From positions 1-44,477 of the forward strand of contig RXJD01000026.1 of assembly GCA_003987775.1 (NCBI GenBank): DNA of 44,477 nt, given 5' to 3'. The notes below the pieces were generated by a model. That model was not told the DNA's origin. It saw only the letters and a program-made list of their open reading frames with translations, and ran no database searches. Each line of letters starts with the position of its first letter. The first letter of the stretch is position 1. This DNA is from Mycobacterium sp. GTDB taxonomy: Bacteria > Actinomycetota > Actinomycetes > Mycobacteriales > Mycobacteriaceae. Both the position numbers and the translations under genes were made by a program. Shown here one piece after another: positions 1-44,477 of the stretch.

Positions 1-1
1 C

Positions 2-85
2 AAACGCCACAACTGGCGCACCCCCGCCGAAGAACTCGACCGACTACTGTCAGACCCGTCCGCATTTGTTGCAGCGACCGCCTGA
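2..85 (+). CDS. 3' end of a probable IS30-family transposase (partial)
   Basis: The reading frame entering from the left edge ends at TGA 83-85 and gives 27 residues. These include the stretch KRHNWRTPAEELDRLL, which resembles the C-terminus of IS30-family DDE transposases, where a Pro-Arg-Lys/Arg, aromatic, Thr-Pro-Ala-Glu segment follows the catalytic core. Only the tail is present, so the catalytic residues, completeness and activity cannot be judged. The sequence around the stop (TTGTTGCAGCGACCGC) could form part of the element's right end. A transposon boundary would fit the tandem repeat and the ilvD end that follow. The family call rests on a short match and is moderate. Confidence 0.5.
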   Translation, partial: KRHNWRTPAEELDRLLSDPSAFVAATA

Positions 86-100
86 ATCTAAGGCGGATTT

Positions 101-140
101 GCCGCGGTGGACGCACACGCGCCGCGGTGGTCGCACACGC
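101..140. repeat. Two tandem 20-bp units between transposase remnant and ilvD
   Basis: Positions 101-120 and 121-140 are two copies of a 20-bp unit that differ at one base (A or T after the shared GCCGCGGTGG). The block lies just downstream of the ilvD stop and between it and the transposase tail. It may be a local duplication linked to the insertion. No function can be read from it. Confidence 0.75.
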
Positions 141-146
141 GCCGTG

Positions 147-1841
147 CTAGCCGCAAACCGCCCCGGTGGCGGCGGAGCCGACCAGCTTGACGTACTTGGC
201 CAGCACGCCGGTCTTGTAGCGCGGCGGCGGGGGAGTGAACCCCGTTCGGCGAGCATCGAACTCGTCCGGATCGACCAGCACGTCGAGGGTGTGGTTGGCC
301 ACGTCCAGGCGGATCCTGTCGCCGTCGCGCAGGAAGGCGATGGGGCCGGCGTCGACGGCCTCGGGGGCGATATGTCCGACGCACAACCCCGTCGTTCCGC
401 CGGAGAACCGGCCGTCGGTGAGCAGCAGCACGTCCTTGCCCAGCCCGGCGCCCTTGATGGCACCGGTGATGGCGAGCATCTCCCGCATGCCGGGACCGCC
501 CTTGGGTCCTTCGTAGCGGATCACCACGGCGTCACCGTGAGTGATGGTGCCGTCCTCGAGTGCATCCAAGGCCGCCCGCTCGCCGTCGAAAACCCGTGCG
601 GTGCCCTCGAACACGTCGGAATCGAAGCCGGCCGACTTGACCACCGCGCCGTCCGGGGCCAGCGATCCGCGCAGGATGGTGATGCCCCCGGTGGGGTGGA
701 TCGGGTTGTCCAGCGCGCGCAGCACCTTGCCGTCCGGGTCCGGCGGGGCGATTTCGGCCAGGTTCTCCGCGAGGGTCCTGCCGGTCACGGTCAGGCAGTC
801 GCCGTGCAGCAGACCGGCGTCCAGCAGGGCTTTCATCACCACCGGCACGCCGCCGATGTGGTCGACGTGCGACATCACGTGCCGGCCGAACGGCTTGACG
901 TCGGCCAGGTGCGGCACCCGCTTGCCGATCCGGGTGAAGTCGTCGAGGGAGAGCTCGACCTCGGCCTCACGGGCGATAGCCAGCAGGTGCAGCACGGCGT
1001 TGGTCGAGCCGCCGAACGCCATCACCACCGCGATGGCGTTCTCGAACGCTTCCCGGGTGAGGATGTCGCGGGCGGTGATGCCCTTGCGCAGCAGTTCGAT
1101 GACGGCCTGACCGCTGCGGCGGGCGAACCCGTCGCGGCGGCGGTCGGTCGCCGGGGGCGCGGCGCTGCCCGGCAGTGACATGCCCAGCGCTTCGGCGGCG
1201 CTGGCCATGGTGTTGGCCGTGTACATGCCGCCGCAGGCGCCCTCGCCTGGGCAGATCGCCCGCTCGATGGCGTCCACGTCCTCGCGGCTCATCAGGCCGC
1301 GCGCGCAGGCGCCCACCGCCTCGAACGCGTCGATGATGGTCACCTCGCGCTCGCTGCCGTCCGACATCTTGGCGACCCCCGGCAGGATCGAGCCCGCATA
1401 GAGGAACACCGATGCCAGGTTCAGCCGCGCGGCGGCCATCAGCATGCCGGGCAGCGACTTATCGCAGCCGGCCAGCAGCACCGAGCCGTCCAGTCGCTCG
1501 GCCTGCATCACCGTTTCGACGCTGTCGGCGATCACTTCACGCGAGACCAGGGAGAAGTGCATCCCCTCGTGTCCCATCGAGATGCCGTCGGACACCGATA
1601 TCGTGCCGAATTCCAGTGGGTAGCCGCCCGCGGCGAAGACACCCTCCTTGACCGCCTTGGCCAGGCGGTCCAGCGACAGGTTGCACGGGGTGATCTCGTT
1701 CCACGACGACGCAACCCCGATCTGCGCCTTGGCGAAGTCTTCGTCCCCCATGCCTACCGCGCGGAGCATTCCTCGTGCGGCGGCCTTCTCCAGGCCGTCG
1801 GTGACGTCGCGGCTGCGGGGCTTGATGTCGGGTTCAGGCAT
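147..1841 (-). CDS. ilvD: Dihydroxy-acid dehydratase IlvD
   Basis: Dehydrates 2,3-dihydroxy-isovalerate and its methylvalerate analogue to 2-oxo acids in branched-chain amino-acid and pantothenate synthesis (cytosol). The 564-residue product has the IlvD/Edd layout: PCN with C53, GCDKSLPG with C126 and the usually carbamylated K128, and [16 protein letters not shown] with C203. These supply the Fe-S cluster and Mg2+ ligands of the family. Near-C-terminal GRFSGGTTG is also typical. ATG 1841 is used because the conserved [13 protein letters not shown] start follows at once; the M. tuberculosis protein is slightly longer at this end. The gene is divergent from ricR, with the RicR operator 57-73 bases upstream of its start. 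Nothing looks broken. Confidence 0.97.
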
Positions 1842-1897
1842 GCAGCAAGTATGCGGTGCGGCGGCATCCCGCCAAAATCGTTTATCATCGCAAGGTG

Positions 1898-1914
1898 ATA
1901 CCCCGTTGGGGTAT
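1898..1914. promoter_or_regulatory. RicR/CsoR-type copper operator
   Basis: Perfect 17-bp palindrome ATACCCC-GTT-GGGGTAT in the 95-bp ilvD-ricR intergenic region. It fits the TACCC...GGGTA core described for RicR-controlled copper-response promoters in M. tuberculosis, where RicR represses its own gene. A TATCAT hexamer at 1883-1888 could be the ricR -10 box, which would place the operator at or just after the transcription start. The site lies 23 bases before the ricR ATG and 57 bases before the ilvD ATG, so it could affect both. Confidence 0.85.
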
Positions 1915-1936
1915 TAGACGGCGTTGGGGAGAGCAG

Positions 1937-2227
1937 ATGACGGCACCGCACGGATACGCGCAGCAGAAGGACAACTACGCCAAGCGGCTGCGTCGCATCG
2001 AGGGTCAGGTACGCGGGATCGCGCGCATGATCGAAGAGGACAAGTACTGCATCGACGTGCTCACCCAGATCAGCGCTGTGAACAGTGCGATGCGTTCGGT
2101 GGCGCTCAACCTGCTCGACGAGCACCTGAATCACTGCGTCACCCGCGCGGTGGCCGAGGGCGGCCCGGAGGCCGACGAGAAACTGGCCGAAGCGTCGGCC
2201 GCCATCGCGCGCCTCGTCCGCTCCTGA
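1937..2227 (+). CDS. ricR: Copper-sensing repressor RicR (CsoR/DUF156 family)
   Basis: All-helical DNA-binding repressor of 96 residues that is released from DNA by Cu(I). The C-H-C copper ligand set of the CsoR family is visible as C38 (DKYC), H63 and C67 (DEHLNHC). The conserved helix KRLRRIEGQVRGIARMIEED precedes it. ATG 1937 is chosen over an in-frame upstream start at 1856: it has a GGGGAGAG ribosome binding site about 6 bases upstream and gives the usual family length, and the upstream start would place the operator inside the coding region. Its own operator lies directly upstream, implying autorepression. Orthologue of Rv0190 by position and sequence. Confidence 0.93.
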   Translation: MTAPHGYAQQKDNYAKRLRRIEGQVRGIARMIEEDKYCIDVLTQISAVNSAMRSVALNLLDEHLNHCVTRAVAEGGPEADEKLAEASAAIARLVRS

Positions 2228-2342
2228 CCGGGCGTGTTGACACGCAATGTTTGGGTAAAGCCCGGATACGTTGCGTACGGTGATCACGGCGCAATCTGTC
2301 CGTAAGCCACCTCGGCACGAGGACGGTGTGCCGACAAACAAC

Positions 2343-3599
2343 ATGACTGCCGAATCGGGAACCATCGCCGCAACCGCACGAACGTGGACGCCACGGATCG
2401 CGGTTCAGCTTGCGGTGCTCGCGGCGGCGGCCTTTATCTACGTGACCGCCGAGCTGCTGCCGGTGGGGGCACTGTCGGCGATCGCGCGCAACCTCAACGT
2501 GAGCGTGGTGCTCGTCGGCACCCTGCTGTCCTGGTATGCGTTCGTGGCCGCCCTGACCACGGTTCCGCTGGTGCGCTGGACCGCGCACTGGCCACGGCGC
2601 CGCACGTTGCTGCTCAGCCTAGTGTGTTTGACGGTCTCGCAGCTGATTTCGGCGCTGGCGCCCAGCTTCGCGGTGCTTGCGGGCGGCCGGGTGCTGTGCG
2701 CGGTGACGCACGGCCTGCTGTGGTCGGTGATCGCACCGATCGCCACCCGCCTGGTGCCGCCCAGCCACGCCGGGCGCGCCACCATGTCGATCTACGTCGG
2801 GACGAGCCTGGCGCTGGTCATCGGCAGCCCGCTGACCGCGGCATTGAGCCTGATGTGGGGCTGGCGCCTGGCGGCCGTGTGCGTCACCGTCGCGGCCGCG
2901 CTAGTGACGGTGGCGGCGCGGCTGGTGCTGCCCTCGATGAGGCTGACCACCGACCAGTTGCAGTACGTGGGCCGGCGGTCGACGCATCACCGCAACCGCG
3001 GGCTGATCATGGTGAGCCTGATCACCATGATCGGCGTCACGGGACACTTCGTCTCCTACACCTACATCGTGGTGATCGTCCGCCAGGTCGTGGGAGTGCG
3101 GGGACCCAATGTCGCGTGGCTGCTCGCGGCCTACGGAATCGCCGGGGTGCTCTCGGTGGCACTGGTGGCGCGGCCGCTGGACCGCCGCCCCAAGGGCGCG
3201 ATCATCGTCTGCATGGCCGGCCTGACCGCCGCGCTGGCGTTGCTGAGTGCGCTGGCGTTCGGTTGGCAACGCTCGGCGACGACGGCGCTGGTGGTCGGGA
3301 CGGCGGCGATCGTGCTGTGGGGCGCCATGGCCACGGCGGTGTCGCCGATGTTGCAGTCCGCGGCGATGCGCGCCGGGGCCGACGACCCCGACGGTGCCTC
3401 GGGACTGTACGTGACGGCGTTCCAGGTGGGCATCATGGCGGGCTCGCTGGCGGGCGGGCTGTTGTACGAGCGCAGCGTGGCGATGATGCTCACCGCGTCG
3501 GCCGGATTGATGGGTGCCGCGCTGCTGGCGATGGCGGCGGTTCGCCCGATCGTCGATACGCCTGAGACGGCAGATACGGCAATTTCACAGGACGGCTAA
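2343..3599 (+). CDS. MFS drug-efflux-type transporter (Rv0191-like)
   Basis: Integral membrane protein of the major facilitator superfamily, about 418 residues, with roughly 12 hydrophobic segments. The first is AAFIYVTAELLPVGALSAIA. The loop RWTAHWPRRRTLL matches the basic signature between TM2 and TM3, and the DHA1 drug:H+ antiporter group is the best family fit. The M. tuberculosis orthologue has been linked to chloramphenicol efflux; the substrate here is inferred only. ATG 2343 (MTAESGT) matches the Rv0191-type start. GTG 2328 is an alternative close to a GAGGACG element, and an in-frame start at 2271 is less likely. It follows ricR by 115 bases and may be co-transcribed with it. Confidence 0.88.
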   Translation: MTAESGTIAATARTWTPRIAVQLAVLAAAAFIYVTAELLPVGALSAIARNLNVSVVLVGTLLSWYAFVAALTTVPLVRWTAHWPRRRTLLLSLVCLTVSQLISALAPSFAVLAGGRVLCAVTHGLLWSVIAPIATRLVPPSHAGRATMSIYVGTSLALVIGSPLTAALSLMWGWRLAAVCVTVAAALVTVAARLVLPSMRLTTDQLQYVGRRSTHHRNRGLIMVSLITMIGVTGHFVSYTYIVVIVRQVVGVRGPNVAWLLAAYGIAGVLSVALVARPLDRRPKGAIIVCMAGLTAALALLSALAFGWQRSATTALVVGTAAIVLWGAMATAVSPMLQSAAMRAGADDPDGASGLYVTAFQVGIMAGSLAGGLLYERSVAMMLTASAGLMGAALLAMAAVRPIVDTPETADTAISQDG

Positions 3600-3731
3600 C
3601 GTCGCAGGTCAGCGCCCTGAACTGGGCTTGGTAACGGCTGCGGCGGGTTCGTCGAATGGCTAAGCGGGGGTTTTGCTGTGCCACACTGGGGCCAGTTCAG
3701 GTCTTGACGTAGGTGACCGGAGGGAAAGAGT

Positions 3732-4727
3732 ATGTCGCGCTCGATGAGGGGCCGCACGAGGGCTGGCCTCGTCGCCGCTCTCAACGCATTCGGAGTGGCC
3801 GCGGTGCTCGTGATGGGCGCTGGCCCGGCACTGGCGGACCCGGACGATGTGCCCGGCGACCCGGGCCCGGTGGTTGCGCCCGTCGAGCCGCCCGCGCCGG
3901 AGCCGATCGCGCTGCCGCCGCTGCCCGACCCGTTCGGCGTCCCCCCGGGCGACCCGGCCGCAGTGCCGGTGGCCTCCGGGCCGGTGGCCGGGCAGGACCC
4001 GACCCCGTTCGTCGGCGAACCGCCGTTCCGGCCGCCGTCCTTCAACCCGGTCAACGGGGCGATGGTGGGCGTGGCCAAGCCGATCATCATCAACTTCCAG
4101 GTGCCGATCGCCGACCAGGCGATGGCTGAGCGTGCCGTGCACATCTCGTCGATTCCGCCGGTGCCGGGCAAGTTCTACTGGATGACGCCGTCGCAGCTGC
4201 GCTGGCGCCCGCTGAGCTTCTGGCCGGCCAACACGGCGGTGAACATCGACGCCGCGGGTACCAAGTCGAGTTTCCGTACCGGCGACTCGCTGATCGCGAC
4301 GGCCGACGACGCCACGCACCAGATGACGATCACCCGCAACGGCGTGGTGCAGCAGACCTTCCCGATGTCCATGGGGATGGCCTCCGGTGGGCACCAGACG
4401 CCGAACGGCACCTACTACGTGCTGGAGAAGATGCCGACGGTGGTGATGGACTCCTCGACGTACGGGGTCCCGGTCAACTCGCCGAATGGGTACAAGGTGA
4501 CCGTGTCGGATGCCGTCCGGATCGACAACAGCGGCAACTTCGTGCACAGTGCGCCGTGGTCGGTGGCCGACCAGGGCAAGCGCGACGTCAGCCACGGTTG
4601 CATCAACCTGAGCCCGGCCAACGCGAAGTGGTTCTTCGACAACTTCGGCAGTGGTGACCCGATCGTGGTCAAGAACTCCGTCGGGACCTACAACAAGCCT
4701 GACGGCGCCTCGGACTGGCAGCTGTAG
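3732..4727 (+). CDS. Secreted L,D-transpeptidase (YkuD domain, Rv0192/LdtMt4-type)
   Basis: Forms 3-3 cross-links in peptidoglycan outside the membrane. The 331-residue product has a signal peptide with a likely cut after GPALA (residue 35). A Pro/Ala-rich linker (about 36-95) follows, then a bacterial Ig-like domain (about 97-180, [18 protein letters not shown]), then the YkuD catalytic domain. Catalytic residues are visible as H272 and the SHGCIN motif with H288 and C290. ATG 3732 follows a GGAGGGAAAG ribosome binding site. The genes that follow Rv0192 in H37Rv (Rv0193c-Rv0195) are absent; a terminator and the tetR gene come next. Confidence 0.95.
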
Positions 4728-4750
4728 CCAGTTCCGCCCAGCACTCACAG

Positions 4751-4784
4751 AATCGCCCTTTCCGGCCTCGGGAAGGGCGATTTT
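4751..4784 (+). terminator. Intrinsic-type terminator after the L,D-transpeptidase gene
   Basis: Stem arms 4751-4763 and 4771-4782 pair over 12 bp with one bulged T, around a GC-rich loop, and run directly into TTTT (4781-4784). It starts 24 bases after the stop codon at 4727, so it fits a terminator isolating the upstream genes from tetR. Efficiency is not known; mycobacterial terminators often have short U-runs. Confidence 0.6.
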
Positions 4785-4797
4785 GCGTCTGGTCGCG
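4777..4797. repeat. Dispersed short element, copy A
   Basis: Contains TTTGCGTCTGGTCGCG. The reverse complement of the whole 21-base segment recurs at 7627-7647 with one mismatch. A weaker same-strand copy (three mismatches) lies at 7668-7688. Copies are between or at the ends of genes, as expected for a small intergenic repeat family. The element overlaps the terminator. Confidence 0.6.
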
Positions 4798-4806
4798 GGC
4801 TCAAAT

Positions 4807-4826
4807 TATGTATAGCATCATACATA
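4807..4826 (+). promoter_or_regulatory. Palindromic operator overlapping the -10 region of the TetR gene
   Basis: Perfect inverted repeat TATGTAT-N6-ATACATA ending on the first base of the preferred tetR start codon. A TANNNT -10 box (TAGCAT, 4813-4818) sits inside it, 7 bases before ATG 4826, so a leaderless transcript would start at or near the ATG. A repressor bound here would block RNA polymerase. Autoregulation is inferred from this arrangement. Confidence 0.65.
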
Positions 4827-5407
4827 TGCGAAGTCCCCGTGAGCGGATGGTCGTGTCCGCCGCCCTGCTGATCAGGGAGCGCGGTGCGCGGGCGACCGCG
4901 ATATCCGATGTGCTGGCCCACAGTGGCGCCCCGCGCGGCTCGGCCTACCACCACTTCCCGGGCGGGCGCACGCAATTGTTGTGCGAGGCGGTCGATTTCG
5001 CCGGCGAACACATCGCCTCGGTCATCACGGAGGCCGACAGTGGTCTTGCGCTGCTGGACACGTTGATCGCCAAATACCGGGAACAGTTGCTGGCCACCGA
5101 TTTCCGCGCGGGCTGCCCGATCGCGGCCGTGTCGGTGGAAGCGGGCTTCGACAACGACGACCGGGACCGGATGGCGCCCGTGGTGGAGCATGCGGCGGCG
5201 GTGTTCGACCGGTGGTCGGACCTGATCGCCGCGCGCTTCGCCGCCGACGGCATCGCCGCGGAGCGGGCCGGTGAGCTCGCGGAGTTCGCGACGGCCGCGC
5301 TCGAGGGCGCGCTGCTGCTCGCGCGGGTGCGACGCGACCTGGCGCCGCTGGACCTCGTACACCGTCAGTTGCGTGAGCTGTTCGAAAGGAATCTGCCCCA
5401 TGAGTGA
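4826..5407 (+). CDS. TetR-family repressor (LmrA/YxaF-like, Rv0196-type)
   Basis: Homodimeric DNA-binding repressor of 193 residues. The N-terminal HTH runs from RERMVVSAALLIRERG through ATAISDVLAHSG to the recognition helix APRGSAYHHFPGG. The GAPRGSAYHHFPGGRTQL form is characteristic of the LmrA/YxaF branch. The C-terminal half is the ligand/dimer domain; its ligand is unknown. ATG 4826 is preferred over ATG 4808, which lies inside the palindrome, because a -10 box sits 7 bases upstream and the protein then begins directly at the HTH. It overlaps the downstream oxidoreductase gene by 8 bases, so it probably regulates itself and that gene as one operon. Confidence 0.9.
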   Translation: MRSPRERMVVSAALLIRERGARATAISDVLAHSGAPRGSAYHHFPGGRTQLLCEAVDFAGEHIASVITEADSGLALLDTLIAKYREQLLATDFRAGCPIAAVSVEAGFDNDDRDRMAPVVEHAAAVFDRWSDLIAARFAADGIAAERAGELAEFATAALEGALLLARVRRDLAPLDLVHRQLRELFERNLPHE

Positions 5408-7655
5408 TTGGCAGCCCACCGCGTGCATCCTGTGTGAGTGCAACTGCGGCATCGTCGTGCAGACCGACGGCCGCACCCTGGCCCGGATCCGGGGCGACAA
5501 GGAGCATCCAGCGTCGCAGGGATACACCTGCAACAAGGCGCTGCGGCTGGATCACTATCAGAACGGCCGAGGGCGGCTGACCTCACCGCTGCGCCGGCGC
5601 GCCGACGGCAGCTACGAGGAAATCGACTGGGACACCGCGATTGTCGAGATCGCCGAGGGCTTCAAGCACATCCGCGACACCTACGGCGGCGACAAGATCT
5701 TCTACTACGGCGGCGGCGGCCAGGGCAATCACCTCGGTGGCGCCTACAGCGGCGCGTTCCTCAAGGCGCTGGGGTCCAAATACCGCTCAAACGCGCTGGC
5801 GCAGGAGAAAACCGGCGAGGCGTGGGTCGACGGGCAACTCTACGGTGGGCACACCCGCGGCGAGTTCGAACATGCCGAGGTATCGGTATTCGTCGGCAAG
5901 AACCCCTGGATGTCACAGAGTTTCCCCCGGGCTCGGGTGGTGCTCAACGAGATCGCCAAGGATCCGCGACGGTCGATGATCGTGATCGACCCGGTCGTCA
6001 CCGACACCGCGAAGATGGCCGACTTCCATCTGCGGGTGCGGCCCGGAACCGACGCCTGGTGCCTGGCTGCGCTGGCCGCGGTGCTGGTGCAGGAAAACCT
6101 CTGTGACGAAGCGTTTCTCGCCGAGCATGTGCACGGCGTAGCGACGGTGCGCGGGGTGCTCGCCGACGTTCCGGTCGCCGAGTACGCCCAGCGCTGCGGA
6201 GTCGACGAGGAATTGCTGCGCGCGGCGGCACGGCGCATCGGCACGGCCGGCAGCGTGGCGGTGTTCGAGGACCTCGGCGTGCAACAGGCGCCGAACAGTA
6301 CCGTGTGCTCCTACCTGAACAAGCTGCTGTGGATCCTGACCGGCAATTTCGCGAAAAAGGGCGGACAGCATCTGCATTCGTCGTTCGCGCCGCTGTTCAG
6401 TACCGTCTCGGGACGCACGCCGGTGACCGGAGCGCCGATCATCTCCGGTTTGGTGCCGTGCAACGTCGTCCCCGAGGAGATCCTCACCGACCACCCGGAC
6501 CGGTTCCGGGCCATGATCGTCGAAAGCAGCAACCCGGCCCACTCGGTGGCCGACTCGGCCGCGTGCCGCGAAGCGTTCCAGGCGCTGGAGCTGCTGGTGG
6601 TCGTCGATGTCGCGATGACCGAAACCGCCCGGCTGGCGCACTACGTGCTGCCCGCGGCGTCCCAGTTCGAGAAGCCCGAGTGCACGTTCTTCAACCTCGA
6701 ATTCCCGCACAACGCAATGCAATTGCGTCATCCCCTGTTCCCGCCGCTGCCCGGGACGCTGCCCGAACCCGAGATCTGGGCGCGGCTGGTGCGCGCGCTG
6801 GGAGTTGTCTCGGAGGACGATCTGCGGCCGTTGCGCGAAGCCGCCGCCCAGGGTCGCCAGGCGTACACCGAGGCGTTTTTCGGCGCGGTCGCGGGCAACC
6901 CGTCACTGGCCCGGGTGCTGCCGTACGTGTTGTACGAGACGCTGGGTCCGACCTTGCCGGAGGGAATGGCCGGCGCGGCGGCGCTGTGGGGTCAGGCCCA
7001 GAAGACGGCGATGACGTACCCCGACGCCGTGCGGCGAGCCGGGCACGCCGACGGCAACGCGCTGTTCGACGCGATCCTGCACGGCCGATCCGGGATCACC
7101 TTCACGGTGCACAACTACGAGGACGACTTCGCGCTGATCAGTCACAGCGACCGCAAGATCGCCCTGGAAATACCCGAAATGCTGTATGGCATAACGGCTT
7201 TGGCGACCGCGCCGGAGCGCCTGACCAGCGACGAGCTGCCGATCGTGCTGTCGGTGGGGGAGCGGCGGGCCTACACCGCCAACGACATCTTCCGCGACCC
7301 GTCCTGGCGCAAGCGCGACGCCGACGGGGCGCTGCGGGTCAGCGTCGAGGACGCCCAGGCGCTGGGTCTCGACGACGGCGGCCGGGCGCGCATCACTACG
7401 GCGGCCGGCAGCGCGGAGGCCACCGTCGAGATCACCGAGACCATGCTGCCCGGACATGCGGCCCTGCCCAATGGTTTCGGGCTGGACTATGTCGGCGAGG
7501 ACGGCCGCACCGTGGTACCGGGGGTGGCCCCGAACGCCCTGACGTCGACCAAGTGGCGCGACCCGTACGCGGGCACGCCCTGGCACAAGCATGTGCCCGC
7601 GCGGATTGAGGCATGCCCCGCATCTTCGCGACCAGACGCGAAATCGCACGCATAA
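5400..7655 (+). CDS. Molybdopterin-dependent oxidoreductase (formate-dehydrogenase-like, Rv0197-type)
   Basis: 751-residue member of the bis-MGD/DMSO-reductase superfamily. An N-terminal [4Fe-4S] motif is visible as C9-x2-C12-x3-C16-x27-C44. The molybdopterin domains follow and the C-terminal part (from about 615) contains the family's beta-barrel cofactor domain (SVGERRAYTANDIFRDPSW... ALPNGFGLDY). No twin-arginine signal is seen, so it is probably cytosolic. There is no Cys between C44 and about residue 220, so the usual Cys/Sec metal ligand is not obvious. Substrate is unknown. ATG 5400 overlaps the tetR end; longer in-frame starts lie within tetR and lack the family N-terminus. The last residues (RPDAKSHA) are encoded inside a dispersed repeat. 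Confidence 0.9.
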   Translation: MSDWQPTACILCECNCGIVVQTDGRTLARIRGDKEHPASQGYTCNKALRLDHYQNGRGRLTSPLRRRADGSYEEIDWDTAIVEIAEGFKHIRDTYGGDKIFYYGGGGQGNHLGGAYSGAFLKALGSKYRSNALAQEKTGEAWVDGQLYGGHTRGEFEHAEVSVFVGKNPWMSQSFPRARVVLNEIAKDPRRSMIVIDPVVTDTAKMADFHLRVRPGTDAWCLAALAAVLVQENLCDEAFLAEHVHGVATVRGVLADVPVAEYAQRCGVDEELLRAAARRIGTAGSVAVFEDLGVQQAPNSTVCSYLNKLLWILTGNFAKKGGQHLHSSFAPLFSTVSGRTPVTGAPIISGLVPCNVVPEEILTDHPDRFRAMIVESSNPAHSVADSAACREAFQALELLVVVDVAMTETARLAHYVLPAASQFEKPECTFFNLEFPHNAMQLRHPLFPPLPGTLPEPEIWARLVRALGVVSEDDLRPLREAAAQGRQAYTEAFFGAVAGNPSLARVLPYVLYETLGPTLPEGMAGAAALWGQAQKTAMTYPDAVRRAGHADGNALFDAILHGRSGITFTVHNYEDDFALISHSDRKIALEIPEMLYGITALATAPERLTSDELPIVLSVGERRAYTANDIFRDPSWRKRDADGALRVSVEDAQALGLDDGGRARITTAAGSAEATVEITETMLPGHAALPNGFGLDYVGEDGRTVVPGVAPNALTSTKWRDPYAGTPWHKHVPARIEACPASSRPDAKSHA

Positions 7656-7688
7656 GCGCGGATCTATGCGAGTTCGCGTCTGCTCGCG
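7627..7688. terminator. Long hairpin built from two copies of the dispersed element, between convergent genes
   Basis: Arms 7627-7642 (CGCGACCAGACGCGAA) and 7673-7688 pair over 16 bp with one mismatch, and an inner 5-bp stem (7649-7653 with 7666-7670) closes a 12-base loop. It lies where the oxidoreductase gene (plus) meets zmp1 (minus) and includes the oxidoreductase stop codon. A bidirectional terminator or an insertion of a mobile short repeat would both fit. There is no clear U-run. Confidence 0.55.
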
Positions 7689-7728
7689 GGAAGGGGTGAC
7701 CCCCAACTCGCGGGAAGGGGTGACCCCC
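7683..7728. repeat. Two identical 22-bp direct repeats containing GGGGTGACCCC
   Basis: Positions 7683-7704 and 7707-7728 are identical, separated by AA. Each copy contains the short palindrome GGGGT-G-ACCCC. The first overlaps the right arm of the neighbouring hairpin. They fill the space before the zmp1 stop codon at 7746. The function is not known. Confidence 0.8.
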
Positions 7729-7745
7729 TGCTCGCGCCGGAAACG

Positions 7746-9737
7746 CTAGTTCCAGATACGGACGCGCCGCGGCGGTTCCAGGAACAGCTCGTCGGATTCT
7801 GACACGTCGAAAGCCTCGTAGAACGCGTCAACGTTGCGGATGACGCCGTTGCACCGGAATTCCGGCGGCGAGTGCGGGTCCACCGCGAGCCGCCGAATTG
7901 CCTCGGCATCACGCGATTTCGTCCGCCACACCTGAGCCCAGCCGAAGAACACCCGCTGCACGCCGGTCAGGCCGTCGATCACCGGAGCGGGCTCGCCCTG
8001 CAGCGACAGCTGGTAGGCCAGCAGGGCGATCGACAGGCCGCCCAGGTCGCCGATGTTCTCGCCGACGGTGAAGGCGCCCTGGACGTGTGGTGGGTTCTGG
8101 TGGTCGGCCAGCGCGCGCGGTGTGTAGGCCTCGTACTGTTCGATCAGCGCCTTGGTGCGGGCCGCGAACTCGGTGCGGTCGGCGTCGGTCCACCAGTCGA
8201 CCAGGTTGCCGTCACCGTCGTACTTGGCGCCCTGGTCGTCGAATCCGTGCCCGATCTCATGCCCGATCACCGCTCCGATACCGCCGTAGTTGGCCGCGTC
8301 GTCGGCTTCGGCGTCGAAGAAAGGAGGCTGCAAAATGGCTGCGGGGAAGACGATTTCGTTCATTCCCGGGTTGTAGTAGGCGTTGACGGTCTGCGGAGTC
8401 ATGAACCACTCGTCGCGGTCGACCGGTCCGCCGAGCTTGGCCATTTCCCGGTCGTGGTTGACGGCGTAGCCGCGCTGAAAGTTGCCGTACAGGTCGTCGC
8501 GGTCGATGACCAGCGCGGAGTAGTCGCGCCAGGTGACCGGATAGCCGACCTTTGCGGTGAACTTGTCGAGTTTGGTCAGCGCCCGCTGGCGGGTTTCGGG
8601 TGTCATCCAGTCCAGATCGCTGATGCTGATTCGGTACGCCTCCCGCAGGTTGGCCACCAGCGCATCGATGCGGTCCTTGGCCCCCGGCGGGAAATGCCGT
8701 TCCACATAGAGCTTTCCGACGGAGTCGCCCATCAGCGTCTCCACCAGTGCGACCGCCCGCTTCCAGCGGTCCCGGATCTGCTCGGTGCCGGTCAGCCGGC
8801 GTCCGTAGAAGTCGAAGTCCGCCTCGACCATCTCGCTGGTCAGCCACGGCGAGCGGGCGCGGATCAAGCGCCACCGGGCCCAGCTCTTCCAGTCTTCGAG
8901 GTCTTCACCGCTCCACAGATCGGCGAAGGCGCTGAGGTAATCCGGTTGCCGGACAACCAGTTCGGCGACGGCCTCGGGCGTGATGCCCAGGCCGCTCACC
9001 CATCCGGACCAGTCGAAGCCCGATGTCTCCTCCAGCTCGGCGAAGGTGCGCAGGTTGTAGGTGAGCTCGGCGTCACGGCGTTTGACCACGTCCCAGTGCG
9101 CGGCCGCCAGTTTGCTCTCCAGCGCCACGATGCGGGCGGCCGTTTCGGCGTGATCCTCCGCGCTGCCCCCGAAGACCAGGCTGAACATCCGGGCGATGTG
9201 GCCCGGGTAGGCGGCCAGCACGGCGGCGTGCTGCTCGTCGCGGAAGTACGACTCGTCCGGCAGGCCGATGCCCGACTGGGAGAAGTGCACCAGGTAGCGG
9301 GCGGAGTTCTTGGAATCGGTGTCGACGTAGAACCCGACACCGCCGCCTACCCCGGTGCGTTGCAGGGCGCCGATGAGGGTCGCGAGCGCGCTGCGGTCCG
9401 CCGCGCCGTCGATGGCGGTCAGTTCGTCGAGCAGCGGCTGCAGGCCGCGTCGTTCCACGGTGTCCTCATCGAGGAAGCTGGCGTACAGGTCGCCGATCCG
9501 CTGCTCGTCGGTCCCCGGTGCGGCCTGACTCTCGCTGGCCTGCACGATGATGTCGCGCACCTGCTCTTCGGCCCGGTCGAACAAGGTCCGGAAAGCCCCG
9601 TCGGTCGCGCGGTCGGCGGGGATGTCGTACTCGGTCAGCCAGCGCCCGTTCACGTGGCCGAAAAGGTCGTCCTGGGGGCGGGCGGCGGCGTCGACGTAGC
9701 TCAGGTCGATGCCCGAGCGGATGGCCTCTACTGTCAC
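7746..9737 (-). CDS. zmp1: Zinc metalloprotease Zmp1 (peptidase M13, neprilysin-like)
   Basis: 663-residue zinc endopeptidase. M13 proteases cut small peptides, and in M. tuberculosis Zmp1 is secreted without a classic signal peptide and dampens host inflammasome signalling. Active-site residues are visible: HEIGH at 493-497 (ligands H493, H497, catalytic E494) and GENIGD with ligand E560. The substrate-site motif NAYYNPGMNEIVFPAAILQ is intact and the C-terminus is RVRIWN. The start is GTG 9737, with GGAAGG on the minus strand just upstream. A longer in-frame extension to 10463 would run through the divergent omamA and is rejected. The length and active-site numbering match M. tuberculosis Zmp1 as recalled. 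Confidence 0.97.
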   Translation of the reverse strand: MTVEAIRSGIDLSYVDAAARPQDDLFGHVNGRWLTEYDIPADRATDGAFRTLFDRAEEQVRDIIVQASESQAAPGTDEQRIGDLYASFLDEDTVERRGLQPLLDELTAIDGAADRSALATLIGALQRTGVGGGVGFYVDTDSKNSARYLVHFSQSGIGLPDESYFRDEQHAAVLAAYPGHIARMFSLVFGGSAEDHAETAARIVALESKLAAAHWDVVKRRDAELTYNLRTFAELEETSGFDWSGWVSGLGITPEAVAELVVRQPDYLSAFADLWSGEDLEDWKSWARWRLIRARSPWLTSEMVEADFDFYGRRLTGTEQIRDRWKRAVALVETLMGDSVGKLYVERHFPPGAKDRIDALVANLREAYRISISDLDWMTPETRQRALTKLDKFTAKVGYPVTWRDYSALVIDRDDLYGNFQRGYAVNHDREMAKLGGPVDRDEWFMTPQTVNAYYNPGMNEIVFPAAILQPPFFDAEADDAANYGGIGAVIGHEIGHGFDDQGAKYDGDGNLVDWWTDADRTEFAARTKALIEQYEAYTPRALADHQNPPHVQGAFTVGENIGDLGGLSIALLAYQLSLQGEPAPVIDGLTGVQRVFFGWAQVWRTKSRDAEAIRRLAVDPHSPPEFRCNGVIRNVDAFYEAFDVSESDELFLEPPRRVRIWN

Positions 9738-9779
9738 CCCGCCATCCTTCCATCTCTTTTCGGGTGCAACGATCGCACC

Positions 9780-10421
9780 ATGCCTGACCAGGACGCCGAA
9801 GACATCGACGACACAGAAGACGCCGAAGACGCTGCAGATACCGACGACGACGACCCCGACGATGACGCCCGGGTGTTCTCCACCTACGGCATCGCCTCCA
9901 CCGTGCTGGGCCTCATCTCGGTGGCCGCGCTGGTCCTCGGCGGGCTGATCTGGTTCGGCCATCGGGACGACTCGGGCGAGCGCGTTTATCTGTCCCGGGT
10001 GATGGCGGCCGCGGCCGACTGGACCGAGATCCTGATCAACATGAACGTCGGGAACATCGACGCCAGCCTGCAGCGGCTGCACGACGGTACGGTCGGCCAG
10101 CTGAACACCGACTTCGAGGCCGCGATCATGGACTACCGGAAGGTGGTGGAGAAGCTGCAGGCCAAGAGCGCCGGCCAGATCGAGGCGGTGGCGATCGACA
10201 CCGTGCACCGCGATCTGGACACCGTGCCCGGCTCCCCGCGGCCGGTGGTGACGACGAAACTCCCGGCGTTCGCCACCCGGACCGACTCGGTGATGCTGGT
10301 CGCCACCTCGGTCAGCGAGAACGCCGGCGCCAAACCGCAGGTGGTGCACTGGAACCTGCGCCTGGACGTGTCCAACGTGGACAACAAGATGCTGATCTCC
10401 AAGCTGGAGTCGATCCGATGA
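9780..10421 (+). CDS. omamA: Orphan Mce-associated membrane protein OmamA (Rv0199-like)
   Basis: 213 residues. A very acidic N-terminus (about 1-30, mostly D and E) precedes one membrane helix at about 38-59 (STVLGLISVAALVLGGLIWFG). The rest is an extracytoplasmic Mce-associated domain of about 150 residues. In M. tuberculosis OmamA stabilises Mce lipid importers at a distance from the mce operons. ATG 9780 is 42 bases from the divergent zmp1 start. It overlaps the next gene by 4 bases (ATGA), so the two are translationally coupled. The orthology call is by synteny and features. Confidence 0.88.
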   Translation: MPDQDAEDIDDTEDAEDAADTDDDDPDDDARVFSTYGIASTVLGLISVAALVLGGLIWFGHRDDSGERVYLSRVMAAAADWTEILINMNVGNIDASLQRLHDGTVGQLNTDFEAAIMDYRKVVEKLQAKSAGQIEAVAIDTVHRDLDTVPGSPRPVVTTKLPAFATRTDSVMLVATSVSENAGAKPQVVHWNLRLDVSNVDNKMLISKLESIR

Positions 10422-11107
10422 GGAACGCATGGCGGCTGGCGGCCTTCGATGTGCTGGCACCACTGGCGGCGCTGGTCGCGCTGTTCGGGATCGGCGCGGT
10501 GCTGGCCTGGCCGCGCTGGTGGGTCGCGGTGGCCGCCGCGCTGGCGCTGCTGGTCGTCGAGGGTGTCGTGATCAACTTCTGGCTGCTGCGCCGCGACGCG
10601 GTCACGGTCGGCACCGACGACGACGCACCGGGGCTGCGGCTGGCCGTTGCCTTTCTGGCGGCCGTGGCCCTGTGCGCCGCGGTGCTGACCGGATACACGC
10701 ACTGGACCACCAAGGACGACGACTTCAAGAAGGACTCCGTCGCGGTGGTTCAGGTCGCCACAGGCGTGGCCGAGGCGGTGGCATCGTTCTCGCCGACGGC
10801 GCCGGGTGCCTCGATCGAGCGCGCCGCGTCGCTGATGGTGCCGGACAAGGCAGGCAAGTTCAAAGAGGAGTACACCAAGACCAGCGCGGACCTGCTGCAG
10901 CGCAAGGTCACCGCGCAGGCGTCCACGCTGGCGGCCGGTGTCGAGGCCATCGGGCCGTCCGCGGCCAGCGTCGCGGTGATCATGCGGGTCACCCAGAACG
11001 CCCCCGGCCAGCCGCCCAGTCAGGCCGCCCCGGCCGTCCGCGTCACCTTGAGCAAGCGCGGCAACGACTGGCTGGTGCAGGACATCGTCCCGATCAACTC
11101 ACGCTAG
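10418..11107 (+). CDS. omamB: Orphan Mce-associated membrane protein OmamB (Rv0200-like)
   Basis: 229 residues with three hydrophobic segments at about 12-31, 34-57 and 74-92. A C-terminal extracytoplasmic domain follows, ending SKRGNDWLVQDIVPINSR, as in Mce-associated proteins. The ATG lies in the ATGA overlap with omamA, and the pair probably forms a complex or shares a function in Mce transporter stability. Its stop codon TAG (11105-11107) directly abuts the stop codon of the convergent gene. Confidence 0.85.
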   Translation: MRNAWRLAAFDVLAPLAALVALFGIGAVLAWPRWWVAVAAALALLVVEGVVINFWLLRRDAVTVGTDDDAPGLRLAVAFLAAVALCAAVLTGYTHWTTKDDDFKKDSVAVVQVATGVAEAVASFSPTAPGASIERAASLMVPDKAGKFKEEYTKTSADLLQRKVTAQASTLAAGVEAIGPSAASVAVIMRVTQNAPGQPPSQAAPAVRVTLSKRGNDWLVQDIVPINSR

Positions 11108-11605
11108 CTAGTTGGAGTTGGCCGACCGCTCGTTCTTCACCCGGACGAACCGGTCGGACAACCGGCGCATCCGGATCATCAGTGAGGCCGACGGGCTGAC
11201 GCTGCCATCGAGGTAGGTCGCGAGATCCTCCGGAGCTACCCCGATGCGCGAGGCGAACTCCTGCTGCACCAGGCCGGACCGGTCCATCAGCAGCTTCACG
11301 TGCCGCGCCACCTCGGCGCGTTCGTTGGCCTCGAGATGGGTACGGGCGCGCTCGAGCACCTCCCAGAGTGCCTTGGCGATGCCGACGGGCCGGGTGCCGC
11401 GCAGAATCTCCTCGACCTGACGGGCCGTCCGGCCGTAGGGGTCGCGTTTGAGGGCGGCGGCGATGCGCTTCCAGGTGGCGATGTCGCCGCTCTGCAGGGC
11501 GGAGTGGATCGCCGCGGTGGACCAGAACTCCACCGGCTGGTCAGTGTCGGGTCGCCGCACTTGCGCAGCAGGCGCGGGATTTCGCTGGTCGGCAGCCAAC
11601 GTCAC
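11108..11605 (-). CDS. HTH-like conserved protein coupled to mmpL11 (Rv0201c-like)
   Basis: 165 residues. The C-terminal half (KLLMDRSGLVQQEFASRIGV...DLATYLDGSVSPSASLMIRMRRL) resembles an XRE-type helix-turn-helix. The N-terminal half (STAAIHSALQSGDIATWKRIAAALKRDPYGRTARQVEEIL) is helical with no recognised domain. The GTG start 11605 is chosen because it has GGAGG upstream and overlaps the mmpL11 stop as GTGA; an in-frame start at 11692 lies within mmpL11. Whether it regulates transcription is untested; the operon position suggests a link to mmpL11. Confidence 0.8.
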   Translation of the reverse strand: MTLAADQRNPAPAAQVRRPDTDQPVEFWSTAAIHSALQSGDIATWKRIAAALKRDPYGRTARQVEEILRGTRPVGIAKALWEVLERARTHLEANERAEVARHVKLLMDRSGLVQQEFASRIGVAPEDLATYLDGSVSPSASLMIRMRRLSDRFVRVKNERSANSN

Positions 11606-14535
11606 CTCGCCTCCTCCAGCATTGCCACGGCCACGGACAGGCAGCGCTGCCTGACCTCCTCCCAGTCTGCCCTCGCATCGGGTTCGGGCCAATCCTCGTC
11701 CAGATCGGACGGATCAGGATCCGCGAGCCGGCGAACCAGCTCGGTGGCCATCCGTTGCGATTGCGAAGACGAGCCGAGAGGCTGACAACAGTAATACCTG
11801 TCCATCCCGGCCAGCACCATCGCGACGGTCTCCGGATCCATTGCGTCGACCATGTCAGCAAAATCGGCATAATCGCGGCTGCTGTTACGGCTCATGATCA
11901 AGTAACCCTTGAACCGCAGCGTTTCCGCCCCCGTCGGGATCAGCAGCCGGTCACCGGTCGGCAGTTGCACGTTGGTGGTCTCCACCGGGCTGCTGCGGCG
12001 GAATCCGTTCCGGGTGCCTTTGCTCTCCAGCGCGTCGAGGGCCACCGAAAGGCGCCCGCGCCACAAGGTGACCGGATGGACCGGGCGATCGGACCACGAC
12101 ATGGCCCGGGCGATGCTGCTGCGGGCCGCCAGACTGACCTTGCCGACCGGACCGGTGGCCAGCGCCACCGTGTCGGCCTCCGCCGATTCCGGGCCTTCCT
12201 TGCGGGCGCAACCGCTGAACGCCAGCGGGTCTGCGACGCAAATAGCATCGGGCGCAAGGTTTTTGAGCTTAGCGGCCGATTTGATCACCACCCGCAGATC
12301 GGCGCTGGGGGCGATCGCGGCGGTGATGTCCTCGGGGATGACGACGACGCCACCGAGATCGACGTCGGGCAGCGGCCGGTCGAAGTCAACCGACGGCAGC
12401 ATGCGACCCAGCCAGCCCGGTATCCACCAGTTCCACTTCGAGAACATCGCCATCAGCGCCGGCACCAGCACCAGGCGCACGACGGTGGCGTCGACCGCGA
12501 TCGCGACGGCACACGCCACACCGATCTCGGCAACCAGGGGCATGCCCGCAAAGGCGAACCCGCAGAACACCGCGATCATGATCAGCGCCGCGCTGGTGAT
12601 GGTGCGCGCGCTGGTGCTGACGCCGTAGGCCACGGCGTCGCGAGTGTGGCCGGTCTGCAGGAAACGCTCCCGGATACGGGTGAGCAGAAAGATCTCGTAG
12701 TCCATGGACAACCCGAACGTCATCGCCAGGACCAGCGGGGGAACGGTGCTGTCGATCGATGTCAGGTGCGGGAAACCGAGTGCCTCGGCCCAGCCCCACT
12801 GGAAGACCATCACCAGGCTGCCGTAGGCGGCCGCCACCGACAGCAGCGTCATCAGCACGCCCTTGAGCGCCAGCAGCACCGAATGCACCGAGAGGAGCAG
12901 CATGATGAAAGCGATCAGCGCGACGAAGCCCAGCACGAGCGGCTGGGTTTGCGCCACCCGCCCGTCGAAGTCCTTGATCAGCGCGGTCGAGCCGCCCACG
13001 GAAACCTGGGCGTCGCCCCCGACCCTCGGCAGTTGGGTGCGCATCCAGTCGACGGTGTGCCGGGCGCGCAGATCTTCTGGATCGACCGACAGCACCGCGT
13101 TGAGCAGGGCGCTCTTGTTGTCGTCGGCATATTGCGGCGGGCTCACCGAGGCGACGTTGGGCCCCTGCGCCATCTTCTCGCGCAGGGCGGCGAGCTTCTG
13201 CGCACGCACCGGCACGGCGTCCTGTCCCTGCGGCCAGTCGGGGAAGGTCACCAGAACCTGGATGGGACCCAGTGCGCCCGGGCCGAGGGCCTGCGACGCC
13301 GAGGCCACCCCGGCCCGGATCTCGTGGGAAGAGTCGAACTGGCGCAGCAGGCTGTTGCCCAGCACCATCGACAGCGCCGGCGCCGCCATCAGCAGCAACA
13401 CCGCCGAGGCCGCCAGCGCGGAGATCCAGGGCCGGCGCATCACCCAGGTGACCCAGCGCGTCCAGAACCGGGACACCGTGCTCTCCGGCCGGCGTGACCA
13501 GTGCAGCAGCGGCGATCTCTTGGCCGCCGCCCGGGAGAACGTGGCCAGCAACGCCGGCGTCAGCGTCGCCGACGTCAGCATCGCGACCGCGACCGCGAGG
13601 ATGGCGCCGGTGGCCATCGAACGCAGCGCCGGGGTGTTGATCACGTAGATGCCGGTGAGCGAGGCGATGACGGTCAACCCGGACAACACCACGGCAAGAC
13701 CGGAGGTGGCCATCGCCGCGTCCACGGCCTCCTGCGGCTGGCGGCCGGTACGCAGTTCCTCCCGGAACCGCATCAGGATGAACAGCGAATAGTCGACGGC
13801 CAGCGCGATGCCGAACATGGACACCGTCGAGGTCACGAACACCGACATGGGCGTGTGCATCGACAGCGCATAGACCAGCCCCATGGTCACCACGACGGTG
13901 CAGACACCCAGCGCCAGGGGAATCGCCGCGGCAGCCAGCGAACCGAACACCGCCAGCAGCACGATCAGGATGATCGGCAGGTTCCATTCCTCGGCTTTGG
14001 CGATGTCGTGCTTGGTGTTCGCGGCGGCCGCGGCGCTGAGCGCCCCCTGCCCGATGACGTAGAGCCGGACCCGGCCGTTGGCGGTCTGCCCGGACTGGTC
14101 GCCTTGGATGCCGACCCGTTCCCGCAGCTTCTTGGCGACGTCGCTGGTGCCGGGATTGCGGGCGTCCAGATGCAGGGACACCACGTAGGGCCGGTCAGGC
14201 TGGGGTGGGCGCTGGGTGGGGTTGGGCGCTTCGGTGACGCCGGGAAGCTCGTCGGCGATGCGTTTGAGCTCGGCGACCGCGTCGTTGATGTCCTGATAGG
14301 TGGCGTCGGCGCGGGGGGCGGCCACCAGGGCCAACGGCGATGCCCCCAGCTCGGGATACTGCTCCACGAGTTGGTCGTGGACGGCCAGCGACTGGGAATT
14401 GGCAACCTCGAACCCGCCGCCGGTCAGATTCCCCGACTGCGTCATGGCCAGATAAACCGCCGGAACCAGGGCGAGCAGCCAGCCTGCAAAGACGAACCAG
14501 CGGTATCTGCGCAGGTTGCGGCTCAGCCGCATCAT
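11602..14535 (-). CDS. mmpL11: RND-family lipid transporter MmpL11
   Basis: 977-residue MmpL transporter in the inner membrane. MmpL11 exports mycolate wax esters and related storage lipids and has been tied to heme uptake with the neighbouring hemophore. One N-terminal helix is followed by a porter loop, TM bundle, second porter loop and second bundle. The paired GxxxDY proton-relay motifs are present as D248-Y249 (ALAVDYSLF) and D612-Y613 (GLSMDYEIF). A cytosolic tail of about 270 residues follows the last helix (IPGWLGRMLPSVDF onward), as is typical for MmpL11. The start is ATG 14535, with a second ATG at 14532; an in-frame TAG lies close upstream. No strong ribosome binding site is visible at the normal distance. 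Confidence 0.96.
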   Translation of the reverse strand: MMRLSRNLRRYRWFVFAGWLLALVPAVYLAMTQSGNLTGGGFEVANSQSLAVHDQLVEQYPELGASPLALVAAPRADATYQDINDAVAELKRIADELPGVTEAPNPTQRPPQPDRPYVVSLHLDARNPGTSDVAKKLRERVGIQGDQSGQTANGRVRLYVIGQGALSAAAAANTKHDIAKAEEWNLPIILIVLLAVFGSLAAAAIPLALGVCTVVVTMGLVYALSMHTPMSVFVTSTVSMFGIALAVDYSLFILMRFREELRTGRQPQEAVDAAMATSGLAVVLSGLTVIASLTGIYVINTPALRSMATGAILAVAVAMLTSATLTPALLATFSRAAAKRSPLLHWSRRPESTVSRFWTRWVTWVMRRPWISALAASAVLLLMAAPALSMVLGNSLLRQFDSSHEIRAGVASASQALGPGALGPIQVLVTFPDWPQGQDAVPVRAQKLAALREKMAQGPNVASVSPPQYADDNKSALLNAVLSVDPEDLRARHTVDWMRTQLPRVGGDAQVSVGGSTALIKDFDGRVAQTQPLVLGFVALIAFIMLLLSVHSVLLALKGVLMTLLSVAAAYGSLVMVFQWGWAEALGFPHLTSIDSTVPPLVLAMTFGLSMDYEIFLLTRIRERFLQTGHTRDAVAYGVSTSARTITSAALIMIAVFCGFAFAGMPLVAEIGVACAVAIAVDATVVRLVLVPALMAMFSKWNWWIPGWLGRMLPSVDFDRPLPDVDLGGVVVIPEDITAAIAPSADLRVVIKSAAKLKNLAPDAICVADPLAFSGCARKEGPESAEADTVALATGPVGKVSLAARSSIARAMSWSDRPVHPVTLWRGRLSVALDALESKGTRNGFRRSSPVETTNVQLPTGDRLLIPTGAETLRFKGYLIMSRNSSRDYADFADMVDAMDPETVAMVLAGMDRYYCCQPLGSSSQSQRMATELVRRLADPDPSDLDEDWPEPDARADWEEVRQRCLSVAVAMLEEAR

Positions 14536-14783
14536 GAACTGCTGGATTTTCTATCTCCCCGTGTTTCTTGCGCAGCACGTGCCCGCGAGCCTACCCGAGA
14601 GCCCGGAGTCCTAGCTTTGCTTATCGCGTGCTGAGCTGCGACGACACCCGTTTGCCGGGATCGTTGTTAAGTCGTGATCGACCTGCGCGCCCAGCGTGAA
14701 TTGGCGACCCCGCCGGGCGGGATGGCAGGATGTCTGTGGCCGCCGTGGGGGGACTTCGGGCGGCGAATCGTGAGGAGTCATCC

Positions 14784-15356
14784 ATGCCATCTACGCCGTT
14801 CCAGGGGCCGTTCCAGGGGCCGTTCCTGCGCCGCGGGCTGTTCGCCGTCGTGGCCGCCACCGGCCTGTCCTGTGCCGGGAGCGCCGTTCTGCAGGCGCCG
14901 GCGGCCACGGGATCGACGGACCCGTGCGCGGCCAGCGAGGTGGCCCGCACCATCGGTTCGGTCTCCAAGTCGATGGGGGACTACCTGGACTCGCACCCGG
15001 AGACCAACCAGGTGATGACCAGCGCACTGCAGGATCAGGCCGGGCCGCAGTCGCTGGGCACGATCAAGGCGTACTTCGAGGCGAATCCCAAGGTGGCGCT
15101 CGACATGCAAGGGCTGGCCAACCCGCTGAACAAGCTGGGCACCCAGTGCAAGCTGCCGATCTCGCTGCCGCAGGCGCTCACCATGGTGCAGGCGGCCCAG
15201 GGCGGCCTGCCCGGTCTGCCGGGTGGTGGCGGTGCTCCGGCGGCGCCGCTGCCGGGTCCGGCGCCTGCCGGTGCCGCTCCGGTGCCGGGCGTGCCCGCCG
15301 TCGCCGCGCCGACCAGTGCGCCCAAGCCGGCGCCCGCGCCGAAGCCGGGCGGTTAA
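14784..15356 (+). CDS. Secreted heme-binding hemophore (Rv0203-like) with Pro/Ala/Gly-rich tail
   Basis: 190 residues. An RR-containing signal sequence precedes the mature hemophore domain at about 44-140 (DPCAASEVARTIGSVSKSMGDYLDSHPETNQ). Candidate heme ligands Y67 and H71 correspond to Tyr59 and His63 of Rv0203. The third reported ligand, His89, appears to align with Y97 here. C48 and C122 can form the family disulfide. A low-complexity Pro/Ala/Gly tail (about 141-190) extends beyond the M. tuberculosis protein length. ATG 14784 has GAGGAG 6 bases upstream. The signal region contains a 12-bp tandem duplication (FQGPFQGPF). It lies next to mmpL11, as in the known heme-uptake locus, and shares TTAA with the convergent gene's stop. 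Confidence 0.85.
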   Translation: MPSTPFQGPFQGPFLRRGLFAVVAATGLSCAGSAVLQAPAATGSTDPCAASEVARTIGSVSKSMGDYLDSHPETNQVMTSALQDQAGPQSLGTIKAYFEANPKVALDMQGLANPLNKLGTQCKLPISLPQALTMVQAAQGGLPGLPGGGGAPAAPLPGPAPAGAAPVPGVPAVAAPTSAPKPAPAPKPGG

Positions 15357-16528
15357 CCAGCCGGGTCCAGCGGGGGCAGCGGTCCCTGCAACGCCGAGTC
15401 GGCCGGGTCGGCGAAGGCCCTGACGTCCGGTACCCGCAGCTCGGGATCGGTGGGTGGGTCGTCGTCCGAACCGGATTCGCTGAGCTTCTCGGTGCGGAAC
15501 ATGAAGAAGAACACCACCCAGCCGACCGCGGCGATGAAAAGCCAGCTGATCAGCCGGTAGATCAGCATCGCCGAGATCGCGTTCGGCAGTCCCATGCCGC
15601 TGGACACCAGGCCGGGGACGAGCACGGCCTCGACGACCAGCAGGCCACCCGGCATCAGCGGAATCGTGCCCACCGCGCGGGCCGCCGCGTAGGCGACCGT
15701 CAGTCCGGCGACCGACGCGTGATCGCCGGCGGCGTAGGCCGCGAAGCCCAGGCACGCGACGTCGGCGACCCAGTTGAACAGTGACCAGCTGAACGCCACC
15801 GCGAGGTCGCGCCGGCTCAGGCTCACCGACTCGAGCTGCATGAGGATCTCGCGCCACTTCTCCAGACCGGTCTCGGCTGGTTTGCCGCGAATGGAATTGA
15901 CCCACGACAGCACCTTGCTGCCGATCCCTTCGATCAGTTCCGGGCGCGACGCCACCGCCTGCGCCAACAACAGCAGCGCGATGAAACCGCCGAGGGTGAA
16001 CAGCAACGAGAACGGGTTGTTCTTGGCGCCCAGGAAGAACGCCCCGCCCAACCCCAGCACGGCCAGCCCCACCGCCTGCAGCGCGCCCGACATCACCAGC
16101 TGCCACGACGCGACCACCGTGGAGGCGCCCCAGATGCGCTGCTGACGCAGCAGGAACGTCGCCGATATCACCGGGCCGCCGGGCAGCGTCGTGCTCAGCG
16201 AATTGGCCGCGTAGAAGGCCGCTTCCGAGCGCAGTTGCCTGACGTGGACTCCGGCGGAACGCAGCAGCGTGCGCTGAATCTGGGCGAAGCTGTGCATCGA
16301 CGCCGCCGCGGCCACCATCGCGGCGACCAGCCACCACCAGTTGGCTTCGAACAGACTCGTCCATGCCTTGGCCAGCTGATCGCGCACCAGAATCACCTCG
16401 ACGGCGAGCACGATCGCGACGACGGACAACACCACCCACCGCAGCCACCAGTGTTTGCCGCGCGCCGCCTTCTCGCCCCGGGCGAGGCGTAGTCCCGCAA
16501 ACTTGCGGGCACCGGCGTCGGACGACAT
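15353..16528 (-). CDS. UPF0104/LPG-synthase-type integral membrane protein (Rv0204c-like)
   Basis: 391 residues with about eight membrane segments. The family signature PLMPGGLLVVEAVLVPGL near residue 290 is typical of the lysylphosphatidylglycerol synthetase transmembrane/UPF0104 group, whose members are flippase-like. A hydrophilic C-terminal tail follows (from about 345). No catalytic aminoacyl-transferase domain is present, so it is not a full MprF. The substrate is unknown; a role in lipid transport would suit its place between mmpL11 and mmpL3 but is inferred. ATG 16528 is the start; a longer frame running to 17272 would cross the divergent permease gene and is rejected. Confidence 0.82.
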   Translation of the reverse strand: MSSDAGARKFAGLRLARGEKAARGKHWWLRWVVLSVVAIVLAVEVILVRDQLAKAWTSLFEANWWWLVAAMVAAAASMHSFAQIQRTLLRSAGVHVRQLRSEAAFYAANSLSTTLPGGPVISATFLLRQQRIWGASTVVASWQLVMSGALQAVGLAVLGLGGAFFLGAKNNPFSLLFTLGGFIALLLLAQAVASRPELIEGIGSKVLSWVNSIRGKPAETGLEKWREILMQLESVSLSRRDLAVAFSWSLFNWVADVACLGFAAYAAGDHASVAGLTVAYAAARAVGTIPLMPGGLLVVEAVLVPGLVSSGMGLPNAISAMLIYRLISWLFIAAVGWVVFFFMFRTEKLSESGSDDDPPTDPELRVPDVRAFADPADSALQGPLPPLDPAG

Positions 16529-16642
16529 CGCATTAGGGTAGCCGTGCCGGTGCCCGACGCATCGCTGCACGTCGCCGACGTGTCGGCGTTGTTCTGAGGT
16601 CGTGACCGGATCGTGGCGGCCGGATTTGCGGGACATCCCGGC

Positions 16643-16648
16643 TAGGCT
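16643..16648 (+). promoter_or_regulatory. -10 box (TAGGCT) of a probable leaderless promoter
   Basis: TANNNT hexamer with 6 bases to ATG 16655 and no ribosome binding site between. This is the spacing of mycobacterial leaderless promoters, where transcription starts on the A of the start codon. No convincing -35 box is seen. Confidence 0.5.
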
Positions 16649-16654
16649 GGCTTG

Positions 16655-17800
16655 ATGCCGGCAAATCTGGACGACGAAGCGGTCAGCCCTCTCGTGCGCA
16701 AGACCGCAGCGTGGTCCTGGCGACTGCTCGTGATCGTCGCGGCCGCCGTTGCCCTGCTGTGGGTGGTCGACCGGCTCGAAGTCATCGTGGTGCCGGTGTT
16801 GCTGGCGCTGATGCTCAGCGCTTTGCTGGTGCCGGCGGTGGACTGGCTGGACGAGCATGGCCTGCCGCGCGGAGCCGCGGTGACGGTGGTGTTGTTGAGC
16901 GGGTTCGCGATCCTGGGCGGCATCCTGGCCTTCGTCGTCAGCCAGTTCATCGTCGGCGTGCCCGACCTGGTCAAGCAGGTGGAACACAGTATCGACAGCA
17001 GCCGCAGATGGCTGATCGAGGGACCGGCCCACCTGCGCCGCGAGCAGATCGACAACGCGGGCAACGCCGCGATCGAAGCCCTGCGCAACAATCAGGCCAA
17101 GCTGACCAGCGGCGCGCTGTCCACGGCCGCCACCATCACCGAGCTGGTCACGGCGGCCGTGCTGGTGCTGTTCACGCTGATCTTCTTCCTGTACGGCGGC
17201 CGCAACATCTGGCAGTACGTGCAGAAGATCTTCCCGGCCCACGTCCGCGATCGCGTGCACGCGGCCGGTCACGCCGGGTACGGCGCCCTGACCGGATACA
17301 TCCGGGCCACCTTCCTGGTCGCGCTGACCGACGCGGCCGGGGTCGGCGCCGGGTTGGCGATCATGGGGGTGCCGTTGGCGCTGCCGCTGGCCTCCATCGT
17401 GTTTCTGGGTGCGTTCGTACCGCTGATCGGTGCCCTGGTGTCAGGTTTGCTGGCGGTGGTGGTGGCGCTGCTGGCCAAGGGGATGCTGTACGCGCTGCTG
17501 ACGCTCGGCTTGCTGGTCGTGGTGAATCAGCTCGAGGCGCACATCCTGCAGCCGCTGGTGATGGGTCGTGCAGTGTCGATCCACCCGCTGGCGGTGGTGC
17601 TGGCGATCTCAACCGGCGGTGTGCTGGCCGGCATCGTCGGCGCTTTGCTGTCCGTTCCGACGGTGGCGTTCCTGAACAACGCGATGCAGGTGCTGCTGGC
17701 CTCCGATCCGGAGGCCGAGGCGGAGAGCCAGAAGGACAACGACGAGGTGTCGGCGATCCTGCAGGCAAAACCGGACAAGCCCGACAGACCCGACGATTAG
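16655..17800 (+). CDS. AI-2E transporter (UPF0118) family permease (Rv0205-like)
   Basis: 381-residue integral membrane protein. Hydrophobic segments occur near 24-75, 80-105, 165-185 and 220-345, as in the AI-2E/PerM family. Conserved features include the [19 protein letters not shown] opening and the late segment [22 protein letters not shown], the family's hallmark. Members export varied small solutes, and the substrate here is not known. The C-terminus is charged and cytosolic. The start ATG 16655 follows a TANNNT box by 6 bases, suggesting a leaderless message. The stop overlaps the stop of the convergent trefoil gene. Confidence 0.9.
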
Positions 17801-18270
17801 GGCACCAGATTCCAGCCCTGGTCGACGTCGCCGCCACAGAACCGGGTGGAGACCCACGTCCCGGGGTTGGGTCCGCCCAGGGCCGTGAGGCACCCGTCCA
17901 GGCTGATCATGATGTGGCCGTTGGGCTGGGGGTTCCACTGCTGGTTGAACCAGTTCAGGCAGGGCCCGAGGTGCGCCGTCCACCGATCCTCGTTCGGCGA
18001 TGTCAGGCAATTCCCCGGAAATGCCACGCTCTCCAGCTGAGCGCCGTTCTGATTCCAGCGCTGATTGTCCGAGCCGTTGCAGGGATTGATCACCACCGCG
18101 GTCAGCCAGCTGCCGTCCGGCGCGTCCAAGCACACATTGCCCATCCGGCTCTGCACCTGGACGGGGCCGTCGGCGTGGGCGGGAGCGGCCCAGAGTCCGC
18201 CGATGCCCGACATTGCGGCGGCTGCGACAACAGCTGCAAAGGCACCGCTGATCGATCGAAAGTTGTGCAT
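17797..18270 (-). CDS. Secreted ricin-type beta-trefoil (QxW) protein
   Basis: 157 residues. The signal peptide ends at about AAPAHA (residue 33), followed by a single trefoil domain and nothing else. Three repeats each hold a Cys pair and a QxW motif: C47/C64 with QRW at 70-72, C88/C104 with QQW at 110-112, C127/C145 with QGW at 151-153. This is the ricin B-chain fold, commonly sugar-binding. No enzyme domain is attached, so a secreted lectin-like role is inferred. The gene sits between the Rv0205-like gene and mmpL3, adjacent in H37Rv as recalled, so it looks like an insertion. It may be co-transcribed with mmpL3, whose stop lies 15 bases upstream of this start. Confidence 0.87.
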
Positions 18271-18285
18271 AGCCCCGAATAACCC

Positions 18286-21105
18286 CTAGAGCCGGCCCTC
18301 GCGACGCAGCAGGTCCTGCGCGGACAGGCCACCGCCACCGGTACGCCGCCGGCGCGAGGTGTCCACCGTGCTGTCCTCCTGGATACCGCGGGCATTCAGC
18401 TTCTCGGTGGCCGTGTCGGAGTCGTCGCCCTCGGCGCGCTGGACCGGCAGGGCGGCGGTCTTGTCGGCCGGATCCGGGGCGGGAGTGGGCTCCGGACGGT
18501 TACCTGCCACCGGCATCTTGTTGGTCTCGCCGGCAGACGGTGGCGTCGCGTTCTTGGATGCGGGGCCACGGCCGGCCGGCCGCGGCGCCGGGCCGTTGCG
18601 GGTCGCCCCGGGCGCCGACAGGCGGGCCGTGGGTGGCTCGGTGGCGGGAGTGGCCCGCACCGGAACCTGCGGGGAGGGCGCCGCGGGCGCGGGTGCCAGC
18701 TCCGGCTGGGCCGCCCGTGTCAATGCGGCCGGGTGCGTCGGGTCGTGCGGCTTGCGTGACGCCCCGGCACCGGCTGCCACCAGTCCGGCCGTCACCGGCG
18801 GGCGGGTCTTGGTGGCCGGCCGCTTGCGCTCGTCGGGCAACTGGATCTCACCCAGGCCGATGCGGTTCTGCAGGCGTCGCATCCAGCGCGGTGCCCACCA
18901 GCAGTCGTCACCGAGCAGCTTCATCACCGACGGCACCAGGAACATCCGGACCACGGTAGCGTCCAGCAGCAACGCCGCCATCAGACCGAACGCCAGATAC
19001 TTCATCATCACCAGATCGGAGAACACGAACGAACCCGCAACCACCGCGAGGACCAGCGCGGCCGCGGTGATCAGGCGACCGGTGGTGGCCGTACCGATGC
19101 GGATCGATTCCTGGGTGGACATGCCGTTCTCGCGGGCCTCGACCATGCGGGAGACCAGGAACACTTCGTAGTCCGTCGCCAGGCCGTAGCCGACTGCGAC
19201 CACCAGAGCGATGATCACCACCATCAGCGGCGTCGGCGTGAAATTCAGCAGTCCGGCGCCATGGCCTTCGATGAATATCCAGGTCAGGATGCCCATCGTG
19301 GACCCGAGCGTCAGCACGCTCATCACCGCCGCCTTGATCGGCAATACCACCGATCCGAAAGCCAGGAACATCAGCACCATGGTCGTGCTGATCAGCACCA
19401 ACACCATCAGCGGCGCCTTGTCCACCAGGCTGTGAATCGAGTCCTGTTCCAGCGCCGGCGTCCCCCCGACGAGTATCTCGATGCCCTTGGGCGGCGTTAT
19501 CGCGCGTAACTCTTCGAGCTTTTTGGACGAGTCAGCGGGGTTGAGCAGCCCGTTCTGCAGCACCCGGACAGAAGGGTCCTTGGACCCGCCCGGTGCCTGG
19601 GGGCGTTCCTGCCACATGTTCGACGGGTCGTTGTCCTGCTCGATGAACCCGCTGATCTGCATGGCTTTGCTGCGGACGTCCGCAACCTGCTGGTCGGTGA
19701 CGGGCTGATGGTTGGTCGACTCGATCACCAGCGTCAGCGGATTCGTCCGGTAGCCGGGGAAGAGCTTGTCGAAGTGTTCCTGCGACTGGCGCGCCGCGTT
19801 GTTCGGCGGCAGATACTTCTCGCTCATGCCGCCCAGCGACATGTTGCCCAGCGGAATGATCAGCAAGATCATGCCCACGACGATCGGGATCGCGAACGCC
19901 AGCGGGCGCTTCATGACGAAGTTCGTCAGCTTGCCCCAGAAGCCCGCTTCGACCTCTTCGCGGGTCTTGGTCTTCTGCAGGCGGTCGGCAAGCCAGTTCA
20001 GGTAGGCCCGCGAGACCTTCCAGTTGCGCAGGAAGGGAACCCGGAAAGCGGTGCGCACACCGAGCGCGTCCACGTGCTTGCCGAGAACGCCCAGGCAGGC
20101 GGGCAGCAGCGTGATGGACAGGATCGCGGCCAGCGAGACGGCCGTGATCAGGGCGTAGGTCAGCGACTTCACAAAGCCCTGCGGCAGCAACAACAGGCTG
20201 GCGCCCGAGGCGGCGATCAGCACCGCCGAGAACACCACGGTGCGGCCCGCAGTCATCACCGTGCGCCGCACCGCGGCCTCGGTGTCGTAGCCCTCGGCGA
20301 TCTCCTCGCGGAACCGGCTCACCACGAACAACCCGTAGTCCACCGCGATGCCGAGACCGATCAGCGAGACCACCGGCTGGGCGAAGAAGTGCACCGGTCC
20401 GAACATCGCGATCAACCGCAGGATGCCCAGCGAACCGGCGATGCTCAGCCCGCCGACCATGACGGGAAGGCAGGCGGCGACCGCGCCGCCGAAGACCAGG
20501 AACAACACGACCGCCACCAGCGGCAGGGCCAGCACCTCCATGCGGCGCTGGTCGGTGGCGATGGTGCCGGTCAGTGCGCTGGCGACCGGTTGCAGGCCGG
20601 CCAGCTGGACGGTGCCGCCGTCGAGCTTCTGCAGTGCCGGCTCAATGGTCTTGTAGTTGGTCAGGATGGTGTCGTCGTCGTCGCCCTTGAGCGGGATCGA
20701 GACGAAGGTGTACTTCTTGTCGTCGGTGGCCATGCCCTTGATGACCGAGCTGGTGCTGTCGGGGGCCCGCAGATACCCGGCCCAGCCGAACACCTCTTTC
20801 GGGTGGTCGGCGACGAACTTGTTGAGTTCATCGGTGATCTTCTTCGACCACGCCGGGTCGGTGACGGTCTTGCCGTCGGGCGCTTTGAAGATGGCCACGA
20901 CGTGGCCGGTCCGGTCGCGGCCGTAGACCTGGTCGCCGAGCACCGACGCCTTGACCGACTGGCTGCCGTCGTCATAGAAACCACTCTGCGTCACGTGCTT
21001 GCCCAGGCTGAGACCGAAGATGCCACCGCCCAGGCACAGAGCCACCGTGACCCCGATTACGATGTACCGGATCCGGTACACAGTTCGACCCCACCAGGCG
21101 AACAC
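18286..21105 (-). CDS. mmpL3: Trehalose monomycolate flippase/exporter MmpL3
   Basis: 939-residue essential RND-type transporter that moves trehalose monomycolate across the inner membrane for outer-membrane assembly; also implicated in heme uptake. The proton-relay pairs fall at D256-Y257 (GIAVDYGLF) and D645-Y646 (GLATDYEVF), the same numbers as in M. tuberculosis. The first periplasmic loop (about 37-185), second loop (about 420-560) and a Pro/Ala-rich, disordered cytosolic tail (about 755-939) are clear. The GTG start at 21105 has AAGGAG upstream on the minus strand. Sequence and numbering match the family throughout, so function is secure. Confidence 0.98.
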   Translation of the reverse strand: MFAWWGRTVYRIRYIVIGVTVALCLGGGIFGLSLGKHVTQSGFYDDGSQSVKASVLGDQVYGRDRTGHVVAIFKAPDGKTVTDPAWSKKITDELNKFVADHPKEVFGWAGYLRAPDSTSSVIKGMATDDKKYTFVSIPLKGDDDDTILTNYKTIEPALQKLDGGTVQLAGLQPVASALTGTIATDQRRMEVLALPLVAVVLFLVFGGAVAACLPVMVGGLSIAGSLGILRLIAMFGPVHFFAQPVVSLIGLGIAVDYGLFVVSRFREEIAEGYDTEAAVRRTVMTAGRTVVFSAVLIAASGASLLLLPQGFVKSLTYALITAVSLAAILSITLLPACLGVLGKHVDALGVRTAFRVPFLRNWKVSRAYLNWLADRLQKTKTREEVEAGFWGKLTNFVMKRPLAFAIPIVVGMILLIIPLGNMSLGGMSEKYLPPNNAARQSQEHFDKLFPGYRTNPLTLVIESTNHQPVTDQQVADVRSKAMQISGFIEQDNDPSNMWQERPQAPGGSKDPSVRVLQNGLLNPADSSKKLEELRAITPPKGIEILVGGTPALEQDSIHSLVDKAPLMVLVLISTTMVLMFLAFGSVVLPIKAAVMSVLTLGSTMGILTWIFIEGHGAGLLNFTPTPLMVVIIALVVAVGYGLATDYEVFLVSRMVEARENGMSTQESIRIGTATTGRLITAAALVLAVVAGSFVFSDLVMMKYLAFGLMAALLLDATVVRMFLVPSVMKLLGDDCWWAPRWMRRLQNRIGLGEIQLPDERKRPATKTRPPVTAGLVAAGAGASRKPHDPTHPAALTRAAQPELAPAPAAPSPQVPVRATPATEPPTARLSAPGATRNGPAPRPAGRGPASKNATPPSAGETNKMPVAGNRPEPTPAPDPADKTAALPVQRAEGDDSDTATEKLNARGIQEDSTVDTSRRRRTGGGGLSAQDLLRREGRL

Positions 21106-21120
21106 GTAAGCTCCTTACTG

Positions 21121-21133
21121 GATCTTCAAGATC
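21121..21133. promoter_or_regulatory. Perfect 13-bp palindrome upstream of mmpL3
   Basis: GATCTT-C-AAGATC lies 16 bases before the mmpL3 GTG, between it and the NYN gene stop at 21164. An adjoining CTTTAAAG (21133-21140) is also self-complementary. It could be a regulator site in the mmpL3 leader or a chance palindrome. No bound protein can be named. Confidence 0.4.
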
Positions 21134-21163
21134 TTTAAAGACCCGCGTATAGATGTTTGGTTG

Positions 21164-21925
21164 TCACACACGCGAGGTCAACAGCGATGACAGCGGCCGG
21201 AACGGCTGCAGCCAAGCTCCCTGCTCAGGTAGCGAATCTAGGCCGATCCGCGGCAGTGGCTCCCGGAAAACACCTGCAATGTCTTCCAGGTCGACGAACT
21301 CCAAGGTATCCGACGCTAGCGCCCAACTGGCGTGTTCACGAAATCCGAGCACTTGAACTGGGGTTCCGGCGCGGGCCACGGCTTCCAGCGGTATTCGGAA
21401 TGCCTGACCGTCCGCGGAGGCCACCACCAGACCCGCGAGACCTTCTTTGTAGCGCTGGTCGATGTGCTCGAGCATGTCCCGGTCGACGTCGCTGTCCTCG
21501 TCGATCTTGGGCTTGGCGAAGACGGCGAAACCCACGTTGCGCAGCGCGTCCACCCAGGGCCGCACCACGTCGGCGCTGCCCGGTGCGATGTTGGTGAACA
21601 CCGTCGCCTCCGGCTCGACCCGGACGTCCTGCGCCGCGCCGAGTCCGGCCGCGACCGCAGCGGTTCGCGCCAGCAGCCAGCGACCCAGGGCGTCGAACCG
21701 GGGGCGCTCCACCCCGGTCGGGCGCCGTCCCAGGATGGAGCCCAGTCCCATGTCCAGGTTCGGGGCGTCCCAGACCAGCAGGACCCGCTTGACCGGTTTG
21801 GCCAAACTGGCCAGTCCGTCCTTGGCTACATCGGGGGCCAGTTCCGGCGCCAGGATGGGTGCCAGCGATCCGGGCGTATCGGAGGTTGCCGAGGTGTCGG
21901 TGGCCACTTCTTCAGTAATGCTCAT
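21164..21925 (-). CDS. NYN-domain (PIN-like nuclease fold) protein (Rv0207c-like)
   Basis: 253 residues. After a Thr/Ala-rich N-terminus (1-45), the NYN core begins at VKRVLLVWDAPNLDMGLGS. Conserved acidic positions are visible as WDAPNLD, the DEDSDVDRDM segment and the SADGQAF segment, which in PIN/NYN proteins bind metal for RNA cleavage. The C-terminal part (from about 200) is not recognised. Activity is inferred from the fold. It starts 5 bases downstream of the trmB stop, so the two form an operon that links a tRNA methyltransferase to a likely RNA-processing enzyme. Confidence 0.8.
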   Translation of the reverse strand: MSITEEVATDTSATSDTPGSLAPILAPELAPDVAKDGLASLAKPVKRVLLVWDAPNLDMGLGSILGRRPTGVERPRFDALGRWLLARTAAVAAGLGAAQDVRVEPEATVFTNIAPGSADVVRPWVDALRNVGFAVFAKPKIDEDSDVDRDMLEHIDQRYKEGLAGLVVASADGQAFRIPLEAVARAGTPVQVLGFREHASWALASDTLEFVDLEDIAGVFREPLPRIGLDSLPEQGAWLQPFRPLSSLLTSRV

Positions 21926-21929
21926 GTGC

Positions 21930-22691
21930 TCAAATCCGCTTCCATACGAACTCGCAGACGTGGCTGCCCGCTTCTTGAGCCTTCGTCTCGTACTTGGTGG
22001 TGGGACGATTCACGGAGATCGGTAGTGATTCGGAGTCGGTGCCGGCACGGACGAACCGGGACTGGGCTTCCATCTGCGCACCCACCTCCTCGATGTGCTC
22101 GGCGTAACCGGGATGGTCGGTTGCGACGTGCAACACACCACCGGGGAGTAGCCGATCGGCGATGAGGGAAACAGTGCCGGGCTGCAGCAGTCGGCGTTTG
22201 TGGTGGCGTGCCTTGGGCCACGGGTCCGGGAAGAAGACCCGGACTCCGATGAGCGACTGCGCAGTGAGCAGGTCTTTGAGCACGTCGATCCCGTTGCCGC
22301 GGATCAGCCGGATGTTGCTCACCTGCTCGGCGTCGATCGCGCACAGCAGTTGCGCCAGGCCCCGTCGGTAAATTTCGACCGCGATCACGTCGATATCCGG
22401 CTCGGCCTGGGCCATGGCCAGTGTTGACGTGCCGCTGCCGCACCCGATTTCCAGCACCAGCGGTGCCCGGCGGCCGAACCAGGACTCGGTATCCAGAGGG
22501 GCGCCCGGGCCGGGCGGGGTGTCGTCGGCCTGTCGGCCGAGTTGCGGCCACAGCCGCTCCCAGGTCTGGCGCTGGGCCTCGGACAGAGCCGAACGCCGAG
22601 ACCGGAAACTCGTGGCAGGCAGATAGCCCCAGGGCGCGTCGGGCCGTAACCCAACCCCGGGTTGCGCATGCATCCGTCCATGGTGGCCCAT
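21930..22691 (-). CDS. trmB: tRNA (guanine-N7-)-methyltransferase TrmB
   Basis: Adds the N7-methyl group to G46 of tRNA using S-adenosylmethionine. The SAM-binding loop LEIGCGSGTST, the TrmB signature FFPDPWPKARHHKRR and the late RPTTKYE motif are all visible. ATG 22691 (MGHHGRMHAQPGVGLRPD) is chosen because the M. tuberculosis protein starts with similar sequence. TTG 22733 (with AAGG upstream) and ATG 22673 are alternatives. A product of about 253 residues agrees with the family. It is the first gene of a two-gene operon with the NYN protein. Confidence 0.93.
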   Translation of the reverse strand: MGHHGRMHAQPGVGLRPDAPWGYLPATSFRSRRSALSEAQRQTWERLWPQLGRQADDTPPGPGAPLDTESWFGRRAPLVLEIGCGSGTSTLAMAQAEPDIDVIAVEIYRRGLAQLLCAIDAEQVSNIRLIRGNGIDVLKDLLTAQSLIGVRVFFPDPWPKARHHKRRLLQPGTVSLIADRLLPGGVLHVATDHPGYAEHIEEVGAQMEAQSRFVRAGTDSESLPISVNRPTTKYETKAQEAGSHVCEFVWKRI

Positions 22692-23739
22692 GAAGGGCGG
22701 GTGTAGCCGCCTGTGGTCCAGATTGATACCCAACAGTTGCCTTCGGCTGGTATCGGGGGATGCCTGGCTCGCGCGCGGCCGAGGTAGATGTCACCATTCG
22801 GGGCGGGGTTCGGATGCAGGGAACAGGGGGCAGCACATTTTCGTCGACCAGCTGACGCAATTCGCCCGGAGGGCCGCTGACCAGCGCATCGCGGCCATCG
22901 CCGAACGGGTCGCGGCGCCGCTGCGGGTGCGGGTCCGCGGACGCCGGGGGGTGGGTTGCAGCACGGTGGCGCGCGCCCTCGGCCGGTGGTTCACGGTGGT
23001 CGAAAGCGGGGCGGACCTCGACGTTCAGGTCATCGCCGAAGTCGTCAAGCCCGAGGACTCGGCCTCGGGTGCGGTGCTTGCGGTACTGAACAAGGCTGAC
23101 CTCACCGGGTTCGGCGGCGACGGACCGATGGCGGCGGCGAGCGCGCGGTGCCCGGAGTTCTCTGCGCTGCTCGGCGTGCCGGTGCTGCCGATGAGCGGGT
23201 TGCTGGCCCTGGCCGCGCTCGATGATCCGGGCGCGGCGCGCTGGGCGGCGTTGCGTGCGCTGGCCGCGGACCCGGCACCGGCGGCGATTCCGCGGGAGTT
23301 GCTGGCAGGAGTGGACCTGTTCGGGATCGCGCTGGCGGTCGCCGCCCTGCGGCAGGGCAGCGGCCCGAAGCAGGTGCGGGCGCTGTGGCGCCGGGTCAGC
23401 GGGGTCGACGAGGTCGTCGGCCGGCTCGTCGCCGCCGGAGCACCGGCGCGCTATCGCCGGATTCTCGATGCCGTCACCGAACTGGAAGCGCTGGCGGTCG
23501 GTGATCCGGCCGTCGATGCGTTTCTGAACGCCGGCGACACCGTGATCGCCCGGATGGGCGCCGCGCTGGAGGCCGCGCAGGCCTGCGGGCTGCCGCCCGG
23601 CCCCGCAGCGCCGCTGCGCCGCGCGCAGTACTGGCAGCGCTACACCCGTTCGGCGCCGGGAGGCGTGCACCGCGCCTGCGGTGTGGACATCGCCAGGGGG
23701 GCCCTGCGCCTGTGGGCCGCCGGTCAGGAGCCCCAGTGA
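22690..23739 (+). CDS. G-domain-like protein, first of a tandem pair (Rv0209-like); 5' end uncertain, possible frameshift
   Basis: From about 22840 the frame is well supported (FVDQLTQFARRAADQRIAAI). It shows a degenerate P-loop (RGRRGVGCSTVARAL) and a G4-like NKAD (AVLNKADLTGFG), so a GTPase-like domain is likely; the usual P-loop Lys is absent. Helical sequence follows to the end. The 5' end is unclear. The start at 22690 sits on the divergent trmB start and the first 50 codons look non-coding. A different frame, open from ATG 22760 (or ATG 22814, MQGTGGSTF), runs into this one at 22835-22842 if a shift is allowed. The gene ends in a GTGA overlap with the next. Confidence 0.75.
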   Translation: MKGGCSRLWSRLIPNSCLRLVSGDAWLARGRGRCHHSGRGSDAGNRGQHIFVDQLTQFARRAADQRIAAIAERVAAPLRVRVRGRRGVGCSTVARALGRWFTVVESGADLDVQVIAEVVKPEDSASGAVLAVLNKADLTGFGGDGPMAAASARCPEFSALLGVPVLPMSGLLALAALDDPGAARWAALRALAADPAPAAIPRELLAGVDLFGIALAVAALRQGSGPKQVRALWRRVSGVDEVVGRLVAAGAPARYRRILDAVTELEALAVGDPAVDAFLNAGDTVIARMGAALEAAQACGLPPGPAAPLRRAQYWQRYTRSAPGGVHRACGVDIARGALRLWAAGQEPQ

Positions 23740-25244
23740 GCCGCGACGATCCCGAGGCCCGGGTCGACGCCGTGGTGGCGGCGGTCGGGCCGAAGCTCGG
23801 AGCGCCGGCCATCAGGCGGCGCGACGTGGTGCTGGTGACGGGCCCGTGGCTGGCCGGGGTCAGCAGTGTGGCGGCGGCGCTGCGGGAACGCGTTCCGCAG
23901 CGCACCTTCGTCGAGTCGGGAGAGCTGGGAACCGGCGACGCGCCGCTGGGAGTGGTGTTCGTGGTGTCGGCCTCGGCTCCGATGACCGCGTCGGACTGCA
24001 TGCTGCTCGACGCCGCGGCGGAGAACACCGACGCGGTGGTGGCCGTGGTGACCAAGATCGACGTGCATCTCGGCTGGCGGGACGTGCTCGACGCCAACCG
24101 GGACACGCTGGCCGCGCACGCGCCCCGCTACGCCAAGGCGCCGTGGGTCGGCGTCGCCGCCGCACCGGAGGTGGGCGCGCCGCAGGTCGACGACCTGGTC
24201 GTCACCCTCGTGGCCCAGCTCGCGGATTCCGATCTGAGCCGACGCAACCGGTTGCGGGCCTGGGAGTCGCGACTGCAGACGGTGGCGCGGCGCTTCGACC
24301 GGGACGCCGACGGCGCCGGCCGGCAGGCCCGGGTCGACGCCTTGCGCGACCAGCGCAGCGCGGCCCTGCGGCAGCGTCGCCAGTCGCGATCCGAACGCAC
24401 CATCACGCTGCGCGGACAGCTCCAGCAGGCCAGGGTCCAGCTGTCCTACGCGGTACGCAACCAGACCGCGGCGCTGCGCGGCGAACTGCAGGAAGACGTC
24501 GCGGCACTGTCCCGGCGCCAGGTCCCCCGGTTCCCCGCGGCCGCCCAGGTGCGGCTCGATGAAGTGGCCGGGGAGATCGCCGCCGGTGCCGACGCTCACC
24601 TCGCCGAGGTCGCGGCGGCCATGGGCGTTCCGCTGGATCTGCCGCCCCCCACCGCGCCGGCCGTCCCGGTGTCGGCCCCCTTACTGAAGTCGCGCCGCCT
24701 CGAGATGCGGCTGCTGATGGTCTTCGGCGCCGTGTTCGGGCTCGGCGTGGCCCTGACGCTGAGCCGGCTGATCTCCGGGCTGACTCCTGGCCTGCACCCG
24801 GGGCTGACGGCCGCCGGGATCGCGGCGTGCGTGGCGCTGGGACTGGCGACGACGGCGTGGGTGGTCACCGTCCGCAGCCTGCTCAGCGACCGCGCAGTGC
24901 TCGACCGCTGGGTGGGGGAGGCGACGTCGTCGCTGCGTTCGGTCGCCGAACAGCTGGTGGCCAGCCGGATCCTGGCCGCCGAATCCCTGTTGAGCACCGC
25001 GGTCGCCGCGCACGACGACGCCGAGAACGTGCGGGTCACCGACCACGTGAGCGCCATCGACGGCGAACTGCGTGAGCATGCCCTGGCCGCCGCCCGCGCC
25101 GCGGCGGTGCGCGACCGCGAAATGCCGACCATCCAGGCCGCGCTCACCGCGGTACGTGCAGAACTCGGCGAACCGGGTACACCGACGGGGCGGGGGATTG
25201 TCCGGGCCGAAACCTCGCTGCGCTACGAAAACAGACCTTTCTGA
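23736..25244 (+). CDS. Membrane-anchored G-domain-like protein, second of the pair (Rv0210-like)
   Basis: 502 residues, starting at GTG 23736 in a GTGA overlap with the upstream gene. The N-terminal G-domain-like part has a degenerate P-loop (VTGPWLAGVSSVAAAL, no Lys) and a clear TKID G4 motif (VVTKIDVHLGW). A long Arg/Gln-rich helical region follows (about 190-300). A hydrophobic hairpin at about 334-390 (LLMVFGAVFGLGVALTLSRLI ... GIAACVALGLATTAWVVTV) and a helical C-terminus complete it. This layout of G domain, helices, two membrane passes and helices recalls bacterial dynamin-like proteins, but that link is inferred. Probable partner of the upstream protein. Confidence 0.8.
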   Translation: MSRDDPEARVDAVVAAVGPKLGAPAIRRRDVVLVTGPWLAGVSSVAAALRERVPQRTFVESGELGTGDAPLGVVFVVSASAPMTASDCMLLDAAAENTDAVVAVVTKIDVHLGWRDVLDANRDTLAAHAPRYAKAPWVGVAAAPEVGAPQVDDLVVTLVAQLADSDLSRRNRLRAWESRLQTVARRFDRDADGAGRQARVDALRDQRSAALRQRRQSRSERTITLRGQLQQARVQLSYAVRNQTAALRGELQEDVAALSRRQVPRFPAAAQVRLDEVAGEIAAGADAHLAEVAAAMGVPLDLPPPTAPAVPVSAPLLKSRRLEMRLLMVFGAVFGLGVALTLSRLISGLTPGLHPGLTAAGIAACVALGLATTAWVVTVRSLLSDRAVLDRWVGEATSSLRSVAEQLVASRILAAESLLSTAVAAHDDAENVRVTDHVSAIDGELREHALAAARAAAVRDREMPTIQAALTAVRAELGEPGTPTGRGIVRAETSLRYENRPF

Positions 25245-25300
25245 ATCGGTCTTGTGAGCAGGCTTATACCCTCCTGGGACTTACGCGACAAGTGATGCGC

Positions 25301-25306
25301 GATAAT
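25301..25306 (+). promoter_or_regulatory. -10 box (GATAAT) of the PEP carboxykinase promoter
   Basis: Close match to the housekeeping -10 consensus in the 145-base gap before pckG. ACTTAC at 25279-25284 gives a 16-base spacer and is a weak -35 candidate. A start near 25313 would leave a leader of about 75 bases. No operator is recognised. Confidence 0.45.
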
Positions 25307-25389
25307 CTGAATAAGAAAGCGTTAAGTGTGCTGAACACGCATGCCACTGAAACAGACGAATACCGAGCAGCAGAATTCAGGAGAGTTCG

Positions 25390-27219
25390 ATGACCTCAGC
25401 GACCATCCCCGGCCTGGACACCGCACCCACCAACCATCAGGGGCTGCTGTCCTGGGTGCAGGAGGTTGCCGAACTCACCCAGCCCGACCGGGTGGTGTTC
25501 ACCGACGGTTCGGAGGAGGAGTTCCAGCGGCTCGCCGACCAGCTCGTCGCGGCGGGCACGTTCAAGCAGCTCAACCCCGAGAAGCACCACAACTCCTACC
25601 TGGCGCTGTCCGACCCGTCCGATGTCGCCCGCGTCGAGTCCCGCACCTTCATCTGCTCCGAGCGTGAGATCGACGCCGGTCCGACCAACAACTGGAAAGA
25701 CCCGAGCGAGATGCGCTCGCTGATGACGGACCTCTACCGCGGTTCCATGCGCGGCCGCACCATGTACGTGGTGCCCTTCTGCATGGGTCCGCTGGGTGCC
25801 GAGGACCCCAAGCTCGGTGTCGAGATCACCGACTCGGAGTACGTCGTGGTCTCGATGCGCACCATGACCCGGATGGGCCAGGCCGCGCTCGAGAAGATCG
25901 GCGACGACGGCTTCTTCGTGAAGGCACTGCACTCGGTGGGTGCGCCGTTGGAGGAGGGCCAGCAGGACGTCCCGTGGCCGTGCAACGACACCAAGTACAT
26001 CACCCACTTCCCGGAGACCCGCGAGATCTGGAGCTACGGGTCCGGCTACGGCGGCAACGCGCTGCTGGGCAAGAAGTGCTACTCACTGCGCATCGCCTCG
26101 GCCATGGCCCACGACGAGGGCTGGCTGGCCGAGCACATGCTGATCCTCAAGCTCATCTCCCCGGAGAATAAGGCGTACTACTTCGCCGCGGCCTTCCCGT
26201 CGGCGTGTGGCAAGACGAACCTGGCGATGCTGCAGCCCACCATCCCCGGTTGGCGCGCCGAGACCCTCGGTGACGACATCGCGTGGATGCGGTTCGGCAA
26301 GGACGGCCGTCTGTACGCCGTCAACCCCGAGTTCGGCTTCTTCGGCGTCGCGCCGGGCACCAACTGGAAGTCCAACCCGAACGCGATGCGCACCATCGCC
26401 GGCGGCAACACCGTGTTCACCAACGTCGCGCTGACCGACGACGGCGACGTGTGGTGGGAGGGTCTGGAAGGCGACCCGCAGCACCTGATCGACTGGAAGG
26501 GCAACGACTGGTACTTCCGCGAGACGGAGACCAACGCGGCCCACCCCAACTCCCGCTACTGCACCCCGATGTCGCAGTGCCCGATCCTGGCCCCCGAGTG
26601 GGACGACCCGCAGGGTGTGCCGATCTCCGGCATCCTGTTCGGCGGCCGCCGCAAGACGACGGTTCCGCTGGTCACCGAGGCCCGCGACTGGCAGCACGGC
26701 GTGTTCATCGGCGCCACCCTGGGCAGCGAGCAGACCGCCGCGGCCGAGGGCAAGGTCGGCAATGTGCGACGCGACCCGATGGCCATGCTGCCGTTCCTCG
26801 GCTACAACGTCGGTGACTACCTGGGCCACTGGATCAACCTGGGCAAGAACGCCGACGACTCCAAGCTGCCGAAGGTGTTCTTCGTCAACTGGTTCCGCCG
26901 TGGCGACGACGGCCGCTTCCTGTGGCCGGGCTTCGGCGAGAACAGCCGCGTGCTGAAGTGGATCGTCGACCGCATCGAGCACAAGGCCGGCGGGCGCACC
27001 ACCCCGATCGGCACGGTCCCCGCAGTGGAGGACATGGACCTCGACGGGCTCGAAGCAGACGCCGCGGACGTGGCCGAGGCGCTGAAGGTCAACACCGACG
27101 AGTGGCGGGAGGAGATCCCGCTGATCGAGGAGTGGCTGGAATTCGTCGGCGAGAAGCTGCCCACCGGCATTCGCGACGAGTTCGACGCGCTCAAGGAGCG
27201 GTTGCGCGAAGCGGAGTAG
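25390..27219 (+). CDS. pckG: Phosphoenolpyruvate carboxykinase (GTP)
   Basis: 609-residue cytosolic enzyme converting oxaloacetate plus GTP to phosphoenolpyruvate, CO2 and GDP. It is the gluconeogenic step needed when mycobacteria grow on fatty acids. The GTP-type P-loop [14 protein letters not shown] includes reactive C273 and K275. Kinase-2 GDDIAWM has D296, and the Mn2+/substrate region ([18 protein letters not shown]) is intact. The nucleotide-binding segment with [25 protein letters not shown] is also present. AGGAGAG precedes ATG 25390. The following genes differ from H37Rv. Confidence 0.98.
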
Positions 27220-27240
27220 CCGCTGGCACACCGGTTCTGC

Positions 27241-27276
27241 GGAAACGTAAATTTCCGCTGCGCTGCGTCGTAGGAT
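27241..27276 (+). promoter_or_regulatory. Conserved upstream boxes of the first PPE-like gene
   Basis: GGAAACGT at 27241 and GTCGTAGGAT ending at 27276 recur in the same order and nearly the same spacing (20 versus 21 bases) before the second PPE-like gene. GGAAAC resembles an extracytoplasmic-function sigma -35 box, and TAGGAT could act as a -10. The assignment to a sigma factor is tentative; conservation of both boxes across the duplication is what supports them. Confidence 0.45.
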
Positions 27277-27315
27277 CCCTCGCTGTCGACACTCGAACGC
27301 GAGAGGGGTCCACTG

Positions 27316-28446
27316 GTGAACTTTGCGGTGCTGGCACCCGAAGTCATTTCGGCGCAGATGTATTCCGGCGCAGGCTCCGAACCCATGTTGGGCGCCGCTG
27401 CGGCCTGGTCCGGATTGGGTGAGGAGTTGGGCTGTGCCGCAGACTCTTTCGCGTCGGTGACCGCGGGATTGACCGGCGGCCCCTGGCAGGGTCCGGCGGC
27501 GGCCGCGATGACGACGGTGGCCACCAGGTACACAAGCTTTTTGACCGAGGCGGCAACCCGCGCAGTAACGGCGGCCACCCAGGCCAAGGCGGTGGCGGGC
27601 GTCTTCGAGGCCGCGAAGGCGGCCGTTGCCCATCCGATGGCGGTGCGGGCCAACCGCATGCAATTCGTCTCGGCAATCCGGTCCAATTTCCTCGGCCTCA
27701 ACTTTCCGCTGATCGCCGCCATCGAGGGCGCATACGACGAACTCTGGGCCCAGAATGTGTCCGCGCTGGCGGCTTACCACACCGGAGCCTCGGCGGCGGC
27801 CGCCCAGATCGCGCCGTGGCAGGAGGCGCTGGGTGACTTCGGCGCGCGCATCGGCCGGGTGGTCGAAACCGACAAGGCGATGATCGAGGCCCGGGCAGCG
27901 GCCAACTCGGCCGAGATCGCCGACGCGGCGCGCTTCACCCGGGACGCTGTCAATAAGGCGTTCGTCGAAGCGCGCTTCGGTCCGGGACGCTTGTGGGGGC
28001 CGTTGCGCTCGGCAGTCGCTTATGACGCACAGACGGCCGGGCGGTTGCTCGTCGAGAACGCCGCCCTGCCCGGGCAGATCGTTTCCAAGAACATCGAGAT
28101 ACTGGCGGCGCCCGGCAACAGGCCCCCGGCCACCGCGCCGGCCGCCGACCTCGGCGGCCTGCTGCAGATGGACGCGGCCACAATCGGTCGCGTGGTCAGC
28201 GACAACCAGGTGCAGCTGTCGAGCGCGGCGGCAGTGACGGAAAGCAGCCTGCGGGCAGCGGAGGCCGCCGTCGTGGGCGGCGATCCAGTTGCCGCGGCCA
28301 GGGATGTCGCCGCTGCGGTTGCCTACGATGCGGACACCGTGGCGCGCCTGGGCATCGAAGATCTCTCGTTGCCGGCGGAACTGATTCGTGAAGACATCGG
28401 GTACCTGACCGGCGCGCCCGCAGCGGCCGCCGTGCTGCCCGGCTGA
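27316..28446 (+). CDS. PPE-family-like protein, copy 1 (APE in place of PPE)
   Basis: 376 residues starting at GTG 27316, with AGAGGGG upstream. The first 180 residues follow the PPE domain: MNFAVLAPEV (LPPE replaced by LAPE at 6-9), MYSGAGSEPMLGAAAAW, and the WxG turn GGPWQGP (W57). MQFVSAIRSNFLGLNFPLIAAIEGAYDELWAQN follows. PPE proteins are ESX/type VII cargo that pair with PE proteins, but no PE gene is adjacent. The C-terminal half has neither SVP nor MPTR motifs. It carries repeats of about 35 residues beginning AxAYDA (about 235 and 335), with a diverged unit between them. Function is unknown. Confidence 0.85.
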   Translation: MNFAVLAPEVISAQMYSGAGSEPMLGAAAAWSGLGEELGCAADSFASVTAGLTGGPWQGPAAAAMTTVATRYTSFLTEAATRAVTAATQAKAVAGVFEAAKAAVAHPMAVRANRMQFVSAIRSNFLGLNFPLIAAIEGAYDELWAQNVSALAAYHTGASAAAAQIAPWQEALGDFGARIGRVVETDKAMIEARAAANSAEIADAARFTRDAVNKAFVEARFGPGRLWGPLRSAVAYDAQTAGRLLVENAALPGQIVSKNIEILAAPGNRPPATAPAADLGGLLQMDAATIGRVVSDNQVQLSSAAAVTESSLRAAEAAVVGGDPVAAARDVAAAVAYDADTVARLGIEDLSLPAELIREDIGYLTGAPAAAAVLPG

Positions 28447-28460
28447 CGCGGCCGGTCAGC

Positions 28461-28496
28461 CCGTCAGGGCCGTCAGGGCCGTCAGGGCCGCCAGGG
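28461..28496. repeat. 9-bp tandem repeats between the two PPE-like genes
   Basis: Three exact CCGTCAGGG units (28461, 28470, 28479) and a fourth with one mismatch (28488), 15 bases after the stop of the first PPE-like gene. Such arrays are prone to copy-number change. It lies upstream of the second gene's promoter boxes. Confidence 0.85.
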
Positions 28497-28545
28497 TCGA
28501 CACCGCCATCAGTGCCGCCGGTGTAGCTGAAAAGACTAGTTTGCG

Positions 28546-28581
28546 GAAACGTTAATTTTGCGCACGGTTTGGTCGTAGGAT
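28546..28581 (+). promoter_or_regulatory. Conserved upstream boxes of the second PPE-like gene
   Basis: GCGGAAACGT (28543-28552, with the GGAAAC core at 28545) and GTCGTAGGAT (28572-28581) repeat the arrangement before the first PPE-like gene. The bases between the boxes have diverged, which suggests that the two boxes are under selection. A GAGAGGA ribosome binding site follows at 28614. Confidence 0.45.
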
Positions 28582-28627
28582 TTCTTGCTATCGGCACGGG
28601 GGCTGCCGGATGCGAGAGGATCCACCG

Positions 28628-29527
28628 ATGAACTTTGCGGTATTGGCACCCGAAATCACCTCGGCGCAAATGTATTCCGGTGCGGGATCCGGGCCGATGC
28701 TGGGTGCGGCTGCGGCGTGGACCGGCTTGAGCGACGAGTTGGGCAGCGCTGCTGATTGCTTCGGGTCGGTGACTGCCGGGTTAGCTGGTGGTCCTTGGCA
28801 GGGGCCCTCGTCGGTGGCGATGACGGCAGTGGCCGCCAAATATGCGGGTTTTCTCGGCGAAGCGGCGACCCGTGCCGCCACCGCTGCCGCCCAGGCCAAC
28901 GCGGTAGCGGGGATTTTCGAGGCGGCGAAAGCCGCCGTGGCGCATCCGATGACGGTGCGAACCAATCGTGTGCAGTTCGTGTCCGCGGTGCGGTCGAACT
29001 TCTTGGGCCTCAACGGTCCGCTGATTGCGGCCATCGAGGGTGCGTATGACGAGCTGTGGGCCCAGAATGTGTCCGCACTCGCGAGCTACCACGGTGCAGC
29101 CTCAGCGGCGGCGGCGCAAATTGCCCCGTGGCAGAAGGACCTGGCGGATGTCAGCACCCTCGTCGGCCGGCTGAACGCGGCGAACGGTGCGACTCTGGCT
29201 GCCACGGCGACGGCGAACGCGGCCGAGATCTCGGGTGCGGCACGATTCACCAGGGACATGGCGACGGAGGCGGGCGCGGATCTGAGCGCCGGTCGCGTCA
29301 TGCCGGCGGTGCAGAAGGTCGGTTCGGCCATCGCCTACGACGCCCAGGCCGCGGGCAACGTCCTGGCCAGAACCGCGAGTGTGCCGGCGCAGTTGGTCGG
29401 CCAAGACCTCGAGATCCTGGCGTCATCCGAGTTTGGCGAGAGCCTCAGGGATCGCCTCATCCGGCTTGGCTACCCGCCCGACTACTTGGACTACATCCGT
29501 AACGTTCGGCCGACGGTGCAAGGCTGA
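28628..29527 (+). CDS. PPE-family-like protein, copy 2
   Basis: 299 residues, a close paralogue of the preceding gene over the first 180 residues (MNFAVLAPEITSAQMYSGAGSG; WxG at W57; SNFLGLNGPLIAAIEGAYDELWAQN). It also has LAPE instead of LPPE. The C-terminal part carries only one AYDA-type unit (AIAYDAQAAGNVLARTASVPAQLVGQDLEIL) and ends with a different tail (SLRDRLIRLGYPPDYLDYIRN). ATG 28628 is chosen over an in-frame start at 28610 because GAGAGGA lies at the right distance. Tandem duplication followed by loss or gain of repeat units is the simplest history. No PE partner is adjacent. Confidence 0.85.
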   Translation: MNFAVLAPEITSAQMYSGAGSGPMLGAAAAWTGLSDELGSAADCFGSVTAGLAGGPWQGPSSVAMTAVAAKYAGFLGEAATRAATAAAQANAVAGIFEAAKAAVAHPMTVRTNRVQFVSAVRSNFLGLNGPLIAAIEGAYDELWAQNVSALASYHGAASAAAAQIAPWQKDLADVSTLVGRLNAANGATLAATATANAAEISGAARFTRDMATEAGADLSAGRVMPAVQKVGSAIAYDAQAAGNVLARTASVPAQLVGQDLEILASSEFGESLRDRLIRLGYPPDYLDYIRNVRPTVQG

Positions 29528-29642
29528 CCCGGATTGTTGGGGTTTGCCAAATCCATAGTTTCGGGTCAACGAAAACAAAATTATACCTAGTTGATCAGCA
29601 AATACAGGTCACCGACATCGAGAAACTCGTAGCTTCGCTAAG

Positions 29643-29671
29643 TTGCCAGACGATCCAAATAAGGTTAGCCT
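29643..29671 (+). promoter_or_regulatory. Promoter of the riboswitch-antiporter unit
   Basis: TTGCCA (29643-29648) and TAGCCT (29666-29671) are separated by exactly 17 bases, a good housekeeping-type pair. A start 7-9 bases later would place the transcript's 5' end at 29678-29680, just where the riboswitch P1 stem begins. The overlapping AAGGTTAGCCT resembles half of an iron/manganese regulator box, but the other half is missing. Confidence 0.7.
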
Positions 29672-29679
29672 CGGGGTAG

Positions 29680-29798
29680 CGAAGGGGAGTAGTTCCAGAT
29701 CGCCGGCCTGGTTACCGGCGGCTGCGGATGGTCGACATACTGGCGGCTTCGGTCGCCCGGTCATCCACCGGGGAGTTTTCCGGCGAGCGAGACCTTCG
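29680..29798 (+). promoter_or_regulatory. yybP-ykoY (Mn2+) riboswitch
   Basis: Conserved landmarks are in order: GAAGGGGAGTAG at 29681-29692, GTCGACATACT near 29731-29741, and GCGAGACCTTCG at 29787-29798. P1 pairs 29680-29685 with 29793-29798. Between lie GC-rich stems, for example GCCGGC/GCCGG near 29702-29722 and the CCGGGG/TTTTCCGG element before the 3' motif. Members of this class bind Mn2+ and turn on exporters or membrane proteins. It precedes a cation antiporter gene by about 70 bases. Recognition is by motif only; no covariance search was possible. Confidence 0.88.
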
Positions 29799-29821
29799 GC
29801 CGACACAACGTCGGTCCGAAG
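29794..29821 (+). other. Hairpin in the riboswitch expression platform
   Basis: Arms 29794-29804 and 29810-29821 form 11 bp with one bulged T around a 5-base ACAAC loop. The 5' arm begins with CTTCGG, which is also the 3' strand of P1, so the two structures are mutually exclusive. No U-run follows, so a classic terminator is not evident. The same CCTTCGG (29793-29799) is fully complementary to CCGAAGG (29858-29864), which contains the Shine-Dalgarno sequence of the antiporter gene. Confidence 0.6.
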
Positions 29822-29870
29822 TCTCGCCACCGCCGACGGGGCCCCGGACCGCAGGAACCGAAGGACGCTA

Positions 29871-31091
29871 ATGGCTTTGATCGCCGAACGCCGTCGGACC
29901 CGGACACCCGCAGACCTGCTGCTGCGCTCGCTGCTCACCACCGCGATCTTCATCGCTCCCGCGCTCGTCGTGCGCTGCGCCGGGCTGCATCCCGCACCCG
30001 TGCTGTCGCTGGTCGTCTACGGCGCGGCCGTCGTCGCGGCGAGTTTCCTGCTGGCCTGGGCGGCCGAGGCGGCGCAACTCGACGTGTCCGGCGGCCTGGC
30101 CATCGCGGTGCTGGCGCTGATCGCCGTGCTGCCCGAATACGCCGTCGACCTCTACTACGCCTACCAGTCCGGCTCGCACGCCGAGTACACCCAGTACGCC
30201 GCGGCCAATATGACCGGCTCCAACCGGTTGTTGATGGGCCTGGGCTGGCCGGTGGTGGTGCTGGTGGCGCTGTGGGTCGCGCGCAGGACGGGCGGTCCGA
30301 CGGCTGCGCTGCGGCTCGAGCGCGGCAACCGGGTGGAACTGGGGTTCCTGCTCGTCGCGGGGATCGTCGCCTTCCTCGTGCCGGCGACCGGCCGTATCCA
30401 CATCACCCTGGGCGTCGCACTGCTGGCCTGGTTCGGTTTCTACCTTTACAAGCTCAGCCGCGGCGCCGTGGAGGAGCCCGAGTTGATGGGCACCGCCGCG
30501 GCCCTGGGTGGGCTACCGGAGCGGGCCCGTCGCGCCGCGGTCATCACCCTGTTCGCCGTCGCCGCCGGGGTCATCCTGGCGTGCGCAAAACCCTTCGCGG
30601 AGAGCCTGATCGGCGCCGGCACCGAGCTGGGTGTCGACCGGTTCCTGCTGGTGCAGTGGCTGGCGCCGCTCGCTTCGGAAGCGCCGGAGTTCGTGATCGC
30701 GATCATCTTCGCCAGCCGCGGCAAGGGCACCGCCGCGATCGCGACGCTGATCTCCTCGAAGGTCAACCAGTGGACGCTGCTGGTGGGTTCGTTGCCGATC
30801 GCCCACCTGGTAGGCGGCGGCGCCGACCAGCTGGTCCTGGACGGCCGGCAGGTCGAAGAGATGCTGCTGACTGCGACCCAGACCCTGATGGGGGTGGCGC
30901 TGATCCTGGCGCTGCGCTTCCACCGCTGCACGGCGTGGGCGTTGCTGACGCTGTTCCTGGTGCAGTTCCCGGTCGCCTCGACCGAGGCTCGGCTGGCGCT
31001 GAGCGGGGTGTATGCGATGGTCGCCGTGGTCGCGCTGGTGGTGAACCGCCGGCAGGTGTTGCCCACGCTGCGCGCACCGTTGCGCGGCTGA
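29871..31091 (+). CDS. Cation antiporter of the Na+/Ca2+ exchanger superfamily, riboswitch-controlled
   Basis: 406 residues with about 11 membrane segments. The two inverted alpha-repeats of the CaCA family are visible. The first is AVLPEYAVDLYYAYQSG with AANMTGSNRLLMGLGWP; the second is APLASEAPEFVIAIIFASRG with LISSKVNQWTLLVGSLP. Each has the acidic PE motif that binds cations. A charged loop near 200-220 separates the halves. ATG 29871 follows AAGGA by 5 bases. The yybP-ykoY riboswitch upstream suggests that the exported ion is Mn2+ (possibly with Ca2+), a prediction and not a known substrate. In H37Rv this position is held by other genes. Confidence 0.88.
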   Translation: MALIAERRRTRTPADLLLRSLLTTAIFIAPALVVRCAGLHPAPVLSLVVYGAAVVAASFLLAWAAEAAQLDVSGGLAIAVLALIAVLPEYAVDLYYAYQSGSHAEYTQYAAANMTGSNRLLMGLGWPVVVLVALWVARRTGGPTAALRLERGNRVELGFLLVAGIVAFLVPATGRIHITLGVALLAWFGFYLYKLSRGAVEEPELMGTAAALGGLPERARRAAVITLFAVAAGVILACAKPFAESLIGAGTELGVDRFLLVQWLAPLASEAPEFVIAIIFASRGKGTAAIATLISSKVNQWTLLVGSLPIAHLVGGGADQLVLDGRQVEEMLLTATQTLMGVALILALRFHRCTAWALLTLFLVQFPVASTEARLALSGVYAMVAVVALVVNRRQVLPTLRAPLRG

Positions 31092-31095
31092 CTCG

Positions 31096-31101
31096 TAGAG
31101 T
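31096..31101 (+). promoter_or_regulatory. -10 box (TAGAGT) of a probable leaderless fadD4 promoter
   Basis: TANNNT box followed by 6 bases and ATG 31108. No ribosome binding site is visible in the 16-base gap after the antiporter stop, so a leaderless start is the simplest reading. It suggests that fadD4 can be expressed apart from the riboswitch transcript. Confidence 0.5.
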
Positions 31102-31107
31102 TCAGCC

Positions 31108-32631
31108 ATGCAGATTCGCCCGCATGCGCTGGCTCATCCCGACAAGCCCGCCGTCATCCTGTACCCGTCCGGCACCGTGGTGACCTTCGGTGAGCTCGAG
31201 GCCCGCGCGAACCGGCTGGCGCACTACTTCCGGCAGGCCGGGCTGCGCGAGGGTGACGCCATCGCCATCTTGATGGAGAACAACGAGCACATGCACGCCG
31301 TCATGTGGGCGGCGCGGCGCAGCGGGTTGTACTACGTGCCGATCAACACCCATCTGACCGCGGCCGAGGCGGCGTACATCATCGACAACAGCAACGCCAG
31401 GGCCATCGTCGGGTCGGCGGCGCTGCGCGACGTGTGCGCGGGGCTCGGCGACCATCTGCCCAACGGTCTGCCCGATGTGCTGCTGCTCGCCGACGGTGCC
31501 CTGGAGGGCTGGCAGCGCTATCCGGAATGCGTTGCGGATCAACCGGATACCCCGATCCCGGACGAGATCGAGGGTGACCTGTTGCAATACTCCTCGGGCA
31601 CCACCGGCCGGCCCAAAGGCATCAAACGTGAACTGCCGCATGTGCCGCCGGAAGACGCGCCGGGCATGATGTCGGCGCTGGTCGGGTTCTGGATGGACCC
31701 CGACACGGTCTACCTGAGCCCCGCGCCGTTGTACCACACGGCGCCGTCGGTGTGGTCCCTGACGGTGCAGGCGGCCGGCCTGACCACCGTGGTGATGGAG
31801 AAGTTCGATCCCGAGGGGACGTTGGACGCGATCCAGCGGCACCGGGTGACGCACGGGCAGTTCGTCCCGGCCATGTTCGTGCGGATGCTCAAACTGCCGG
31901 AAGCGGTGCGTAATTCGTACGATCTGTCCAGTTTGAAGCGGGTCATGCATGCGGCCGCGCCGTGTCCGGTGCTGATCAAGAAGCAGATGATGGAGTGGTG
32001 GGGGCCGATCGTCGACGAGTACTACGCCTCCTCGGAGGCGATCGGTTCGACGCTGATCACCGCCGAGGACTGGCTGGCCCATCCCGGCTCGGTCGGCAAA
32101 CCGATGTCCGGCGCGTTGCACATCCTGGGGCCCGACGGCAAAGAGTTGCCACCCGGTCATCCGGGCGAGATCTATTTCGAAGGCGGGTATTCGTTCGAGT
32201 ACCTCAACGACCCGTCGAAGACCGCCGCGTCGCGGGACACGCACGGCTGGATGACGGTCGGGGACATCGGGTTTCTCGACGAAGAGGGCTACCTGTACCT
32301 CACCGACCGCCGTCACCACATGATCATCTCCGGCGGGGTGAACATCTATCCGCAGGAGACCGAGAACCTGCTGGTCACCCATCCGAAGGTGTTGGACGCG
32401 GCCGTATTCGGCGTTCCCGACGACGAGATGGGCCAGCGGGTGATGGCGGCGGTGCAGACCGTCGACCCGGCTGATGCCAACGAGGCGTTCGCCGAGGAGC
32501 TGTCGGGCTGGTTGCGAGAACGGTTGGCGCACTTCAAGTGTCCGCGGTCGATTGCGTTCGAGGCGCAGCTGCCGCGTACCGACACCGGCAAGCTCTACAA
32601 GAACGAGTTGATCGAGAAGTATTCGGTGTGA
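31108..32631 (+). CDS. fadD4: Fatty-acyl-CoA/AMP ligase FadD4-like
   Basis: 507-residue member of the ANL adenylating family, activating a carboxylic acid (fatty or sterol-like) as acyl-CoA. Motifs are P-loop YSSGTTGRPKG (161-171), YYASSEAIGS, the hinge TVGDIGFLDEEGYLYLTDR, MIISGGVNIYPQETE and the catalytic lysine region PRTDTGKLYKNE (K495). Chain-length preference cannot be read. The H37Rv protein is a little longer at the N-terminus. It overlaps the next gene as GTGA, giving a fadD-crotonase pair, and sits beside fadE3 and a MaoC-like gene, consistent with a beta-oxidation-like role. Confidence 0.9.
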   Translation: MQIRPHALAHPDKPAVILYPSGTVVTFGELEARANRLAHYFRQAGLREGDAIAILMENNEHMHAVMWAARRSGLYYVPINTHLTAAEAAYIIDNSNARAIVGSAALRDVCAGLGDHLPNGLPDVLLLADGALEGWQRYPECVADQPDTPIPDEIEGDLLQYSSGTTGRPKGIKRELPHVPPEDAPGMMSALVGFWMDPDTVYLSPAPLYHTAPSVWSLTVQAAGLTTVVMEKFDPEGTLDAIQRHRVTHGQFVPAMFVRMLKLPEAVRNSYDLSSLKRVMHAAAPCPVLIKKQMMEWWGPIVDEYYASSEAIGSTLITAEDWLAHPGSVGKPMSGALHILGPDGKELPPGHPGEIYFEGGYSFEYLNDPSKTAASRDTHGWMTVGDIGFLDEEGYLYLTDRRHHMIISGGVNIYPQETENLLVTHPKVLDAAVFGVPDDEMGQRVMAAVQTVDPADANEAFAEELSGWLRERLAHFKCPRSIAFEAQLPRTDTGKLYKNELIEKYSV

Positions 32632-33581
32632 CCCTGCGGGTGGTCGATCTGTCCAGCGCGCCGGAGCCCGATGTGGCGGCGCCGCCGGGTGTGATCGTCG
32701 CCCACGGGTCGCCGCACAGCGAGTACTGGCTGGACACAGCGACTTTCACGCTGTCCGAGCACCGATGTGACGATCCCCGGGTGGTCACCGTGGATTCGGT
32801 GCCGCGGGTTTTGTCCGAGCTGACGCAACGCTGCCAACAGTGGCCGATCGCCAGTGCGGTCTGCGACGACGTACTGCGCTCTTTGGACCCGGCCGGCGCC
32901 ACGCTGGGCGGTCTGGTCACCGAGTCACTGGCCTATTCGACCTTGCAGGCCGGACCCGAATTCGCCCGCTGGCTGTCCCAGCGCGGACCGGCGCGGGTCC
33001 CGGACAGCGCCGAACCCGTTACGGTGCAACGCGACGACGACATCCTGCGCATCAGCTTCAACCGCCCGGACCGGCACAACGCCTTCTGCACCGGCACGCG
33101 TACGGCGCTGCTGGAGGCACTGGCCGTCGCGCAGCTCGATCCGTCGATCGCCGGAATCGTGTTGGGCGGCAACGGTCCGTCCTTCTGCAGTGGGGGAGAC
33201 CTCGCCGAGTTCGGCTCCTTCGCCGATCCGGCCAGCGCCCACCTGGCGCGCACCCGGCACAGTCCTGCCCTGGTGCTCGACGAACTCACCGGCCGGCTCG
33301 GCCGGGCCTGTCGCGCTCAGGTGCACGGGCGGGTGCTGGGCAGCGGGCTGGAGATGGCCGCATTCTGCGGGTGGGTGCAGGCGGCGCCGGACACCGTATT
33401 CGGACTGCCCGAGTTGAGCCTGGGGTTGTTACCCGGTGCCGGCGGCACGGTCAGTGTCACCCGGCGGATAGGCCGTTGGCGCACCGCATATCTCGTCCTC
33501 TCGGGTCACACCGTCGAGGCGCAGACGGCGCGGGCGTGGGGTCTGGTGGACGCGATCGGCTTTGCTCAGTACCCGGAATAG
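32628..33581 (+). CDS. Crotonase-fold (enoyl-CoA hydratase/isomerase) protein with N-terminal extension
   Basis: 317 residues from GTG 32628 (GTGA overlap with fadD4). The crotonase core begins near residue 132 (VTVQRDDDILRISFNRPDRHNAF). It contains the oxyanion-hole segment GPSFCSGGDLAEF (about 183-195), GSGLEMAAF (238-246) and PELSLGLLPGAGG with E262. The first 130 residues match no domain I recognise and are unusual, as typical hydratases are about 260 in total. The core is short at the C-terminus, ending soon after the ARAWGLVDAI segment. Hydratase activity is plausible but not certain. Translational coupling suggests joint action with FadD4. Confidence 0.85.
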   Translation: MTLRVVDLSSAPEPDVAAPPGVIVAHGSPHSEYWLDTATFTLSEHRCDDPRVVTVDSVPRVLSELTQRCQQWPIASAVCDDVLRSLDPAGATLGGLVTESLAYSTLQAGPEFARWLSQRGPARVPDSAEPVTVQRDDDILRISFNRPDRHNAFCTGTRTALLEALAVAQLDPSIAGIVLGGNGPSFCSGGDLAEFGSFADPASAHLARTRHSPALVLDELTGRLGRACRAQVHGRVLGSGLEMAAFCGWVQAAPDTVFGLPELSLGLLPGAGGTVSVTRRIGRWRTAYLVLSGHTVEAQTARAWGLVDAIGFAQYPE

Positions 33582-33952
33582 GTGGTGTACGTCGTCTGGA
33601 TGTGGTTGTCGATCGAGACGGCCGCCGCGATCAGGACGACGTAGAGGATGATCGACACCACGATCACTACCGCACCCACGATGGCGCTGATGATCGCCCA
33701 CTTCTTGGCATTGCGGGAGGCTTCCTGGGCTTCGCCGTAGCGTCCCTGTGCCCACAGTCCGGAGACCTTGGTGGAGTAGACGATCGACACGATGCCGGCC
33801 GGCAGACAGCACAGCACCGTGCTCAGAATCGCCCAGACCAGGTAGTTGTCCGGTTCCGGCCCGGAGCCGTACGCGGGCGGCCCGCCGTAGCTCGGCGGCG
33901 GCTGGCCCTGCCAACCCGGGTTGGCGCCGTACGGGTCCGACGGATAACTCAT
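33566..33952 (-). CDS. CD225/dispanin-family small membrane protein
   Basis: 128 residues. A Pro/Gly/Tyr-rich N-terminus (1-33) is followed by two membrane segments at about 37-58 and 87-113. They are joined by a conserved loop: LCCLPAGIVSIVYSTKVSGLWAQGRYGEAQEASRNAKKWAIIS. This is the CD225 (dispanin, IFITM-like) pattern with the double-Cys and the A..S..AK.W motif. Bacterial members are of unknown function. ATG 33952 is used because the Pro-rich start MSYPSDPYGANPGW follows; an in-frame start at 34021 adds 23 residues. The 3' end overlaps the crotonase gene by 16 bases. Confidence 0.88.
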   Translation of the reverse strand: MSYPSDPYGANPGWQGQPPPSYGGPPAYGSGPEPDNYLVWAILSTVLCCLPAGIVSIVYSTKVSGLWAQGRYGEAQEASRNAKKWAIISAIVGAVVIVVSIILYVVLIAAAVSIDNHIQTTYTTYSGY

Positions 33953-34063
33953 AACCGCTGCCTTCCCTTGGGTCGCCACTTTGCTGGTGCCTCGCGGCGA
34001 AGTCAGGCAAATATAGCGCACCCCACGGCACGCGGGCAGTGCGAAACGGACCGCCCGTCGCGG

Positions 34064-35224
34064 TCAGATGCCGCCGCGTGACACCAGCTGCGCGGCGATC
34101 ACGTTGCGCTGGATCTCGTTGGTGCCCTCGCCGACGATCATCAGGGGCGCGTCACGGAAATAGCGCTCGACGTCGTATTCGGTGGAGTAGCCGTAGCCGC
34201 CGTGGATGCGAACGGCGTTCAACGCGATCTCCATGGCCGCCTCCGAGGCGAACAACTTGGCCATGCCCGCCTCCATGTCGCACCGCTCGCCGCTGTCGTA
34301 GCGGCGCGCGGCATAGTGGGTGAGCTGACGGGCGGCGGTGAGTTTCGTTGCCATATCAGCCAAATAGTGTCCTACCGCCTGGTGCTTCCAGATCGGCTGG
34401 CCGAAACTCTCGCGCTGCTGGGCGTATTCGAGCGCGTCGGCCAGCGCCGCGGTGGCTACGCCCAGCGCGCGTGCGGCCACCTGGATCCGCCCCGTCTCCA
34501 GGCCCTTCATCATCTGCGAAAAGCCTTCTCCCATAACGCCTCCCAGTACCGCAGATGCCGGAACCCGGAAGTCGTCGAAGGAAAGTTCGCATGATTCGAC
34601 ACCCTTGTACCCGAGCTTGGGTAGATCCCGCGACACCGTCAGGCCCGGCCCGTGCTCGACCAGCAGCACCGAGATGCCCCGATGCCGCGGGGTAGCGTTC
34701 GGGTCGGTCTTGGCCAGCAGCGCGATCAGTCCGGAGCGACGTGCATTGCTGATCCACGTCTTGGAACCGTTGACCATCAACGTATCCGGGTCGGTGGCCG
34801 GTAGTGCGGTGGTGGTCATATTCTGCAGATCTGAGCCACCGCCCGGCTCAGTGAGCGCCATCGTGGCCCGCAGTTCACCAGTCGCCATGGGCGGCAGGTA
34901 CTTTCGCTTCTGCTCCGGGGTGCCGAACAGGGTCAGCAGCTTGGCGACGACGGTGTGCCCGCCCATCGCGCCGGCCAGGCTCATCCAGCCGCGTGCGAGT
35001 TCCTGAGTGACCTCGACGTAGCACGGCATCGACACCGGCGAACCGCCGTACTCCTCGTCGATGGCCAGGCCGTAGATGCCGATACGTTTCATCTGCTCGA
35101 TCCAGGCCTCGGGATAGGCGTTGGCGTGCTCGACCTCGCGCACGGTGGGCCGCACGTCGCGGTCGATGAACGCGCGCACGGTGGCCACCAGCATCGCTTC
35201 GTCGTCGTTGAGTTCAGTGCTCAC
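34064..35224 (-). CDS. fadE3: Acyl-CoA dehydrogenase FadE3-like
   Basis: 386-residue FAD flavoenzyme that makes the alpha,beta-double bond in an acyl-CoA. Typical features are present: MALTEPGGGSDLQNM (FAD/substrate), KTWISNARRSG, the helical C-domain with TARQLTHYAARRYD, and IHGGYGYSTEYDVERYFRDAPLMIVGEGTNEIQRNVIA with the family's C-terminal catalytic region. The GTG start 35224 (MSTELNDDEAM) has AGAAGGGG upstream on the minus strand. Chain length preference is unknown. It is divergent from the hotdog gene, with 131 bases between. Confidence 0.94.
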   Translation of the reverse strand: MSTELNDDEAMLVATVRAFIDRDVRPTVREVEHANAYPEAWIEQMKRIGIYGLAIDEEYGGSPVSMPCYVEVTQELARGWMSLAGAMGGHTVVAKLLTLFGTPEQKRKYLPPMATGELRATMALTEPGGGSDLQNMTTTALPATDPDTLMVNGSKTWISNARRSGLIALLAKTDPNATPRHRGISVLLVEHGPGLTVSRDLPKLGYKGVESCELSFDDFRVPASAVLGGVMGEGFSQMMKGLETGRIQVAARALGVATAALADALEYAQQRESFGQPIWKHQAVGHYLADMATKLTAARQLTHYAARRYDSGERCDMEAGMAKLFASEAAMEIALNAVRIHGGYGYSTEYDVERYFRDAPLMIVGEGTNEIQRNVIAAQLVSRGGI

Positions 35225-35355
35225 TGTTGCCCCTTCTGCTTGATCGGCCGAGCGTGAACGTGGCGACGTCGAACCGGCGTGTCACGTCGTCGTATTCACT
35301 TTCGGCGGGGCGCGTGTTTGACCCTCGCTGAGACAGCCTGCCAGCATGACAACTC

Positions 35356-36345
35356 GTGACAGACGGGTATACGGCGGTGCGCGCAGGCGGGCCCTATTTC
35401 GACGACCTCTTCGTGGGGCAGGTGTTCGACTGGGCGCCTTCGGCCACGCTGTCGCCGGGCCTGGCCGCCGCCCACCAGGCCATCATCGGCGACCGGCTGC
35501 GGTTGGCGCTGGACGCCGACCTGTGCTTCGCGGTGACGGGGGCGCCGGCCGCGCTGGCGCACCCGGGACTGGTGTGCGACGTGGCGATCGGGCAGTCGAC
35601 GGTGGCCACTCAGCGGGTCAGGGCCAACCTGTTCTACCGCGGGTTGACGTTCCACCGGTTTCCGGTGATCGGTGACACCCTGTACACCCGAACCGAAGTC
35701 GTGGGTCTGCGCGCCAACACGGCCAAGCCGGGCCGGGCGCCCACGGGCATGGCGGCGCTGCGCATGACGACGATCGACCAGGCCGATCAGCTGGTGCTGG
35801 ACTTCTACCGCTGCGCAATGCTGCCGGCCGGCCCGGACTGGACGCCCGGGGACGCCGCGACCCGCACCGACGATCTGGCTGCTTTCGTGGCGACACCGCC
35901 GGGCGTCCGCCCGACCGAAGCCTGGAACGGCGAGGCGTTCCGCCGCAAGGTGCCCGGGCCGCATTTCGACCCCGGCCTGGCGGGGACGGTGCTGCGCAGC
36001 ACCGCCGACGTGGTCAGCAGCGCTCCCGAGCTGGCCCGGCTCACGCTGAATATCGCCGCCACGCACCATGATTCGCGGGTGGGCGGGCAGCGGCTGGTGT
36101 ACGGCGGACACACCATAGGGCTGGCGTTCGCGCAGGCCAACCGGCTGCTGCCGAACCTGGTCACGGTGCTGGGCTGGGAGTCCTGCGATCACACCGGCCC
36201 GGTGCACGAGGGCGACACGTTGTACAGCGAGCTGCACGTCGAATCGGCCGACTCGGGCGTACTGGGGCTGCGGTCGCTGGTCTACGCCGCCGGCGAGCCG
36301 GACCGGCAGGTGCTGGACTGGCGCTTCAGCGCGCTGCAGTTCTAG
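35356..36345 (+). CDS. Double-hotdog MaoC-like dehydratase family protein (Rv0216-like)
   Basis: 329 residues in two hotdog halves (about 1-155 and 165-329). Segments typical of the Rv0216 group are HPGLVCDVAIGQSTVATQRVRANLFYRGLTF, GDTLYTRTEVVGLR and LVYGGHTIGLAFAQANRLLPNLVTVLGW. The M. tuberculosis structure shows a double-hotdog fold related to (R)-hydratases, but the hydratase motif is degenerate, so activity is uncertain. GTG 35356 is used; no strong ribosome binding site is seen. It ends 14 bases before the stop of the convergent PGRS gene. Confidence 0.85.
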   Translation: MTDGYTAVRAGGPYFDDLFVGQVFDWAPSATLSPGLAAAHQAIIGDRLRLALDADLCFAVTGAPAALAHPGLVCDVAIGQSTVATQRVRANLFYRGLTFHRFPVIGDTLYTRTEVVGLRANTAKPGRAPTGMAALRMTTIDQADQLVLDFYRCAMLPAGPDWTPGDAATRTDDLAAFVATPPGVRPTEAWNGEAFRRKVPGPHFDPGLAGTVLRSTADVVSSAPELARLTLNIAATHHDSRVGGQRLVYGGHTIGLAFAQANRLLPNLVTVLGWESCDHTGPVHEGDTLYSELHVESADSGVLGLRSLVYAAGEPDRQVLDWRFSALQF

Positions 36346-36359
36346 ACCCGCCGGGCCGG

Positions 36360-39300
36360 TCAGTTGCCGGCTTTGCCGTTGTTCCCGTTGTTGCCGCTCT
36401 TGCCGGGTGACCCTGCGCCGACCCCGACGCCGCCGTTGCCGCCGTTGCCGGCGTTGCCGCCGTTGCCGCCGCTGCCGCCGTTGCCGTTGCCGCCGGCGCT
36501 GCCGCCACCGCCGGCCGCGCCACCGTTACCGACGGTGCCGGCGTCGCCGCCGTCGCCGCCGTCGGGGCCCTTACCGCCGTTGCCGCCGTTACCGTTGGCG
36601 CCGCCGCCGTTGCCGCCCAGGCCGCCGGTCTGGCCGAGTCCGGCATTGCCGCCGGCGCCTCCGCTACCGGCGTTGCCGCCCTTACCGCCATTGCCCGAGA
36701 TGGCACCGCCCTTGCCGCCGTCGCCGCCGGCGCCGCCGCTGCCGCCCTTGCCGCCGGTGCCGCTGTTGCCGCCGTTGCCACCGTCGGGGTTGCCCGCGTC
36801 ACCCGCTGCGCCATTGCCACCCGTTCCGGGCGCGCCGCCGGTCCCGCCTGCGGCGCCGTTGCCGCCGGCCCCGCCGTTGCCGGTACCGAGGGCGTTGCCG
36901 CCGGCGCCGGCCGATCCGCCCGCGCCGCCGGCCCCGCCGTTGGCGCCCTTACCGCCGGCGCCGTTGTTCACACCGAAGGTGGGGTCACCGGCCGCGCCGT
37001 TGCCGCCCGCGCCGCCGTTGCCACCGGTGCCGCCGTTGCCGCCGGTGCCGCCGTTGCCGGCGACGGTGCCGCCGAGGCCGCCTGCCCCGCCCTGCCCACC
37101 GGCTCCACCGGCCTGGCCGATCGTGCCGTCGTCGCCCGGGTTGACGCCGGCCGTGCCGGCCGTGCCCGCGGTGCCGTTGCCACCGTTGCCGCCGTTGCCG
37201 CCGGTGCCGTACTGGCCGGCGTTGCCACCGGCGCCGCCGTTGCCGCCGGCCTTGCCGGGATCGGTGGCCGCGTTGTAGCTGAAGCCCGCGCCACCGTTCC
37301 CGCCGTTGCCGGTCTGGGTGTTGGGCGTGGTGCCGGCCGTGCCATTGGTGCCCGCGCCACTGCCGTTGCCGTTCAGGCCGCCCTTGCCGGCCGCGCCGCC
37401 GGCGCCGGCATTGCCGCCGTCACCGCCCCGGCCACCGTCGGGGTTGGCGAAGGTGCCCGCCGCACCGTTGCCGCCGGCCCCGGCGGTGCCGCCGTTGCCG
37501 CCGTTGCCGCCGTTGCCGCCGGCACCGATGGCGCCGTTGGTGCCGGTGCCCAGGGCGGTACCACCCATGCCGCCGGCGCCGCCGTTACCACCCGCGCCGC
37601 CGGTCGCACCGTTGGTGCCGTTGGTGCCGGCTCCGTTGTTGACGCCCTGGACGCCGGTGGTGCCGTTGGTGCCGTTGCCGCCGGTGCCACCATTGGCGCC
37701 GTTACCGCCGATGCCGCCGGCTCCGCCGTTTCCGGAGATGGTGCCGCCGTTACCGCCGGCTCCCGCAGCGCCACCGCTGCCACCGGCCTGACCGTTGACA
37801 TTGCTGCCGCCGTTCGACCCGGCGAAGCCGTTGCCGCCGTTGCCGCCCGTACCACCGTTGCCGTAGGTCCCACCGTTGCCGCCGGCGCCGCCGCTGCCGC
37901 CGTTGGCGCCCGCGGTGCTGGTCTGGGTGAAGCCGTTACCGCCGTTGCCGCCGTTGCCGACCGGGCTGACGAACCCGGCGCCGTCGCTGCCGTTGCTACC
38001 GGTGGTGCCGCTGCCGCCGCTGTTGGAGCCGCCGGTGCCGCCCTTGCCGACGATCGCGGCGCCGCCGTCGCCGCCCTTGCCGCCGTTGGGGTTGGCCGCG
38101 GTGCCGTCGGCACCCTTGCCGCCGTCGCCCGGGGTGCCGGCCTTGCCGCCGTTGCCGCCGTTGCCGCCGTTGCCGTCGGTGCCGTTGGTGCCGGTGCCGA
38201 GCGCCTTGCCGCCGAGTCCCGCGGAGCCGCCGTTGCCGCCGGCGCCGCCGGTGCCACCGTTGCCGCCGTTCTGGCCGGCACCGTTGTTGACGCCCGCCAC
38301 CCCGGCCGAGCCGGCCACGCCGTCACCGCCGTTGCCGCCGGCGGCGCCGATGCCGCCGTTGCCGCCCTTGCCGCCGTTACCGAAATCGGTACCGCCGTTA
38401 CCACCGGCGCCACCGCTGCCGCCCGCGCCGCCGGCGGTGCCGTCGGTGCCGCTCGCGCCCGCTCCGACGCCCGCCGTACCGGCGGTGCCGGCCGACCCGT
38501 TGCCGCCGTTGCCGCCCGCGCCGCCGTTACCGTGGTTGCCGCCGCTGCCGCCGGCACCACCGTTGCCACCGGCCGTGCCGGGGTTGGCGACGGTCTGGCT
38601 GTAGCCGTTGCCGCCGGCGCCGCCATTGCCGGTGGCGCCGCCGACGGTGCCGCCGTCGGTGCCGGCCGTGCCCGCCTTGGTGTTGGAGGTGCCGCCGGTG
38701 CCGCCCTTGCCCGCGGTCTCGTTTCCGCCGTTGCCGCCGTTGCCGCCGTTGGGGTTGGTCACGGTGCCGTCGGCGCCCTTACCGCCGTCACCGGGGGTGC
38801 CGGCCTTGCCGCCGTTGCCGCCGTTGCCGCCGGTGCCGTCGCTGCCATCGGTTCCGACGCCCTGGGCCTTGCCGCCGACGCCGCCGTTGCCACCGTTGCC
38901 GCCGGCGCCGCCGACGCCGCCGTTGCCACCGTTCTGGGCGCTGCCGATGCCGGTGCCGTATTGGTCGACGTCGGCGACACCGTTGCCGCCGGACACGCCG
39001 TTGCCGCCCGCGGTGCCGTTGCCGCCGTTGCCGCCGGCGCCACCCTGGCCGCCGTTGCCGGAGATGGAGCCGCCCTTGCCGCCGGCCCCACCGGCGCCAC
39101 CGGAGCCCCCGGCGCGGCCGTTGCCGCCGGAGTCGCCGGACTTGGTGCCGTTGGCGCCGTTCAGGATGCTGTCGACCCCGTTGCCTCCGGCCCCGCCGTT
39201 TCCGCCGTTGCCGATGTTGCCGCCGTCGCCGCCGTTGCCGCCGTTGCCGCCGCTGGCTCCCCTGGTCAGCGGGTTGTAGCCGGCCCCGCCCTGGCCGCCG

Positions 39301-42300
39301 TTACCGGCCGGCCCGGTGACCGAGGCGCCGTTGGTGCCGCTGGTGCCGGGCGTGGATCCGGTGCCGCCGCTGCCGCCGGTCCCGGCCTTGCCCGCGTTGC
39401 CGCCGTTGCCGCCGTTGCCGCCGTTGGGGTTGCCGACGGTGCCGGCCGCGCCGGTGCCGCCGTTACCGGGCGTGCCGGCCCTGCCGCCGTTGGCGCCGTT
39501 GCCGCCGGTGCCGTCGGTGCCTGCGAGGCCGCTGCCGTTGAGCAGCGCACCGGCCGTGCCGCCGTTGCCGCCGGCGCCGCCGTTGCCACCGTCGCCGCCG
39601 TTGCCGCCGGCCTGGCCGGCGCCGCTGTTGACGCCCGGCAGGCCGGACCGGCCGTTCACGCCGTTACCGCCCCTGCCGCCGGCCGCGCCGTTGCCGGCCG
39701 CGCCGCCGCTGCCGGCGTTGCCGGCCAGGGTGCCGCTGTTACCGCCGGCGCCGCCGCTGCCGCCGGAACCACCGGCCTGGCCGCTGGTGCCGCTGCTGCC
39801 GGGCAGGACGCCGTTGACACCGGCTTTGCCGGCCGTGCCGTTGCCGCCGGCGCCACCCTGGCCGCCGTTGCCGATCGTGCCGCCGTTGCCGCCGGCTCCG
39901 CCGTTGCCGCCGTTCTTGCCCGGGTCGGTCAGCGGGTTGTAGCTGAACCCGGTGCCGCCCTTGCCGCCGTTACCGGCGGTGCCGGCCGGGACGGAGCCGG
40001 CCTTGCCGTCGGCCCCGTTGGTGAAGCCGGTGCCGCCCTTGCCGAGTGCGCCGCCGGTGCCGATGGTGCCGCCGTCACCGCCCTTGCCGCCGTTGGGGTT
40101 GGCGTAGGTGCCGTTGCCGCCGTCGCCGCCGTTGCCGCCGACCCCGGTGTTACCGCCGTTGCCGCCGGCGCCGCCGTTGCCTGCCTTATAGCCGGGGGCG
40201 GAGGGCTGACCGCCTTCGCCGCCCTTGCCACCGGCGCCGCCGTTGCCGCCGCCACCGCCCTTGCCGCCGTTGCCGCCGTTGATGCCGTTGCCGCCGTTGC
40301 CGCCGGTTCCGCCGTCGCCGCCGTCACCCGCGGCACCGCCGGCGCCGCCGTCGCCGCCGATGGTGCCGCCGAGACCGCCCTTGCCGCCGTTGCCGCCGGC
40401 GCTGGCGTTGCCACCGTTGCCGCCGTCCACGCCGGGCGCGTTGCCGTCGGTGCCGGTGATGCCCTTGGCGCCGCTGCCGCCCTTGCCGCCGGTGCCACCG
40501 GTGCCGTACTGCCCGGCGTTACCGCCGGCGCCGCCGTCACCGCCGGCCTTGGTCGGGTCGGTGGAATTCCAGCCCGCGCCACCGGTGCCGCCGTTGCCGG
40601 CGATGGTGGTGGGGGTGGCGCCGGTGCTGCCGTTGCCGCCGGGGTTCAGGCCGGTGCCGCCGGTGCCGCCGGTGCCGCCGCTGCCCGGGTTGGCGCCGTT
40701 GCCGCCGTTGCCGCCGGTCGGGTGTGCCGCGGTGCCGGCCGCGCCGGTGCCGCCGATACCGCTGACGCCGCCGACCCCGCCGTTGCCGGCGTTGCCGCCG
40801 TTGCCGACGGTGCCGTTGGTGACGGTGCCGGCGTTGCCGCCCGCGGCGCCCTTGCCGCCGGTGCCGCCGTTGCCGGCGTTGCCACCGTTGCCGCCGTTGA
40901 TGACGAAGTTGGGGTCACCGGCGCCGCCCTTGCCGCCGACGCCGCCGGCTCCGCCGTCGCCGCCCTTGCCGCCGTTGCCGCTGTTGCCGGCGATGGTGCC
41001 GCCGTTGCCGCCCTTGCCGGCCGCGCCGCCGTCGCCGCCGGTACCGCCGACGCCGCCGGTGCCGCCGGTCGGGCCGGTGGTGCCGGTCACCCCGGTGCCA
41101 CCGGTGAACCCGTCCCCGCCGTTGCCGCCATTGCCGTAGGCCCCCGCGTTGCCGCCGTCGCCGCCGGCGTAGCCGGTCTGTCCGGCACCCGGGACGCCGA
41201 AGGCGTTGCCGCCGTTACCGCCGTTGCCGGTCGGGCTGGTGGGAGTGGTGCCGGCCTTGCCGTTGGAGCCGCTGCCGCCGGGGCCGGTGCCGGGCGTGCC
41301 GGCGCTGCCGCCGGCGCCGGGGTCGCTGCCGTCGCCGCCTTTGCCACCGCCCAGGTAGCCGTTGCCGCCCTTGCCGCCGGCCGCGCCGAGTCCGCCGTCG
41401 CCGCCGTTGCCGGCGTTGCCGCCCTCGCCGACGTTGGTGTTGAGGCCGTTGCCACCGGCGCCGCCGGCCGCGCCCTTGCCGGCGTTTCCGCCCGCGCCGC
41501 CCTTGCCGTTCAGGGTGCCGCTGTTGCCGCCGTCTCCGCCGGCCCCGCCGCTGCCACCGGTCTGGCCGTTGGCGCCGTTGGGATCGTCGATGGTGCCGTT
41601 GGCGCCTGCCTTGCCGGCCGCGCCGTTGCCGCCGTTGCCGCCGGTGCCGCCGTCGCCGTAGAGGCCGCCGTCGCCACCGGCACCGCCCTTGCCGCCGTTG
41701 GCGCCGGGCGTGGTGGCGTTGTAGCCGTCGCCGCCGTTACCGCCGTTGCCGCCGACGCCGGTCGGGGTGCTGCCGCCGCTGCCGTTGGCACCCTTGGCGC
41801 CGGAGCCCGAACCGCTGCCGTTGGCGCCGCCGGCACCACCGGTGCCGCCGCTCACGCCGGTGCCCGGGTTGCCGCCCTTGCCGCCGGCCCCGCCGTCGGG
41901 GTTGGCCGCCGTACCGGCCGCGCCGTTACCGCCGTTGCCCTGCAGGCCGCCGTTGCCGCCGTTACCCGCATTGCCGCCGGCCGCGCCCGCGCCCGCCACA
42001 CCGTTAGGTCCGCTGGTGCCGCCCTTGCCGCCGGTGCCGCCGTCGCCGCCCAGGCCGCCGGTGCCGCCGTTGCCGCCGTTCTGGCCGCCGCCGATGCCGG
42101 TGCCGTACTTGTTCGAGTTGGCCACGCCGTCGTGACCGTCGACGCCGTTGCCGCCGTTGCCGCCGCTGCCGGCATTGCCGCCGACTCCGCCGTCACCGCC
42201 GTTTCCAATGGTGTTGCCGCCCGCGCCGCCCGCGCCGCCGGCGCCGCCGGCGCCGCCCTTGCCGCCGTTGGTTCCGGAGTCGCCGGTGTTGGACCCGTTG

Positions 42301-44477
42301 ATGCCGTTGGCACCGTTGGAGCCGCTACCGCCGGCGCCGCCCTTGCCGCCGTTGCCGTTGCTGCCGCCGCTACCGCCCTGGCCGCCTGCGCCGCCGGCCA
42401 GGCCGTCGCCGTTGGCGTCGGTGGCGTTGGGCGCCCAGGTGTAGCCGACGCCGCCGTCACCGCCGTTGCCGGACGGACCGGTGAAGGCGGCACCCGCGGT
42501 CCCGTTCGCGCCGCTCGGGTCGCCGCCGCCGTCCAGGCCGCCGGTTCCGCCGCCGCCCGCGGTCCCGACCTTGCCGCCGTTGCCGCCGTTGCCGCCGGCA
42601 GTGCTGCCGGCGATGCCGGCCGCGCCGTTGCCGCCGCTGCCCGACGCGCCCGCGGCACCGCCGTTGCCGGCGTTGCCGCCGTTGCCGACCGTGCCGGCGG
42701 TGCCGTACAGGCCGGCCTTGCCGCCGGCGCCGCCGGTGCCACCGTTGCCGCCCACACCACCGTTGCCGCCGTTGCCGCCGTTCTGGCCGCCGCCCTTGCC
42801 GTTGCCGTACTCGTCGAGGCCGGAGACGCCGTTGGCGCCGTCGTGACCAGTGCCGCCGGTGCCGCCGTTGGCTCCGGTCCCGCCGTTGCCGCCGGCGCCA
42901 CCGTCACCGAGATTGGTGCCGGCGTCGCCACCGGCGCCGCCCTTGCCGCCGGCGCCGCCGGCCTGGCCCGTGCCGCCGTTTTCACCCGGGCTGACGCCGT
43001 CCTTGCCGACCGCGCCCGCCACGCCGTTACCGCCGTCGCCGCCGGCGCCGCCGCTGCCGTAGTTGCCGCCCTTGCCGCCGGCACCGCCGTCGCCGCCGTT
43101 GGCTCCGGCAGCCGTCGAGGTGAATCCGGCGCCGCCGGCGCCGCCGTTGCCGACCGGTGTCAGCGGCGTCGCGCCGTCGATCCCGTACTTGCCGGTGCCG
43201 ATGCCGTTGCCGTTGCTGCCGCCGGTTCCGCCGGCGCCCACGGTGCCCACGTTGCCGCCGTTACCGCCGGCGCCACCGTTCGGGTTGGTCGCGGTGCCCG
43301 CGGCGCCGATGCCGCCGTTGCCCGGCGTTCCGGCATTACCGCCGTTGCCGGCGTTGCCACCGGCGCCGGAGGCGCCGGCGCTGCCCTTCGTCGAGGTGCC
43401 GCCGACCCCGCCGTTGCCGCCGTTGCCGCCGCTGGCGCCGTTGCCGCCGTTGCCGCCCGCGCCGCCGGCGCCGTTGTTGACGCCGGCCACACCGGCTGCG
43501 CCGTCCTGACCCGTCCCGCCGTTGCCACCGTTGCCACCGCTGCCGCCGGCCCCGCCGGCGCCGCCGTTGCCGAAGTTCACCCCGGCCTTGCCGCCGCGGC
43601 CACCGTCGCCGCCGGATCCACCGGCCTGCGCGTTGCCGCCGCTGTCGCCCGCCTTCACCCCGGCGCTGCCGTCGTTGCCGGCCACGCCGTTGCCGCCGGC
43701 CCCGCCGTTGCCGCCGTTCCCGTAGTTGCCGCCGTCACCGCCGGCCCCGCCGTTGCCGCCGCTGGCTCCGGCAGCCTGCGGGTTGAACCCGCTGCCGCCG
43801 TTGCCACCATTGCCGACCGGACCGGTGACGTTGGTGCCGTTGGCGCCGCTGGCCGCGGTGCCACCGCCGCCGTTGGTGCCACCGGCACCGCCCTTGCCGA
43901 CGGCACCGGCGTTGCCGCCGTTGCCGCCCGCGCCGCCGTTCGGGTTGGTGCTGGTGCCGGCTGCACCGTTGCCGCCGCTGCCGGGTGTGCCGGCGTTGCC
44001 GCCCTTGCCGCCGATGCCGCCGTTGCCGTTGGTGCCTGCGGTTGCCCCGGCTCCGCCGGCCGCTCCGCCCTTACCGCCGGCTCCACCGGCTCCACCGGTG
44101 CCACCGGCGCCGCCGTCGCCACCGGCCTGGCCGCCGCCGATGCCGTTGTTGTAGTTGTTCTGGTCGCTGACGCCGTTGGCCCCGGTGATACCGGTGCCGC
44201 CGGCTCCGGCCGCGCCACCGGCGCCACCGTTGCTCGCGTTGCCGCCATTGGCGTTGGTGCCCGCGGTGCCCGCGGTGCCGCCGTTGGTGGCACCGGCCGC
44301 TCCGCCGGTGCCACCGGCGCCACCGTTGCCGCCCTTACCGCCGGCGCCACCGTCGCCGCCGGCATAGCCGGCGCCGTTGTTGAAGCCCGAGGTGCCGTTG
44401 GCGCCCGCCGCGCCGGTGCCGCCGTTGCCGGCGGTGCCCGCGTTGCCGCCCTTGCCGGCGTTGCCGCCGCTGCCCGC
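36360..44477 (-). CDS. Giant PGRS-type glycine/asparagine-rich protein (partial, 5' end outside window)
   Basis: The minus-strand frame is open from the window edge to TGA at 36360-36362: at least 2705 residues made almost wholly of GGX/GGNGG repeats rich in Gly, Asn, Ala and Thr. This is the PGRS composition of PE_PGRS proteins, which are surface-exposed or secreted by ESX-5 and may form glycine-rich helical sheets. No PE domain or true N-terminus is in the window; the GTG at 43685 is internal. A higher-order repeat of about 580-700 bp is present. The C-terminus ends SPGKSGNNGNNGKAGN without a separate domain. The length exceeds typical PE_PGRS proteins. Function is unknown. Confidence 0.9.
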   Translation of the reverse strand, partial: AGSGGNAGKGGNAGTAGNGGTGAAGANGTSGFNNGAGYAGGDGGAGGKGGNGGAGGTGGAAGATNGGTAGTAGTNANGGNASNGGAGGAAGAGGTGITGANGVSDQNNYNNGIGGGQAGGDGGAGGTGGAGGAGGKGGAAGGAGATAGTNGNGGIGGKGGNAGTPGSGGNGAAGTSTNPNGGAGGNGGNAGAVGKGGAGGTNGGGGTAASGANGTNVTGPVGNGGNGGSGFNPQAAGASGGNGGAGGDGGNYGNGGNGGAGGNGVAGNDGSAGVKAGDSGGNAQAGGSGGDGGRGGKAGVNFGNGGAGGAGGSGGNGGNGGTGQDGAAGVAGVNNGAGGAGGNGGNGASGGNGGNGGVGGTSTKGSAGASGAGGNAGNGGNAGTPGNGGIGAAGTATNPNGGAGGNGGNVGTVGAGGTGGSNGNGIGTGKYGIDGATPLTPVGNGGAGGAGFTSTAAGANGGDGGAGGKGGNYGSGGAGGDGGNGVAGAVGKDGVSPGENGGTGQAGGAGGKGGAGGDAGTNLGDGGAGGNGGTGANGGTGGTGHDGANGVSGLDEYGNGKGGGQNGGNGGNGGVGGNGGTGGAGGKAGLYGTAGTVGNGGNAGNGGAAGASGSGGNGAAGIAGSTAGGNGGNGGKVGTAGGGGTGGLDGGGDPSGANGTAGAAFTGPSGNGGDGGVGYTWAPNATDANGDGLAGGAGGQGGSGGSNGNGGKGGAGGSGSNGANGINGSNTGDSGTNGGKGGAGGAGGAGGAGGNTIGNGGDGGVGGNAGSGGNGGNGVDGHDGVANSNKYGTGIGGGQNGGNGGTGGLGGDGGTGGKGGTSGPNGVAGAGAAGGNAGNGGNGGLQGNGGNGAAGTAANPDGGAGGKGGNPGTGVSGGTGGAGGANGSGSGSGAKGANGSGGSTPTGVGGNGGNGGDGYNATTPGANGGKGGAGGDGGLYGDGGTGGNGGNGAAGKAGANGTIDDPNGANGQTGGSGGAGGDGGNSGTLNGKGGAGGNAGKGAAGGAGGNGLNTNVGEGGNAGNGGDGGLGAAGGKGGNGYLGGGKGGDGSDPGAGGSAGTPGTGPGGSGSNGKAGTTPTSPTGNGGNGGNAFGVPGAGQTGYAGGDGGNAGAYGNGGNGGDGFTGGTGVTGTTGPTGGTGGVGGTGGDGGAAGKGGNGGTIAGNSGNGGKGGDGGAGGVGGKGGAGDPNFVINGGNGGNAGNGGTGGKGAAGGNAGTVTNGTVGNGGNAGNGGVGGVSGIGGTGAAGTAAHPTGGNGGNGANPGSGGTGGTGGTGLNPGGNGSTGATPTTIAGNGGTGGAGWNSTDPTKAGGDGGAGGNAGQYGTGGTGGKGGSGAKGITGTDGNAPGVDGGNGGNASAGGNGGKGGLGGTIGGDGGAGGAAGDGGDGGTGGNGGNGINGGNGGKGGGGGNGGAGGKGGEGGQPSAPGYKAGNGGAGGNGGNTGVGGNGGDGGNGTYANPNGGKGGDGGTIGTGGALGKGGTGFTNGADGKAGSVPAGTAGNGGKGGTGFSYNPLTDPGKNGGNGGAGGNGGTIGNGGQGGAGGNGTAGKAGVNGVLPGSSGTSGQAGGSGGSGGAGGNSGTLAGNAGSGGAAGNGAAGGRGGNGVNGRSGLPGVNSGAGQAGGNGGDGGNGGAGGNGGTAGALLNGSGLAGTDGTGGNGANGGRAGTPGNGGTGAAGTVGNPNGGNGGNGGNAGKAGTGGSGGTGSTPGTSGTNGASVTGPAGNGGQGGAGYNPLTRGASGGNGGNGGDGGNIGNGGNGGAGGNGVDSILNGANGTKSGDSGGNGRAGGSGGAGGAGGKGGSISGNGGQGGAGGNGGNGTAGGNGVSGGNGVADVDQYGTGIGSAQNGGNGGVGGAGGNGGNGGVGGKAQGVGTDGSDGTGGNGGNGGKAGTPGDGGKGADGTVTNPNGGNGGNGGNETAGKGGTGGTSNTKAGTAGTDGGTVGGATGNGGAGGNGYSQTVANPGTAGGNGGAGGSGGNHGNGGAGGNGGNGSAGTAGTAGVGAGASGTDGTAGGAGGSGGAGGNGGTDFGNGGKGGNGGIGAAGGNGGDGVAGSAGVAGVNNGAGQNGGNGGTGGAGGNGGSAGLGGKALGTGTNGTDGNGGNGGNGGKAGTPGDGGKGADGTAANPNGGKGGDGGAAIVGKGGTGGSNSGGSGTTGSNGSDGAGFVSPVGNGGNGGNGFTQTSTAGANGGSGGAGGNGGTYGNGGTGGNGGNGFAGSNGGSNVNGQAGGSGGAAGAGGNGGTISGNGGAGGIGGNGANGGTGGNGTNGTTGVQGVNNGAGTNGTNGATGGAGGNGGAGGMGGTALGTGTNGAIGAGGNGGNGGNGGTAGAGGNGAAGTFANPDGGRGGDGGNAGAGGAAGKGGLNGNGSGAGTNGTAGTTPNTQTGNGGNGGAGFSYNAATDPGKAGGNGGAGGNAGQYGTGGNGGNGGNGTAGTAGTAGVNPGDDGTIGQAGGAGGQGGAGGLGGTVAGNGGTGGNGGTGGNGGAGGNGAAGDPTFGVNNGAGGKGANGGAGGAGGSAGAGGNALGTGNGGAGGNGAAGGTGGAPGTGGNGAAGDAGNPDGGNGGNSGTGGKGGSGGAGGDGGKGGAISGNGGKGGNAGSGGAGGNAGLGQTGGLGGNGGGANGNGGNGGKGPDGGDGGDAGTVGNGGAAGGGGSAGGNGNGGSGGNGGNAGNGGNGGVGVGAGSPGKSGNNGNNGKAGN
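36786..43946. repeat. Higher-order PGRS superrepeat (about 12 units)
   Basis: A landmark encoding NPNGG, NPDGG or a diverged form (plus-strand GGGGTT or similar) recurs near 36786, 37440, 38088, 38751, 39426, 40095, 40720, 41319, 41898, 42598, 43281 and 43941. Spacings run from about 580 to 700 bases and all fall in the same frame. Each unit also has one aromatic signature (for example GAGFSYN, GNGFTQT, GAGYNPL). Many have a Tyr/Asn-containing one (for example DQYGTGIG, GVNNGAG). The landmarks near 41319 and 42598 are degenerate. Confidence 0.7.

Follow-up and report, generated by a model that had tools for sequence, protein, structure and literature searches.

A candidate yybP-ykoY-type manganese riboswitch upstream of a CaCA-superfamily antiporter gene in Mycobacterium

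The window, that is, the whole stretch of 44,477 nucleotides of Mycobacterium sp. DNA analysed in this work, contains a gene for an antiporter of the CaCA superfamily preceded by a structured leader (Table 1). The span reported previously, 29643-31091, is a mechanical open reading frame starting at TTG; the likely coding sequence is the shorter one listed in the table. The initial annotation had noted a riboswitch-like leader in front of the antiporter gene. This observation was confirmed: the promoter-like site, the yybP-ykoY landmarks, in order, and the P1 stem were all found where it had placed them. The fadD4 gene, which adjoins the antiporter gene closely also at the loci L001, L002 and L037, is possibly co-transcribed with it. 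Two PPE-family genes (27316-28446 and 28610-29527, both on the + strand) lie between pckA and the riboswitch. Further along, the - strand carries a frame for a small CD225-domain (interferon-induced transmembrane-like) membrane protein (33566-34021) and a 2441-residue, glycine-rich open frame with the look of a PE_PGRS protein (36360-43685).

Table 1. Features of the leader and the adjoining genes (positions refer to the window)
Feature	Position	Strand	Basis
Promoter-like site: -35 TTGCCA, 17-nt spacer, -10 TAGCCT	29643-29648 and 29666-29671	+	sequence
Putative Mn2+ riboswitch (yybP-ykoY type) aptamer	29680-29798; RNA to about 29800	+	R1, conservation and covariation in 25 leaders
P1, CGAAGG:CCUUCG	29680-29685 with 29793-29798 (CCTTCG)	+	sequence
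L1 5' strand, GGGGAGTA (GGGGAGUA in RNA)	29684-29691	+	invariant in 25/25 leaders; matches RF00080 consensus GGGGAGUAG
P3 arm, GGAT with ATCC	29726-29729 with 29763-29766	+	RF00080 partial match 29731-29761; U-A to C-G in 2 leaders
L3 bulge in P3, ACATACT (ACAUACU)	29735-29741	+	identical to RF00080 consensus
P4 hairpin, CCGG...CCGG	29768-29783	+	both-side changes at 3/6 helix pairs (alignment)
L1/P1 3' strand, CGAGACCTT (CGAGACCUU in RNA)	29788-29796	+	kept in 25/25 leaders
Competing hairpin A, CTTCGG-CCGAC / GTCGG-T-CCGAAG	29794-29821	+	fold; 5' strand is the P1 3' strand
Proposed anti-sequestor helix, CGGTCCG/CGGACCG	29812-29818 with 29845-29851	+	covariation
Shine-Dalgarno sequence, GAAGGA	29860-29865	+	sequence, folds
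CaCA-superfamily (Na_Ca_ex) antiporter, 406 aa	29871-31091	+	ATG start; PF01699, E 3e-21
fadD4, 16 nt past the antiporter stop	31108-32631	+	NF038341, 1006.8 bits

Leaders were chosen for carrying both GGGGAGTA and, 93-124 nt further on, CGAGACCTT; the two motifs are thus present in all of them by selection. This arrangement was found 5' of the antiporter gene in 25 distinct leaders from the 110 antiporter loci fetched, some of which represent one genome twice; the sources are Mycobacteriaceae, Prescottella, Nocardia, Rhodococcus and Tsukamurella. In all 25 the L1 core GGGGAGUA faces GAGACC and is closed by P1, whose alignment cells are paired in 98.7%. The L3 bulge lies between two P3 helices in the window, and the variants ACAUGCU, ACACACU and ACACGCU occur as well among the other leaders. 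The aptamer helices as a whole are paired in 96.9% of the alignment cells, with both-side changes at 7 pairs compared to a mean of 4.2 in shuffled alignments (3 of 500 shuffles were as high), the structure having been derived from the same alignment on which it was tested. The single-sequence fold of the window leader was unexceptional (z -1.6; 10 of 200 shuffles were equally stable).

From the motif TTGCCA-N17-TAGCCT, transcription is predicted to start at about 29678-29679, at the first bases or foot of P1. A site of the form TTGC-N16-18-TANNNT ending 10-13 nt 5' of GGGGAG was present in all 24 leaders whose upstream sequence was long enough (that of L078 was too short) and in 0.4% of shuffled regions. 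A standard sigma-70 scan did not report a promoter at 29643-29671, because TAGCCT matches just three of the six bases of TATAAT.

The Rfam model of the class, RF00080, gave no match at the gathering score, and none at E<=10 in 29528-29950. When 129 bases were searched, only a partial match was obtained (12.0 bits, E 0.097, model positions 52-80, sequence 29731-29761), so that the window leader falls short of RF00080 membership by the gathering cut-off (45 bits), which is a curators' threshold and not a structural feature. Searching for a gapped pattern in a single fixed spelling gave no match either. In the alignments made, RF00080 starts before GGGGAGUAG and stops before GAGACC, and the CGAGACCTT strand falls past its last position; a strand strongly conserved here therefore goes unscored. 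Because RF00080 did not match the window leader, a local covariance model, R1, was built from the 25 homologous aptamers. R1 (whose E-values are rough) matched the window leader, one of its training rows, at 29674-29801 with 127.6 bits. When it was applied to E. coli K-12, in stretches totalling 98 kb that were picked so as to contain mntP and alx, the sole matches at E<=10 were the leaders of mntP (29.7 bits, E 5.2e-5) and alx (22.3 bits, E 0.0032). As judged by these matches, the window leader is homologous to the known Mn2+ riboswitches of mntP and alx. The genome from which the window derives has a second R1 match (L134, G000:C108:63812-63908, - strand; 19.8 bits, E 0.98), which is probably due to chance.

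In the class, R1 matches were found in 112 of 394 genomes, representing 42 of 137 genera. RF00080, applied to a different set of genomes, was above its cut-off in 0 of 296, and gave matches at E<=0.1 in 21 of 296. Nine of these 21 sub-threshold loci (L111-L118, L120) scored strongly with R1; the remaining 12 were not backed by it. Measured by these counts, the standard model under-reports Mn2+ riboswitches of the actinobacterial branch. The initial annotation had held that the lack of a significant covariance-model hit would refute its proposal. Literally, such a match is lacking, but R1, the class survey and the E. coli leaders point to the coverage of the model, and the evidence puts the missing hit down to weak representation of actinobacterial sequences in RF00080.

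The genes behind the R1 hits could be read in 110 of the 112 genomes, and 109 of them code for transporters: GDT1/UPF0016 in 100 cases, CaCA in 4 (window included), MntP in 3, VIT1 in 1 and a P-type ATPase in 1, the remaining gene being GreA. These assignments were made by tblastn to reference proteins drawn from the hits themselves, L142, L153 and L156 among them; Pfam scans of L155, L163, L137, L139, L138, L274 and L276 agree with the tblastn classes. The expectation that this riboswitch class precedes exporters was thus borne out, since relatives detected by R1 lie nearly all 5' of transporter genes, mostly of Mn2+-exporter families. The possibility that the leader is merely a GC-rich conserved element with a chance resemblance to yybP-ykoY would fit the silence of RF00080 and the unexceptional single-sequence fold. 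It is extremely improbable in view of the recovery of mntP and alx by R1, the 109 of 110 class-wide hits that precede transporter genes, the covariation in the aptamer, and the identity of ACAUACU and GGGGAGUA to the RF00080 consensus.

Several of the class-wide hits deserve separate mention. At L274 (G077:C46:19800-25500) the gene behind the R1-type leader (ORF 90-4178, + strand) encodes a P-type ATPase of 1362 residues with E1-E2_ATPase, Hydrolase and Cation_ATPase_C domains. R1 hits of similar score (79.9-89.5 bits) occur in six further genomes of the genus, G149, G016, G085, G129, G068 and G022. The leader of L139 is 5' of a VIT-family protein whose N-terminal stretch appears ferritin-like by eye. 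A weak hit (36.6 bits) at L232 precedes a GreA/GreB-type gene, the sole non-transporter of the 110, and may be a chance match or a relic. At L113 the leader is back to back with an RNase P RNA gene (1501-1590, - strand; 1642-2020, + strand).

The antiporter matched PF01699 with 76.4 bits (cut-off 24.9) in two stretches corresponding to two repeats. Its only relative in the PDB at E<=0.01 was 4kpp (E 2e-78), which we take to be the H+/Ca2+ exchanger CAX_Af. Counted along the alignment, E89 and E270 of the antiporter align with E78 and E255 of 4kpp, presumably ion-site residues, and both are invariant in 13 aligned proteins. The antiporter is probably proton-coupled. The genome of the window encodes one VIT1 protein; MntP was below the cut-off (22.3 vs 24.4 bits), and GDT1 was not found at E<=1e-8.

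In a survey of 198 genomes of the genus, the antiporter was found in 58, GDT1 in 144 and the leader (R1) in 147. Both proteins were present in 18 genomes, the antiporter only in 40, GDT1 only in 126 and neither in 14; the two are seldom together (Fisher p 2e-16, kinship ignored), and none of the 14 genomes devoid of both had the leader. Among the matches listed, with positions compared by eye, the leader sits on the antiporter gene in 12 genomes, 9 of which, including that of the window, have no GDT1. The other 46 of the 58 antiporter genomes have no leader at that gene at the R1 threshold used, 31 of them without GDT1 and 15 with it. A leader on the antiporter gene as a predictor of GDT1 absence among antiporter bearers was rejected (p 0.74). 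From these 46 genomes, and from the lack of a leader at most orthologues, it follows that the antiporter does not need the leader. In G128, counted as GDT1-less, the leader precedes an interrupted GDT1-like frame (L275, G128:C106:144476-147000), and the antiporter gene is elsewhere without a leader; this may be a replacement in progress.

It has to be considered whether the switch senses Mn2+ while the main substrate of the antiporter is Ca2+ or some other cation, its expression being tied to Mn2+ within a wider balance of divalent cations. The nearest solved relative, the presumed Ca2+/H+ exchanger 4kpp with both aligned Glu residues kept, would be compatible with such a role, as would the fact that most antiporter orthologues are not under a riboswitch. 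We regard it as unlikely given the reciprocal distribution of the antiporter and GDT1 and the case of Bordetella pertussis BP3410, a calcium:cation antiporter that is controlled by a yybP-ykoY riboswitch and exports Mn (PMC8546581). On account of its switch, of the reciprocal distribution with GDT1 and of BP3410, we infer that the antiporter of the window exports Mn2+. If this reading is right, these mycobacteria are likely to use it as their Mn exporter. The manganese-homeostasis unit proposed in the initial annotation gains support from the RNA homology and from the linkage to exporter genes, with Mn2+ export by the antiporter as its inferred part. The reading that we prefer, and consider highly probable from the sequence comparisons, is that the leader is a yybP-ykoY Mn2+ riboswitch of the ON type, which would turn on a CaCA antiporter exporting excess Mn2+. 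Points that weigh against it are the RF00080 score far under the cut-off, the many orthologues without a leader, and the small share of CaCA genes behind R1 hits (4 of 110).

The unit had been placed in an accessory block. This did not hold up: pckA and/or fadD4 flank the antiporter gene at 16 of 24 leader-bearing loci (at the other 8 neither was within the available stretch), leader presence requires just 4 changes on the antiporter tree, and GC content is 0.65-0.71 over 27-33 kb. An origin in an accessory island, as a candidate explanation, is not borne out by synteny or GC. At 51 of 58 leader-less loci fadD4 was absent from the available stretch. The leader is present at 22 of the best 80 antiporter loci. 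The tree had 63 rows (60 of the best 80 loci, the window and two distant relatives) and was midpoint-rooted; the two most distant rows had been found via their leader and provide no evidence on ancestry. The next most distant row, from Tsukamurella (L078), had been retrieved through its protein and yet carries the leader, which makes loss the simpler reading. Among the leader-less loci (in the range L019-L080), 31 antiporters, all from Mycobacteriaceae, form one clade of the tree. In Mycobacteriaceae the unit appears to have resided for a long time between pckA and fadD4; M. tuberculosis H37Rv presumably carries other genes at the corresponding place.

Downstream of the aptamer, the leader can form hairpin A, in a region with a predicted stability of -20.2 kcal/mol. 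Among 108 class-wide R1 hits, window included, the downstream sequence best able to pair with the 3' strand of P1 did better than base shuffles (median p 0.02; p<=0.1 in 81%). The 3' arm of hairpin A could alternatively enter the 7-bp anti-sequestor helix proposed in Table 1. With G-U pairs counted, all seven positions of this helix are paired in 20 of 25 leaders; over the 15 distinct combinations the mean was 6.67 of 7, compared to 5.75 after shuffling (0 of 5000 shuffles reached it), and of six registers tested the other five gave 1.4-3.4. As the register had been seen before the shuffle test, the latter confirms leader-by-leader pairing, not discovery of the site. Tree-aware analysis of covariation left just 1-2 independent pairs per covarying arm pair, which is too few, and the window's own arm fragment was predicted to fold onto 29854-29861, not onto 29845-29851.

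In predicted folds of the window leader, AAGGA was unpaired at 36% in the free RNA and at 58% when the P1 strand was blocked. With 24 leaders folded (L068, in which no site was found, was omitted), blocking the P1 strand opened the Shine-Dalgarno sequence in 10, closed it in 2 and changed little in 12; when the whole arm was blocked, the corresponding numbers were 12, 2 and 10. Eight leaders, that of the window included, were folded in parts, and the arm helix was plain in the minimum-energy fold of two (L140 and L071); the MntP leader L140 shows both alternative folds clearly, whereas in L003 the Shine-Dalgarno sequence was masked in either state. The folding energies lend weak backing to ON logic.

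An intrinsic or U-tract terminator was not found in the leader, and therefore control is probably translational. In the proposed mechanism, at low Mn2+ the P1 3' strand CCUUCG would pair with CCGAAG in hairpin A, leaving the GC-rich segment 29845-29851 free to help mask the Shine-Dalgarno sequence. Binding of Mn2+ would favor docking of L1 and L3, P1 would form and hairpin A would open, its 3' arm capturing 29845-29851 so that the ribosome site is freed; Rho perhaps acts on the untranslated RNA. The platform step taken alone, i.e. the arm helix acting as anti-sequestor, is about evenly balanced between being right and wrong. A Mn2+ aptamer with transcriptional control, by Rho or by an unrecognised terminator at hairpin A and not by Shine-Dalgarno masking, is a competing explanation of appreciable, though clearly lower than even, probability. 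The stability of hairpin A and the class-wide preservation of its pairing fit it, as do the pe20 Mbox of M. tuberculosis, in which a translational platform is joined with Rho-dependent termination (PMC12810186), and the fact that the Shine-Dalgarno sequence is predicted to open in less than half the leaders. It is weakened by the lack of a U-tract terminator and by the covarying helix that links the arm to the segment preceding the Shine-Dalgarno sequence, which would be needless for a terminator alone. Because the mycobacterial Mbox is translational with Rho, translational control, with Rho involved, is plausible for the window leader.

If the preferred reading of a Mn2+ riboswitch governing an antiporter is right, many actinobacteria possess Mn2+ riboswitches (112 of 394 genomes of the class, 147 of 198 in the genus), and the genus offers an instance in which one exporter family takes over from another, whether or not a riboswitch is present. 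A wider proposal can be put forward tentatively, at somewhat less than even confidence: that the Mn2+ riboswitch has a large actinobacterial branch, for the most part unlisted, whose members share a translational switch of three strands (P1, hairpin A and anti-sequestor), and that CAX-like antiporters have repeatedly replaced GDT1 in Mycobacterium as exporters of Mn2+, the switch being present in some cases and not in others. The Bordetella precedent and the known linkage of the riboswitch to GDT1 keep the finding within known biology.

A description of a Mn2+ riboswitch in Mycobacterium was not found in the literature searched, whose coverage was partial, and priority is not claimed. In Corynebacterium glutamicum three yybP-ykoY elements were predicted with an older Rfam release (scores 43.7-49.9), one of them at terC with an observed transcript (PMC3890552); the actinobacterial branch was therefore not wholly unseen. 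The leaders of E. coli mntP and alx are reported to be Mn-sensing riboswitches (PMC9603457). With these RF00080 members the window leader shares P1, L1 with GGGGAGUA and GAGACC, the ACAUACU bulge, the P3 and P4 arms and a transporter gene downstream, and with alx also a stretch complementary to GAGACCUU immediately 3' of P1, as judged by eye. It differs in being GC-rich and in scoring 12 bits against 45; GAGACC belongs to its conserved core, whereas the RF00080 model, in the alignments made, stops short of it. The M. tuberculosis pe20 Mbox is another metal-sensing riboswitch of a mycobacterium, in which SD, anti-SD and anti-anti-SD segments occur without an intrinsic terminator (PMC12810186), but it belongs to the Mg2+ class and has another aptamer. 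According to a review, UPF0016 genes are under a yybP-ykoY riboswitch in 328 of 333 screened strains (PMC7380456). GDT1/UPF0016 resembles the window unit in its control and is by far the commonest gene behind R1 hits, whereas the protein is of another Pfam family than the antiporter. BP3410 is likewise a CaCA antiporter behind a Mn2+ riboswitch, and Mn export has been demonstrated for it (PMC8546581). By the descriptions alone the two proteins are set apart, BP3410 being listed under the YRBG type (PMC9936198) and the window protein matching 4kpp. The initial annotation had called a CaCA target less familiar; the BP3410 precedent reduces the novelty of such a target.
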